NCBI GenBank assembly: GCA_017470525.1
Contig: JAFUYM010000040.1
Coordinates: forward strand, 1 to 46,309
Reading direction: 5' to 3'
DNA from: Bacteroidaceae bacterium
GTDB taxonomy: Bacteria > Bacteroidota > Bacteroidia > Bacteroidales > Bacteroidaceae
Length of the DNA stretch: 46,309 bases
A model generated the notes under the pieces. The model saw only the letters and a program-made list of their open reading frames with translations, was not told the DNA's origin and made no database searches. Below are positions 1 to 46,309 of this stretch, piece after piece; positions within the stretch are counted from its first letter, which is position 1, and each line of letters begins with the position of its first letter. The position numbers were made by a program, and so were the translations under genes.

Positions 1-3000
1 GTCACCGATGATGCTGGTTTGGTTGGTCATGGCATTGTCGCGGTAGCCAAAAGCACCATTGATGAGGAGCCTGTCGTCGAGCAAACGTCCTTCGAGGAGA
101 CCCTCTACATCGAGGTCATCCCAACCTTTCTCGCCGGTCGTGAGAGACGAACCAAAGTTCCAGTTGCTTTCCCGTCCAATCATGTTGCTGAGCATCTGGT
201 TGATTTGTCCGCTCAGCGTAGAGGAGAGCAGGGAGTTCATCGCCTGTTCAGAGTTTCCGTTGCCGTTGGCACGTGCATATTCATTCGGGTAGAAACGTCC
301 GAGTCCGAGCAGGTAAATCATCTGTGTGTTCATCTCTTCCTCAGAGTTAATCATGGAGCGGACCAACTGGCGCACCTCTTCGTTCACGTTCGGAATATCC
401 ATGTCAAACGCAAAGTCCATGTTGCCCAACTTACCTGTGATGTCGAGAATGCAGATGACCTTCACCTTATTGTTCTGCGAGAAAGCGGTGGTGGATGTCA
501 AGTCGCTGAGTGGCACGGAATTGATGGTGTGATGGCAAATCAGGTGGATGTTGGCATCAAAGGGATTGCCGTTAAACTCCACCATCGACCCTGGCTGCAA
601 AGTCAAGTCGCGGAAGATGATGTCTTGCAGATACAGTCGATAAGAGCCCGACGAAATGTTGTAGTTTCCAAACATTTGGAACGAGCCTTTGTTATACCAT
701 CTTGCCGTGATTTTGGCATTACCGAATGTGCGCATGTAACCATCTTCTATATTGTCCATGCGCAATTTCACCTCACAAGCAGGAGTGAGGTTAATGTCAA
801 AGTTGATGAAGATGTCGCTGTTATAGTTCTTCTTCGCCTCCTTCACGATGGTGAGCGAATCTTTCTGAACTGGCTCATCAATGATTTCTCGTGGTTTTAG
901 GTCGAACACCTGCGGATGGACTGCCATGATGGAATCCCGGTCGCGGAACTCAATGAAAGTGTTTCCCGTGATGGCATCAGGTGTAGCGGCATCGTAGGCA
1001 AACACCGAACCACGGGTCGGGGTGACACTGGCGTTCACATAGAGAGGATGCCCGTCCGAACCGTCAATGGTCAAATCGCCGTTGGCAAAGACGGTGGCGA
1101 GGAACTTGTCGCTGTTGAATTCCGTCTCGTCGTAAGCAAGCAGTTCGTGAAGGTCAGCCTTGAAGTGGTAGGCAAAGTTCTTCATATTTCGGTGGGTCAC
1201 CTGTCCGTTGATGCTGGAACGATGCCCAAAGCGGTCGTAGATGCTGATGTCCCTGAAATCAAACAGGTAAGGTCTCATGTGCAGGGTGTCGCCTTCGATG
1301 TGGTAGGGCACATTGGTTGCCCTGAGTCGCAGGTTCATGTTCGGCACGGCATCGCCCACGATATTGACATTGTTGAGAGGTCCGATAATGCTGACAGGAC
1401 CAGTCACATAGCCAGACACCTCCTTGAACACACCTCCCAAGAATCCATGAATGAAAGCCGCATTGGTGTTGTGTGTGTTGACATCTATCCGCATATCGTT
1501 CTGGGCAGGCGAAACCCAGCCAGTCAGCGTGGTGATGCCCGTCACGTTCTTGTTTCTGCCTGTCAGTCCGTCGGGCACTTGGTAGAGGTCAACAATCCTG
1601 CCTTCCATCGCAATGCCTTCCACCTCCTTGTCCCAGTGAGCGGTGATGTTGGCATCGCCCAACGGTCCTTCCTGCACGGAAAGGTTTTCCACAAAGAGGT
1701 TTGCCCTCACGTCAGGCACTCCACCGCCTAACACATTGTTTACGACAGCGCTGCCCGAAGCCTTGCCTGCAAACCGCACCACATTCCAATTGATAAGCGA
1801 TAGAATGTATTTGATTTCCAGATTGTTCAGCGTTGCCACCAAAGAGTCGGAAGGCGAACTCGATGCCCTGCCATCAATAGTCAGCGAACTGTTGGCGTTA
1901 TCATTGGAGAATCTCACGTGATGACACTCAATGTCCTTGTTATAGAAAGAAATGCGTGACGGTGCTACCGTCCACGTGGTATCATTGATGACTGCATTCG
2001 ACTTGCGTAGGGTGATGTCAGTCTTCATCTTGCCCAGCGAATCGTTGAACTGCACGATAGGCAGCAATTGCAGAATGATGTTGTTGCTGCCAGAGGTGTT
2101 GAGGTAGAGGTCGCTGGTGATGCGGTTGTCATGTACATCAGCCACCACATCCAGTTTCGTCGAGGTGGATGGCTTTTCGTCGTCGTCACTTTCTTGGAAG
2201 GTCGATGCAATGGCATGCACATTCATGTTGTCTTGGGTCGAATTGCAAGCCACAGCCAAGTTGTCGTATTGATTGCTGTTGTAGGTGAGGCATGGTGCAT
2301 CTAATTGCAGCGACATCTTTTCGTCCGACGAATCCATCTCTCCAAACAGGTGGACAGGTTGCGTGATGCCAAAATCGGCATCGGTGAAGTGGTGCAGAAT
2401 TGGAGCATCCGTGAGTGTGAGGTCGTAGGTGAATCTCGTCTTTTCCGCTTTTTCCGTTTTGAAGAAGATGGGCAAATGATACGATAACTGATTGGTGAAA
2501 CTCCTGACAATATTTCCAAGGTTGGATTCGTCTCGGATGCTGCCCGAAAGGAAGTCGCTGCTGATGGTGTACAGGCTTTCTCCTCCCTCCAGTTTTTCAG
2601 CATTGAAGCGCATGTTGTCCAGATGGAATTTTTCAGTGGGAGTCGTGAGGTTCAAATCCTCGATGGCGGCGTTGCCATACAGGTGTTGGAAGTCACTTCC
2701 CCGAAGGTCTGCCTGTAGATAAAGTGCAATGTTTTCTCCAGCATATTCTTGTATGAGATTCAGATTGTTAGGATTGAACTGTTCCAGTAACAGATTCAGT
2801 CGAATATCCTTGGCTGGTGCATCGGAAAAGGCGAAGTCGGCATTGGCTTTCACGTTCTCATCGTCAATGCTTGCAGTGCCTTCAATTCGTGCCGATGTGC
2901 TACGTGCATCCAACGCAATGTTCTGGTAGTTGTAGCCGTTATAATAAATACTGTAGATGTCGCCAGACACCTTGCCGGCAGGGAAAGGTTTTGTCTCGGC

Positions 3001-4329
3001 AAGATTCATGGCAAGGTCGAGATTGAACGACGTGGAGCCAAACTGTTCGTCGTTTTGCAGTTTTCCGATGTTCACGCTGTCGCCACTCACGGTGCCTGTC
3101 AGGAACCGTTCGGCATCGTATGTGATGTCGTAAGCCAGATTGCCAATGCCGGTCGAAAGGTTTCCTTCCGATGTCAAGTCGCCTTGAGCGGTATAGTTGA
3201 CCGTTCCTTCGTAGTTCACCTCTTGGATGGCATCAATCAGTTCCTCTTTCCCGTGGTTAGGACTGAGCGCATCCACCCAGGTGAGCATCTCGTCGCTCGT
3301 CACGTGCAGGGTCCGGATGTTGGATTGTATGCCCCGTCTGTGTCGATTCAACGGATTCATCACCTTTGCCGTTGCAAGGAGCAGCAGACTGCTGTCGTTG
3401 GCATTGATGTTGCAGTTTTTCACGTCGATTTCCTGCTCGTTTCCTTCCATGTCGATGCTGAAGTTGACGGGAGTTGTCAAGGCAGCCAACTTCTCGTTCA
3501 GCAAAGCCAAATCCTTCGGCATGATGCTTCCCGTGAGCGGTGTGCCGTGAAAGCGGAACGTGCTGTCGGTCGTAAACTTTCCGTATTCGGCATAGAGCGA
3601 ATCGACCGCCAAATGAGAGTGGGGAAGGGAAAGGCTGAAATTTGACAGGGTGGCGATTTGCTGATTGGCAACCAGTTTCAGTTGCGTGTCGTGGATTGCC
3701 AAACCCGAATTGACCTCTTTGGCTTGCAGACGTTTGATGGTGACATTCAGGGAATCGTTGGTCAGGCATCGCAAGGCAACATTCATGCCGCAGTTGCGCA
3801 GGTTCAGGTGGTTCACATCAAGGGTGCCGCTATGCACCGTCTCAGACAGCACATCGTAGGTGACATGGGCATGCCGCATGATGAACGAGCCGATGTGCAG
3901 ATTGATTTCCGAGGGTTCTTCCTTCTCCTCTTTCGAGAAGGCATCGACGATGAACTGATAGTTCGGCGGGCTTTGAGGCGTTTCCTTGTAGAGAGAGGCT
4001 TGGACTCCAAACAACTGCGCCGTGCCGATGTCGATTTTTCCCGACAGCAACGAAAACAGATTGATGCTTGCCGACACACGGGCTATGCTTGCCATCTGCT
4101 TGCCCGATGGCTCGTGGATAATCAGGTCGTTGACAATCACGCGGTTCAGGAGACCGAGGTTGATGCCTCCAATCTCCACGTCCGACTTCAGTTCTTTTGA
4201 CAGAATATTAGCGGTCCAGCCTGCCAGCGCATGCTGCATGAACGGCAAACTGAACAGCAGGACAATGGCGGCATACACAGCCACGATTGTGCCTACAATG
4301 TTGACTAATATTTTCTCAAGTCTTTTAAT
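1..4329 (-). CDS. tamB: TamB-like translocation/assembly module protein (DUF490), partial
   Basis: The reading frame stays open for 1443 codons and runs off the window edge, so the C-terminus is incomplete. It opens with one membrane anchor (about residues 8-26, rich in Val, Ile, Ala, Leu), then a very long, repetitive, beta-rich region with Asn/Asp-rich strands. Near the edge lies the conserved TamB C-terminal region (DUF490), including QMIYLLGLGRFYPNEYA and LLSSTLSGQINQML. TamB-family proteins are inner-membrane-anchored periplasmic bridges linked to outer-membrane protein assembly or lipid transport. It follows ribH by 15 nt in the same frame. No ATG occurs near the start: the natural N-terminus KRLEKILVNIVG is preceded by ATT at 4327-4329, so I place the start there. 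A downstream GTG is the alternative. Family call firm; start uncertain. Confidence 0.85.
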   Translation of the reverse strand, partial: MKRLEKILVNIVGTIVAVYAAIVLLFSLPFMQHALAGWTANILSKELKSDVEIGGINLGLLNRVIVNDLIIHEPSGKQMASIARVSASINLFSLLSGKIDIGTAQLFGVQASLYKETPQSPPNYQFIVDAFSKEEKEEPSEINLHIGSFIMRHAHVTYDVLSETVHSGTLDVNHLNLRNCGMNVALRCLTNDSLNVTIKRLQAKEVNSGLAIHDTQLKLVANQQIATLSNFSLSLPHSHLAVDSLYAEYGKFTTDSTFRFHGTPLTGSIMPKDLALLNEKLAALTTPVNFSIDMEGNEQEIDVKNCNINANDSSLLLLATAKVMNPLNRHRRGIQSNIRTLHVTSDEMLTWVDALSPNHGKEELIDAIQEVNYEGTVNYTAQGDLTSEGNLSTGIGNLAYDITYDAERFLTGTVSGDSVNIGKLQNDEQFGSTSFNLDLAMNLAETKPFPAGKVSGDIYSIYYNGYNYQNIALDARSTSARIEGTASIDDENVKANADFAFSDAPAKDIRLNLLLEQFNPNNLNLIQEYAGENIALYLQADLRGSDFQHLYGNAAIEDLNLTTPTEKFHLDNMRFNAEKLEGGESLYTISSDFLSGSIRDESNLGNIVRSFTNQLSYHLPIFFKTEKAEKTRFTYDLTLTDAPILHHFTDADFGITQPVHLFGEMDSSDEKMSLQLDAPCLTYNSNQYDNLAVACNSTQDNMNVHAIASTFQESDDDEKPSTSTKLDVVADVHDNRITSDLYLNTSGSNNIILQLLPIVQFNDSLGKMKTDITLRKSNAVINDTTWTVAPSRISFYNKDIECHHVRFSNDNANSSLTIDGRASSSPSDSLVATLNNLEIKYILSLINWNVVRFAGKASGSAVVNNVLGGGVPDVRANLFVENLSVQEGPLGDANITAHWDKEVEGIAMEGRIVDLYQVPDGLTGRNKNVTGITTLTGWVSPAQNDMRIDVNTHNTNAAFIHGFLGGVFKEVSGYVTGPVSIIGPLNNVNIVGDAVPNMNLRLRATNVPYHIEGDTLHMRPYLFDFRDISIYDRFGHRSSINGQVTHRNMKNFAYHFKADLHELLAYDETEFNSDKFLATVFANGDLTIDGSDGHPLYVNASVTPTRGSVFAYDAATPDAITGNTFIEFRDRDSIMAVHPQVFDLKPREIIDEPVQKDSLTIVKEAKKNYNSDIFINFDINLTPACEVKLRMDNIEDGYMRTFGNAKITARWYNKGSFQMFGNYNISSGSYRLYLQDIIFRDLTLQPGSMVEFNGNPFDANIHLICHHTINSVPLSDLTSTTAFSQNNKVKVICILDITGKLGNMDFAFDMDIPNVNEEVRQLVRSMINSEEEMNTQMIYLLGLGRFYPNEYARANGNGNSEQAMNSLLSSTLSGQINQMLSNMIGRESNWNFGSSLTTGEKGWDDLDVEGLLEGRLLDDRLLINGAFGYRDNAMTNQTSIIGD

Positions 4330-4344
4330 GGCAGAAGCGTTTTG

Positions 4345-4857
4345 TTAGAAAGTCATCCTTGGGGCGTTGCTTTCGATTTTCCGTTTGAAATCCACCATCT
4401 TGATGGCAGTGATGGCACACTCGTCGCCCTTGTTGCCAAGCCGTCCGCCAGCACGGTCTTCCGCCTGCCGCATGTCGAGCGTGGTGATGAGTCCGTAGAT
4501 GACAGGCACATCCTGCACCGCGTTGAGACGGGCAAGCCCGTATGTGACTCCCTGACAGATGTAGCGGTCGTGAGGCGTTTCGCCGCGAATGACACAGCCC
4601 AGCGCAATCACCGCATCCACATCCGCCTTCACCATCTGCGAGGCTCCATACACCAGTTCAAAACTGCCCGGCACCGTCATCACCGTGATGTCCTGAGTCT
4701 TCACACCGCTCTTGATGAGCGTTTCCTTCGCACCGTTCAGCAGTTCCGCCGTGATGTTCTCGTTCCATTCAGCCACCACGATGCCCACCTTCATGCCCGT
4801 GGCATCAGGCACCGTGTTAATGTCATAATCAGACAGGTTGTGATTCTTTGTTGCCAT
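4345..4857 (-). CDS. ribH: 6,7-dimethyl-8-ribityllumazine synthase
   Basis: Encodes 170 residues, normal for RibH. The enzyme condenses 5-amino-6-ribitylaminouracil with 3,4-dihydroxy-2-butanone 4-phosphate, the penultimate step of riboflavin synthesis, in the cytoplasm. Visible motifs are [10 protein letters not shown] (near 28-37, substrate binding), [11 protein letters not shown] (62-72), and [13 protein letters not shown] (87-99) with the probable catalytic His96. I chose the ATG at 4857 because the upstream in-frame extension is composed of hairpin sequence and has no family similarity. It sits between a TPR protein gene and the tamB-like gene on the same strand, downstream of a long inverted repeat. 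Confidence 0.96.
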
Positions 4858-4878
4858 AGTGTAAAGATTGAGAAATGA

Positions 4879-4949
4879 AAAAGTGAAAAATTTGCTGCCG
4901 CAAGCGTGTGTAATCAAGAAACAAATGCGGCAGCAAATTTTTCACTTTT
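4879..4949. repeat. 24-bp perfect inverted repeat (hairpin), TPR gene-ribH spacer
   Basis: Two perfectly complementary 24-nt arms (4879-4902 and 4926-4949) are separated by 23 nt. Both flanks are T-rich when read on the relevant strand. It lies in the 110-nt gap between the TPR gene and ribH and could act as a terminator or processing hairpin. It is much longer than an ordinary terminator stem. Confidence 0.8.
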
Positions 4950-4967
4950 CTTTTTTAGTTTTTAACT

Positions 4968-5651
4968 TTATTTCGTTGCTCTTTCAATGTACTTGTCAAT
5001 CTCCTGCGACAGAGGACTGCGGAAGTATTGCTTCTTAATCTTGTTGTAAAGTTCCACAGCCTTATCGTTCTGACCGAGAGACTCATAAATCTCGCCAGCC
5101 TGAAGCAGGAACACAGGGCTCACTGCATCGTTGTCAGCCTTCTCGGCAGCCTTGACGAGCGTCTTCAGCCCCTTCTCCTTGTCGCCCTTCTCCACATAAA
5201 GGTTACCCAGCGCTGCGATGGCTGCGGGAGAAACCATGTCGTCATCCTGTGTGTCGAAGTCCTCCAGCATCTTGATAGCCTCATCCACCTTGTCAGTCTT
5301 TGCGTATGCAAGACCAGCATACAACTTGGCGAGGTTGGCAGTCTTTGTACCGCCGAACTCATCAATCACCTTCAGCAGCCCCTTGCTGTTGCCGTCACCC
5401 TTCAGTGCCTGCTCATACTGCTGCTGAGCGAAAGCCGTCTGAGCAGATGCAATCGCCTTCTGAGCCTCCAGTTCCTTGCCTGCCATGTAGTGCCTGTAGA
5501 TGTAAATACCTGCCACAATCACAACGACTGCGCCGAGCACCGCTGCAATCTTTTTCCAATTCTTCTCGATGAAAGCCTCACCCTTGTTCAACTGCACGTC
5601 AAGTGCGATGGGCTCATCATTCTTTACCTGTTGTTTTTTGTTTTTTGCCAT
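4968..5651 (-). CDS. Tetratricopeptide-repeat inner-membrane protein (YfgM-like)
   Basis: 227 residues starting at the ATG at 5651 (MAKNKKQQ). A lysine-rich cytoplasmic N-terminus is followed by one transmembrane helix at about 45-67 (KIAAVLGAVVVIVAGIYIY) and then an alpha-helical, Ala-rich domain with TPR-like pairs, for example GLAYAKTDKVDEAIKML and LGQNDKAVELYNKI. This single-anchor plus TPR layout resembles YfgM-type proteins, which work with the Sec translocon or periplasmic chaperones, but the exact role here is unknown. The frame extends 33 codons further upstream, but that part overlaps the promoter-proximal leader and is not protein-like. A -7 box lies at 5758-5766. Confidence 0.8.
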   Translation of the reverse strand: MAKNKKQQVKNDEPIALDVQLNKGEAFIEKNWKKIAAVLGAVVVIVAGIYIYRHYMAGKELEAQKAIASAQTAFAQQQYEQALKGDGNSKGLLKVIDEFGGTKTANLAKLYAGLAYAKTDKVDEAIKMLEDFDTQDDDMVSPAAIAALGNLYVEKGDKEKGLKTLVKAAEKADNDAVSPVFLLQAGEIYESLGQNDKAVELYNKIKKQYFRSPLSQEIDKYIERATK

Positions 5652-5757
5652 GATTATTTTTATTATTTTGTTATTTTTTCTCTTCAGGAATCCCTCGTTG
5701 CAAGCACCAAAATCACCTGCTGATGCCGCATCCAAGTGGATTTTATCCAAAAATCAT

Positions 5758-5766
5758 GCAAAATTA
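5758..5766 (-). promoter_or_regulatory. -7 box TAATTTTGC for the TPR gene
   Basis: Matches the Bacteroidetes -7 consensus TAnnTTTG. It lies about 107 nt upstream of the TPR gene ATG, giving a leader of roughly 100 nt. The -33 region is weak. Confidence 0.5.
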
Positions 5767-5882
5767 CAACATTTTCCCCGAACAATAAAGACTTTTCCCA
5801 AAAAACTTCACTTTTCCCCGCAATCCGTTGGAAAATCAGCCGCATTTGGCTGAGAAAAACCCTACGTGCACACCCAGCGCAT

Positions 5883-5949
5883 CGTATTATTTACACCCAG
5901 CGCCAAATAATACGCGCACTCAGCGCCTGTCATTTGGTGCTGAGTGCGC
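5883..5949. repeat. Two adjacent hairpins in the 478-nt spacer
   Basis: The first hairpin has perfect 10-bp arms (5883-5892 and 5905-5914) and a 12-nt loop. The second has 14-bp arms (5914-5927 and 5936-5949, one G-T pair) and an 8-nt loop. The short motif CACCCAGCGC or CACTCAGCGC recurs three times through the pair. The rest of the spacer 5652-6129 holds a promoter, an 8-bp hairpin (6041-6048 with 6056-6063), and a 31-nt palindrome; I see no gene in it. Confidence 0.75.
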
Positions 5950-6071
5950 ATGTTTGATAATCAACCCGTTACGATTTTTGTCCTTTTTCGTCAAAAACAC
6001 CCCAAATTCACCCCCTCAAACTCTTCCCTCACAACCTCTCTGAGCCTGCACCCACCAGGCTCATGAGCACA

Positions 6072-6102
6072 CACCCACAACCCTCGCGAGCCTCGTGGGT
6101 GC
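6072..6102. repeat. Palindromic repeat, copy A
   Basis: A 31-nt element with arms CACCCAC and GTGGGTG around a palindromic CTCGCGAG core. It is identical, in the same orientation, to the copy at 7660-7690 and differs at four positions from the copy at 28496-28526. It lies just downstream of the AlbA_2 gene. Confidence 0.85.
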
Positions 6103-6129
6103 AAACACAATCTTTGTCAATGTCATTGT

Positions 6130-7518
6130 TTAATTATGGCCACACAAATATAGTATAATCCACTTCCCATCATTGTCTTTACCTTCATGTTTCAGTCTGC
6201 TCATCTTCTGCAAAGCAGAAAGGTCGCGTTCGATGGTGCGTTGGCTCACCGACAAGGTCTCCGACATTTGTTTGCCGGTGATTGTCGGAGACTCTTTGAT
6301 AAGATTGAGTATTTTTTGCTGGCGTTCAGTGAGTTTCATCTCCGACATGTTTCCGTCATGGTCTCCGACATGTGGGATGCCGAAAGAAGCAAATATGATG
6401 GTCTGGAATTGGGTCGGAGTTGATTTGAATTTGGGTTTCAACTCGTCCCTATATCCATCCAGTGCTTTGGTCTCATTGTAGATGCGTGTTAGGCCACTAC
6501 CCCGTTTCTCCATGTAGTCAAGTTGAGCCATCACGTTTGCGAGTATGGGATTTCGTCTTTCGGAAGACACATCTTTGATGTCCAAGTCCTGAATCAGCAG
6601 ACCATTGTACATTCCACCTGGGGATGTGACTGTTAGGCGGTCATCATAAATGTCAAGATGTACCTCACTACCCATTACTGTATAGTCACGATGGATGAAA
6701 TGGTTTACCATTGCCTCTAGAACAGCACGTTCGGCATACTCGGGTTTGTTCTTTCGTCCATCAGGCAGTTTCTCCCAGCCTCTCTTGGTGTTAGACTTCA
6801 CAAAGTTCATGGCTTCACGGAGCAGCATGAGGACATTACCTGTATACTCTGCATCATTGATGGCATCGCCCTTTTCCGTTCCATCCCAGCGGGTACAATA
6901 AAGGCGAGACTGCCATAAAGGGCAATCATCGGCAAACAATGCGCCTGCATTCGTAAGGTTCCCTGCACCTGTTACAAGACCAAACGATAATAGATACTTC
7001 TTGTCCCATTCTTGTTTGGTGCGGTCTTTGAAAGTATTCGCTAATATCGTGAAAGCATTGTCTTCAACCTTATAATCTGTGTGGAGGGAATCGTAGGTTT
7101 TATTAGAACCTTTCAGTACCAAGCGTACCATTTGCTCTGCCATAGCAGGAAGACTCTCATCACCAACACGGACAAAGGCTATGCGTTGACCATCACCGAC
7201 ATAGTAATATGGAGTATAATGCCCCGCATTGACTTTGAGTTGCAAGATTTGTAAATCATCTATATCATGCGGAATCATTTCCACCTCTGGAAGAGGATCC
7301 ATGTAATCGCGAATCTTACTACTGATCACTTCGCAAACATGCTGTACATCATCGAGACCTTTGACGATGCCATCATTATCAATACCAAAGAATAGTGAGC
7401 CACCCAAGCCATTGGCAAAAGCGCTTACGCTCTTCAACCAACTCTTAGGCTTCTTTTCTTCAAGCATCACCTTGAAATCGTATGCAGTACATTCCGCTAT
7501 CAGAGTCTTTAATTCCAT
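6130..7518 (-). CDS. AlbA_2 (Schlafen-type) domain protein with C-terminal winged helix
   Basis: 462 residues from the ATG at 7518. The N-terminal 120 residues match the AlbA_2/Schlafen-type putative DNA-binding domain (AYDFK near 12, AFANGLGGSLFFGIDNDG at 33-50). The middle region has the ATP-dependent-helicase-like or RecG-like C-terminal pattern typical of this family (AMVNHFIHRDY, SPGGMYNG, RNPILANVM, MEKRGSGLTRI). The end is a winged helix-turn-helix (LTERQQKILNLI, MSETLSVSQRTIERDLSAL). Such proteins are usually annotated as putative transcriptional regulators; the target is unknown. The upstream 85-codon extension is rejected because the promoter TACCTTTGC (7546-7554) lies inside it. 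The gene is monocistronic and lies between two identical palindromic repeats, which suggests an accessory cassette. Confidence 0.85.
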   Translation of the reverse strand: MELKTLIAECTAYDFKVMLEEKKPKSWLKSVSAFANGLGGSLFFGIDNDGIVKGLDDVQHVCEVISSKIRDYMDPLPEVEMIPHDIDDLQILQLKVNAGHYTPYYYVGDGQRIAFVRVGDESLPAMAEQMVRLVLKGSNKTYDSLHTDYKVEDNAFTILANTFKDRTKQEWDKKYLLSFGLVTGAGNLTNAGALFADDCPLWQSRLYCTRWDGTEKGDAINDAEYTGNVLMLLREAMNFVKSNTKRGWEKLPDGRKNKPEYAERAVLEAMVNHFIHRDYTVMGSEVHLDIYDDRLTVTSPGGMYNGLLIQDLDIKDVSSERRNPILANVMAQLDYMEKRGSGLTRIYNETKALDGYRDELKPKFKSTPTQFQTIIFASFGIPHVGDHDGNMSEMKLTERQQKILNLIKESPTITGKQMSETLSVSQRTIERDLSALQKMSRLKHEGKDNDGKWIILYLCGHN

Positions 7519-7545
7519 TCTATATGAATTCGCGTTTATTATCTT

Positions 7546-7554
7546 GCAAAGGTA
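7546..7554 (-). promoter_or_regulatory. -7 box TACCTTTGC for the AlbA_2 gene
   Basis: Exact match to TAnnTTTG. It lies 27 nt upstream of the chosen ATG, which supports the shorter protein. Confidence 0.7.
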
Positions 7555-7656
7555 CACTTTTTTATTGAACGTGGAAATGTTTTCCCGAAAAACTTCATCC
7601 CAACCATTCTTTTTCTTTGAAAAACCTGCCCTCTCATAACCATGCCCGCCTAAAGG

Positions 7657-7692
7657 GCGCACCCACAACCCTCGCGAGCCTCGTGGGTGCGC
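7657..7692. repeat. Palindromic repeat, copy B
   Basis: The 31-nt element identical to copy A occupies 7660-7690. Here the arms extend to 10 bp (7657-7666 and 7683-7692). It lies between the BspA-like gene and the AlbA_2 gene. Confidence 0.85.
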
Positions 7693-7788
7693 GCAGGAAA
7701 AGTTTCCCAATAGAGCCGGGACACCAAAGAAAAACCGCTCACAACAAATACATTGCAAGCGGTTCCTCCACATTTGTGCTTGAAAGCA

Positions 7789-10700
7789 CTACTTCACAAA
7801 CACCTTCTTTACAGTTCCATCGCCCATTCGGAGGATGTTCACTCCTTTCTGCAATTTCTCAACCCGCTTGCCATCAAGCGTGAAGATTTGAGTGTTTCCA
7901 TCTTCCGCATGGATGTCAGCGATGCCATCCACAAAGGTGAACTTACCAGTGATGGTTACATCATGGGCAGGCATCGTCGTGGGAATGGCATCCCAACCAG
8001 AGAAGATGTAACCTTCCTTTTCAGGGGCAGCCTCTTCTGCGATGTCAGCACCATACTCAACCGTGTAGGTCTTGTACACCTCTTCGTCTATCATATATGT
8101 GACTGTATATGAAGGCATAGTCGGAGTCCATTTGATGCTGTATATCTTGATATAGTTCTCCGCTTCATTAGCCAACACACGAAGTTTTCCGTCCTTGTCA
8201 GCAGATTTCAAGATTGTACCATAAATATACACGTATGACGTATCGTTGGTCATATAGGGAATTTCTACCGTTCCACGTTCTGATTGCGTGTAGGTTTGCA
8301 CTTCGCCATCACCAATCTTTACGTTCAGGACGTAAGAGCCAACAGTCTGTATCGTGATGCTGATGGTTCCTTTTCCGGCTGTCACTTCCATAATGAGACC
8401 ATTAAAGTTCTCTTTCACAGCCTCATCATTCACATCCTTGCCTACAACTGTTTCCAACTGTTCTTCGCTCACCACGGAAGAGACTACTACACATTTTTCC
8501 TCCGCCAGAAAGCCGTCTTCACCTTCCGCATTGAGATTGAAGTAAATATTATCAATCACAACACCAGACAGGTTCTGTCCTTCTTCCATATTGTCCGCAA
8601 AAGCAATCTCCGTTTCTTCCTCCATCGGCACAATTTCAATATTTTCTTCCTCTAATGGAATGATAGTTCCAAAACTGCTCCACGGCTCGGTGGTCTTGTA
8701 GGCATCAATTGATGCTTCTGGAACATAGAGGGTGGCATTCGCCAAATAGGGCGAGTAGAATGTTTCAGTATCCGTAGTTGGCACTTTTGTTGCGTGACAA
8801 ATGACGGATGTCAAGCTCCAGCAGTTTCCGAAAGCCCCATAGTCGATGCTTGTTACGCTGTTGGGAATGGTGACGGATGTCAAGCCATAGCAACTAGAGA
8901 AAGCATAACGACCGATGGTTGTTACGCCGTTTGGGATGGTGACGGATGTCAAGCCATAGCAGCCATAGAAAGCCCAATCGCCAATGGATGTTACGCTATT
9001 GGGGATGTTCACGGCTGTTAAGTTGCTGCAACCATTGAAAGTACCCCCGCCGATGCTCGTCACGCTGTTTGGAATGGTGACGGAGGTCAAACCGCGGCAA
9101 TTATAGAAAGCATAATCACTGATGCTTACCGTTCCATCTTTTATGTTGATTTCCGTATTGTTTGGCATTGTTCCTTTGTATTTGTATAAAACATTCCCCA
9201 AATAGACAACCCCATCTTCTTGATTGTTATACCACGGTGTGCTATCGAAAGCACTAATGCCGATGCTCGTCACGCTGTTGGGTATGGTGATAGAGGTCAA
9301 GCCGCTGTAAAGGAAAGCCCCACTGCCAATGGATGTAACACTGCTGGGGATGGTGATAGAGGTCAAGCCGCTGCAATAAGAGAAAGCGTCATCGTCAATG
9401 CTCGTCACGTCGTTTGGGATGATTGTGTTCTGACAACCTGCAATCAAAGTGTTGGATGCTGTTTCGATAATTGAATTACAATTATTTCGTGAATCATAGA
9501 CGGGATTTTCTTTTTCTACAAAGATGGAGGTCAAGCCGCTACAGCCAGAGAAAGCACCATAGCCAATGGATGTGACGCTGTTTGGAATGGTCAATGAGGT
9601 CAAGCCTTTGCAGTCATAGAAAGCATGATCACCGATGGATGTGATGCTGCTGGGGATGTTCGCAGAGGTCAAACTGCTGCAACCCGCGAATGCATTAATG
9701 TCGATGCTCGTCACGCTGTTTGGGATGATTGTGTTCTGACAACCTGCAATCAAAGTGTTGGATGCTGTTTCGATAATTGAATTACAATTATTACGTGAAT
9801 CATAGACGGGTTTTCCGTTTTCTACCAGGATGGATGACAAGCCACTGCAATCCCTGAAAGCCCCATTGCCGATGCCCGTCACGCTGCTGGGGATGGTAAT
9901 GGATGACAAGCCACTGCAATCCCTGAAAGCATATTGGCCGATGCCCGTCACGCTGTTGGGGATGCTCACAGAGGTCAAGTTGCGGCAATAAGAGAAAGCA
10001 TAACTGCCGATGCTCGTCACGCTGCTCCCGATGTTTAAGGATGTCAAGCCACCGCAATAAGAGAAAGCATCTCTGCCGATGCTCGTTACGCTGTTGGGAA
10101 TGGTGACAGAGGTCAAGCCGAGACAGTAATAGAAAGCATAATCGCCTATACATGTCACACTGTTGGGAATGGTGATTGAAGTCAAGCCGTGACAATCGCT
10201 GAAAGCATTATTTCCGATGCTTGTCACACTGTTGGAAATGGTGATTGAAGTCAAGCCGTGACAATTGCTGAAAGCATTATTTCCGATGCTTGTCACACTG
10301 TTGGGAATGGTGATTGAAGTCAAGCCGTGACAATTGCTGAAAGCATTATTTCCGATGCTCGTTACGCTGTTAGGGATAGTGATGGAGGTCAATCCACTAC
10401 AGACCCAGAAAGCCCCATCGCCAATGGATGTGATGCTGTTGGGGATGGTTACAGATGTCAAGTTGCTACAGCCAGAGAAAGCGTCCTCACTGATACTTAC
10501 CGTTCCATCTTTTATGTTGATTTCCGTATTGTCTGGCATTGTTCCTTTGTAATTGTATAAAACATTCCCCACATAGACAACCCCATCTTCTTGATTGTCA
10601 TACCACGGTGTGCTATTGAAAGCCCTATCGCCGATGCTCGTCACGCTGTTGGGTATGTTTACGGAGGTCAAGTTGCAGCCATAGAAAGCAAAAGAGCCGA

Positions 10701-11472
10701 TGCTCATCACGCTGTTTGGGATGTTCACGGCTGTCAAGCCGCGACAATAATAGAAAGCATCATCACTGATACTTACCGTTCCATCTTTTATGTTGATTTC
10801 CGTATTGTCTGGCATTGTTCCTTTGTAATTGTATAAAACATTCCCCACATAGACAACCCCATCTTCTTGATTGTCATACCACGGTGTGTTATAGAAAGCC
10901 ATTTCGCTAATAGTTGTCACGCTGTTTGGAATGTTTATGGATGTCAAACCACTGCAACCAGAGAAAGCCCCAATGCCAATAGTTGTCACGCTGTTTGGGA
11001 TGTTCACAGAGGTCAACCCGCTGCAGCCACCGAAAGCAGAATTGCCGATGGATGTGACACTGTTGCCAATGTTCACAGAGGTCAAGCCGCTACAGCCAGA
11101 GAAAGCATTATAGCCGATGGATGTGACACTGTTTGGGATGGTCAATGAGGTTAATCCGCTGCAGCCATTGAAAGCATAACCGTCAATGGATGTGACACTG
11201 TTGGGAATGGTTACTGAGGTCAAGCCCCTGCAAACATCGAAAGCAGAACTGCCGATGCTCGTCACAGAATAGATGACACCTTTATACAAGAAGGATTCGG
11301 GAATAACAACTTCATCGGTGTATTTGTTTTCACCACTTGTTACTATTGCGTCATGACTTCCAGTTTTTAAGTTATAATAGATACCATCTATTACAACATC
11401 ATACGCATTTGCATTAATAGACAGTAACACTCCCTGTGCCACCATCAAAAGTTTTAGTAATGTTTTTTTCAT
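7789..11472 (-). CDS. BspA-like leucine-rich-repeat surface protein
   Basis: 1227 residues. The signal peptide (MKKTLLKLLMVAQGVLLS) is followed by 30 BspA-type LRR_5 units of about 23 residues with the pattern IPNSVTSIGxxAFxxCxGLTS (about residues 50-920). Four units are interrupted by a loop beginning TPWY or by a DSRNNCNSIIETASNTLIAG block. Next comes a beta-rich domain, an InlB-like module (YTVTYMIDEEVYKTYTVEYG, ending GYIFSGWD), and a C-terminal tail (IFTLDGKRVEKLQKGVNIL, then VKKVFVK) like the sorting signals of type IX secretion substrates. BspA-type proteins are cell-surface adhesins that bind fibronectin, fibrinogen or other bacteria. Near-identical DNA repeats suggest ongoing copy-number change. 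The start lies only a few nt after a probable terminator of the upstream structured RNA. Confidence 0.93.
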   Translation of the reverse strand: MKKTLLKLLMVAQGVLLSINANAYDVVIDGIYYNLKTGSHDAIVTSGENKYTDEVVIPESFLYKGVIYSVTSIGSSAFDVCRGLTSVTIPNSVTSIDGYAFNGCSGLTSLTIPNSVTSIGYNAFSGCSGLTSVNIGNSVTSIGNSAFGGCSGLTSVNIPNSVTTIGIGAFSGCSGLTSINIPNSVTTISEMAFYNTPWYDNQEDGVVYVGNVLYNYKGTMPDNTEINIKDGTVSISDDAFYYCRGLTAVNIPNSVMSIGSFAFYGCNLTSVNIPNSVTSIGDRAFNSTPWYDNQEDGVVYVGNVLYNYKGTMPDNTEINIKDGTVSISEDAFSGCSNLTSVTIPNSITSIGDGAFWVCSGLTSITIPNSVTSIGNNAFSNCHGLTSITIPNSVTSIGNNAFSNCHGLTSITISNSVTSIGNNAFSDCHGLTSITIPNSVTCIGDYAFYYCLGLTSVTIPNSVTSIGRDAFSYCGGLTSLNIGSSVTSIGSYAFSYCRNLTSVSIPNSVTGIGQYAFRDCSGLSSITIPSSVTGIGNGAFRDCSGLSSILVENGKPVYDSRNNCNSIIETASNTLIAGCQNTIIPNSVTSIDINAFAGCSSLTSANIPSSITSIGDHAFYDCKGLTSLTIPNSVTSIGYGAFSGCSGLTSIFVEKENPVYDSRNNCNSIIETASNTLIAGCQNTIIPNDVTSIDDDAFSYCSGLTSITIPSSVTSIGSGAFLYSGLTSITIPNSVTSIGISAFDSTPWYNNQEDGVVYLGNVLYKYKGTMPNNTEINIKDGTVSISDYAFYNCRGLTSVTIPNSVTSIGGGTFNGCSNLTAVNIPNSVTSIGDWAFYGCYGLTSVTIPNGVTTIGRYAFSSCYGLTSVTIPNSVTSIDYGAFGNCWSLTSVICHATKVPTTDTETFYSPYLANATLYVPEASIDAYKTTEPWSSFGTIIPLEEENIEIVPMEEETEIAFADNMEEGQNLSGVVIDNIYFNLNAEGEDGFLAEEKCVVVSSVVSEEQLETVVGKDVNDEAVKENFNGLIMEVTAGKGTISITIQTVGSYVLNVKIGDGEVQTYTQSERGTVEIPYMTNDTSYVYIYGTILKSADKDGKLRVLANEAENYIKIYSIKWTPTMPSYTVTYMIDEEVYKTYTVEYGADIAEEAAPEKEGYIFSGWDAIPTTMPAHDVTITGKFTFVDGIADIHAEDGNTQIFTLDGKRVEKLQKGVNILRMGDGTVKKVFVK
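10488..10612. repeat. 125-nt direct repeat inside the BspA-like gene, copy 1
   Basis: Appears identical to 10764-10888, 276 nt away. A diverged third copy covers about 9117-9241. It encodes the TPWYDNQEDGVVYVGNVLYN block and the following NIKDGTVSIS strand. Confidence 0.8.
10764..10888. repeat. 125-nt direct repeat inside the BspA-like gene, copy 2
   Basis: Same sequence and orientation as 10488-10612. A crossover between the two would remove 276 bp (92 codons) in frame. Confidence 0.8.
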
Positions 11473-11477
11473 AAAAT

Positions 11478-11645
11478 TAAAAAGAAAAGGCGGAACTGCT
11501 CTGATTGCATTTTCCGTCTATCGGGCACCGCCAAGTAGCCATGTACAAAGAAAAGCACGAACAATCCACGCCCTTACAGACGTGAACCTTCATCACTTGT
11601 TCTCTTGTACGAAATATTGGCGGTATCGATAGACGAGAACAAGGA
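11478..11645 (-). ncRNA. 6S-like structured RNA (possibly the Bacteroidales-1 class)
   Basis: A long irregular rod can be drawn. Outer helix: 11515-11523 with 11627-11635. Next helix: 11527-11534 with 11617-11624. Then a wide bubble. Inner helices: 11543-11548 with 11605-11610, and 11559-11564 with 11597-11602. A terminal hairpin pairs 11567-11570 with 11581-11584. The 3' side ends in a hairpin (CGGAA pairing TTCCG) followed by a T-rich run, as in a terminator. A closed rod with a central bubble is the hallmark of 6S RNA, which binds the RNA polymerase housekeeping holoenzyme. I cannot run a covariance search. It could instead be a long leader of the BspA-like gene, since its 3' end abuts that gene. 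The ends given are approximate. Confidence 0.5.
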
Positions 11646-11881
11646 CTAAAAGTCCAAGTTATTATGTTATGAGCAGAAACGCCGAGTTAATAAAAAAAAG
11701 TTTTTTGTTTCTCGTGGAATCAAGGTGAGGCTGAGCCGACACCACATCCCGTGTTGCGTTTCTGATAAAAAAGTTATTTCACTGTCTGTTTCGTATTCAA
11801 ATGTTTTTAGAGGTTAAACACTTATGTTGATTATTTCTTTTCTTTCTCAATATATCGCTTGATTTTGTCGATGAGTTATTT

Positions 11882-12298
11882 TTATGGTGTTGGGAACAAA
11901 AGTTCTCCTTTGTGTCTCTTACCCGTGGATGGCTCTATGGTCAGTTTTCCCTTCCCAATGATGTCCATGCCAATAATGACTGCACCTTGACCTTCCCCAG
12001 GAAGTCCATATACATCCAAATCAAAAATCAAGTCAGGAGAGAGCATCATTTTTACACCATACACATTCACGTCGTGCAATTTGTTTCCTATCTCTATCAA
12101 TTCTTGACGTTTGGGTGCAACAGCCAATTGGCTAATGATGTCCATGCTGACAGAGGTACGGGTTGCACCTGTGTCAATCAAGGCTGCATCTGCCATGTAA
12201 AGATTATTGTAGTCAACAGAGAAAAGAACACAATCCTTACACATCCTAAAGGATGGCTCAATAGGATATTCTTTCAGTGGGAGCGATACGTATTTCAT
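11882..12298 (-). CDS. Retropepsin-like aspartic protease domain protein
   Basis: 138 residues from the ATG at 12298. The catalytic motif ALIDTGATRTSVS (near 40-52) and the hydrophobic-hydrophobic-Gly motif GAVIIGMDIIGKGKLTI (near 106-122) are typical of single-domain retropepsin-like (clan AA) proteases, which work as dimers. No signal peptide or anchor is seen, so it is probably cytoplasmic. Its start overlaps the end of an upstream 59-residue ORF by 41 nt, so the two are probably translationally coupled. After the stop the same frame continues, past another stop, as LIDKIKRYIEKEKK, which looks like a lost C-terminal tail. The substrate is unknown. The spacer 11473-11881 downstream holds the 6S-like RNA and a GC-rich hairpin near 11730-11750. 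Confidence 0.8.
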   Translation of the reverse strand: MKYVSLPLKEYPIEPSFRMCKDCVLFSVDYNNLYMADAALIDTGATRTSVSMDIISQLAVAPKRQELIEIGNKLHDVNVYGVKMMLSPDLIFDLDVYGLPGEGQGAVIIGMDIIGKGKLTIEPSTGKRHKGELLFPTP

Positions 12299-12437
12299 AA
12301 GCGGCCTTGGCTTGTGCAATGAGTTTCTCTTTTTCCTCCATGCTCAATACGCGCTGTTTCTTGCGGCGGCGGGTCAGCATTCTTGGTCCTATCACTCCGA
12401 TGTGCCCGATGATGGGCTGCTCTTCTTTCTTTTTCAT
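12258..12437 (-). CDS. Small basic protein upstream of the retropepsin gene
   Basis: A 59-residue ORF (MKKKEEQPIIGHIGVIGPRM, then LTRRRKKQRVLSMEEKEKLI). It is strongly basic in the middle (LTRRRKKQR) with a helical C-terminal half. A good -7 box (TACATTTGC, 12461-12469) lies 24 nt upstream of its ATG, so it is the first gene of the transcript. Its 3' end overlaps the retropepsin start by 41 nt. I do not recognise a family. Being first in the transcript and overlapping the protease suggests a substrate, partner or antitoxin-like role, which is only inference. Confidence 0.65.
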   Translation of the reverse strand: MKKKEEQPIIGHIGVIGPRMLTRRRKKQRVLSMEEKEKLIAQAKAAYEIRIAPTERISY

Positions 12438-12460
12438 AGGCTTCTATTTTTGTTTATGTT

Positions 12461-12469
12461 GCAAATGTA
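12461..12469 (-). promoter_or_regulatory. -7 box TACATTTGC for the small protein/retropepsin pair
   Basis: Matches TAnnTTTG and lies 23-24 nt before the ATG at 12437. Confidence 0.6.
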
Positions 12470-12608
12470 CAACTTATTTCAGAAGAAACAAAAGAATTGG
12501 TGAAAAAATCACCGAAAGTTTGGGTCGGCATTGTTGAACGTGTATCAGACTTGCCGATTTATCATACAATATTGGCAAGGATTTTTTGTGTCCTTGCCTT
12601 TGATTCGC

Positions 12609-13898
12609 TTATCTAACCGATGCTTTTGCCACAACCACTCTTTGTGTGTGCGCATCCACTCGATATAGTTCAGAACTTCTTCTGCCGACCACCCAAGCGA
12701 TTTCGTTACCGTTCATGAGAAGGGGCTGACGTTCTTTTTCGAAGAGACAGAGTTTCTGGTCGGTGAGGAAATCGCTGAGAAGTTTGCGTTTTCCGTGCAT
12801 GCCGAAGGGGGCGAAGGTGTCGCCTGTCTGGGGAGTGCGGAGTGTCAGTTCTCCATGCAGTTTGTCAGCATCGAAATAGGCAAAATGTGGGTCTTTCAGG
12901 ATGTGGACTTGTGTGATGGGAACAACCTCTTTGTGAATCTCTACGGTGGGGTAGTTGAGGCTTTCGAGGATGATGTTTTCCCTGTCAATCAGCAATCTGC
13001 GACCGTTTGCCTCAAACAGGCGACCGCTTTCGGTGAGGGAGGAAAGGATGCTTTTCAACTGCTGCTTGTTGAAGCCCCAAGGGGCAAGCACTGCATGCAG
13101 GACAGAAATAGGGGAGGGCTGTTGCAGGAGCGGATGGATGCTGATGTGTAGTTCGCCGTTTTCTTTTGGGCAACAGCATTCCTTGGCGGCTGTTTGGATG
13201 GCTTGTTGATACACTTTCCATGCCTCGTTCAGGTTTTCCATGGTCGAGGTGATGTTTCCTCGTGCGCCCTGATTGATGCTTTCCAGCAGTGGCATGATGT
13301 CTAACCGCACCTTGTTTCGGGCATAGGCATCTTCCAGGTTGGTGTGGTCGGTCACATAACTTTGCCCTGTCTTTTCCAATTCTTCCAATATCTCTTTTCT
13401 GCTCAAACAGAGCAATGGACGAATCACATCGCCTTGTTTGGATTGCATGCCGCAGAGTCCTCTGATACCTGTGCCCCTTGTCAGATTGAGCAGCAGGGTT
13501 TCGGCATTGTCGTCTTCGTGGTGTCCCACGGCAATGGCTTCTGCATCCGTCTCTTTCATCACTTTTCGGAACTCGTCATACCGCAGTTCCCTTGCTGCCA
13601 TTTCAATGCTCATTTTTTGTTCTTTGGCAACCCGTTCGGTGTCGAAATCAACCTTTCGGTATGTCACTCCCATCTTTCTGCACCATGTTTCGACAAACCG
13701 CTCGTCCCTCATGCTTTCATCTCCCCGCAAATGGAAATTGCAATGAACCGCCACCACTTCATATCCCAACTTGTGAAGCATCCATGCCAGACACACGGAA
13801 TCGGGTCCGCCACTCAGACCGACCACCACCCGTGCCCCTTGCTGTAAAAGTTGGTTTTCACGGATAAAATTTGCTACTTTCTCCCTTGTTTGCCTCAT
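12609..13898 (-). CDS. tilS: tRNA(Ile)-lysidine synthase
   Basis: 429 residues from the ATG at 13898 (MRQTREKV). TilS uses ATP to attach lysine to C34 of the CAU-anticodon tRNA-Ile so that it reads AUA; it is essential in most bacteria. The PP-loop SGGPDS is at residues 29-34, with HCNFHLRGDES and GHHEDDNAETLLLNLTRGTGIRGLCGM following as expected. The C-terminal TilS domain is present (LRTPQTGDTFAPFGMHGKRK, then LLSDFLTDQK). A 13-codon upstream extension is rejected because the -7 box TACTTTTG (13907-13914) lies within it. That box leaves a leader of only a few nt. Confidence 0.96.
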   Translation of the reverse strand: MRQTREKVANFIRENQLLQQGARVVVGLSGGPDSVCLAWMLHKLGYEVVAVHCNFHLRGDESMRDERFVETWCRKMGVTYRKVDFDTERVAKEQKMSIEMAARELRYDEFRKVMKETDAEAIAVGHHEDDNAETLLLNLTRGTGIRGLCGMQSKQGDVIRPLLCLSRKEILEELEKTGQSYVTDHTNLEDAYARNKVRLDIMPLLESINQGARGNITSTMENLNEAWKVYQQAIQTAAKECCCPKENGELHISIHPLLQQPSPISVLHAVLAPWGFNKQQLKSILSSLTESGRLFEANGRRLLIDRENIILESLNYPTVEIHKEVVPITQVHILKDPHFAYFDADKLHGELTLRTPQTGDTFAPFGMHGKRKLLSDFLTDQKLCLFEKERQPLLMNGNEIAWVVGRRSSELYRVDAHTQRVVVAKASVR

Positions 13899-13906
13899 AA
13901 CGCCCA

Positions 13907-13914
13907 CAAAAGTA
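13907..13914 (-). promoter_or_regulatory. -7 box TACTTTTG for tilS
   Basis: Ends 8 nt before the tilS ATG. With usual spacing to the start site, the mRNA leader is about 5 nt. Confidence 0.5.
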
Positions 13915-13955
13915 GGGAAAAAACATTGCCTGTGCAAAAAAACTTCCCGAAAAAT

Positions 13956-13986
13956 TTGTCATTTATCCAAAAAGCACTACCTTTGC
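13956..13986 (+). promoter_or_regulatory. Promoter of tRNA-Cys
   Basis: TTTG element (13955-13958) and -7 box TACCTTTGC (13978-13986) with 19 nt between, close to the Bacteroidetes consensus. It lies 26 nt upstream of the tRNA. Confidence 0.7.
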
Positions 13987-14012
13987 ACTCGCAAAACGGC
14001 AAAATACTCTCT

Positions 14013-14087
14013 GGTGCGTTGGATGAGTGGCTTAGTCAACGGTCTGCAAAACCGTGTACACCCGTTCGAATCGGGTACGCACCTCCA
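14013..14087 (+). tRNA. tRNA-Cys (anticodon GCA)
   Basis: The acceptor stem GGTGCGT pairs with ACGCACC, followed by T and an encoded CCA. The anticodon stem ACGGT/ACCGT holds the loop CTGCAAA, giving anticodon GCA. The T arm is ACCCG-TTCGAAT-CGGGT. The D arm is short (GAT/GTC), with GG in the loop. Length 75 nt including CCA. Confidence 0.93.
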
Positions 14088-14090
14088 ACA

Positions 14091-14123
14091 AAAGGTTCAA
14101 CATACGTGTGTTGAGCCTTTTTT
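14091..14123 (+). terminator. Terminator of tRNA-Cys
   Basis: A 9-bp stem (14094-14102 with 14109-14117, one G-T pair) and a 6-nt loop, followed directly by six T residues. Confidence 0.9.
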
Positions 14124-14165
14124 GTGTTTGATGATGGCAAAGATGTTTCCGATACTCCTAAAAAA

Positions 14166-14204
14166 CAAAAAGGACTCCGCAACTTATTGGTTGCGGAGTC
14201 CTTT
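14166..14204 (-). terminator. Bidirectional terminator after the C1 peptidase gene
   Basis: A perfect 12-bp stem (14171-14182 with 14189-14200) and a 6-nt loop, with T-runs on both strands. It lies 27 nt past the stop of the C1 peptidase gene and also faces the tRNA transcript. Confidence 0.9.
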
Positions 14205-14230
14205 TCTATGATGATGTTCTTTTCTTCTTT

Positions 14231-15421
14231 TTACTTGATGCCCAGTTTCTTTGCGATGTTCTTTGGAATGGCATTCTTGTGGATGAGGATGTTCATGGTT
14301 TTGTAAGCCACGAAAGCCTTGGATGCGTACCAAACGCCCTTGTACTTGTAGTCGGTACCCCAAGAGTTCTTCACCATGAAGTATTCCTTGCCGTTCTGGT
14401 CGGTGGCAATTCCGTAGATGAGCATGCCGTGGTCGTCGGTGGTCTCCCAGTTGTCGTATGCCTCTTGGCGCATCTCCTGAGTGATAGTGAGTTCGGGCAG
14501 TGGACGTGCGGTGTAGGCGGCACGGCTGGGTGTGGCAGACTTGCCAAACCAGTGTTCGTAGTCGCTTCCGCTGGTTTCCTTCACCTTTTGGAGGTCGGGA
14601 CATACAGCGATGCCTTCGCGAGAGAAGCCGTTTTCGGAAACGTCAGCACCCCATGCAAAGGTGTAGCCATTCTTTACGGCAGAATCCATCACTTCCATGA
14701 ACTCGTCGATTGGAAGGTTGTAGGAGAGTCCCCAACGCCAGTTGTCCTGCACTTCGATGACGAACTGCTCGTAGAAAGGATGGTGTGTGAAGGATGTGAG
14801 GCTCACATAATCGTCCATGTTCAGACCTGTGGATGCCATGTAAGACTGTGGTGTGTACTTCTTGCCGTTGTAGGTGAACTCTGTAGGTGTTTCGCCCAGA
14901 TAGGCATCGATGGTGGCACCGATGGGCTTGAACCAGATGGGAGAGAGTTTTTTCTGCTCGCCCTTAGCCACGGCTTTCACCATAGGGGTGAGGATGTTGA
15001 AGAACTCGCCGAAGTTGGGCAGCGAATCACCATAGAGCGTGCCAGGCAGTGGCATGGCTGTCTCGGGAATCATGCCGTAGTGCTTCATGCAATACACGCA
15101 GTCGTAGAATGAGCCGCCTTGGCTGAAGTCCATGTCGCCATGCAGACGCACGGTTGCCTTGGCACGGTCTTCATAAGTCTTGTGAGCGAGGTACATTTCG
15201 GAGAAGTCCCATTCGCCCTTGCCCATGCGAAGCAGTTCTGCCTCGAAGTAGCCGAGTGAGGAATATGCCCAGCATGTGCCGGAACGGTTCTGATTTTTAG
15301 TGGATGTGATAGGATTCTCTTTCACAACCGTGAACTGGAAACCCTCATCTTTCTTTTCTTCTTGTGCGAAGAGGGTAGTGCCGACTGCCAGCAGTGCGGC
15401 AAAAAGCAAAGTTTTTTTCAT
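14231..15421 (-). CDS. Secreted C1-family (bleomycin hydrolase-like) cysteine aminopeptidase
   Basis: 396 residues with a signal peptide (MKKTLLFAALLAVGTTLFAQ), so it is probably periplasmic. The papain-like catalytic set is visible: Cys50 in NRSGTCWAYSSLGYFE, His331 in DDHGMLIYGIA, and Asn352 in MVKNSWGTDY. Domain layout and length fit the C1B (PepC/bleomycin hydrolase) group, which trims peptides from the N-terminus. It starts 38 nt after the stop of the upstream Xaa-Pro aminopeptidase gene with no clear promoter between, so the two peptidases are probably co-transcribed, consistent with dipeptide and oligopeptide use. Confidence 0.9.
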   Translation of the reverse strand: MKKTLLFAALLAVGTTLFAQEEKKDEGFQFTVVKENPITSTKNQNRSGTCWAYSSLGYFEAELLRMGKGEWDFSEMYLAHKTYEDRAKATVRLHGDMDFSQGGSFYDCVYCMKHYGMIPETAMPLPGTLYGDSLPNFGEFFNILTPMVKAVAKGEQKKLSPIWFKPIGATIDAYLGETPTEFTYNGKKYTPQSYMASTGLNMDDYVSLTSFTHHPFYEQFVIEVQDNWRWGLSYNLPIDEFMEVMDSAVKNGYTFAWGADVSENGFSREGIAVCPDLQKVKETSGSDYEHWFGKSATPSRAAYTARPLPELTITQEMRQEAYDNWETTDDHGMLIYGIATDQNGKEYFMVKNSWGTDYKYKGVWYASKAFVAYKTMNILIHKNAIPKNIAKKLGIK

Positions 15422-15459
15422 TTTTTATTTATAAGTTTTAAATCATGTGTCTTTTACGA

Positions 15460-16851
15460 TTATTTACTAATAAATTCTTCCACGTCGTTGATGTGGTAAG
15501 GAATAATCTTGTCGCCAATCATTTGGCATCCATCTTTTGTGATGAGGATGTCATTCTCGATGCGGATGCCTCCAAAATTACGCCAAGGTTCAAGGGCTTC
15601 GTAGTTGATGAACTCCATGTGTTTCTTCTCCGAGCGCCAAAGGTCAATCAAGTGAGGAATGAAGTAAAGACCGGGTTCGTCAGTCATGACAAAACCTTCT
15701 TGCAAACGACGACCACAACGCAAGTTGCAAAGACCAAATTGTGTGGATGGCTGCACTTCGTCGTCGAAGCCCAGATAGTTCTGACCGAGTCCCTCCATGT
15801 CGTGAACATCCATACCCATCATGTGTCCGAGACCGCAAGGTGAGAACATGGCATGTGCACCAGCCTGTACTGCTTCTTCTGTGTCGCCTTTCATGAGTCC
15901 GAGGGCTTTCAAGTGTTCTGTCATGACACGGGCAGAACCCAAATGGATGTCAAGCCATTTCACACCAGGCTTTGAGTTTGCTATCACCCAGTCGTGAGCG
16001 GCTTCAACACCTGCGTAGATTTCACGCTGTTGTTGGGTGAACTTGCCTGATACGGGGGTTACACGGGTGTGGTCAGAGCAATAGTTCTCGCTGGTTTCCG
16101 CACCTGCATCGCACAGCATCAAACGACCTGCTTCCATAGGTGTGTAACTGGGGAAGCCGTGCTGAATCTCACCATGTGTGGAGAGTATGGCTTGGAATGA
16201 AACGCCATCGCCGTAACTCATGGCAATGCCCTCAATCACTCCTGCAATATATTTTTCTGTCACACCAGGGGCACACAGTTTCATGGCTGTTGTATGCATC
16301 TCGTAGCCAATCTCCGACGCTTTTTTCAGTTCTTCTATTTCTTCAGGCTTCTTCACTGAACGCATGGCAACGATTGCCATGATGAGTTTGACAGATGCTT
16401 TTTCCTTGCTTTGCAATGGGTGAATGCCTACGAGGTCTGCCAACTGAATCATCAGGTCGTGACGATATTGAGGCAGGAAATGGATGGTTTGTCCTTTTGA
16501 TTTAGCGGCATCTACCACGGTTTTCAGTTGTGACATGGATGCTGTGTTGGCAACGCCAGTGCTGGCTGCAAGGTCGCTGACCGATGGCACAAAGCCTGTC
16601 CAAATGATGTTGTTGATGTCGATGTCATTGCCGAAAACCCATTCTTTGTCGTTGTCAATGTCAATCACTGCGGCGAGTCCTTCGCGTCTCAATCCAAAAT
16701 AGTAAAGGAAACAACTGTCCTGACGGAAATGGTAGGTATTGCCTGGGTAGTTGTTGGGGGCGTCGTTGTTACCGAACAGGATAATCAATCCTTCACCAAC
16801 ACGTTTCTTCAGTTCCGCGCGACGCTGCACGTAAATTTCTTTTGCAAACAT
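15460..16851 (-). CDS. pepP: Xaa-Pro aminopeptidase (M24B)
   Basis: 463 residues. An N-terminal aminopeptidase P domain (about 1-160) precedes the pita-bread metallopeptidase domain. The metal ligands are visible: Asp in LMLCDAGAET, Asp in YCSDHTRV, His in CGLGHMMGMDVHDMEG, Glu in VMTDEPGLYF, and Glu in GGIRIENDIL. The enzyme removes an N-terminal residue preceding proline and needs two divalent metals, usually Mn. No signal peptide is seen, so it is cytoplasmic. The promoter at 16948-16980 gives a leader of about 90 nt. Confidence 0.94.
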   Translation of the reverse strand: MFAKEIYVQRRAELKKRVGEGLIILFGNNDAPNNYPGNTYHFRQDSCFLYYFGLRREGLAAVIDIDNDKEWVFGNDIDINNIIWTGFVPSVSDLAASTGVANTASMSQLKTVVDAAKSKGQTIHFLPQYRHDLMIQLADLVGIHPLQSKEKASVKLIMAIVAMRSVKKPEEIEELKKASEIGYEMHTTAMKLCAPGVTEKYIAGVIEGIAMSYGDGVSFQAILSTHGEIQHGFPSYTPMEAGRLMLCDAGAETSENYCSDHTRVTPVSGKFTQQQREIYAGVEAAHDWVIANSKPGVKWLDIHLGSARVMTEHLKALGLMKGDTEEAVQAGAHAMFSPCGLGHMMGMDVHDMEGLGQNYLGFDDEVQPSTQFGLCNLRCGRRLQEGFVMTDEPGLYFIPHLIDLWRSEKKHMEFINYEALEPWRNFGGIRIENDILITKDGCQMIGDKIIPYHINDVEEFISK

Positions 16852-16947
16852 ATAGGTAATATTTTAGGTTAATATTTTTTCGAAGGAGTTAGTCGGATGA
16901 TAAAACAAAAAGGAGTTTCATCTAAACGGTTCTTCCCGAAAATTATT

Positions 16948-16980
16948 GCAAAAATACATATTCTCTGCCAAACCCGCAAA
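16948..16980 (-). promoter_or_regulatory. Promoter of the Xaa-Pro aminopeptidase gene
   Basis: TTTG (16977-16980), 20 nt, then TATTTTTGC (16948-16956), a good fit to the Bacteroidetes consensus. Confidence 0.7.
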
Positions 16981-17054
16981 TTTTCAATCCCTTTTTGTGG
17001 GATGAAGAAAGAAAAGCGCATCGGGAAGGGCTAATTTCTATGATTTTTCAAGTG

Positions 17055-17681
17055 CTACTTTACCCCCAACTCCGCTTTCTTTGTTTCGTATTTGCTTTTC
17101 AGGCTTCGTGCCAACCGCTTGATTTCTGGAATCTGTTTGCTGGTGTGTTCTACACAAAGGTGAATGTCGTCCAGTCCTTTCAGCATGCCCAAACGACAGT
17201 CTTGGAATCGGTAAAGTTCCTGTTTGGTGCTGATTTTCTCTATTCTGCTAATGAGGTTCTGAAGATTGGCAATCACCCCGCTGGCAGGAATCTCATAGTC
17301 TCGACAGGCTTTGTTGTAGGCTTCTTCTGCTTCTGATTTGTAGTTTTCAAGCACCGTCTTATCGTTGCCTTCAAGATTGGCAATGTCTTTGTTGAACGAC
17401 GCTAATGCCGATGTGTATGCTTTCTTGGCATCAATCAAAGCATCGGGCGAATTGACAGCGGTCAGTTTTTCCGTTACAGTGATGAGGTCATGACAAATGA
17501 TGGCACTCTCTTTCTCAATATGTTCGCTCTCGGCAATGTTATTGTAAACCACTTCTTCTGCGGTTGGCAAGTTTTCGTCTTCGTGGTCGAAGGCATGGGT
17601 GCCATTTCGTTTCGGGGTGTTATCGCATGCCGACAGTAGGAACAAGGAAACGAATGCAAGGCTGGGGAGCGTTTTCTTCAT
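17055..17681 (-). CDS. Lipoprotein of unknown function, helical
   Basis: 208 residues from the ATG at 17681 (MKKTLPSLAF); a start three codons upstream (MFKMKK) is also possible. The signal peptide ends in a lipobox (FLLSAC), so it is a predicted lipoprotein. The mature part is mostly charged helix, with likely coiled coil (ALASFNKDIANLEGNDKTVL, LISRIEKISTKQELYRF). I recognise no family. It lies downstream of rpsA beyond a strong terminator, so it is probably transcribed alone; I see no clear promoter box in the short gap. Confidence 0.7.
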   Translation of the reverse strand: MKKTLPSLAFVSLFLLSACDNTPKRNGTHAFDHEDENLPTAEEVVYNNIAESEHIEKESAIICHDLITVTEKLTAVNSPDALIDAKKAYTSALASFNKDIANLEGNDKTVLENYKSEAEEAYNKACRDYEIPASGVIANLQNLISRIEKISTKQELYRFQDCRLGMLKGLDDIHLCVEHTSKQIPEIKRLARSLKSKYETKKAELGVK

Positions 17682-17715
17682 CTTGAACATGATTTATATA
17701 TGGATGATGTGTAAA

Positions 17716-17758
17716 GTGGAAAAAAGGGACATATCCTTGCGGACATGTCCCTTGGGTA
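17716..17758 (-). terminator. Rho-independent terminator of rpsA
   Basis: The stem pairs AAGGGACAT (17724-17732) with ATGTCCCTT (17745-17753) and continues inward (TCC with GGA) around a TTGC loop. On the minus strand a T-run follows. Confidence 0.9.
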
Positions 17759-17785
17759 TGTTTTTAATCGAAAAGATTCATGCAA

Positions 17786-19738
17786 TTATTCAGCAGATTC
17801 CTTTGTCTCAGTTGCTTCAACTTCAGGCTCTTCCTTAGCAGCCTTTGCCTCTGTTGCCTTTGGGGCTTCTGCTACAGGTTCTTCCACCTTTGGCTCTTCT
17901 GCTTTCACCTCTTCCTTAGCGGCTTTAGCCTTAGTAGCCTTTGGTGCCTTTTCCTCTGTCATCTGAGCCTTCAGAGCAGCCAAAGCATCGATGTCACCGA
18001 GAGATGTAGAAGCGGCTACATTCTTGATAACAGGAGCCTGTTCCTTCTGTGGACGGCTTGCTTTCTTTGCAGCAACCTCAGCCTTCTTGGCTGCCTTTGC
18101 CTCAGCACGGGCAACATCTTCGAAGATGCGAGAGTGAGAAAGAATGATGCGCTTAGCGTCCTTGTTGAACTCAATTACCTTGAAGTCGAGAGTCTCGCCG
18201 AGTTGTGCCTGGCTACCGTCTTCCTTCACGAGGTGCTTAGGAGTTGCGAAGCCTTCAACATTGCCTTCCAATGCGATGACTGCACCCTTGTCGAGCACTT
18301 CTGTAATCTTGCCTTGGTGAACAGAGTCCTGAGCAAAGATTTCTTCGAACTTATCCCAAGGATTGTCTTCAAGTTGCTTGTGACCGAGAGAGAGACGACG
18401 GTTCTCCTTGTCGATGTCGAGCACCTGAACCTCGATTGGCTCACCAATCTTTGTGAACTCAGATGGGTGCTTCACCTTCTTGGTCCAAGAGAGGTCTGAG
18501 ATGTGAATGAGGCCGTCAACACCTTCTTCCACTTCAACGAATACGCCGAAGTTAGTGAAGTTGCGAACCTTTGCTGTGTGCTGGCTGCCAACAGGATATT
18601 TCTCTTCAATCTTCTCCCATGGGTCTTCCTTAAGTTGCTTCACACCGAGAGACATCTTGCGCTCCTCGCGGTCGAGGGTGAGGATGACTGCATCCACCTC
18701 GTCGCCAACCTTCATGAACTCTTGTGCAGAGTGGAGGTGTGCGCTCCAAGACATTTCTGACACGTGGATGAGACCTTCTACACCTGGTGCAATCTCAATG
18801 AATGCGCCGTAGTCAGCCATCACAACCACCTTGCCATGTACCTTGTCACCTACCTTGAGGTTGGGGTCAAGAGCATCCCATGGGTGTGGAGTCAACTGCT
18901 TCAGACCAAGAGCGATACGCTTCTTCTCGTCGTCGAAGTCGATGATAACGACGTTGAGTTTCTGATCGAGTTGAACGATTTCCTTTGGATCGCTTACGCG
19001 GCCCCAAGAGAGGTCTGTGATGTGAATGAGACCGTCAACACCACCGAGGTCAATGAATACACCGTAGTTTGTGATGTTCTTAACGGTACCTTCGAGAATC
19101 TGGCCCTTCTCCAACTTAGAGATGATTTCCTTCTTCTGCTGTTCGAGTTCTGCCTCGATGAGAGCCTTGTGGCTAACAACCACGTTGCGGAACTCCTGAT
19201 TGATTTTCACAATCTTGAACTCCATGGTCTTGCCAACAAATGTATCGTAGTCGCGGATAGGCTTCACGTCAATCTGTGAACCAGGGAGGAATGCCTCAGT
19301 GCCGAACACGTCAACAATCATACCACCCTTTGTGCGGCACTTCACGAATCCATTCACGATTTCGTCGTTTGCAAGTGCTGCGTTCACGCGGTCCCAAGAG
19401 CGAGCCTGACGCGCTTTCTTGTGAGAGAGCACAAGTTGACCCTTCTTGTCTTCCTGATTTTCGATGTAAACCTCAACGGTGTCACCCACCTTGAGGTCTG
19501 GAGCGTAACGGAATTCGCTGCGGGCGATGATACCTTCGCTCTTGTAGCCGATGTTGACAACAACTTCACGGTCGTTGATGTTGGTGATAGTACCGTCAAC
19601 CACCTCGTTGTCGTTCACATTGTTGAGAGTGCCTTCATAGGCTGCTTTCTGAGCGGCTTTGTCTGCTGCGCTCACGCCGTCGTTCTCGAATGCCTCCCAA
19701 TCGAAACCTTCCAGCGGTTTAATGTCTTTAATTGCCAT
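17786..19738 (-). CDS. rpsA: 30S ribosomal protein S1
   Basis: 650 residues carrying six S1 RNA-binding repeats, for example VDGLIHITDLSWGRVSDPKE, VEGLIHVSEMSW and VDGLIHISDLSWTKK, spanning about residues 45-545. A long C-terminal tail is rich in Ala, Lys and Glu (KATKAKAAKEEVKAEEPKVE), a common Bacteroidetes feature and low in complexity. S1 binds mRNA at the 30S platform. In Bacteroidetes, where Shine-Dalgarno use is rare, its role in start-site choice may differ from that in E. coli. The promoter lies at 19867-19898 with a leader near 125 nt, far longer than most in this window, which would allow feedback control. Confidence 0.97.
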   Translation of the reverse strand: MAIKDIKPLEGFDWEAFENDGVSAADKAAQKAAYEGTLNNVNDNEVVDGTITNINDREVVVNIGYKSEGIIARSEFRYAPDLKVGDTVEVYIENQEDKKGQLVLSHKKARQARSWDRVNAALANDEIVNGFVKCRTKGGMIVDVFGTEAFLPGSQIDVKPIRDYDTFVGKTMEFKIVKINQEFRNVVVSHKALIEAELEQQKKEIISKLEKGQILEGTVKNITNYGVFIDLGGVDGLIHITDLSWGRVSDPKEIVQLDQKLNVVIIDFDDEKKRIALGLKQLTPHPWDALDPNLKVGDKVHGKVVVMADYGAFIEIAPGVEGLIHVSEMSWSAHLHSAQEFMKVGDEVDAVILTLDREERKMSLGVKQLKEDPWEKIEEKYPVGSQHTAKVRNFTNFGVFVEVEEGVDGLIHISDLSWTKKVKHPSEFTKIGEPIEVQVLDIDKENRRLSLGHKQLEDNPWDKFEEIFAQDSVHQGKITEVLDKGAVIALEGNVEGFATPKHLVKEDGSQAQLGETLDFKVIEFNKDAKRIILSHSRIFEDVARAEAKAAKKAEVAAKKASRPQKEQAPVIKNVAASTSLGDIDALAALKAQMTEEKAPKATKAKAAKEEVKAEEPKVEEPVAEAPKATEAKAAKEEPEVEATETKESAE

Positions 19739-19866
19739 AAATTTAATAAGTTGTTTGTTTTAATTTAATAAAGTTAGACATTATGTTGATAAAATCTAAT
19801 TTCTGTTTGGCGGGTTGGAATTGACCTTCTTGTGAGGAGCAACACCTATCTGAACCCAAAACGGCT

Positions 19867-19898
19867 GCAAAGTTAGTGGTTTTCTGACAATTGGCAAA
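19867..19898 (-). promoter_or_regulatory. Consensus promoter of rpsA
   Basis: TTTG (19895-19898), 19 nt, TAACTTTGC (19867-19875): essentially the Bacteroidetes consensus, as expected for a highly expressed ribosomal gene. Confidence 0.85.
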
Positions 19899-20010
19899 AT
19901 TTATGGTGCTGATTTTGTCAAAAAAACGATGTTTTCCAAAAAATGTTTGGATTTTTTTCGCTTATGCCGCTTTAGGATGTGCTCTTATCCCCGTTATGTC
20001 TTGTGTTGGT

Positions 20011-21147
20011 TTAGAAATCGGGAAAGTCGTTCTTGGCAGTTTTTACCGCAACACACTCCATTTCAATGAGCCAAGTGGGACGACAAACAGGAGCGAGAGT
20101 GATGACGTATGGGATATGAGGGAACTTCTCTTCAAAGAGTTTCTGTACAATCTGATAATCAGCACCGTCGCGCAGATAGACAACTATCTGCATCACATCA
20201 TCGTATGTCATTCCACCTTCTTCAAGCAACTTCTCTACATTTTCCCACATACGGTAGGTCTGATTCACGATATCGCCTACGTGTATCACCTCACCTTTGT
20301 TGTTGATGGAGGCTGTACCTGAAATGTAAATGTGGTTGCGGTCGCCATACTGCATCAGTGTGCCACGTTCGAAGGTCACGCCATACTCAATGGTTCTGTT
20401 GAGGTGCGACAATGCGTAAAGGTAACGTTGCTGTTGGGGCTGGAATCCAGTCATGGCATAACTACCCAGTTGTACCAGTGCTTTCGGGTCGGCTGGTGTG
20501 CCGCCAATACCTGTGGAAGCGATGTAGTGAGTGTCGGGTGTGAGTCCCTGTTCCATGAAACATTCACGGCGTGACTTGACCAATCCATTATATTGTGTAT
20601 CGACATCGCGCACGAAGAACCAGGTGCGGATGCAGTTCGCTTCGAGGGTGGCGTTGAAGAGTTTGAGGGTGTCGATGTAAGTGAAGAGGGTTTTCCACGT
20701 CTGCATGTAGGAGGTGTCGGCAGTGGTGTTCATAAGTCCCATCGTCCAGATGTGCTGATAGCCATTGTGAGAAACAACGGTGGAGCCGTTCATGTTGCTG
20801 ATGTCGGTGCCTCGTTGCAGATAGAGCCAAACAGCGATTTTGGAACCGTCGAGCGGTGGCTGCTGGATGTAGGAGATGGTACATGGGTCGTTTTCTTTAA
20901 TGAATGGCACCTGATTGGTGGCATCGCTCAAGAAATAACGCTTGAAGACCGTTTTTGCACCTGACAATTCAGGCAGAGCCATGAGGTGGCTTTCGGCTGT
21001 CTGTATGCGTGAGAGTTGCCCAGAGAAAACTTCGCCTCTGGGTGCGATGTGGAGAATAGCATGATACTCGGTCACTTCGCCAGCGGTGAAATGGGTGAGT
21101 TCGATGCGCGCTCCGATTTCTTCTATGTTGATTGCTTGAAATTCCAT
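20011..21147 (-). CDS. Rid-family (YjgF/RidA-like) domain protein
   Basis: 378 residues from the ATG at 21147 (MEFQAINIEE). The C-terminal 130 residues match the Rid fold (MTYDDVMQIVVYLRDGADYQ, FPHIPYVITLAPVCRPTWLI, then EMECVAVK). The longer N-terminal part resembles proteins of the FkbO/Hyg5 chorismatase type, which are Rid-related, so a hydrolase or lyase on a small molecule is possible; I cannot decide from sequence. No signal peptide is seen with this start. The -7 box TACCTTTGC lies at 21155-21163, which excludes the longer frame and leaves a leader of about 5 nt. Confidence 0.75.
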   Translation of the reverse strand: MEFQAINIEEIGARIELTHFTAGEVTEYHAILHIAPRGEVFSGQLSRIQTAESHLMALPELSGAKTVFKRYFLSDATNQVPFIKENDPCTISYIQQPPLDGSKIAVWLYLQRGTDISNMNGSTVVSHNGYQHIWTMGLMNTTADTSYMQTWKTLFTYIDTLKLFNATLEANCIRTWFFVRDVDTQYNGLVKSRRECFMEQGLTPDTHYIASTGIGGTPADPKALVQLGSYAMTGFQPQQQRYLYALSHLNRTIEYGVTFERGTLMQYGDRNHIYISGTASINNKGEVIHVGDIVNQTYRMWENVEKLLEEGGMTYDDVMQIVVYLRDGADYQIVQKLFEEKFPHIPYVITLAPVCRPTWLIEMECVAVKTAKNDFPDF

Positions 21148-21154
21148 AATGAGT

Positions 21155-21163
21155 GCAAAGGTA
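21155..21163 (-). promoter_or_regulatory. -7 box TACCTTTGC for the Rid-family gene
   Basis: Ends 7-8 nt before the ATG at 21147, implying a nearly leaderless mRNA. Confidence 0.65.
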
Positions 21164-21297
21164 AGAATAATTTGCGAGTTGACAAGTTTTTTATGCTTTG
21201 TGCCGATAGAAAAAAGGGAAAAAACAAAAGAAAACAAGAAAAACGGTCTCTTTTTGCCTTTCTGTTTGTTCTACTGGCGATTGTTCGCAGCGTTGAA

Positions 21298-21972
21298 CTA
21301 TGTATTGTATAGAAGGTGCATGACAAGTATGCTGATGTCGGCAATGATGAGGAGAACTGTGTACTTCTTCATTCGGGGAACAAAGAGAAGGCACGTGAGG
21401 ATGAAGCAGAGGATGGGAGGAACCATGTACCAAGGAACTGCATTGACGAGCAGTTCTGTCTGGATGCGGAAATCCGATAGTGGTTGGTCGCCTTGCGAAA
21501 GGGGGTGGTAAAGTTCCCCTTTGGTGAGCAGGGCAACGAGGGTGAGTCGTTCGTCGATGTCGGGGTACTTGTCGGGAGGTAATCGGTAGTTCCCTTCTTC
21601 ATCGAAGAAGTCGGCAAATCGGGCGTAACTGCTGTGGATGCCCAGTTGTTGGCACACATTGGGGTCGGTGATGCGTATCATCGCCACGTCTTTCCAATCT
21701 TCAGGATAGAGTGCCCATGAGAGCATGACTTGTTCGGGAGAAAGCCCTTTCCATGAATTTTTGCCCGTTAGTTGTTGGGTGAACTGCGTGGCAGGTGTAT
21801 TGATGGGGCAGACACGGTTGTGATAGACGACTTGCACCGTGCGCATGGAATCGGCTTGCGACCGTTCCACCACACGGATGCTTGCTGTCAGGTTGCAGGA
21901 GATGCAAATGCTGGCAAAGGCAAGTATCAAGCATCGGCTGCGAAAGGTGTTCTGTCCCATGAGTTGTTTCAT
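21298..21972 (-). CDS. Truncated CcsBA-like cytochrome c biogenesis protein
   Basis: 224 residues. An N-terminal membrane segment (CLILAFASICISCNL), a periplasmic domain, and two C-terminal helices (WYMVPPILCFILTCLLFV and YTVLLIIADISILVMHLLYN) are visible. The periplasmic part (NRVCPINTPATQF, LTGKNSWKGLSPEQVMLSWA, YPEDWKDVAMIRI) resembles the linker between the ResB and CcsA halves of fused System II cytochrome c synthases. Both the ResB barrel region and the heme-handling WWD domain are absent, so it cannot be a complete synthase by itself. Its ATG overlaps the stop of the upstream cytochrome gene by 4 nt, so it is translationally coupled. A remnant, or a specialised helper, are both possible. 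Confidence 0.6.
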   Translation of the reverse strand: MKQLMGQNTFRSRCLILAFASICISCNLTASIRVVERSQADSMRTVQVVYHNRVCPINTPATQFTQQLTGKNSWKGLSPEQVMLSWALYPEDWKDVAMIRITDPNVCQQLGIHSSYARFADFFDEEGNYRLPPDKYPDIDERLTLVALLTKGELYHPLSQGDQPLSDFRIQTELLVNAVPWYMVPPILCFILTCLLFVPRMKKYTVLLIIADISILVMHLLYNT

Positions 21973-22712
21973 TCTTTTGCCCCTCCGTCAATCCATGATT
22001 TGATGATATTGAGGAAGGGGGCGTAGGCATCATCTGCAAACAAGCCCATGTGTGAGTAGCCTACATTATCGTCACCCTCAGTAATCACTTTGTACAAGAA
22101 ACTGTTCTCCGCATCACCAGGGATGACGCGAGTTCTGGTGCTGTCCTTCTGCGCTTTCATCCCGACCAAACTGCTGTAAGCATGTTCTGCCGTAAGGTCG
22201 AGGTTGGCGGTTGCACGTTCCGAGGAGTGGCAACGGGAGCAGTTGGTACCTGTTCCTTGAAAAATGAACTGGTTGATGGCTCCGAACATGCCGACATTCA
22301 GTGTGCCCACGTCAATCTTGATGGTGTCGGCATAACGCTGGTTTTCGGGTATCTCATAAGAGTAAAGGGTGGCAATTCTCTTGCGGAGCGTATTGACCAC
22401 CACAATTTCCACCGTGTGGGCATTAGTTGGCACATTGGACAGTTTCAACACCTGCACCGTATCATTGGCTGAAGATGGCAACACCTTCTGAATCAGTGAA
22501 TAGTTGCTCTCGTCATCGAAACAGGCGGCTGCCACAGAATAGGTGCCGTTCCATGTGTTCAGTGATTTGAAAGTGCCCGTGATTTGTACGTTATAGGAAT
22601 CTTCGGTGTTCACATACACAGGGTCATCCACATGCCCGTCGTCGCAACTCATCAAACTCCACGTTCCTGCTGTGACGAGAAGGACACTCATTATATATAT
22701 ATAGCGTTTCAT
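21969..22712 (-). CDS. Mono-heme c-type cytochrome lipoprotein
   Basis: 247 residues. A lipobox (SLMSC, Cys23) follows a signal peptide. An immunoglobulin-like beta domain fills about residues 35-150. A C-terminal domain carries one heme-c motif CSRCH (158-162), and a possible axial Met lies in SHMGLF. Heme attachment needs periplasmic maturation. The gene is fifth in an operon with porins, an imelysin-family protein and a di-heme protein, and overlaps the CcsBA-like gene. It probably passes electrons to or from the di-heme partner at the membrane surface; the direction is unknown. Confidence 0.8.
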   Translation of the reverse strand: MKRYIYIMSVLLVTAGTWSLMSCDDGHVDDPVYVNTEDSYNVQITGTFKSLNTWNGTYSVAAACFDDESNYSLIQKVLPSSANDTVQVLKLSNVPTNAHTVEIVVVNTLRKRIATLYSYEIPENQRYADTIKIDVGTLNVGMFGAINQFIFQGTGTNCSRCHSSERATANLDLTAEHAYSSLVGMKAQKDSTRTRVIPGDAENSFLYKVITEGDDNVGYSHMGLFADDAYAPFLNIIKSWIDGGAKE

Positions 22713-22748
22713 TGTTTCGTCATTTATTCTCTTTCAGAGACTTCCCCG

Positions 22749-23963
22749 TTAGAAAGTGTACTGAAGCATCACAGTTGCAGAGTGTTTTGCCACACCGAGG
22801 TCGTCATTGTCGCGGTCGAGTTGTGTCTCGTGTCCTGTGCGACCAATGTACTGATACATGGCAGAGAGTTTCAGCCCTGTACCTTTAATGAAATAGTTGA
22901 CACCCACGGCAGGCATATTCAAGACACCGTCTTTACCGCTGCTGTTGCGGTCGAGGAAGTCATATCGGAGTGCCACCTGTGTCTGGGGAGCCACAAAATA
23001 GCCGCCTTGAATGTAGCCACCGAAGTAGTCGAACTTGTCCTGAATTTTCTGACGGTCGGTGAATCCCACGTGCATATAGTAAAACTCTCCACCCAAGTAA
23101 AGTTTCTTGTAGATCCATGTGGCTTCAAGTCCGTAACGTGCGTCGTTGGTGCTTTCGCTTTCACTCTCCACGTTCAGGTTAGCTGATGCAGCCAATTGGA
23201 ACTTGTTTTCATTCAAGAGTTTGGGATTGCCTTGAGTGGCTGGCATCGCACCCATCGGTGCCCATGTGAAACGGGTGGCATAGAGAAGAGAGGGAATGTG
23301 CCAATCGTCGGAGAGCGTCTTGGTGGCAGTGTTCACCGTGGCACCTGTTCCATTGAAGAGACCTGCTTCATAACCCCACCATTTACCAATTTTACCATGA
23401 GCCATCACACCGAGGTCGAAGCCTGTGCCAATCTTGGGAGTCACGGCATTGAGCACATAGGGCATGATGGTGGTGGCGGTGAGAGAAGTAGGAAGGTTGG
23501 GCATCAGTGTCTCGCCCAAAGTGGTGAGGTAGGCATGGCTGAAAGGAGTCTTGAACTTACCCACCTTGATGGCAAAGGCATTGCTTGCCTTCACGTCGAA
23601 CCATGCTTGCTGTAACAAGGCACCACCTGACTGGGAGGCATTGATGGAGAGGTTATAGGTGACAATCTTGTACGCCTTTCCAGTGAAGCCTAATACAGCG
23701 TATGGGAAAGAGAAGCCGGAGTTTGCCACATTGTCCTGATTGTAGGCTTTGTCCAGCCCTTCATCGTCATAGTAGTTGAAGTTGGCTGCTGTTTGAAGCA
23801 TGAGGTAAGGCTTGAAAGAGAAATTGCCATCCTTGCTTTCCACTTGGAACATACGGTCGGAACCGATGGTGACAACGCCATTGTCAGCGTCGAAATGATC
23901 GCTTTGTGCAGATGCGGTGAGCGATGTGAGTGCAGCGAAGGCTGCGATATAGAGTGATTTCAT
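22749..23963 (-). CDS. Outer-membrane porin (porin O/P-like)
   Basis: 404 residues with a signal peptide (MKSLYIAAFAALTSLTASAQ). Alternating beta-strand patterns run to a C-terminal strand ending in aromatic Phe (HSATVMLQYTF), as in outer-membrane barrels. Segments such as FKPYLMLQTAANFNYYDDEG, VGKFKTPFSHAYL and VALRYDFLDRNS fit the phosphate-selective porin O/P family, although the substrate cannot be read from sequence. It is the second porin of the operon, 70 nt downstream of the di-heme gene. Confidence 0.82.
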   Translation of the reverse strand: MKSLYIAAFAALTSLTASAQSDHFDADNGVVTIGSDRMFQVESKDGNFSFKPYLMLQTAANFNYYDDEGLDKAYNQDNVANSGFSFPYAVLGFTGKAYKIVTYNLSINASQSGGALLQQAWFDVKASNAFAIKVGKFKTPFSHAYLTTLGETLMPNLPTSLTATTIMPYVLNAVTPKIGTGFDLGVMAHGKIGKWWGYEAGLFNGTGATVNTATKTLSDDWHIPSLLYATRFTWAPMGAMPATQGNPKLLNENKFQLAASANLNVESESESTNDARYGLEATWIYKKLYLGGEFYYMHVGFTDRQKIQDKFDYFGGYIQGGYFVAPQTQVALRYDFLDRNSSGKDGVLNMPAVGVNYFIKGTGLKLSAMYQYIGRTGHETQLDRDNDDLGVAKHSATVMLQYTF

Positions 23964-24033
23964 TGTTTTGTTGAGTTTTTATGGGGAATTTTAGGAATAA
24001 TGAGGGTTCTGAGAATGAGGGGAAACGATGAGG

Positions 24034-25587
24034 TTAGAGCGATTCGAGGAACTTGATGAGGGCTTCTCGGTCGGCTCTGTCCATCTTCTTGAAGAGATTC
24101 TTGCTGGCTTCGCCTTCGCCACCGTGCCAAAGGATGGCTTCGGTGAAGTTGCGGGCACGTCCATCATGCAGGAAGTGGGTATGTCCGTTCACCTTCTTCT
24201 GCAAGCCGATGCCCCAAAGAGGAGTGGTGCGCCATTCGTTGCCTCGTGCCAAACCGCTCACGTAGTTATCGTTCAAGCCCACGCCCATGATTTCAGAACC
24301 CATGTCGTGAAGCAGATAGTCAGAGTAGGGGTGAATGGTTTGACTGCCGAGCCAAGGGAGTTCGGTCCCATTGAGCAGGGTGGCTCCACGTGGACGAGTG
24401 TGGAGTGTGGTCACGTGGCAAAGGTGGCACTTGGCATTATAGAACGCCTGTTCACCCTTTGTGATGGCATCCCGTTCGCTCACGGTGATGATTGAGCCGT
24501 CAGACTTTGTGAGCGTCACCTGTGTGGTCTTGCTGCCTAAACGACGGGCAGGAACGCCGAGTGAATGCAAGTAGAGGTCCACACATTCCATGTCTTCGGT
24601 GGAGACATCGAGTTGGTCATACGTGAGTCCCATCATGGAACCCTCCACCATCTGGTATTGTCCTTCGCAGATTTCCTCTGGATAGCGCGAGTTGGTGGCA
24701 CCCATGTCGGAAGAGAAACCCAGTTCGACCGTCAGGTCAAGGTGCTGTGCCTTGTTGCCAGAAAGACCAACCCCCTTCACACCTTTCTCGGTGATGTAGT
24801 TGCATTTGCCTGAAATGCCATATTCGGGATAGTTGCTCTTGGCTGCCAATTGCTCAATCTCGTTGCGGTCAATCGCCATCATCTGCCCCATGCCGACGTG
24901 GCGCAAAGGAATGCGGACGGTGCAGAAAAGGTCTTCTGGCTTGATTTCCACAGAGTCTTTCTTGATGTCGTCCCACATCTTCTTGTACCATTGAACCACG
25001 GTGTAGTTGGGTTTGGCGAGTTCATACACTTCCCCGTCGGGGAATTGTCCTTTCTCGTATGCCCAACGCACCTCTAACTTGCCTTCGGCAGTCACACCGT
25101 AGATGGTTTGGTCGTGGAGCACACGACCGTAGTTTTGGAAGAAAACGCCGTTCTTTCTTGCCACATATACAAGCATGGCAGACATTCCATTGGTGCCTGA
25201 ACCATAGACGGGTGTTCCATCATCATCTGTGCCGATGCGATTCCACACACCCGGATTGGTGCGTCCTGCATTCATGTGACAACTGCCGCAGGAATAGCCG
25301 GCATAGACAGGTCCATAGTTGTCGGTCACGTTGTCGTAGAGACGGTCACCCGTGTTGAAGCGGGTGGCGTATGTGCCTGACAACCATTCGGCATCGGTGT
25401 CGAATGCTTTGGACGAGTTCATGAAAATGGTTGATGTGCCAGCCGAGAGCGCGTAGTTCTCGAGTTCTCGCGAGTGGGTTTCCAAAAAGTTGTCCACCCC
25501 CTCCGTGTCGTCCTCGCAGGAAGTGAAAACCGTCACAAGCCCTAGACTCATGGCAAGCCATCCAACACAATTGGTTAATTTACTCAT
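24034..25587 (-). CDS. Di-heme oxidoreductase-like lipoprotein (DUF1111)
   Basis: 517 residues. A lipobox-like FTSC (Cys24) ends the signal peptide. Two heme-c motifs are seen: CGSCH (100-104) in YSCGSCHMNAGRTNPG, and CHLCH (387-391) in FYNAKCHLCHVTTLHTRPRG. The C-terminal region (TPLWGIGLQKKVNGHTHFLH, then DGRARNFTEAILWHGGEGE) is diagnostic of the DUF1111/di-heme oxidoreductase family, related to MauG and di-heme peroxidases. This family is often encoded next to imelysin proteins, as here. Possible roles are iron or copper oxidation or peroxide reduction at the membrane. A hairpin at 25627-25665 lies between it and the imelysin gene. Confidence 0.88.
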   Translation of the reverse strand: MSKLTNCVGWLAMSLGLVTVFTSCEDDTEGVDNFLETHSRELENYALSAGTSTIFMNSSKAFDTDAEWLSGTYATRFNTGDRLYDNVTDNYGPVYAGYSCGSCHMNAGRTNPGVWNRIGTDDDGTPVYGSGTNGMSAMLVYVARKNGVFFQNYGRVLHDQTIYGVTAEGKLEVRWAYEKGQFPDGEVYELAKPNYTVVQWYKKMWDDIKKDSVEIKPEDLFCTVRIPLRHVGMGQMMAIDRNEIEQLAAKSNYPEYGISGKCNYITEKGVKGVGLSGNKAQHLDLTVELGFSSDMGATNSRYPEEICEGQYQMVEGSMMGLTYDQLDVSTEDMECVDLYLHSLGVPARRLGSKTTQVTLTKSDGSIITVSERDAITKGEQAFYNAKCHLCHVTTLHTRPRGATLLNGTELPWLGSQTIHPYSDYLLHDMGSEIMGVGLNDNYVSGLARGNEWRTTPLWGIGLQKKVNGHTHFLHDGRARNFTEAILWHGGEGEASKNLFKKMDRADREALIKFLESL

Positions 25588-25626
25588 ATTTTTAGAATTA
25601 CATGCTTTTCAAAGAGATTGAAAACT

Positions 25627-25665
25627 CATTTCCCCCTTTAACCCACAAGAGTGAAGGGGAAAATG
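25627..25665 (-). repeat. Hairpin between the imelysin and di-heme genes
   Basis: CATTT and CCCCTT (25627-25638) can pair with AAGGGG and AAAATG (25654-25665) with a small bulge and a loop of about 15 nt. There is no long T-run, so it may set 3' mRNA stability within the operon and not terminate it. Confidence 0.45.
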
Positions 25666-25718
25666 TAATCATTTTCCACCTCCACTTTGGATAACTAACA
25701 GGGTTAATAATCGAATGC

Positions 25719-26915
25719 TTATTTAACGGTGCGTGGTTGTCCGTCCTTGTAGAGCAGGAACTCCAACGTGTGGAAACCACGGAGTGACTGAGCAGCCTCG
25801 ATGGCTTCGCTGTCCTCGTCGTAGTCACCTGACCATTCCATTTCTGACCATTTCTGCGATTTGAGCAGGTTGGCAATGCCGACAGCATCGAGTGGCCAAG
25901 AGTCCATGTTGGGGTCGAGACCTAACTCTGACACAGGACCGAAGAGGAATGCCTCAGAAGACTCCCAAGGCTGACGTGCATCGATCCATGCGGCACATGC
26001 TGCCTCGAAGGCACTGTTGGAAGGATTGGCTTGTAATGCTTTCACCGCAGTGAGCAGGGCATTGTTCTTCTCCACCAAATCCTTGTAAGTGGGCAGTGCC
26101 ACCACATCTACGAACTGATTAACGATGGCTTGTGCATCTTCCTCAGAGAGGTTGTCCTCGATGACACCCTTCAGTGCTTCGAGGCTTGCTGTCAAAGTAG
26201 CACATGCCTCCATTGCCTCTTCTGCTTCCTCAGAACCGATGTTGTTGCGGAAAGGTTGTGGGATGGCATCAATGGCGTTCCATGCAGCAATCGCATTAGT
26301 GTAAACAGCGGCACTGGCTTCGATAAGCGTGTTATTTCTGCTTGCCATCAGTGTGTACATGATGGAAGGGCTGGTCAATGACTGAGGAACAATCTGATTG
26401 GGGTCGCCTTCAAAACGCGTACCACAAATGGAATTGATGATGGAGAGGATGTTGTTCTTGTAGTCATCGCGAGAGTGCCAAGAGTACCAAGACTCCACTG
26501 CGTAGAGTGCCTTGTTCTTCTGACCGGAAGTCCAATAATCGACTGGCTCACCGATTTTTGCGGTACCAACTTCATTGGCAATGTCGATGCATCCGTCGAT
26601 AATCTGCTCCACACAACCTACAGCGGAAGTGAAACCTGATGCAGAGGTATGATTCTTGAAGGCTTCAGCAAAACTGCCTTTCCATTCATCATAGAGATTC
26701 TTTGAGTCGTTGGTCAGCAACTGAGCCACATTCACAGCATAATTACCCCAAGCGGCTGCGTTGGAAGAAGTGTAGTCAAGGCTTTGAGCCTCTTCTTCCG
26801 TTAACTCTGTTTCATTGTTACCATTGTTGTTGTTGTCATCGTCGTCGCCACATGAAACGACCGAGAAACCGAGTCCCAAAACGAGGAGACCCATAAGAAG
26901 GAAATTCTTTTTCAT
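25719..26915 (-). CDS. Imelysin-family (M75-like) lipoprotein
   Basis: 398 residues. The lipobox VVSC (Cys22) is followed by an Asp/Asn-rich spacer (DDDDNNNNGNN). Two helical-bundle halves follow. The family signature GxHxxE appears as GFHTLE at 380-385, and the segment WIDARQPWESSEAFLFGPVS with DPNMDSWPLD (about 311-345) is typical. Imelysin-like proteins are linked to iron uptake (EfeO relatives), and their conserved His/Glu probably bind metal. It is second in the operon, between the first porin and the di-heme gene, which supports a metal-handling role. Confidence 0.92.
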   Translation of the reverse strand: MKKNFLLMGLLVLGLGFSVVSCGDDDDNNNNGNNETELTEEEAQSLDYTSSNAAAWGNYAVNVAQLLTNDSKNLYDEWKGSFAEAFKNHTSASGFTSAVGCVEQIIDGCIDIANEVGTAKIGEPVDYWTSGQKNKALYAVESWYSWHSRDDYKNNILSIINSICGTRFEGDPNQIVPQSLTSPSIMYTLMASRNNTLIEASAAVYTNAIAAWNAIDAIPQPFRNNIGSEEAEEAMEACATLTASLEALKGVIEDNLSEEDAQAIVNQFVDVVALPTYKDLVEKNNALLTAVKALQANPSNSAFEAACAAWIDARQPWESSEAFLFGPVSELGLDPNMDSWPLDAVGIANLLKSQKWSEMEWSGDYDEDSEAIEAAQSLRGFHTLEFLLYKDGQPRTVK

Positions 26916-26972
26916 TTTTTCTGTTTTTTATTGTTAGTTATTGATTTTCAATGATTCAATTGTTTGCCGTTC

Positions 26973-28283
26973 TCACTTCTTCCAGAACCATCCTGCCCAT
27001 GCTACGCCAATGGCAAACTCGTTCTCGTTGTTGTATTTGCCACCACCGATGCGACGGCTCGTGTAGTCGGCTTTCACCACCAATTGGGGCAGCGCGCGCC
27101 AGTTCATGCCCACCACCCACATGGAAGTCTTCAGACGGTCATCTGCCACATAGGGCGAGAGAACGTCTTCCTGAGCGTTGTAGTATTCATAACGCCCAAA
27201 AGGAATCAGTTTCGGACAGCGGGCATCGTTCACAATGCCTTGGATGTTCAAACCCAGTTCTCCGCCGAAAGCCACCGCCTTGTGAGCCACGGGCGTGAGG
27301 CGAGAGTAGGGCGATTTGTTGCTGAGTTTACCGTTTTTGCTGCTGAGCACATTGCTGTTGGTGAGGTTGCCCCACAGGAAGTTGGCACGTGTCTCCACAT
27401 ATTTATTGATATACTGTCCGTCGAGGTTGTAGATGCGTACAGGCATCTTTCCAAGCCCATCATACGTCTGGCTCTTGTCGGCATTGTCACCCACATTGGC
27501 ACAGTAGTAGAACGCTGCACCGAGACGAAGTCCCTGCACACCGCGCCAGTTGATTCTTGCCACATAGGCAGGGCTGGTGAAGTTCTCCTCCTCAAAGATG
27601 CCCTGCTTGCCGCCTGCCGCCCATGTGTTGCGGTCGAAGCCGTTCGCGTTCAAGCCGTTCACAATCTGCACCTGATAGTCGAAAGTGGCATACTTCTTTC
27701 CGAAAGTTCCGAAGAACTCCAAGCCTGTCTCATGCCATGTGTTCGGCAGGATGGTTGTCTCACCTTCAGGGCGAACCGTGCCGAAGAAGTTGACTGGCTC
27801 ATGATGTGAATTGTTCTGACCAACAGGCACGATGATGTGACCTGCACGAACATTGAAGGCTCTGTCTATCAGTCGGGTAATGTGGAATTGTTCCAGTGCC
27901 ACTTCACCTCCACGTTCCACCTCGGTTTCATACTCACCGTTTTCCGTGTTCTCCAGTTCGTAAGCCGTTCCGACGCCACCGCTCTCGAACTCGATTTCTG
28001 CACCGAGAATCCATTTGTCTGTGAATTTGTAGTCGCCAGCAATGACGAATCGGGGAATGCTGATGGTGTTGCGGCGTTCCTTCGGATTACCTTCCGAAGC
28101 ACCATAAAAACGGTTGCTGCCATAATTCTTGAAGGCTGCCACCATTTCGCCATAACCACCAATGCGGAACTTGTTCCATCCGCCATACTGAATGCTGTCT
28201 TGTGATGCTTGTGCCATGACGTTGCCTGACAGAGCAATGGCACCCATTATCAATGTACCTCTTAATACTCTATTAATACTCAT
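26973..28283 (-). CDS. Outer-membrane porin, first gene of the operon
   Basis: 436 residues with a signal peptide (about 1-25, ending NVMAQA) and beta-barrel strands to the C-terminus (FAIGVAWAGWFWKK). Segments such as FRIGGYGEMVAAFKNYG, FTDKWILGAEIEFESGG and RAGHIIVPVGQNNSHHEPVN fit Bacteroidetes putative porins. It probably opens the outer membrane to a substrate handled by the imelysin and di-heme lipoproteins. The promoter at 28309-28346 carries the same upstream motif as feoAB. Confidence 0.82.
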   Translation of the reverse strand: MSINRVLRGTLIMGAIALSGNVMAQASQDSIQYGGWNKFRIGGYGEMVAAFKNYGSNRFYGASEGNPKERRNTISIPRFVIAGDYKFTDKWILGAEIEFESGGVGTAYELENTENGEYETEVERGGEVALEQFHITRLIDRAFNVRAGHIIVPVGQNNSHHEPVNFFGTVRPEGETTILPNTWHETGLEFFGTFGKKYATFDYQVQIVNGLNANGFDRNTWAAGGKQGIFEEENFTSPAYVARINWRGVQGLRLGAAFYYCANVGDNADKSQTYDGLGKMPVRIYNLDGQYINKYVETRANFLWGNLTNSNVLSSKNGKLSNKSPYSRLTPVAHKAVAFGGELGLNIQGIVNDARCPKLIPFGRYEYYNAQEDVLSPYVADDRLKTSMWVVGMNWRALPQLVVKADYTSRRIGGGKYNNENEFAIGVAWAGWFWKK

Positions 28284-28308
28284 TGCATCGGTAATTTTGA
28301 AATCGAGT

Positions 28309-28346
28309 GCAAAGTTACCGACATTAAAAAACCTTCACAATACCCA
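28309..28346 (-). promoter_or_regulatory. Promoter of the porin-imelysin-cytochrome operon
   Basis: TGGGTATTG (28338-28346), whose TTG serves as the -33 element, then 20 nt and TAACTTTGC (28309-28317). The feoAB promoter has the same layout. Confidence 0.75.
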
Positions 28347-28451
28347 ATTTTGGTAAAAAGGCACATGAAAATGAGTATTTTTTCGTTTCCGATACCCACT
28401 CCAACAAAAGAGATACCCAAACTTTTTGCCGTTATACCCAATTTTGAGTAT
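28340..28451. promoter_or_regulatory. Phased ATACCCA operator-like repeats
   Basis: ATACCCA begins at 28340, 28392, 28413 and 28434. The last three are exactly 21 bp apart, and 28340 is 52 bp (about five helical turns) from 28392. An opposite-facing copy, ATGAGTAT, begins at 28371, another 21 bp away. The outermost site is part of an imperfect 18-bp palindrome (28434-28451) and the innermost of one at 28341-28355. Sites on one DNA face suggest cooperative binding by a regulator. This is the main content of the 330-nt gap 28284-28613, with palindrome copy C. Confidence 0.6.
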
Positions 28452-28494
28452 CGGTTTCGGTGGTTGTCGAGGCTCCCGGTTCTCTTCTATGTAA

Positions 28495-28526
28495 GCACCC
28501 ACAAAGTTCGCGAGCCTTGTGGGTGC
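28495..28526. repeat. Palindromic repeat, copy C
   Basis: Perfect 10-bp arms (28495-28504 with 28517-28526). It matches copies A and B at 27 of 31 positions in the same orientation. A related half element (CTTCGTGGGTGTAGGCTC) follows at 28538-28555. Confidence 0.75.
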
Positions 28527-28613
28527 AGGCTCATGAACTTCGTGGGTGTAGGCTCAAAGGGCGGCAAGGTGCGCGCTTTGAGAGGATGTGGAATCAGGGT
28601 GATTGGCTGATTG

Positions 28614-28787
28614 TCAGCCTTGTTTTTCACAGGGCTTGTCGTTGCAATGACAAACACCTCCACTATGAGGGCAAGAGCCACAATTGCAGCCCTTGTTCTT
28701 GCCCGAAAACTGCCGATAGAAGTAGCGGATGAGCACCGCTGCGGTGGCGGCAAGGATGAGATAAACGATGAGGTCTTGAATGCCCAT
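28614..28787 (-). CDS. FeoB-associated Cys-rich membrane protein
   Basis: 57 residues, starting 10 nt after the feoAB stop. One transmembrane helix (residues 4-22, DLIVYLILAATAAVLIRYF) is followed by a basic stretch and a Cys-rich tail (CNCGSCPHSGGVCHCNDKPC). This matches the small FeoB-associated Cys-rich family found next to feoB in many anaerobes. It may stabilise FeoB or bind ferrous iron or an iron-sulfur cluster. Confidence 0.9.
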   Translation of the reverse strand: MGIQDLIVYLILAATAAVLIRYFYRQFSGKNKGCNCGSCPHSGGVCHCNDKPCEKQG

Positions 28788-28796
28788 AAGCGTCTG

Positions 28797-31112
28797 TCAG
28801 AAAAGAGAACCGATTTGATAAACAGCCATTGAGGTGAGCCAGGCAAGCAGGGTGGTGTAAAGGGCGGTGAAACCTGCCCACTTCCAACGACCCGACTCGT
28901 TTTTGATGCCGATGCAGGTGGGGATGCAGGGGAAGTAGAGCAACACAAACACCATAAAGGCAAAGGCAGCCAGAGTGCTCATGCCGCTGGTGGTGATGTC
29001 GCCATGATAGAGCACAGCCATTGTGCTCGCCACAATTTCTTTGGCACCGACACCCGTGATGAGTGCCACGCCTTCCTTCCACTGCAAGCCGCATGGACGG
29101 ATGATTGGTTCGATGAACTTACCGATTTGCCCGATGTAACTGAGTTCCATCTGCTGTTCCTCAGTCGCCTCAGCGTGATGGGGGAAGTAACTGAGTGCCC
29201 ACACCACGATGCTGGCAACCAGAATGGTCGTACCCATCTTCTTCAGATACTGCTTGCCTTTCTCCCACGTGTGACGGCTCACGCTCTTGGCAGACGGCAT
29301 ACGGTAGGGAGGCAACTCCATCACGAAAGGACTGCTTTCGCCCCTCACCACAAAGCGGCTGAACAACTTTGCCATCAGCACACTGAACACGATGCCGATG
29401 AGGTACATGCCAAACAGGATGAGTGCCGAATTTTTCGGGAAGAAGGCGGTGATGATGATGATGTAAACGGGCAGTCGGGCAGAGCAAGACATGAGCGGGA
29501 TGATGAGCATCGTGATGAGCCTCGACTTGCGGTCTTCGATGGTGCGGGTCGCCATGATGGCAGGAATGTTGCAGCCAAAACCCATAATCATGGGGATGAA
29601 CGACTTGCCGTGCAAGCCCATGCGGTGCATGATTTTGTCCATGATAAAGGCAGCGCGCGCCATGTAGCCGCTGTCCTCCATCCACGAGATGAACGCATAG
29701 AGAATCATGATGTTAGGCAGGAAGACTATCACGCTGCCCACACCGCTGATGATGCCATCGACAATGAGGTCTTTCAGCGAACCCTCGGGCATCCACTCAC
29801 CCACGATTCCACCGAGCCATTCCACACCCATGTCTATCCAATCCATCGGGTATTGACCGATGTTGAACGTGCAGAAGAACATGAGATACATGAGCAGCAG
29901 GAAGATGGGATAGCCCCACACCTGATGGGTGACCACGGCATCGATGCGCTTGGTCATCAACCGCTTGTAGCGATGCACTTTCTGGAAGGTCTCCTTCATT
30001 GCACCTTGCACGAAGCCATACTTCGCGTCGGTGATGGCAGATTCGCTGTCCTCGTCGATTTCTTTCTGAATGGCACGTTGACAGGCATCCCTCTCGGCAA
30101 GGATGGCGGCTTGGTTATCCAACTGGCGGATGATGCTCTCCACCTGACGGTCGTTCTCCAAAAGTTTGATGGCAAGGAAGCGAGCCGAATAGTTCTGGTG
30201 GGGCTCTGGATTTTGGCGGATGAGAGCCTCGACCTTGGCAATGTTCTCTTCGAGCAACACTCCATGATTCACGTGGATATGTCTGGCAATCTTTTGCTTA
30301 CCCTCCGTGATTTCGATGATTTGATGAAAGAGTTCCTTCACGCCTTCACCCGTGCGACCGACGGTTGGAACGATTGGCACACCGAGCAGGGTGCCGAGTT
30401 GATGGCGGTCAAGTTGGTTGCCGCTTTCGCGCAGTTCGTCATACATGTTCAGTGCCATAATCATCGGCACGTCCATGTCGATGAGTTGGGTGGTCAGGTA
30501 GAGGTTGCGCTCCAGATTGCTGGCATCCACCACGTTGATGATGATGTCGGGATGCTGCTCGATGATGTATTTGCGCACATACAGTTCTTCGGGCGTGTAG
30601 GCAGACAGGGAATAAGTGCCGGGGAGGTCCACCAGATTGAAGTGATACCCCTCGAAGTCAAAGTGTCCTGCCTTGGCATCGACGGTCACACCCGAATAGT
30701 TGCCCACCCGTTCGTGGGCACCGCTGGCAATGTTGAACAGCGAGGTCTTTCCGCAGTTGGGGTTACCGACGAACACGGCGGTCAGTTCATGCTCTTTCAC
30801 ACGAGCCAAACGATGGATGACATCCTCGCATTCATCGGCAGGGATGCCTTTCTGTTCAGGGTGCGAAGCCTCCCATTCCTTTGCCTCTTCTTCGCTGACC
30901 ACCTCGACCAGTTCTGCCTCCGCACGGCGCAAACTGACCTCATAATCCATGATTTTGTATTTCACGGGGTCGTGCAGCGGAGCGTTGAGCAACACTTCCA
31001 CACTCTTCCCTTTGATAAAGCCCATTTCGACGATGCGTTTGCGGAAACCTCCGTGTCCCATCACACGTACAATCACGCCCTTCTCGCCCGTCTTTAATGC
31101 CGAGAGTTTCAT
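28797..31112 (-). CDS. feoB: Ferrous iron transporter, FeoA-FeoB fusion
   Basis: 771 residues from the ATG at 31112 (MKLSALKTGE). Residues 1-75 are a FeoA (SH3-like) domain. The G domain has G1 GNPNCGKT (116-123), G3 DLPG and G4 NMYD. The membrane part has typical FeoB segments (MGFGCNIPAIMATRTIED, PLMSCSARLPVYI, TGVGAKEIVASTMAVLY). It takes up Fe2+ across the inner membrane with GTP-dependent gating. FeoA fused in front of FeoB is common in Bacteroidetes. The 17-codon upstream extension is excluded by the promoter at 31132-31169. The gene is divergent from the hemerythrin-LuxR regulator gene and followed by the Cys-rich partner. Confidence 0.97.
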   Translation of the reverse strand: MKLSALKTGEKGVIVRVMGHGGFRKRIVEMGFIKGKSVEVLLNAPLHDPVKYKIMDYEVSLRRAEAELVEVVSEEEAKEWEASHPEQKGIPADECEDVIHRLARVKEHELTAVFVGNPNCGKTSLFNIASGAHERVGNYSGVTVDAKAGHFDFEGYHFNLVDLPGTYSLSAYTPEELYVRKYIIEQHPDIIINVVDASNLERNLYLTTQLIDMDVPMIMALNMYDELRESGNQLDRHQLGTLLGVPIVPTVGRTGEGVKELFHQIIEITEGKQKIARHIHVNHGVLLEENIAKVEALIRQNPEPHQNYSARFLAIKLLENDRQVESIIRQLDNQAAILAERDACQRAIQKEIDEDSESAITDAKYGFVQGAMKETFQKVHRYKRLMTKRIDAVVTHQVWGYPIFLLLMYLMFFCTFNIGQYPMDWIDMGVEWLGGIVGEWMPEGSLKDLIVDGIISGVGSVIVFLPNIMILYAFISWMEDSGYMARAAFIMDKIMHRMGLHGKSFIPMIMGFGCNIPAIMATRTIEDRKSRLITMLIIPLMSCSARLPVYIIIITAFFPKNSALILFGMYLIGIVFSVLMAKLFSRFVVRGESSPFVMELPPYRMPSAKSVSRHTWEKGKQYLKKMGTTILVASIVVWALSYFPHHAEATEEQQMELSYIGQIGKFIEPIIRPCGLQWKEGVALITGVGAKEIVASTMAVLYHGDITTSGMSTLAAFAFMVFVLLYFPCIPTCIGIKNESGRWKWAGFTALYTTLLAWLTSMAVYQIGSLF

Positions 31113-31131
31113 GTCCTTTTTAATTTTGTGT

Positions 31132-31169
31132 GCAAAGTTACCACCTTTATCTTTGCAAAACAATACTCA
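31132..31169 (-). promoter_or_regulatory. Promoter of feoAB
   Basis: TGAGTATTG (31161-31169) with TTG as the -33 element, 20 nt, then TAACTTTGC (31132-31140). The layout and the TGRGTAT motif match the promoter of the porin-imelysin operon. Confidence 0.75.
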
Positions 31170-31239
31170 TTTGTCGGTAATTTCTGCCCGAATCGGAAAA
31201 TAATCCTTCATTTATCGCCCCTAATTCCCAATTCTTCAC

Positions 31240-31248
31240 TAACTTTGC
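31240..31248 (+). promoter_or_regulatory. -7 box TAACTTTGC for the hemerythrin-LuxR gene
   Basis: Exact -7 box, 65 nt before the ATG at 31314. It does not carry the TGRGTAT motif. The divergent feoAB promoter is about 100 bp away. Confidence 0.65.
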
Positions 31249-31313
31249 ATTGTATTAGCATTAAGGTTTACGTGATTCTGAATAGTATTTACCCTCAAAA
31301 CACATTCAGAATT

Positions 31314-32294
31314 ATGGTTACGTACAGAAAAAGTTATATGGCTGGTCAATACAAGTCAACAGACAAACTTAGTTATGTGATTGCCAATGACTATCGCCTT
31401 CTGCAGGTGATGAGCCGATTCGGCATTTCCTTGGGTTTTGGTGAGAAAACTATCATGGAAGTGTGCCGCCAGTGCGGTGTGGATGCTGACACATTCCTGA
31501 CTATCATCAACTATGTGAAGGACGGAGCGGAAAACCGTCCGCAGCGTGTGGACAAGGTGAGTGTAGCCTCTGTGTTGGGGTATCTGAAACGTACCCACAC
31601 CTATTTTCTCGGCTATCTGTTCACCAACATCCGCTTTCATCTGCTCAATGCCATTGACTGCTCGGTGCAGAACGAGATTGCCTTTCTTGTGCTCAAGTTC
31701 TTCGATGAATACGTCGAAGAGGTGCGCAAACACATGGAGTATGAGGAATCGACGGTGTATGCTTATGTGCAGAAACTGCTTGATGGCGAATTTGTCTCCA
31801 TCGACAACAGCCACCTGCTTTCCCGCCACCATGAAGCCATCGAGAGCAAACTGAAAGAGTTGAAGAACCTGTTCATGCAGTACTATCCGCAAACGGAGAA
31901 CAATGAAAAACTGAATGCGGTCATCATCTCCATCTATCAGGCAGAAGAGGATTTGAGCATCCACAGCATGGTGGAGGACAATATCTTCGTGCCAGCCGTT
32001 CGTCGTCTGGAGCATCAGGCGAGATTGCGGCAGCCAGCCGACGACGACCCGCAAAATGGCGGTGCGTCGGGTGGAAACGAAGAACAACTTTCGGAGCGTG
32101 AAAAGGAAATCGTTGCTTGTGTGGCAAAAGGCTTGGCAAACAAGGAAATTGCCGACCAACTCTGCCTCTCTGTCAACACCGTCACCACCCATCGCCGCAA
32201 CATCGCCCGCAAATTGCAGATTCATTCACCTGCGGGTATCACGATTTATGCCATCGTGAACAAACTGGTGACATTGAACGAAGTGAATATATGA
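31314..32294 (+). CDS. RIC-like hemerythrin domain fused to a LuxR-type HTH regulator
   Basis: 326 residues. Residues 19-68 resemble the N-terminal ScdA/RIC domain ([20 protein letters not shown]) but without its paired Cys. Residues 90-235 form a hemerythrin-like four-helix bundle with metal-ligand candidates H95, H140 and E143/E144 (HMEYEE), H172 or H173, H217 and E221 ([11 protein letters not shown]), as in YtfE/RIC di-iron proteins. After a Gly/Asn linker, residues 258-320 are a LuxR HTH ([40 protein letters not shown]). A di-iron sensor of iron, NO or oxygen that controls transcription is the likely role (inference). It is divergent from feoAB and ends 16 nt before gmd. An alternative start is the ATG at 31338. 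Confidence 0.85.
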
Positions 32295-32310
32295 TTCATA
32301 TATTATATTT

Positions 32311-33420
32311 ATGGAAAGAAAAGTTGCATTAATCACTGGTATCACCGGGCAAGACGGTTCATACCTTTCAGAGTTTCTTCTTGCAAAAGGTTACGAAGTA
32401 CACGGCACCATTCGCCGTTCTTCCGTCGATTATCGCGAGCGCATTGCTCACCTTGAAGGTGCTCCCAACTTCCACCTGCACTATGCCGACCTCGGCGATT
32501 CTATGTCGATGCTTCAGGTGGTGAGTAAAGTTCAACCAACAGAAATCTACAACCTTGCCGCTCAATCGCACGTGCAGGTGTCGTTCGACTCTCCTGAGTT
32601 TACGGCTGATGTGGATGCAGTAGGTGTGCTTCGTGTCTTGGAGGCAGTGCGCCTTTGCGGATTGGCAGACAAGTGCCGCATCTATCAGGCTTCCACCTCC
32701 GAGTTGTATGGAAAGGTGGAGGAAGTGCCTCAGAACGAGAAGACCCCGTTCCATCCATATTCTCCTTACGCTGTGGCAAAACTCTATGGCTTCTGGATTG
32801 TGAAGGAGTATCGTGAGGCTTACAATATGTATTGCTGCTCGGGCATCCTGTTCAACCACGAGAGTGAACGTCGTGGAGAGACTTTTGTCACTCGCAAAAT
32901 CACCCTTGCTGCCGCACGTATCGCTCAGGGCAAGCAAGAAAAACTCTACTTGGGCAATCTCTCTTCGCTCCGCGACTGGGGCTATGCCAAGGACTATGTG
33001 GAGTGCATGTGGCTCATCCTTCAGCAGGAGAAGCCAGAGGACTTCGTGATTGCCACAGGCGTTCAGCATTCTGTGCGTGAGTTTGCCTACTATGCCTTCA
33101 AGGCTGCTGGCATCGAACTGAAGTTTGAGGGCGAAGGCATGGACGAGAAGGGCATCTGCATTGCAGGACCAGACAACCTTGTGGGCAAGACCCTCGTTGA
33201 GGTAAGTCCCGACTTCTACCGTCCAACGGATGTGGTCAACCTTTGGGGCGACCCGACGAAGGCAAAGGAGAAACTGGGTTGGAATCCGCAGTCAACCTCT
33301 TTCGAACAACTCGTTTCCATTATGGTGAAGCATGACATGGAGAAAGTGGCTGCCGACCACGTGGCATCCGTCATGAGAACCAACTTGGCAGAGTATCTGG
33401 AAAAAGGACTGGTCAAATAA
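32311..33420 (+). CDS. gmd: GDP-mannose 4,6-dehydratase
   Basis: 369 residues. The NAD(P)-binding [10 protein letters not shown] lies at 10-19, followed by the short-chain dehydrogenase active site (STSELYG, and YAVAK with Tyr and Lys) and GMD-type segments ([40 protein letters not shown]). It converts GDP-mannose to GDP-4-keto-6-deoxymannose, the first step to GDP-L-fucose. It starts 16 nt after the hemerythrin-LuxR gene with no terminator between, so it may share that transcript. Confidence 0.97.
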
Positions 33421-33421
33421 A

Positions 33422-33563
33422 AACAACGAATACGACGAATATATCGAATAGATGCCGTGAATGCCGCAAGCGGCAGCGAATACAAACCAATGCTATTCGT
33501 TTCCATTCGTCGCCGCTTGCGGCATAAGGAAACTCATTCGAAAAATTAGTTATATTCGTTGTT
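33422..33563. repeat. Nested inverted repeats between gmd and fcl
   Basis: Outer 11-bp arms (33422-33432 with 33553-33563) enclose an inner perfect 14-bp pair (33461-33474 with 33512-33525) and a further 6-bp pair (33477-33482 with 33494-33499). The whole 156-nt spacer folds on itself; the pentamer CGAAT recurs through it. No gene is seen here. Confidence 0.8.
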
Positions 33564-33576
33564 AAAAAATAATTTT

Positions 33577-34797
33577 ATGTTAGACAAGAATTCAAAAATA
33601 TTTGTTGCAGGACATCATGGCTTGGTGGGTTCTGCCATCTGGAACAACCTCAAGGCACGTGGCTATGAGAACTTGGTGGGCAAGTCGCATTCCGAATTGG
33701 ATTTGCTCGACCCTGTGGCTGTCAAGCAGTTCTTCGACGAAGAAAAGCCTGATGCCGTTGTCTTGGCTGCTGCCCATGTGGGTGGCATCATGGCAAACCT
33801 CCAATACCGCGCAGACTTCATCTATCAGAACTTGCAGATTCAGCAGAACGTGATTGGTGAGGCATGGAAACATGACGTGAAGAAACTGCTCTTCCTCGGT
33901 TCCACCTGCATCTATCCAGGCGAAGCCCCGCAGCCGATGCCAGAGGACTGCCTGCTCGCCTCACCCCTCGAATACACCAACGAGCCATACGCCATCGCCA
34001 AGATTGCAGGCTTGAAGATGTGCGAGTCCTTCAACCTCCAGTATGGCACCAACTACATCGCCGTGATGCCGACCAACCTCTATGGTCCCAACGACAACTT
34101 CCATTTGGAGAACTCCCACGTGCTCCCAGCCATGATTCGCAAGATTCACTTGGCAAAGTGCCTCAACGAAGGCGATTGGGAAGCCGTCCGCAAAGACCTC
34201 GGGCTTCGTCCCGTCTCCATGAAGGTGCCCAAAATGGTCGATGGACAAGGTGCTGGTTCCGTAAGCAGCGACGCTGTCGCTGCACAGAAAGAAGCCACAG
34301 CCACCCAAACCATCATGGCAACCGCCATGAGCGATGAGTTCACCATCCTTCAGGTGCTCCGCCACTACGGCATCACTCCCGAAGCCGTCACCCTGTGGGG
34401 CACAGGCGCACCGATGCGCGAGTTCCTCTGGAGCGAGGAAATGGCAGATGCCTCCGTGCATTGCCTCCTCAACGTCGATTTCAAGGATGTGGTCGAAAAG
34501 AGTGACTTCGTCGTCAACCGCGATGGCATCAAGGAAATCCGCAACTGCCACATCAACGTGGGTACAGGCAAGGAAATCTCCATCAAGGAGGTCGCCGAGC
34601 GCATCATGCAGGAAATCGGCTTCAAGGGCGAACTCCGTTGGGATGCCTCCAAACCCGACGGCACTCTCAAGAAACTCACCGATGTCTCGAAACTCCATCG
34701 TCTCGGCTGGCACCACACCATCGAGATTGACGAAGGCATCCACCGCCTCTACGAGTGGTACTTGCAGGGCATCTGCATCAACCACAAACAAGGGTAA
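33577..34797 (+). CDS. fcl: GDP-L-fucose synthase
   Basis: 406 residues from the ATG at 33577 (MLDKNSKIF). Key segments are GHHGLVGSAI, HVGGIMANLQYRADFIYQNL, FLGSTCIYPG, YAIAKIAGLKMCES and NLYGPNDNFH. It epimerises and reduces the Gmd product to GDP-L-fucose. It is longer than the E. coli enzyme (321) owing to an insert of about 80 residues (roughly 205-270), seen also in other Bacteroidetes homologues. With gmd it supplies fucose for capsule or glycoprotein synthesis, as in Bacteroides. Confidence 0.96.
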   Translation: MLDKNSKIFVAGHHGLVGSAIWNNLKARGYENLVGKSHSELDLLDPVAVKQFFDEEKPDAVVLAAAHVGGIMANLQYRADFIYQNLQIQQNVIGEAWKHDVKKLLFLGSTCIYPGEAPQPMPEDCLLASPLEYTNEPYAIAKIAGLKMCESFNLQYGTNYIAVMPTNLYGPNDNFHLENSHVLPAMIRKIHLAKCLNEGDWEAVRKDLGLRPVSMKVPKMVDGQGAGSVSSDAVAAQKEATATQTIMATAMSDEFTILQVLRHYGITPEAVTLWGTGAPMREFLWSEEMADASVHCLLNVDFKDVVEKSDFVVNRDGIKEIRNCHINVGTGKEISIKEVAERIMQEIGFKGELRWDASKPDGTLKKLTDVSKLHRLGWHHTIEIDEGIHRLYEWYLQGICINHKQG

Positions 34798-34822
34798 CGC
34801 ATCTTTATTTATATATATAGGC

Positions 34823-34855
34823 AAGGGGACGAATCATTGTGTGATTCGTCCCCTT
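34823..34855. terminator. Bidirectional terminator after fcl
   Basis: A perfect 14-bp stem (34823-34836 with 34842-34855) and a 5-nt TTGTG loop. It ends the gmd-fcl transcript and may also stop secA transcription coming from the other side. Confidence 0.85.
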
Positions 34856-34927
34856 TATAGGTAAATTTTTCTATTCGACGCGGCCAGACTGTGTTTTTAT
34901 ATCGATGGAATGATTCTTCTCATCAAT

Positions 34928-34991
34928 CGTACCCCTCGGGTATACAATGCCGTACCCCTCGGGTACGGTGGTGCGTAGCCGAGGGGTACGG
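34928..34991. repeat. Direct plus inverted CGTACCCCTCGGGTA repeats
   Basis: A 15-nt direct repeat (34928-34942 and 34951-34965) overlaps a perfect 13-bp inverted repeat (34950-34962 with 34979-34991). It lies between the fcl terminator and the secA stop. Confidence 0.8.
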
Positions 34992-35022
34992 TCATATAGA
35001 AGTGTCGTTACTGATGGGCATT

Positions 35023-38000
35023 CTACAATCCACGCCCATGACAGTTCTTATACTTCTTTCCACTGCCACAAGGACAGGGGTCGTTGCGTCCGATTTTGGG
35101 ACCGTTGTTGACAATCGGGGTGATGGGTTGGCGGGCACGGGTGTCGGTTGCGGCGGCTTGTGCCTGCTGGCGCTGGGTTTCCGATGGCTCGTCGAGGTTC
35201 TGGTGGGTCTCGGTGAGGCGCTGCTTGGGCTCTTCCATGGAGGCGGCTGGTGCTTGCTGCACATCGCGTTCCTCGGCAATGGGGATGGAGCAGCGCATGA
35301 GCACGGAGATGGTGCCGTCGTTGATTTCGTTCACCATGTTGTCGAACAGGTTGACGGATTCCAGTTTGAAGATGAGGAGCGGGTCTTTCTGCTCGTAGGA
35401 GGCGTTCTGCACGGATTGCTTCAGTTCGTCGAGGGCACGGAGGTTTTCTTTCCATGCGTCGTCGATGGTGTGGAGCAGGATGGCTTTCTCGAAGGCGACG
35501 AGGATGGAGTTGCCCTCTGTTTCGTAGGCTTCCTTGAGGGGGATGCTGATTTGGTAGATGCGGCGGCCGTCGGTAATGGGCACGAGGATGTTTTCGTACA
35601 TGTGTCCTTGGTTTTCGTAAACCTGCTTGATGACGGGGAATGCCGTGGATGCCAGACGTGCGCTGCGCTTCTTGAAGGAGTCGATGACGATGTCGAATGC
35701 TTCGTCTTCCAACTGCTGGCGTGTCTTCTCTTCAAACTGCTCCATGGTGAAGGGTATCTCCATGGCGAGGATGCGCAGGAAGTCTTCCTTGCAACTTTCG
35801 TAGTCGCCGTTGCTGAGGATGTGAACCACGCGGTCCCAAATCATGTTGGCGATGTCCATGCCGATGCGTTCGCCCATCAGGGCGTGGCGGCGACGCTCGT
35901 AGATGACTTTGCGCTGCTTGTTCATCACATCGTCGTATTCGAGCAGACGCTTGCGGATGCCGAAATTATTCTCTTCCACCTTCTTTTGGGCACGCTCGAT
36001 GGATTGGTTAATCATCTTGTGCTCAATCATCTCGCCTTCCTCGAAGCCGAGGCGGTCCATCACCTTCGAGATGCGGTCGCTGGCAAAGAGGCGCATGAGT
36101 TTGTCTTCAAGTGACACATAGAACACGGAAGAACCGGGGTCGCCCTGACGACCTGAACGTCCGCGCAACTGGCGGTCAACGCGGCGGCTCTCATGACGTT
36201 CGGTGCCGATGATGGCAAGACCGCCTGCGGCTTTCACCTCGTCTGAGAGTTTGATGTCGGTACCACGACCTGCCATGTTGGTGGCGATGGTGACGGCTCC
36301 GAGCATCTTCTCCTCTTTGGTGCCGTCCTCGTTGATGACTTCGCCGAGGGTGCTCTGACCTGCCAGTGCCACGATGTCGGCTTCCTTCTGGTGGAGTTTG
36401 GCGTTGAGCACCTGATGTGGAATCTTGCGCATGGAGAGCATACGAGAGAGCAACTCGGAAATTTCCACCGAAGTGGTGCCCACCAGCACTGGACGTCCAG
36501 AGTTACGCATCTTCACAATCTCTTCAATCACGGCGTTATACTTCTCACGGTTGGTCTTATAGACACGGTCGTTCAAGTCGTGGCGAGCGATGGGGCGGTT
36601 GGTCGGAATCTCGACAACATCCAGTTTGTAGATGTCCCAGAACTCACCAGCCTCGGTGATGGCGGTACCCGTCATACCTGCCAACTTGTGGTACATGCGG
36701 AAGTAGTTCTGCAGGGTGATGGTGGCGAATGTCTGTGTGGCGGCTTCCACCTTCACACGCTCCTTTGCTTCAACTGCCTGGTGCAATCCGTCGCTCCAAC
36801 GGCGACCTTCCATGATACGACCTGTCTGCTCATCCACAATCTTCACCTCGCCGTCCATGATGACGTAATCATCGTCCTTCACAAACATGGTGTATGCCTT
36901 CAGCAACTGCTGGATGGTGTGTACGCGCTCGGCTTTGATGGCGTAATCCTGCATGAGGGCATCCTTCCTCTTCAGTTTCTCGTCTTCGTTCTCAAACTTC
37001 TCGTTTTCGAGTGCGGAGAGTTGCGTGGTGATGTCGGGCAGTACGAAGAACTGGTCGTCCTTCACGATGTTGGCAATGAGTTGGTTGCCCTTGTCGGTCA
37101 TCTCCACCGACTTCAGTTTCTCATCGACCACGAAAAACAGCGGCTCGATGGCTTCGGGCATGCGGCGGTTGTTGTTCTCCATGTAGATTTCCTCCGTCTG
37201 GAGAAGACCCGTCTTGATGCCAGGTTGTGAGAGGTATTTGATGAGGGCATTGTTTTTGGGCAAACTCTTGTAGGCACGGAAGAGAGAGAGGAAACCTGCG
37301 GTCACATCGTCCTTGTTGTCCGACTCGATGAGTTTCTTTGCCTCTGAGAGGTAGTTCTGCGTCAGGCGGCGCTGTGCCTCCACCAGTTGCTCCACGATGG
37401 GGCAGTATTCTTCAAACATCTGCACGTCGCCCTTGGGGATAGGACCTGAGATGATGAGCGGAGTGCGGGCATCGTCGATGAGCACGGAATCGACCTCATC
37501 GACAATGGCGTAGTTGTGGATGCGCTGTACAAGGTCTTTCGGTGCCATCGCCATGTTGTCGCGCAGGTAGTCGAAACCGAACTCATTGTTCGTGCCGAAG
37601 GTGATGTCTGCCTGATATGCCTTGCGACGAGCCTCAGAATTGGGCTGGTGTTTGTCGATGCAATCGACGCTGAGCCCGTGGAACATGTAGAGAGGACCCA
37701 TCCACTCGGAGTCACGCTTGGCGAGGTAGTCGTTGACCGTGACCACATGCACACCGTTGCGAGAGAGGGCATTGAGGAACACGGGCAGGGTAGCCACGAG
37801 GGTCTTACCTTCACCTGTCGCCATCTCGGCAATCTTGCCTTGATGCAGCACGATGCCGCCAAACAACTGCACGTTGTAGTGAATCATGTTCCATGTCATC
37901 TCGTTGCCGCCAGCCACCCAGTGGTTGTGCCAGATTGCCTTGTCGCCATCAATATCGACGAAATCATGCTCAGCAGCGAGGTCGCGGTCAAAGTCCGTGG

Positions 38001-38403
38001 CAGTCACGATGACATCGCCATTCTCTGCCTCGGCAAAGCGGCGAGCCGTGTCCTTTACGATGGCATACACCGTAGGGAGCACCTCCGTCAACCCTTCCTC
38101 GAAGAGGTCGAGCACTTCGGTTTCCTTCTTGTCGATTGCCTCGAAGATTGGCTGGCGCTTGTCAATGTCTGTCGCCTGAATTTTATCTTTAAGTTCAGCG
38201 ATTTCGGCACGCTTGTCCTTCACTTTGTCCTGAAGAAAAGCCTTAATTTCATCCACTTTGGCACGAAGTTCATCGTTGCTGAGTTTCTGAATTTCTGGTT
38301 CCACAGCGAGCACCTGTTCGACGATTGGGCGAATCTCCTTGATGTCGCGAGCCGCCTTATTGCCGAAGAGGCTGCTCAGAACCTTGTTTAATGAAAATCC
38401 CAT
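35023..38403 (-). CDS. secA: Protein translocase ATPase SecA
   Basis: 1126 residues, as in other Bacteroidetes and longer than E. coli SecA (901). The Walker A loop ([14 protein letters not shown]), DEAD-like box ([20 protein letters not shown]), GTDIKL and [20 protein letters not shown] helicase motifs are present. The C-terminus keeps the zinc-binding SEC-C tail ([16 protein letters not shown]). SecA drives preprotein export through SecYEG. It lies last in a likely DUF4105-AP-fold-secA group. A 9-bp tandem repeat fills its immediate upstream spacer. Confidence 0.97.
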
Positions 38404-38449
38404 ATCTTTGTATTGTTTTTAGTTTCGTTGCTTGTTTTTTATTTTTCTT

Positions 38450-38548
38450 TTAGTTTTTCTAGTCTTTCTAGTTTTTCTAGCCTTTCTAGTCAAGCTGGCC
38501 TTTCTAGCCGTGCTAGCCCTTCTATTTATGCTAGCCTTTCCAGCCTTC
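38450..38548. repeat. 9-bp tandem repeat upstream of secA
   Basis: About 11 degenerate units with a CTAG-like core begin at 38450, 38459, 38468, 38477, 38486, 38495, 38504, 38513, 38522, 38531 and 38540, exactly 9 bp apart (consensus near TTTCTAGYC). They fill the gap between the AP-fold gene stop and secA. Confidence 0.85.
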
Positions 38549-38550
38549 TA

Positions 38551-40113
38551 TCAAAAGAGGGGGGAAGAGGAACATGCGTTCGGTGCCCTGATGCGGATGT
38601 GATGGGCAATTGTCGGTGCGATGCAGTCAACGGTGACTGGTGTGGCAACCTTTTCTGCCTGAATGGTATATCCGAAAAATATCAAAGGAAATTCAAAGAA
38701 GGAGTCACGCTGCATCTTCTTGGTGTCACGGTCTTCGTTGACGAGGTTCCATCCTGGTGACACCTGCACGATGATGTCGCCCGAGCATTTGGGGTTGAAT
38801 CCATTGCGGATGCTGCTGATGCCGGGTGTCCATGCTCCTTGTGTGATGCGATGAGAGGTGAAAACGTCGCGGACACCGCTGAATTGGAACAGGAAGTCTT
38901 CGCAGTGTTCCAACACTTCTGCCAACTTCAGTTGTTTCTGTTCCAGCAACTTATGGTTCAGATAGAACTGGTTGCCATAGTAACTTTCCACATACTGCCC
39001 ATTGCCATACATGGCGCAGAGGTACATGTTCAGCAGGGTGGCGCAGCGGTTGATGTTGAACTCACCTGTCGGAATGCGGTATTGGGCAAGGTCTTCCGTG
39101 TTCTCCACTTCGTCATATCCTGTCGAGGTGATGAATATCAGAGTCTTGTCTAAACCCACCAGTTGGTCAATCTTCTGGAAGAGTGTGGCAAGTTCCTCAT
39201 CCAGGCGCACGTAGGTGTCTTGCAGTTCTGTCGTGGTGGTGTTCTTGTTGTCGGCATGGAAGTCGCCCGCATAATAGCAGATGGATAGGTAATCCGTCAC
39301 ATCGTCGATGCCGGCATGACCACTTTCCATGCAGGAACGGGCAGCCTTTGTCACTTCCTCGTTCACAAGTCCTGATGTCTTGAACACCCTGTATTTGCCG
39401 TCCCCCGTGAAGGTGTGCGAGAAAGGCTTTTGTGTGGTGGTCAGATAGTAGTTATACGACCCCACATAGTCGTTCGTGGGTTTCCAAACCAGCGATGCGA
39501 TTCGGTTGGAAAGTGCGCTATTGTCGAGATACCTGAACCATGAGGGCGTTTCCCCGTAGTAGGTCGTGCCTGCCCATTTGCCGCTCTGATTGTCAATCCA
39601 CATTGCCCAATCGGCAGCATGGCCAGCCGCCAAGATGGCTGCCTCCCGATAGGGTGCCACACTATATACAAGTGCCTTCCCCCTTGTAGCAGCCTTCAGT
39701 TCGTCGCCGATGGTGCTGACCAGCAGGTTTTTGGGTGAAGAGCCGTCCGACGTTTCCACTCCTTTGTATCGGCGGTCATCCACACAGTAGTTCGTGTGCA
39801 GTTCCGTGCGGCTCATCCATTCCTCGGCAATGATGCCATGATTGTAAGGCACGGTGCCTGTCACGATGGATGCAATGGCTGATGCGCGGTCGATGGGCGC
39901 ATGCTGATACTGAACGTTTGAATAAACCTGCCCCTTCTCCAGCAAGAGTTTGAAACCGCCTTCGCCATAGAGCGGCATGAAAGCATTGAGATAGTCGGAA
40001 CGGAGTTGGTCAATCGTGATGCCCACAACCAATCGCGGCACAGCGGTTGTCTGTGCCATCGTGCCTGCCACTGCGATGGAGGCGAAAAAGGTGGTGAGCA
40101 TCTGCTTCTTCAT
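38551..40113 (-). CDS. Secreted alkaline-phosphatase-fold protein, possibly inactive
   Basis: 520 residues with a signal peptide ending near MAQTTA. The fold is that of the PafA/nucleotide pyrophosphatase group: LVVGITIDQLRSDYLNAF (metal Asp35), SIVTGTVPYNHGIIAEEW, and CYYAGDFHADNKNT (Asp and His ligands). However, the nucleophile loop reads APIDRASAIASIVTG in place of the usual Thr-containing PTYTxPGHxxIxTG. The DH ligand pair appears as ITSTGYDEVE, and the last His region reads FFEFPLIFFG. So it may bind substrate without normal hydrolysis. It lies 16 nt downstream of the DUF4105 gene. Confidence 0.8.
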   Translation of the reverse strand: MKKQMLTTFFASIAVAGTMAQTTAVPRLVVGITIDQLRSDYLNAFMPLYGEGGFKLLLEKGQVYSNVQYQHAPIDRASAIASIVTGTVPYNHGIIAEEWMSRTELHTNYCVDDRRYKGVETSDGSSPKNLLVSTIGDELKAATRGKALVYSVAPYREAAILAAGHAADWAMWIDNQSGKWAGTTYYGETPSWFRYLDNSALSNRIASLVWKPTNDYVGSYNYYLTTTQKPFSHTFTGDGKYRVFKTSGLVNEEVTKAARSCMESGHAGIDDVTDYLSICYYAGDFHADNKNTTTTELQDTYVRLDEELATLFQKIDQLVGLDKTLIFITSTGYDEVENTEDLAQYRIPTGEFNINRCATLLNMYLCAMYGNGQYVESYYGNQFYLNHKLLEQKQLKLAEVLEHCEDFLFQFSGVRDVFTSHRITQGAWTPGISSIRNGFNPKCSGDIIVQVSPGWNLVNEDRDTKKMQRDSFFEFPLIFFGYTIQAEKVATPVTVDCIAPTIAHHIRIRAPNACSSSPLF

Positions 40114-40129
40114 TGTCCTCTTTATTTTG

Positions 40130-41398
40130 TTATGATGTCTTTTTCTTTTCGATGAGATAGTATATAGTGGCTCTTGTCAACAAAATCAATACCACGACAT
40201 ACATGGCAGGATGAAACACTTGCGGACAGAGCCACATTGTCAGTAAAAATGCCGCCAGTACTGCCACATTGACGATTGCCAACCGATTTCTGCACCCACG
40301 ACGTTGGCACACAACCATCCACGCAGCATAGCATAGGGGGATGGGGTTGAAGATGATGACGAGCCAGTTGCTGTCCACTCCTGGGTGTTCCGAGAAGAAA
40401 TAGAGGAATGCCACGAGTATGCCCGCCAAACCTTGCAGGGTGGCTAAGGTGACATCGAGCCATAAGGACACTTCTCCGCGTCGCCAGTCATATACAGAAA
40501 TGCCCCCCACAAGCAGCAGCAACAAGATGAAAGTCACCATCGGGGTGAAGAACGAAGGAGCCTCCTCTGTGTAGGTGGCAGGTATCAATACCCGTTCCAT
40601 GACTACATATTTCCGTTGTGTGCTGTCAGCGTCCTGAATGGTTGACCGCCCCACCACTTCCTGAAAGTAAGAAGGCATGAACAACTTTGTGCGTTGCTTG
40701 GAGTCAGGATTGACAGCCATAAGCGTCCAATCGTCAATCTCATGACCGAGAATCATGTCGATGCCAAAGCAAATCCAAGGGCTCTGATGGAGTTTCTCAT
40801 GCAGAAAATCGCGCACGGTTGTGGAGTAAATGCCCTCTTTTCCCCAGTTGTAAATCACGTCTCCTTCTTCTTCGTCTGCCAGGCGTTCTATCTGAAACTG
40901 AACCATGTTGGTGCAGTTGACACCAAGCCACCTGTAGCGGTATTCCTGATTCTCTGGACGTAAATTCTCCAGTAGCATCCTCAACAGACGGTTGGCTTCT
41001 TCCTGCGACAGATTCAGCACTTGTTCCGTCACGCCGTTTCCCATTTCCTCATAACGGTAGATGAAAAAATCGAATGGCTCGGCTGCCAACAGGTAGTCAG
41101 TTTGTCCCAGCAGGAATTTCCACACAAAATTGTCAGAATCGTAGTTGAAGCAGCCATAGTTGAACACCACATCCTTCTTCAAAGTGAAGTCCTGCACACG
41201 CAGAGCGGTATGTCCGAACTTGGCATACAGGTCGGCACCTGGTGTGCAGGTCAGAATGGAGATGCTGATGGAGTCCAATTTAGGCATCTCCGTTTCGGCT
41301 GCAACAGAATCGACCGACAGCGAATCCTGTGCCGTCATGGAAACTCCAAATGCCGTCAGAAAGACCCAAAAACAGATATGTCTCAAAAATGTGTCCAT
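40130..41398 (-). CDS. DUF4105 membrane protein
   Basis: 422 residues from the ATG at 41398. A signal peptide (MDTFLRHICFWVFLTAFGVS, cut near MTAQD) is followed by a periplasmic DUF4105 domain (about 30-260; LTCTPGADLYAKFGHTALRV, FNYGCFNYDSDNFVWKFLLG, YRWLGVNCTNM). About four or five C-terminal transmembrane helices follow (for example MVTFILLLLLVGGISVY and GLAGILVAFLYFF). The conserved Cys/His pattern suggests a catalytic, perhaps thiol-hydrolase or peptidase-like, domain, but the function is not established. It leads a probable operon with the AP-fold protein and secA. Confidence 0.8.
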   Translation of the reverse strand: MDTFLRHICFWVFLTAFGVSMTAQDSLSVDSVAAETEMPKLDSISISILTCTPGADLYAKFGHTALRVQDFTLKKDVVFNYGCFNYDSDNFVWKFLLGQTDYLLAAEPFDFFIYRYEEMGNGVTEQVLNLSQEEANRLLRMLLENLRPENQEYRYRWLGVNCTNMVQFQIERLADEEEGDVIYNWGKEGIYSTTVRDFLHEKLHQSPWICFGIDMILGHEIDDWTLMAVNPDSKQRTKLFMPSYFQEVVGRSTIQDADSTQRKYVVMERVLIPATYTEEAPSFFTPMVTFILLLLLVGGISVYDWRRGEVSLWLDVTLATLQGLAGILVAFLYFFSEHPGVDSNWLVIIFNPIPLCYAAWMVVCQRRGCRNRLAIVNVAVLAAFLLTMWLCPQVFHPAMYVVVLILLTRATIYYLIEKKKTS

Positions 41399-41408
41399 AA
41401 AAACTTTG

Positions 41409-41417
41409 CAAAGGTAC
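41409..41417 (-). promoter_or_regulatory. -7 box TACCTTTGC for the DUF4105 gene
   Basis: Exact consensus -7 box ending about 11 nt before the ATG at 41398, giving a leader of about 8 nt and supporting this start. Confidence 0.65.
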
Positions 41418-41530
41418 GAAAAAAATCCTGAACAGATGCCCAAACTTCCTAATTATCTGCAATTTTGACCTCAACTTGCGGCAAAGTAATCCAAAATAAA
41501 ATGAAATGGTCTCTTCCCTCATCTGCTTTT

Positions 41531-42217
41531 TCACCTGTCGGTTTTTTTCATCAAGATATATCCGCGTTTCTTGAGCGAAGAAAGTGTGAGGGTGGCATCC
41601 GATTGGAGAATATGGCGGAGATAACTGATTTGTACATTGAGTGCGAGGGAGTTGGCATAACTGACATTCCCCCACACACGTTTGAGAATGGTGTCACGTT
41701 CCACAACTTTGCCGAAATTCTCCGATAGAATCGTCAGTATTTCCGTCTGGCGAACAGAAAGATGCTGCTGCATTCCATTGTATTCGACAATTGACAGGTT
41801 TGTGTCGAAAAGCGTTTCTCCAATCATGAAGCGGGAGGGTTGCTCCGAGGTTTTATGCTCAAATCTTTCTTTGATTTTTGCAATGAGTTCTTCGGGATAG
41901 AAAGGCTTGGGTATGTAGTCGTTGCCTTTCAGATGGAAACCCATCAGGCGGTCAACCTTCTCGGTGCGGTCGGTGAGGAAGAAGATGAGCACTTGATGGT
42001 CTTGCTGACGAATGAGTTGTGCCAATTCAAAACCATCCATTTCGGGCATGTTGACATCGAGCAACACGAGGTCGGGACGAACGGAAGGGTAGAGTTCCCA
42101 TGCGACACGCCCATTGTTGGCGTATGTCACCTCATAGTCCTCCACTTCGAGAAACTTCTTGAGGAACATGGAGTTGCGCACATCGTCATCAACGAGTAGT
42201 ATCTTGATTTTCTTCAT
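41531..42217 (-). CDS. OmpR-family response regulator
   Basis: 228 residues from the ATG at 42217 (MKKIKILLVD). The receiver domain has the acidic pocket (DDD near 10-12), phospho-acceptor Asp54 in VLLDVNMPEMDG and the Lys in YIPKPF. A winged-helix OmpR-type DNA-binding domain follows (LSVRQTEILTILSENFGKVV, VWGNVSYANSLALNVQISYL, KKRGYILM). Its start overlaps the 3' end of the kinase gene by 29 nt, so it is coupled to it. It resembles RprY-type regulators of Bacteroides. The outer-membrane receptor-like gene upstream of the kinase is a plausible target. Confidence 0.93.
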   Translation of the reverse strand: MKKIKILLVDDDVRNSMFLKKFLEVEDYEVTYANNGRVAWELYPSVRPDLVLLDVNMPEMDGFELAQLIRQQDHQVLIFFLTDRTEKVDRLMGFHLKGNDYIPKPFYPEELIAKIKERFEHKTSEQPSRFMIGETLFDTNLSIVEYNGMQQHLSVRQTEILTILSENFGKVVERDTILKRVWGNVSYANSLALNVQISYLRHILQSDATLTLSSLKKRGYILMKKTDR

Positions 42218-43670
42218 GGTCTTGTGGAAGGATGATGGTGAATGTGGTGCCTTTGTGTTCGATGCTGCTGAATGAGATGCTGCCGCCATGTGCCTCGACA
42301 AGGAGTTTCACATAACTAAGTCCCAATCCAATGCCAGGGATGGCGTCTGATTGTGCTGTATGACTACGGAAAAATGGGTCGAACACATAGTGTGAATCTG
42401 ATTTTGAAATACCATTGCCATTGTCGGCTATGGTCAGCAGAAGATGCCCTTGCTTGTCTTTTTGATAATCAATGGTGATTGTGACGGTTTTGCCCGAATA
42501 CTTAATGGCATTTTCGAGCAGATTGCAGATGATATTTGCCAGATGCATTCGGTCAGCACAAACCATGAGGTCTTCAATGGGTTGTACTTCCATGTTGACC
42601 TGTTTACCGCTGGGTGGGTTCTGTTTCTTGATGCATTCAGTCAGCAGTGGACGTAGTGGAAATCTCGACCACACCAAAGGTATTCTGCTGGCATCTTTCA
42701 CTGTGATGTCACGAAGTTTAGCGAAATAAGCCGTCAGATTGTCCAACTCTTGATGGGAACTGGCGAGGATGTTTTGTTGGCTTTCTTTGTCTTGCATCAT
42801 GCGCTCGTTTCCCATAAAGGAAACACACATTTTTAGAGTGGAGATGGGACGTTTCAATTCATGAATCATCGTGCGAACAAAATCCTGTCGCAGTTCTTCG
42901 ATGCGCCGTTGCTTGCGGATGGTGATGATTTGATAGATGAGGCAGAATATCAGGACAATAGATAAAATTGTCGTGAGGCATAGTGTGTAGAACATTCGTC
43001 GAATGACAGACGAGAGACCCAAAGGCAGAGAAACGGTAAGTGTCTGCTTTCGCAGGATGTCGAGCGGATAAGTGACGGATATGCTCGGATGCAGCCAAGC
43101 GGTATGATGTTCCATTGTCGGATTCCACATCAGAGAGTCGATGTTTGCTGTGTTGACAAGGTCGGCATAGATGTCTTTTGACCGAAGAATGGAATCGAGC
43201 CGTCCAGCCTTGAACGGGTGTTCTTCATTGATACGGAAACGCTCTATGGCAGTCGGTGCCTGCTCATTAGTCAACTGGGCGGAAAGGTTCTCTCGGAACT
43301 CGTGTTTCTTGATATAGTTCCGTTCCCCGTTTTTATAGGCATTCTCCACAGTAGCCAGACGGAGTGTGTCGAGTTTGGCTTTTCCATACCATTTGCCTTC
43401 CACAGAATAGATTGCCAAATTCCACACGATGGAACTGTCGCTACTCAGATAGGTTTGTGTGCTTCCATACCAACGTATAGATGATACAGGCATGTTTTTG
43501 CGCGTCTGGATTTCCTCTTCTATTGATTCTACAATCTTGGCATATTGTTCTTGTTCATACTCTTGCACGGATTGTTGGTAGTGTGTCCAAAGCCAATAGC
43601 CTTGGGCAATGCAGTAGGCGGCAATGACGCAGATGGTCAGTGCATAGATAAAGCGGATTCTTCTTTTCAT
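42189..43670 (-). CDS. Sensor histidine kinase
   Basis: 493 residues. TM1 (about 7-27), a periplasmic sensor region of about 200 residues with no recognised fold, TM2 (226-248), then HisKA with phospho-accepting His270 (TMIHELKRPISTLKM) and an HATPase domain: N box NIICNLLENAIKYSG, G1 IADNGNGIS, G2 GIGLGLSYVKLLVEAHGGSI. It phosphorylates the adjacent response regulator. The -7 box at 43674-43682 ends 4 nt before the ATG, so the mRNA is probably leaderless. Confidence 0.93.
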   Translation of the reverse strand: MKRRIRFIYALTICVIAAYCIAQGYWLWTHYQQSVQEYEQEQYAKIVESIEEEIQTRKNMPVSSIRWYGSTQTYLSSDSSIVWNLAIYSVEGKWYGKAKLDTLRLATVENAYKNGERNYIKKHEFRENLSAQLTNEQAPTAIERFRINEEHPFKAGRLDSILRSKDIYADLVNTANIDSLMWNPTMEHHTAWLHPSISVTYPLDILRKQTLTVSLPLGLSSVIRRMFYTLCLTTILSIVLIFCLIYQIITIRKQRRIEELRQDFVRTMIHELKRPISTLKMCVSFMGNERMMQDKESQQNILASSHQELDNLTAYFAKLRDITVKDASRIPLVWSRFPLRPLLTECIKKQNPPSGKQVNMEVQPIEDLMVCADRMHLANIICNLLENAIKYSGKTVTITIDYQKDKQGHLLLTIADNGNGISKSDSHYVFDPFFRSHTAQSDAIPGIGLGLSYVKLLVEAHGGSISFSSIEHKGTTFTIILPQDHEENQDTTR

Positions 43671-43673
43671 GTT

Positions 43674-43682
43674 GCAAAGATA
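43674..43682 (-). promoter_or_regulatory. -7 box TATCTTTGC for the kinase gene
   Basis: Fits TAnnTTTG. Using the usual distance, the start of transcription falls on or next to the ATG at 43670. The -33 element is weak. Confidence 0.5.
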
Positions 43683-43781
43683 AGCATTTTGAAATGTCCT
43701 TGCCTACTTCCTCACGAGAAACTTTTGCCATCGTAATAATTTAGTAATAATTCCCAATGTTTGGGTAAGGATTTTTTTCAG

Positions 43782-43810
43782 TTGGAAGAGTCGAAAGGCA
43801 CTACCTTTGC
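43782..43810 (+). promoter_or_regulatory. Promoter of the TonB-receptor-like gene
   Basis: TTG (43782-43784), 17 nt, TACCTTTGC (43802-43810). It lies about 65 nt before the ATG, in a 202-nt divergent spacer with the kinase promoter. Confidence 0.6.
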
Positions 43811-43875
43811 ACCCAGAAATTTTCCAACTGTATCAACTAATGCAGTCACAACTGCACCCAAAAACATGTATAATG

Positions 43876-46309
43876 ATGAAAAAGAGTATTTTCGCCCTGT
43901 TGCTTGTTCTTGTCTCGGCAAGCATCCTCATGGGGCAAGAGACAGGAGAGAAGAAAAAGGAAACCTACTACGTTGGTTATGTGGCAGATGCATTGACACA
44001 TCAAGCCGTCGATTCAGGCATGGTGTGGCTGATGAAGACGGACAGTACAAAACTGCATGGGAGCAGTCTTTATTCCTATAATTACACCTCGACAAAAAGG
44101 GTGACATCGTTCACGTTGCCATTGGAAAAACCTGGCAGTTTCCTTGTGTGTGTGGAAGCCAAAGGGTATGAGACGAAATATGTGCCATTGGAAATCAAAC
44201 GATTCTACAAAAACGAAAGGTATATCAATCGTGAACGTCCCATCTATTTGCGAAAGCAATCGGAGGATAAGGAATTGGCAGAAGTGGTGGTGAAAGCGAC
44301 AAAGGTGAAGTTTTATCATGATGGCGATACGCTGGTGTTCAATGCCGATGCCTTCCAAATGGCTGAGGGTTCCATGCTTGACGAACTCATCCGCCAATTG
44401 CCTGGTGTGAAACTGAAAGAGGGTGGTGAGATTGAGGTGAATGGTCGCCATGTGGATGAATTGTTGCTGAATGGTAAGAATTTCTTCAATCATGACCGCG
44501 AATTGCTGTTGGATAATCTACCTTCCTATATGGTGCAGAGCATCCAAGCCTACGAACGTATGGACGAACTGCATGGAGGCTCGAACTTTAGCGACTTTGC
44601 CGAGCGGCAATATGTGATGGATGTGAAGTTAAAACGAGAATATCAAATTGGTTGGGCATCAAATGTTGAAGCGGGCATGGGTACGGATGAACGATGGCTT
44701 GCCCGACTCTTCGGCATGCGTTTCACACCTCATTCCCGTTTGGTGCTATTTGGTAATGCCAACAATGTGAATGACAACAGAAAGCCTGGGCAAGATGGCA
44801 ATTGGACACCTTTGGAACAAGGTACAGGATTGATGGACACCTATGACATGGGTGGTAACTGGAATGTGGAGCAGAAAGACAACAATTGGCATTATCAAGG
44901 TGATGCACGTTATACCTATAGCGAAAGCAAAGACGATACCCGCTCCACTGGTGAAACTTTTCTGACAGGAGGCAACACTTATGCCCGTTCCCACTATGAT
45001 GCTCAAAGTTACGACCATAAATTGCGTTCCTATCATGCACTTTCTATCTCCAGGCGCAGCATCTGGCGAAATTGCCTCAAAGACATATTCATTCATTTTT
45101 CCCCGTCTGTCGATTATCACCAGTGGCACAACCATTCCACCTCGGCAGATGTCACCCTTTCTGACAATGTGGCGGAACGGTGGGGCAAGGAATGGGTGGA
45201 TAGTTTGATGGCACCACAAGCAGGTGAATTGCTTCGTACCTATGCCATCAACCGCACACTGAACCAAGCACGAGGCAATGGGCATTCACTGAATAGTTCT
45301 GCCTCATGGACTTTCCAATTCAATCCTGCTCACAACGACAATCTGGCGTTTCTCTTCTATGGGCATCTTTCCTATGCCCGCACCCAACAACGCGACTTCG
45401 ACCACTACCTGCTGGAATATCCAACCCAATTCCTCACTGCTGCAACCTCGTTGCAGCCCTCACACGACTTCCGCAACCGCCACGACCACACCTACAACCG
45501 CCATTTCAGTACAAGCATCCACAGCGAACTGCAATATCGCCTTGCCCAGTTCAACATGCTCTCTTTCTCCTACGAACTATCCAGCACCCATCAGCGGAAC
45601 AATCGTTCCCTCTACTTGTTGAACCGTCTCGAAGGGTGGGGTAAAGACACCTCCCATTCCCTCGGCATGCTTCCCTCCACCACAGAACTGTTGCTTGCCC
45701 TTGACCAAGGCAACTCTTCTCACTCCCGAACCACATCCTTATTGAATGAACCATGTCTGCACTATCAATATGCCAAATACACGAACAAGAATACACGCAT
45801 CTTTTCGGTTCATTTACCATTCCAAATTGAAAGGAATGGATTGCATTATCAACGAGCCCAACTCGACACACTTTTTCATCACGACAATATACTGTTCTCG
45901 CCTCGGCTCTCCTACCAATTTAAGCAACAAGAACGAAATCGGGAACTGAAAGCCAACTATGAACTGAAAACGTCCTCTCCTTCCATGACCCAGTTTCTCA
46001 ACATCCGCGATGACAGCAATCCTCTCTACATCACCCATGGCAATCCTCATCTGAAGAATCAGCACATTCACGAATGGAGTGCCGAATATCGTGACCATTT
46101 CCGTTTTGATCCTAAGGAAAGCGAGCATCGTTTCCCTGCCACCATCTTCCATGCTGATGCCTACTTCCGTCTGCAACAAAATGCCATTGCAATGAGTTCC
46201 ATCTACGACAAAAGCACAGGCATTCGCACCGTCACGCCTGAAAACATCAATGGCAATTGGTATGCCCACTTCCGTGCAGGCATCACCCAACCTCTTGACC
46301 GTCAACAGA
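43876..46309 (+). CDS. TonB-dependent-receptor-like outer-membrane protein, partial
   Basis: The frame is open for 811 codons and runs off the window end. A signal peptide (MKKSIFALLLVLVSASILMG) is followed by a carboxypeptidase-regulatory-like domain (about 32-115, VGYVADALTHQAVDSGMVWL), a plug-like domain (about 120-210: FNADAFQMAEGSMLDELIRQ, LPGVKLKEGGEIEVNGRHVD) and a long barrel. This is the layout of Bacteroidetes outer-membrane beta-barrel/TonB-dependent-receptor-like proteins. The ligand is unknown. The start is an ATGATG pair (43873/43876). The gene is divergent from the kinase/regulator pair, which probably controls it. Confidence 0.85.
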   Translation, partial: MKKSIFALLLVLVSASILMGQETGEKKKETYYVGYVADALTHQAVDSGMVWLMKTDSTKLHGSSLYSYNYTSTKRVTSFTLPLEKPGSFLVCVEAKGYETKYVPLEIKRFYKNERYINRERPIYLRKQSEDKELAEVVVKATKVKFYHDGDTLVFNADAFQMAEGSMLDELIRQLPGVKLKEGGEIEVNGRHVDELLLNGKNFFNHDRELLLDNLPSYMVQSIQAYERMDELHGGSNFSDFAERQYVMDVKLKREYQIGWASNVEAGMGTDERWLARLFGMRFTPHSRLVLFGNANNVNDNRKPGQDGNWTPLEQGTGLMDTYDMGGNWNVEQKDNNWHYQGDARYTYSESKDDTRSTGETFLTGGNTYARSHYDAQSYDHKLRSYHALSISRRSIWRNCLKDIFIHFSPSVDYHQWHNHSTSADVTLSDNVAERWGKEWVDSLMAPQAGELLRTYAINRTLNQARGNGHSLNSSASWTFQFNPAHNDNLAFLFYGHLSYARTQQRDFDHYLLEYPTQFLTAATSLQPSHDFRNRHDHTYNRHFSTSIHSELQYRLAQFNMLSFSYELSSTHQRNNRSLYLLNRLEGWGKDTSHSLGMLPSTTELLLALDQGNSSHSRTTSLLNEPCLHYQYAKYTNKNTRIFSVHLPFQIERNGLHYQRAQLDTLFHHDNILFSPRLSYQFKQQERNRELKANYELKTSSPSMTQFLNIRDDSNPLYITHGNPHLKNQHIHEWSAEYRDHFRFDPKESEHRFPATIFHADAYFRLQQNAIAMSSIYDKSTGIRTVTPENINGNWYAHFRAGITQPLDRQQ

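Follow-up and report, generated by a model that had tools for sequence, protein, structure and literature searches.

A promoter element shared by feoAB and an imelysin operon, with a predicted small RNA and a candidate RIC-type regulator, in a Bacteroidaceae bacterium

Operators of the NarL type, which go with a helix-turn-helix (HTH) domain of the response-regulator type, consist of inverted heptamers that start with TAC and are separated by a 2-base gap; the heptamer is TACYYMT. In anti-antisense activation, as in DsrA-rpoS, the translation start is masked by part of the leader, and a small RNA (sRNA) base-pairs with this masking strand. RyhB-type sRNAs lie under a promoter of the iron-uptake regulon. 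To our knowledge, sRNA circuits are little known in Bacteroidales, and the titles and abstract beginnings covered by our literature search described no RIC-LuxR regulator or iron-linked sRNA in this order. The pairing of imelysin genes with di-heme DUF1111 genes is published and was proposed, in the excerpted text of PMC3143127, to serve iron uptake. For the RIC protein YtfE, the excerpted text of PMC9268430 gives six di-iron ligands (H84, H129, E133, H160, H204 and E208).

We analysed a window of 46,309 nucleotides from a Bacteroidaceae bacterium (contig JAFUYM010000040.1 of assembly GCA_017470525.1). All the parts that a preliminary description had named at 21298-32294 are present, although several required redefinition. 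hemLuxR (31314-32294, forward strand; second in-frame ATG at 31347) encodes a regulator with a hemerythrin domain (PF01814), which is a sensor of the RIC di-iron type, fused to a NarL/LuxR-type HTH (GerE, PF00196). All the other genes lie on the reverse strand. feoAB (28797-31112) encodes a FeoA-FeoB fusion, a ferrous iron transporter with FeoA, FeoB_N, Gate and FeoB_C domains (TIGR00437, 637 bits), and is accompanied by the gene of a FeoB-associated Cys-rich protein (28614-28787; PF12669, E 1.7e-9). The operon begins with porin1 (26973-28283), a presumed outer-membrane protein gene; it was immediately 5' of imelysin at 51 of the 54 loci where an ORF for imelysin was recognised. Because sequence searches of Pfam, NCBIfam and PDB gave no match, 'porin' is a guess for this protein, and of the two porins described earlier only porin2 (22749-23963; Porin_O_P, PF07396, E 1.5e-54) was borne out.

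The imelysin gene (25719-26915; M75, 165 bits; PDB 3n8u, E 8e-107) encodes a circularly permuted lipoprotein of the PIBO type rather than a canonical imelysin: model positions 1-115 align with residues 273-392 and positions 120-286 with the earlier part, the N- and C-terminal halves being swapped. RGFHTLEF is found close to the C-terminus and SVVSCGDDDD at the N-terminus, and in many relatives acidic residues come directly after the lipoprotein cysteine. Next lie the genes of a di-heme oxidoreductase lipoprotein, DHOR/DUF1111 (24034-25587; PF06537, 186.5 bits against a cut-off of 22), with the two CxxCH motifs of that family (CGSCH and CHLCH) and no relative in a PDB sequence search, and, beyond porin2, of a mono-heme lipoprotein of the PSCyt1 type (21969-22712; E 3.6e-5) that is kept in relatives. 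The idea that surface lipoproteins oxidise or capture metal entering through the porins is consistent with this cysteine and its acidic neighbours and with the published pairing of imelysin and di-heme genes, and they may have such a role.

The 'CcsBA-like piece' (21298-21972) lacks the CcsA domain of its longer orthologs; comparison with these orthologs assigns it as a CcsB-type periplasmic domain. The window protein had no Pfam match, and thus neither the ResB nor the Cytochrom_C_asm domain of CcsBA, whereas orthologs at two loci (L038 and L050) had both and a third (L034) had Cytochrom_C_asm only. We rejected a dying pseudogene, as dN (0.33-0.38) was well under a near-saturated dS (1.5-2.0) in three species; the piece looks kept by selection. 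A separate CcsA is present in both other genomes that carry the short form, and none was found in the window genome, which is 83% complete. The operon continues past the end given earlier to a Rid/YjgF-family gene (20011-21147; PF01042), its last, which other families also have in this cluster.

feoAB and the imelysin operon have in common a box, the inverted repeat TACYnA-N4-TnRGTATTG, followed after 20 bases by TAnnTTTG, which we take to be the ordinary -7 element of Bacteroidales. Pattern matching placed the feoAB promoter at 31133-31183 and that of the imelysin operon at 28310-28362, both on the reverse strand; these two matches compare with 0.00 in 100 shuffles of the window. Additional palindromes occur near porin1 and hemLuxR, one of which, CGATACTCAAAATTGGGTATAA (28432-28453, reverse strand), lies upstream of porin1 and agrees with the consensus at 17 of 22 positions. 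The discovery set comprised loci L033-L081 and the window. The box preceded porin1 at 21 of 30 loci, feoAB at 18 of 25 and other genes in 1 of 482 cases. Spacing controls (N15 and N25) gave zero matches, and among box and -7 pairs no more than 60 bases apart the spacing was exactly 20 in 40 of 43. An element overlapping -33 could also serve a repressor.

Outside the genus, the strict box stood before the imelysin operon at 16 of 53 loci and before feoAB at 7 of 51 (absent from 37 and 44, respectively), and before 0 of 389 other genes. At these loci the left half-site, about 10 bases further upstream, was conserved though it lay outside the search pattern. The independent, later-fetched set had the strict box at 11 of 44 imelysin loci (L112-L151, L221-L224) and 7 of 49 feoAB loci (L172-L220). 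Loci without a recognised ORF were dropped from the locus survey, 3 of 57 for imelysin and 3 of 53 for feoAB. The loci are related to each other, and P values are not adjusted for phylogeny. Where sites were chosen without regard to the left half, the box core TACYnA-N4-TnRGTA has the form of inverted heptamers, 7-2-7, as in the NarL consensus.

A whole-genome search of 30 of the 37 same-genus genomes yielded 141 box matches, against 0 for the reversed pattern. In the window genome, the box also precedes an HmuY/TonB-receptor operon and a predicted small RNA of about 160 nt. A match before an HU-like gene was put down as a probable chance or basal-promoter match, because it misses the left half-site; the box before a peptidase/SusC-like pair (two contigs, identical sequence) and several single-genome matches are uncertain. 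The regulator gene itself is rarely preceded by the box (1 of 50 in the initial survey; 1 of 31 outside the genus). Co-regulation, the main claim of the preliminary description, is supported by the same precisely spaced promoter element at feoAB and the imelysin operon, both in the window and at unlinked loci of other families.

Gene order was compared using gene calls from a simple longest-ORF script instead of a gene finder. The order of the five-gene core of the operon was conserved in 9 of the 9 same-genus relatives fetched. The expected conservation of feoAB, regulator and operon together held in part: within the genus, the regulator adjoins feoAB in 23 of 37 genomes and all parts are together in 7 of 37, whereas across the order the window's genome was the only 1 of 56 genomes with imelysin to have feoB close by, although FeoB was matched in 53 of them. 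A general feoAB-imelysin linkage in Bacteroidales was therefore rejected. In 11 of the 56 genomes, from 10 families, a regulator homologue lay no more than 10 kb from imelysin. The regulator adjoins box-bearing genes in many families, and within one genus its position shifts between feoAB and imelysin.

A profile of 16 hemLuxR relatives (A2) matched ScdA lengthwise (E 7e-10), positions 11-222 aligning with ScdA 3-220, which places the sensor in the ScdA/YtfE fold family. All 16 relatives have the six di-iron ligands H/H/E/H/H/E, equated by order and spacing, not structure, with the YtfE ligands in the excerpted text of PMC9268430. hemLuxR scored 43.3 bits with the RIC repair protein equivalog TIGR03652, for which the cut-off is 204.7. 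For the split LuxR partner, the receiver-like half had no Pfam receiver match. Among 28 genomes whose regulator is of the close type, 15 carried the box at the imelysin promoter, against 0 of 22 with only the distant type, the two types being divided at 37% identity, a value chosen after the data were inspected; six genomes (G000, G147, G273, G306, G209 and G214) were left out of the Fisher test. At feoAB the box does not follow the close type: four genomes (G039, G376, G362 and G091) have it and only homologues of 27-33% identity. With the 16-sequence profile, no regulator was detected in three box-bearing genomes: G147 (imelysin; 86% complete), G015 (feoAB; 87%) and G273 (imelysin, with a looser N19-21 match; 99%). 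Many of the genomes encode further LuxR-type HTH proteins. hemLuxR is the putative box-binding factor.

When sRNA copies were sought with the sRNA core alone, blind to the box, all 24 that could be tested proved to have the box. The sRNA alignment used 17 of 24 distinct copies, and the invariant core is unpaired in the predicted fold. Rfam searches of three loci (L166, L164 and L167) at E up to 1 returned only two sub-threshold matches, both outside the sRNA, and a fourth locus (L152) had no match at gathering scores. A further conserved block, the sRNA's second (AATCTTTACTCATAATAATA), had no convincing target among 530 gene starts.

The core of the sRNA is complementary to the leader of hemLuxR. 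On the forward strand, a predicted -7 element, TAACTTTG (31240-31247), is followed by a predicted sRNA-binding site, GGTTTACGTGATTCTG (31265-31280), and a hairpin (31271-31316) in which 31271-31283 pairs with 31304-31316, including the start codon (31314-31316). The other long-leader relatives displayed have a similar -7 element in a similar place. The 5' arm of the hairpin is complementary to the invariant core; by prediction, the leader hides the start codon and the sRNA is complementary to the hiding strand. We surveyed 24 same-genus hemLuxR genes, excluding the lower-identity copies of G005, G009, G012, G016 and G023, and sorted long from short leaders by eye; 12 had the long leader with the hairpin and 12 lacked the leader. 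All 12 relatives with the long leader were predicted to fold the hairpin (z -1.1 to -4.2), weakly in three of them (G017, G033 and G011; z -1.1 to -1.8), among which G033 also pairs poorly with the core. In G035, the hairpin AUG starts a 5-codon frame, not hemLuxR. Covariation was evident: the hairpin was 92.1% paired, against 31-48% in slid versions, and 5 of 13 pairs had changed on both sides (0 of 500 shuffles). Among 525 gene starts, hemLuxR leaders took ranks 1-8 for pairing with the sRNA, and in the 2.26 Mb of DNA analysed the pairing motif was confined to copies of the sRNA and leaders of hemLuxR. In 10 of 10 genomes tested, the duplex of a genome's own sRNA with its own leader was stronger than the leader fold.

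The explanation that we favour, at a probability of roughly 60%, is a regulon for iron and heme uptake run by hemLuxR and amplified by the sRNA, with this locus as its hub. In this explanation, hemLuxR, combining a RIC-type di-iron sensor with a NarL-type DNA-binding domain, would bind the inverted repeat overlapping -33 of its target promoters, most likely as an activator. Its targets in the window genome would be feoAB, the imelysin/di-heme/porin operon, the HmuY/TonB-receptor heme operon and the sRNA. The sRNA core would pair with the 5' arm of the hairpin that holds the hemLuxR start codon, freeing the AUG and raising hemLuxR translation in a positive feedback loop. Computation shows the promoter common to these genes, the sRNA, the leader hairpin and its complementarity to the sRNA core; the signal at the di-iron centre would be iron, NO or oxygen, and the sign of each step is likewise presumed.

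The box might instead be bound by another factor, Fur or a different LuxR protein, with hemLuxR a mere neighbour or target. Such a factor would account for the boxes in genomes where the profile finds no regulator and for the feoAB boxes beside only distant homologues, and many genomes have further LuxR-type HTH proteins that could supply it. We nevertheless consider it unlikely: the 7-2-7 core is of the NarL type and unlike a Fur box, the imelysin box tracks the close regulator type, and the regulator adjoins box-bearing genes in many families and shifts between feoAB and imelysin in one genus. Reading the element as a promoter of an alternative sigma factor (GTATTG, N20, TAnnTTTG) is less probable still. 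The nearly invariant spacing and the place of GTATTG at the expected -33 position suit it, whereas the conserved left inverted half-site, the extra palindromes near porin1 and hemLuxR and a -7 element of the ordinary Bacteroidales kind do not. That feoAB and the imelysin operon are an unlinked set, neighbours by accident of gene order, might be argued from their order-wide separation; this we regard as very improbable, because the box, with its spacing, is common to both promoters whether or not the two loci are linked in a genome.

The sRNA could instead repress hemLuxR through the very 5' end of its mRNA, by decay or blocked initiation, giving negative feedback, as many sRNAs repress and only some 10 bases separate the site from the transcription start predicted from the -7 element. 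Against this doubtful but credible alternative, the site covers the strand that sequesters the start codon, not the start codon itself, the hairpin is conserved with covariation, and the duplexes exceed the leader folds in energy in every genome tested. Activation of hemLuxR by start-codon release thus remains our preferred reading.

If true, this reading would yield in one step a regulator with its operator and list of targets, as well as an sRNA, and would bring feoAB, HmuY heme uptake and the imelysin/di-heme operons, which are poorly understood, into a single circuit. The imelysin question would become testable, because one deletion should move all members of the regulon. It would be a case of a di-iron repair fold employed in genetic sensing, and would add an sRNA loop in bacteria whose sRNA circuits are little known. 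The sRNA is new and is predicted to raise the adjoining iron- or nitric-oxide-sensing regulator; together with the shared box in this gut bacterium, it makes iron control in a large bacterial group testable. Opinion among us is evenly balanced on a wider reading, in which a RIC-family repair protein, fused to or paired with a NarL-type HTH, would have become a transcription factor running a regulon of ferrous-iron, imelysin and heme uptake throughout Bacteroidales, and in which, in ruminant-gut members, the sRNA would open the regulator's own start-codon hairpin as a self-amplifying iron/NO switch.

Compared with known systems, the box heptamer is TACYnAA, in contrast to the TACYYMT of NarL-type operators. 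The predicted target of the sRNA is the regulator predicted to drive it, unlike in DsrA-rpoS, to which no sequence relation is claimed; unlike RyhB-type sRNAs, it has no Rfam match and its predicted target is a regulator, not iron-using enzymes. The operon resembles EfeUOB ferrous iron uptake in having an iron-linked imelysin-domain protein and a heme oxidoreductase; instead of an EfeU permease (no such Pfam match among its genes) or a cupredoxin domain, it has outer-membrane proteins, and FeoAB is the nearby permease. Like ScdA and YtfE in the excerpted text of PMC9268430, hemLuxR is a two-domain di-iron protein with six ligands, but hemLuxR-type regulators carry a LuxR-type HTH or have one following, and hemLuxR falls well short of the score that NCBIfam requires of the repair protein (43 of 205 bits). 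With the PIBO-type operons (PDB 3n8u), as far as the excerpted text of PMC3143127 describes them, the window shares the permuted imelysin lipoprotein with GxHxxE, the DUF1111 di-heme partner and the proposed link to iron uptake; relative to that text, the present analysis assigns such an operon to a candidate regulon that has a RIC-type regulator and also takes in feoAB, an sRNA and heme uptake.

Seven-base words enriched upstream of porin1 (the first porin gene of the operon), feoAB and the regulator gene hemLuxR were of the CAATACCTA and ATACTCA types, and a palindrome scan returned 37 sites, the majority close to the same three genes, compared with 4.5 in Markov copies. In its promoter form, the right half of this inverted repeat is followed by a -7 element (RGTATTG, 20 bases, TAnnTTTG; hereafter the box). 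The box was found upstream of porin1 in 21/30 cases, feoAB in 18/25, the regulator in 1/50 and other genes in 1/482; control spacings of 15 and 25 gave none, and the spacing was 20 in 40 of the 43 GTATTG-TAnnTTTG pairs of these promoters. Outside the genus, the box preceded porin1 in 16/53, feoAB in 7/51, the regulator in 1/31 and other genes in 0/389. Among loci fetched once the pattern was fixed, 11/44 imelysin and 7/49 feoAB loci carried it, and the left half-site TACYnA was present at these sites, though not required by the pattern. The window contains two matches (0.00 in shuffles); 30 same-genus genomes contain 141, with none for the backwards pattern, which, being unlike a promoter, makes a lenient control. 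Upstream of porin1 (28300-28480) lie several more GGGTAT/ATACTC half-sites and a second palindrome, possibly a multi-site operator.

Seven box matches were found in the window's genome, two of them at feoAB and porin1. Another precedes an operon encoding a lipoprotein, an HmuY protein (PF14064, E 1.7e-27) and a TonB receptor (locus L156, 666-4113; contig C81, stretch from 25000); the lipoprotein gave a sub-threshold Calycin_like match, and in genome G020 (L158) the lipoprotein and HmuY genes likewise carry the box. A match before an HU-like gene has no left half-site. Two further boxes, identical in sequence on two contigs, precede a peptidase gene and a SusC-like gene, names assigned from sequence by eye. 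The promoter and peptidase/SusC-like stretch is identical on contigs C38 and C53 (L154 and L155), which may represent a duplication or an assembly overlap.

The remaining box precedes a putative small RNA (sRNA) gene (L152, 6413-6611, minus strand, contig C4), with a predicted length of ~160 nt between the -7 element and the terminator and a core unpaired in the predicted fold (z -3.15). Ten loci with orphan boxes aligned over this RNA and have in common its invariant blocks as well as a small hairpin and the stem of a terminator. When 17 of the 24 distinct copies were aligned, at least one double change was seen in 9 of the 19 predicted pairs. By inspection, no open frame was found in the invariant blocks, and the RNA had no Rfam match. 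A scan of the species-genome collection with the 24-base core, made without the box, returned 26 stretches, all from metagenome-assembled Bacteroidales, Bacteroidaceae or Prevotellaceae and many from ruminants; several of these genomes were also in the 30-genome box search. The box was nevertheless upstream of each of the 24 copies for which sufficient sequence was available, in strict form at 22 and with spacing 21 at 2 (the other 2 copies were cut by the locus end), and in 0/486 control stretches. In 2/26 copies, an ORF of ~167 residues overlaps the sRNA region. Such an ORF overlaps the end of a variant without the 5' TACTCAT block (L244, L256 and also L084), which is perhaps read through into a gene. 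In genome G007 (L166, L245), the sRNA gene lies ~3 kb from hemLuxR, just past fcl.

The hemLuxR leader contains GGTTTACGTRATTCT, which is complementary to the invariant sRNA core AGAATTACGTAAACC. Ranked by pairing with the sRNA among 525 gene starts, hemLuxR leaders took ranks 1-8, and the other 18 of the 26 hemLuxR starts in the set ranked from 15 to 525; mean pairing over the 26 was -14.4, versus -11.8 for 40 shuffled seeds (sd 0.7, lowest -13.7). In 2.26 Mb of partly overlapping DNA, the motif GGTTTACGTVATTC occurred 48 times, in 37 sRNA copies and 11 hemLuxR leaders (9 distinct genes), and nowhere else. This leader, or a variant, was present in 12/24 same-genus hemLuxR genes examined. In all 12, the site lies within the 5' arm of a predicted hairpin, and the 3' arm extends to an AUG, which is the in-frame hemLuxR start in 11 and belongs to a 5-codon frame in G035. 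Fold z-scores lay between -4.2 and -1.1, and the folds of G017, G033 and G011 were the weakest. Across the hairpin, 92.1% of cells pair (31-48% for slid structures), both sides have changed in 5/13 pairs, and the covariation was matched by 0/500 shuffles. In the ten genomes for which both this leader and an sRNA copy were available (all of the 12 but G028 and G033), the predicted pairing of each sRNA with its own leader (-17.5 to -27.0 kcal/mol) was stronger than the leader fold (-12.8 to -18.1) in 10/10; a core of the window-genome type pairs with the G028 leader at -25.0 and poorly with that of G033 (-9.6). A second invariant sRNA block, AATCTTTACTCATAATAATA (the 5' block, e.g. L088 1579-1600), is complementary to ATTATTATGAGTAAAG, a sequence resembling a translation start.

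The preliminary description had proposed feoAB, the regulator and the operon as one co-regulated locus. Within the genus, the linkage is partly maintained: the regulator lies beside feoAB in 23/37 genomes and all three occur together in 7/37. Five genomes (G005, G009, G012, G016, G023) have the regulator beside the canonical imelysin/DHOR pair (DHOR, the DUF1111 protein) without feoAB, and G004 has it ~7 kb from that pair. Across the order, the window's genome alone has feoB near imelysin, and the regulator is within 10 kb of imelysin in 11/56 imelysin-bearing genomes (10 families); because contigs are short, these counts are lower bounds.

Comparison shows, as sequence features, the promoter, the sRNA, the leader hairpin and their predicted pairing. 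We infer hemLuxR as the box binder, together with the signal and the signs of the steps: the regulator would activate the uptake genes and the sRNA, and the sRNA would free the start codon of the regulator. Alternatively, another protein may bind the box instead of, or besides, hemLuxR. G147, G015 and, more loosely, G273 have the box but no regulator detectable with a profile of 16 relatives, although only G273 is near complete, and four genomes with only distant regulator homologues still have the feoAB box. Binding by hemLuxR is favoured, in contrast, by the NarL-like geometry of the box, by the migrating linkage of the regulator, and by the distribution of the imelysin box between regulator types (15/28 vs 0/22, uncorrected for phylogeny and with the cut between types set after seeing the data).

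The genes named in the preliminary description, with the Cys-rich Feo partner, were all found in the window. A fused Feo(AB), and also the Cys-rich partner, have been noted in Bacteroidetes (PMC8749426). The order porin1, imelysin, DHOR, porin2, mono-heme gene was the same in 9/9 fetched loci of the genus that have a DHOR ortholog; hemLuxR and feoAB lie upstream in 4/9, and in the other five they are missing from the stretch or located elsewhere, or the contig ends. The same cluster occurs in many families outside the genus, where porin2, the mono-heme gene and a Rid gene are variably present and full CcsBA is often included; the Rid gene at 20011-21147 is therefore a member of the operon. Imelysin was present in 56/393 genomes of the order sample, and DHOR adjoined it in 54/56 (exceptions G154 and G257). 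The window's imelysin has the circular permutation of the Bacteroidales form: residues 273-392 correspond to model positions 1-115 and the earlier part to the rest. It matches the B. ovatus structure 3n8u over residues 43-397 (E 8e-107). This permutation has been described (PMC3143127), as have the motif GxHxxE and an almost invariable association with a DUF1111 protein. DHOR scored 186.5 bits (cut-off 22) and has two CxxCH motifs. Porin2 is a Porin_O_P protein; porin1 had no match in Pfam, NCBIfam or PDB and is named from its context. At least two acidic residues follow the lipoprotein cysteine in 23/31 imelysins, 16/29 DHORs and 8/15 mono-heme proteins, which fits surface export signals. In the preliminary description, surface lipoproteins of this kind were proposed to oxidise or capture metal, a putative role. 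Elsewhere in the window, 6130-11472 (minus strand) encodes a 1227-residue protein of BspA-type leucine-rich repeats, adjoining an AlbA/Schlafen-type protein.

CcsBA-like orthologs of five relatives have 476-489 or 660 residues with the CcsA region at the end, and all three longer ones tested matched Cytochrom_C_asm. In the window, G025 and G035, 216-234 residues are left, and the window protein had no Pfam match. This short form seems to be kept, because dN is 0.33-0.38 against dS of 1.5-2.0 (near saturation) among the three. Another CcsA is encoded elsewhere in G025 and G035; the genome of the window (83% complete) yielded none. The segment 21298-21972 appears to be a CcsB-type periplasmic domain retained after CcsA loss in three species.

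We found no description of a RIC-LuxR regulator, the box or the sRNA in the open literature searched, a scope outside which most subscription papers and all preprints fell. HemLuxR matches Hemerythrin and GerE in Pfam. Outside the genus, its halves are fused in 5/17 mapped loci and are adjacent genes in 12/17, encoding a RIC-like protein (~235 residues) and a LuxR protein (~200 residues); the N-terminal half of the latter is absent from the fused form and gave no Pfam receiver match in the five tested. Split regulators adjoin feoAB in G044, G057 and G338 and are one gene off in G059 and G038. The 16-relative profile matches ScdA over positions 11-222, and also YtfE. H95, H140, E144, H173, H217 and E221 are invariant in 16/16 relatives and, by order and spacing, correspond to the di-iron ligands listed for YtfE (PMC9268430).
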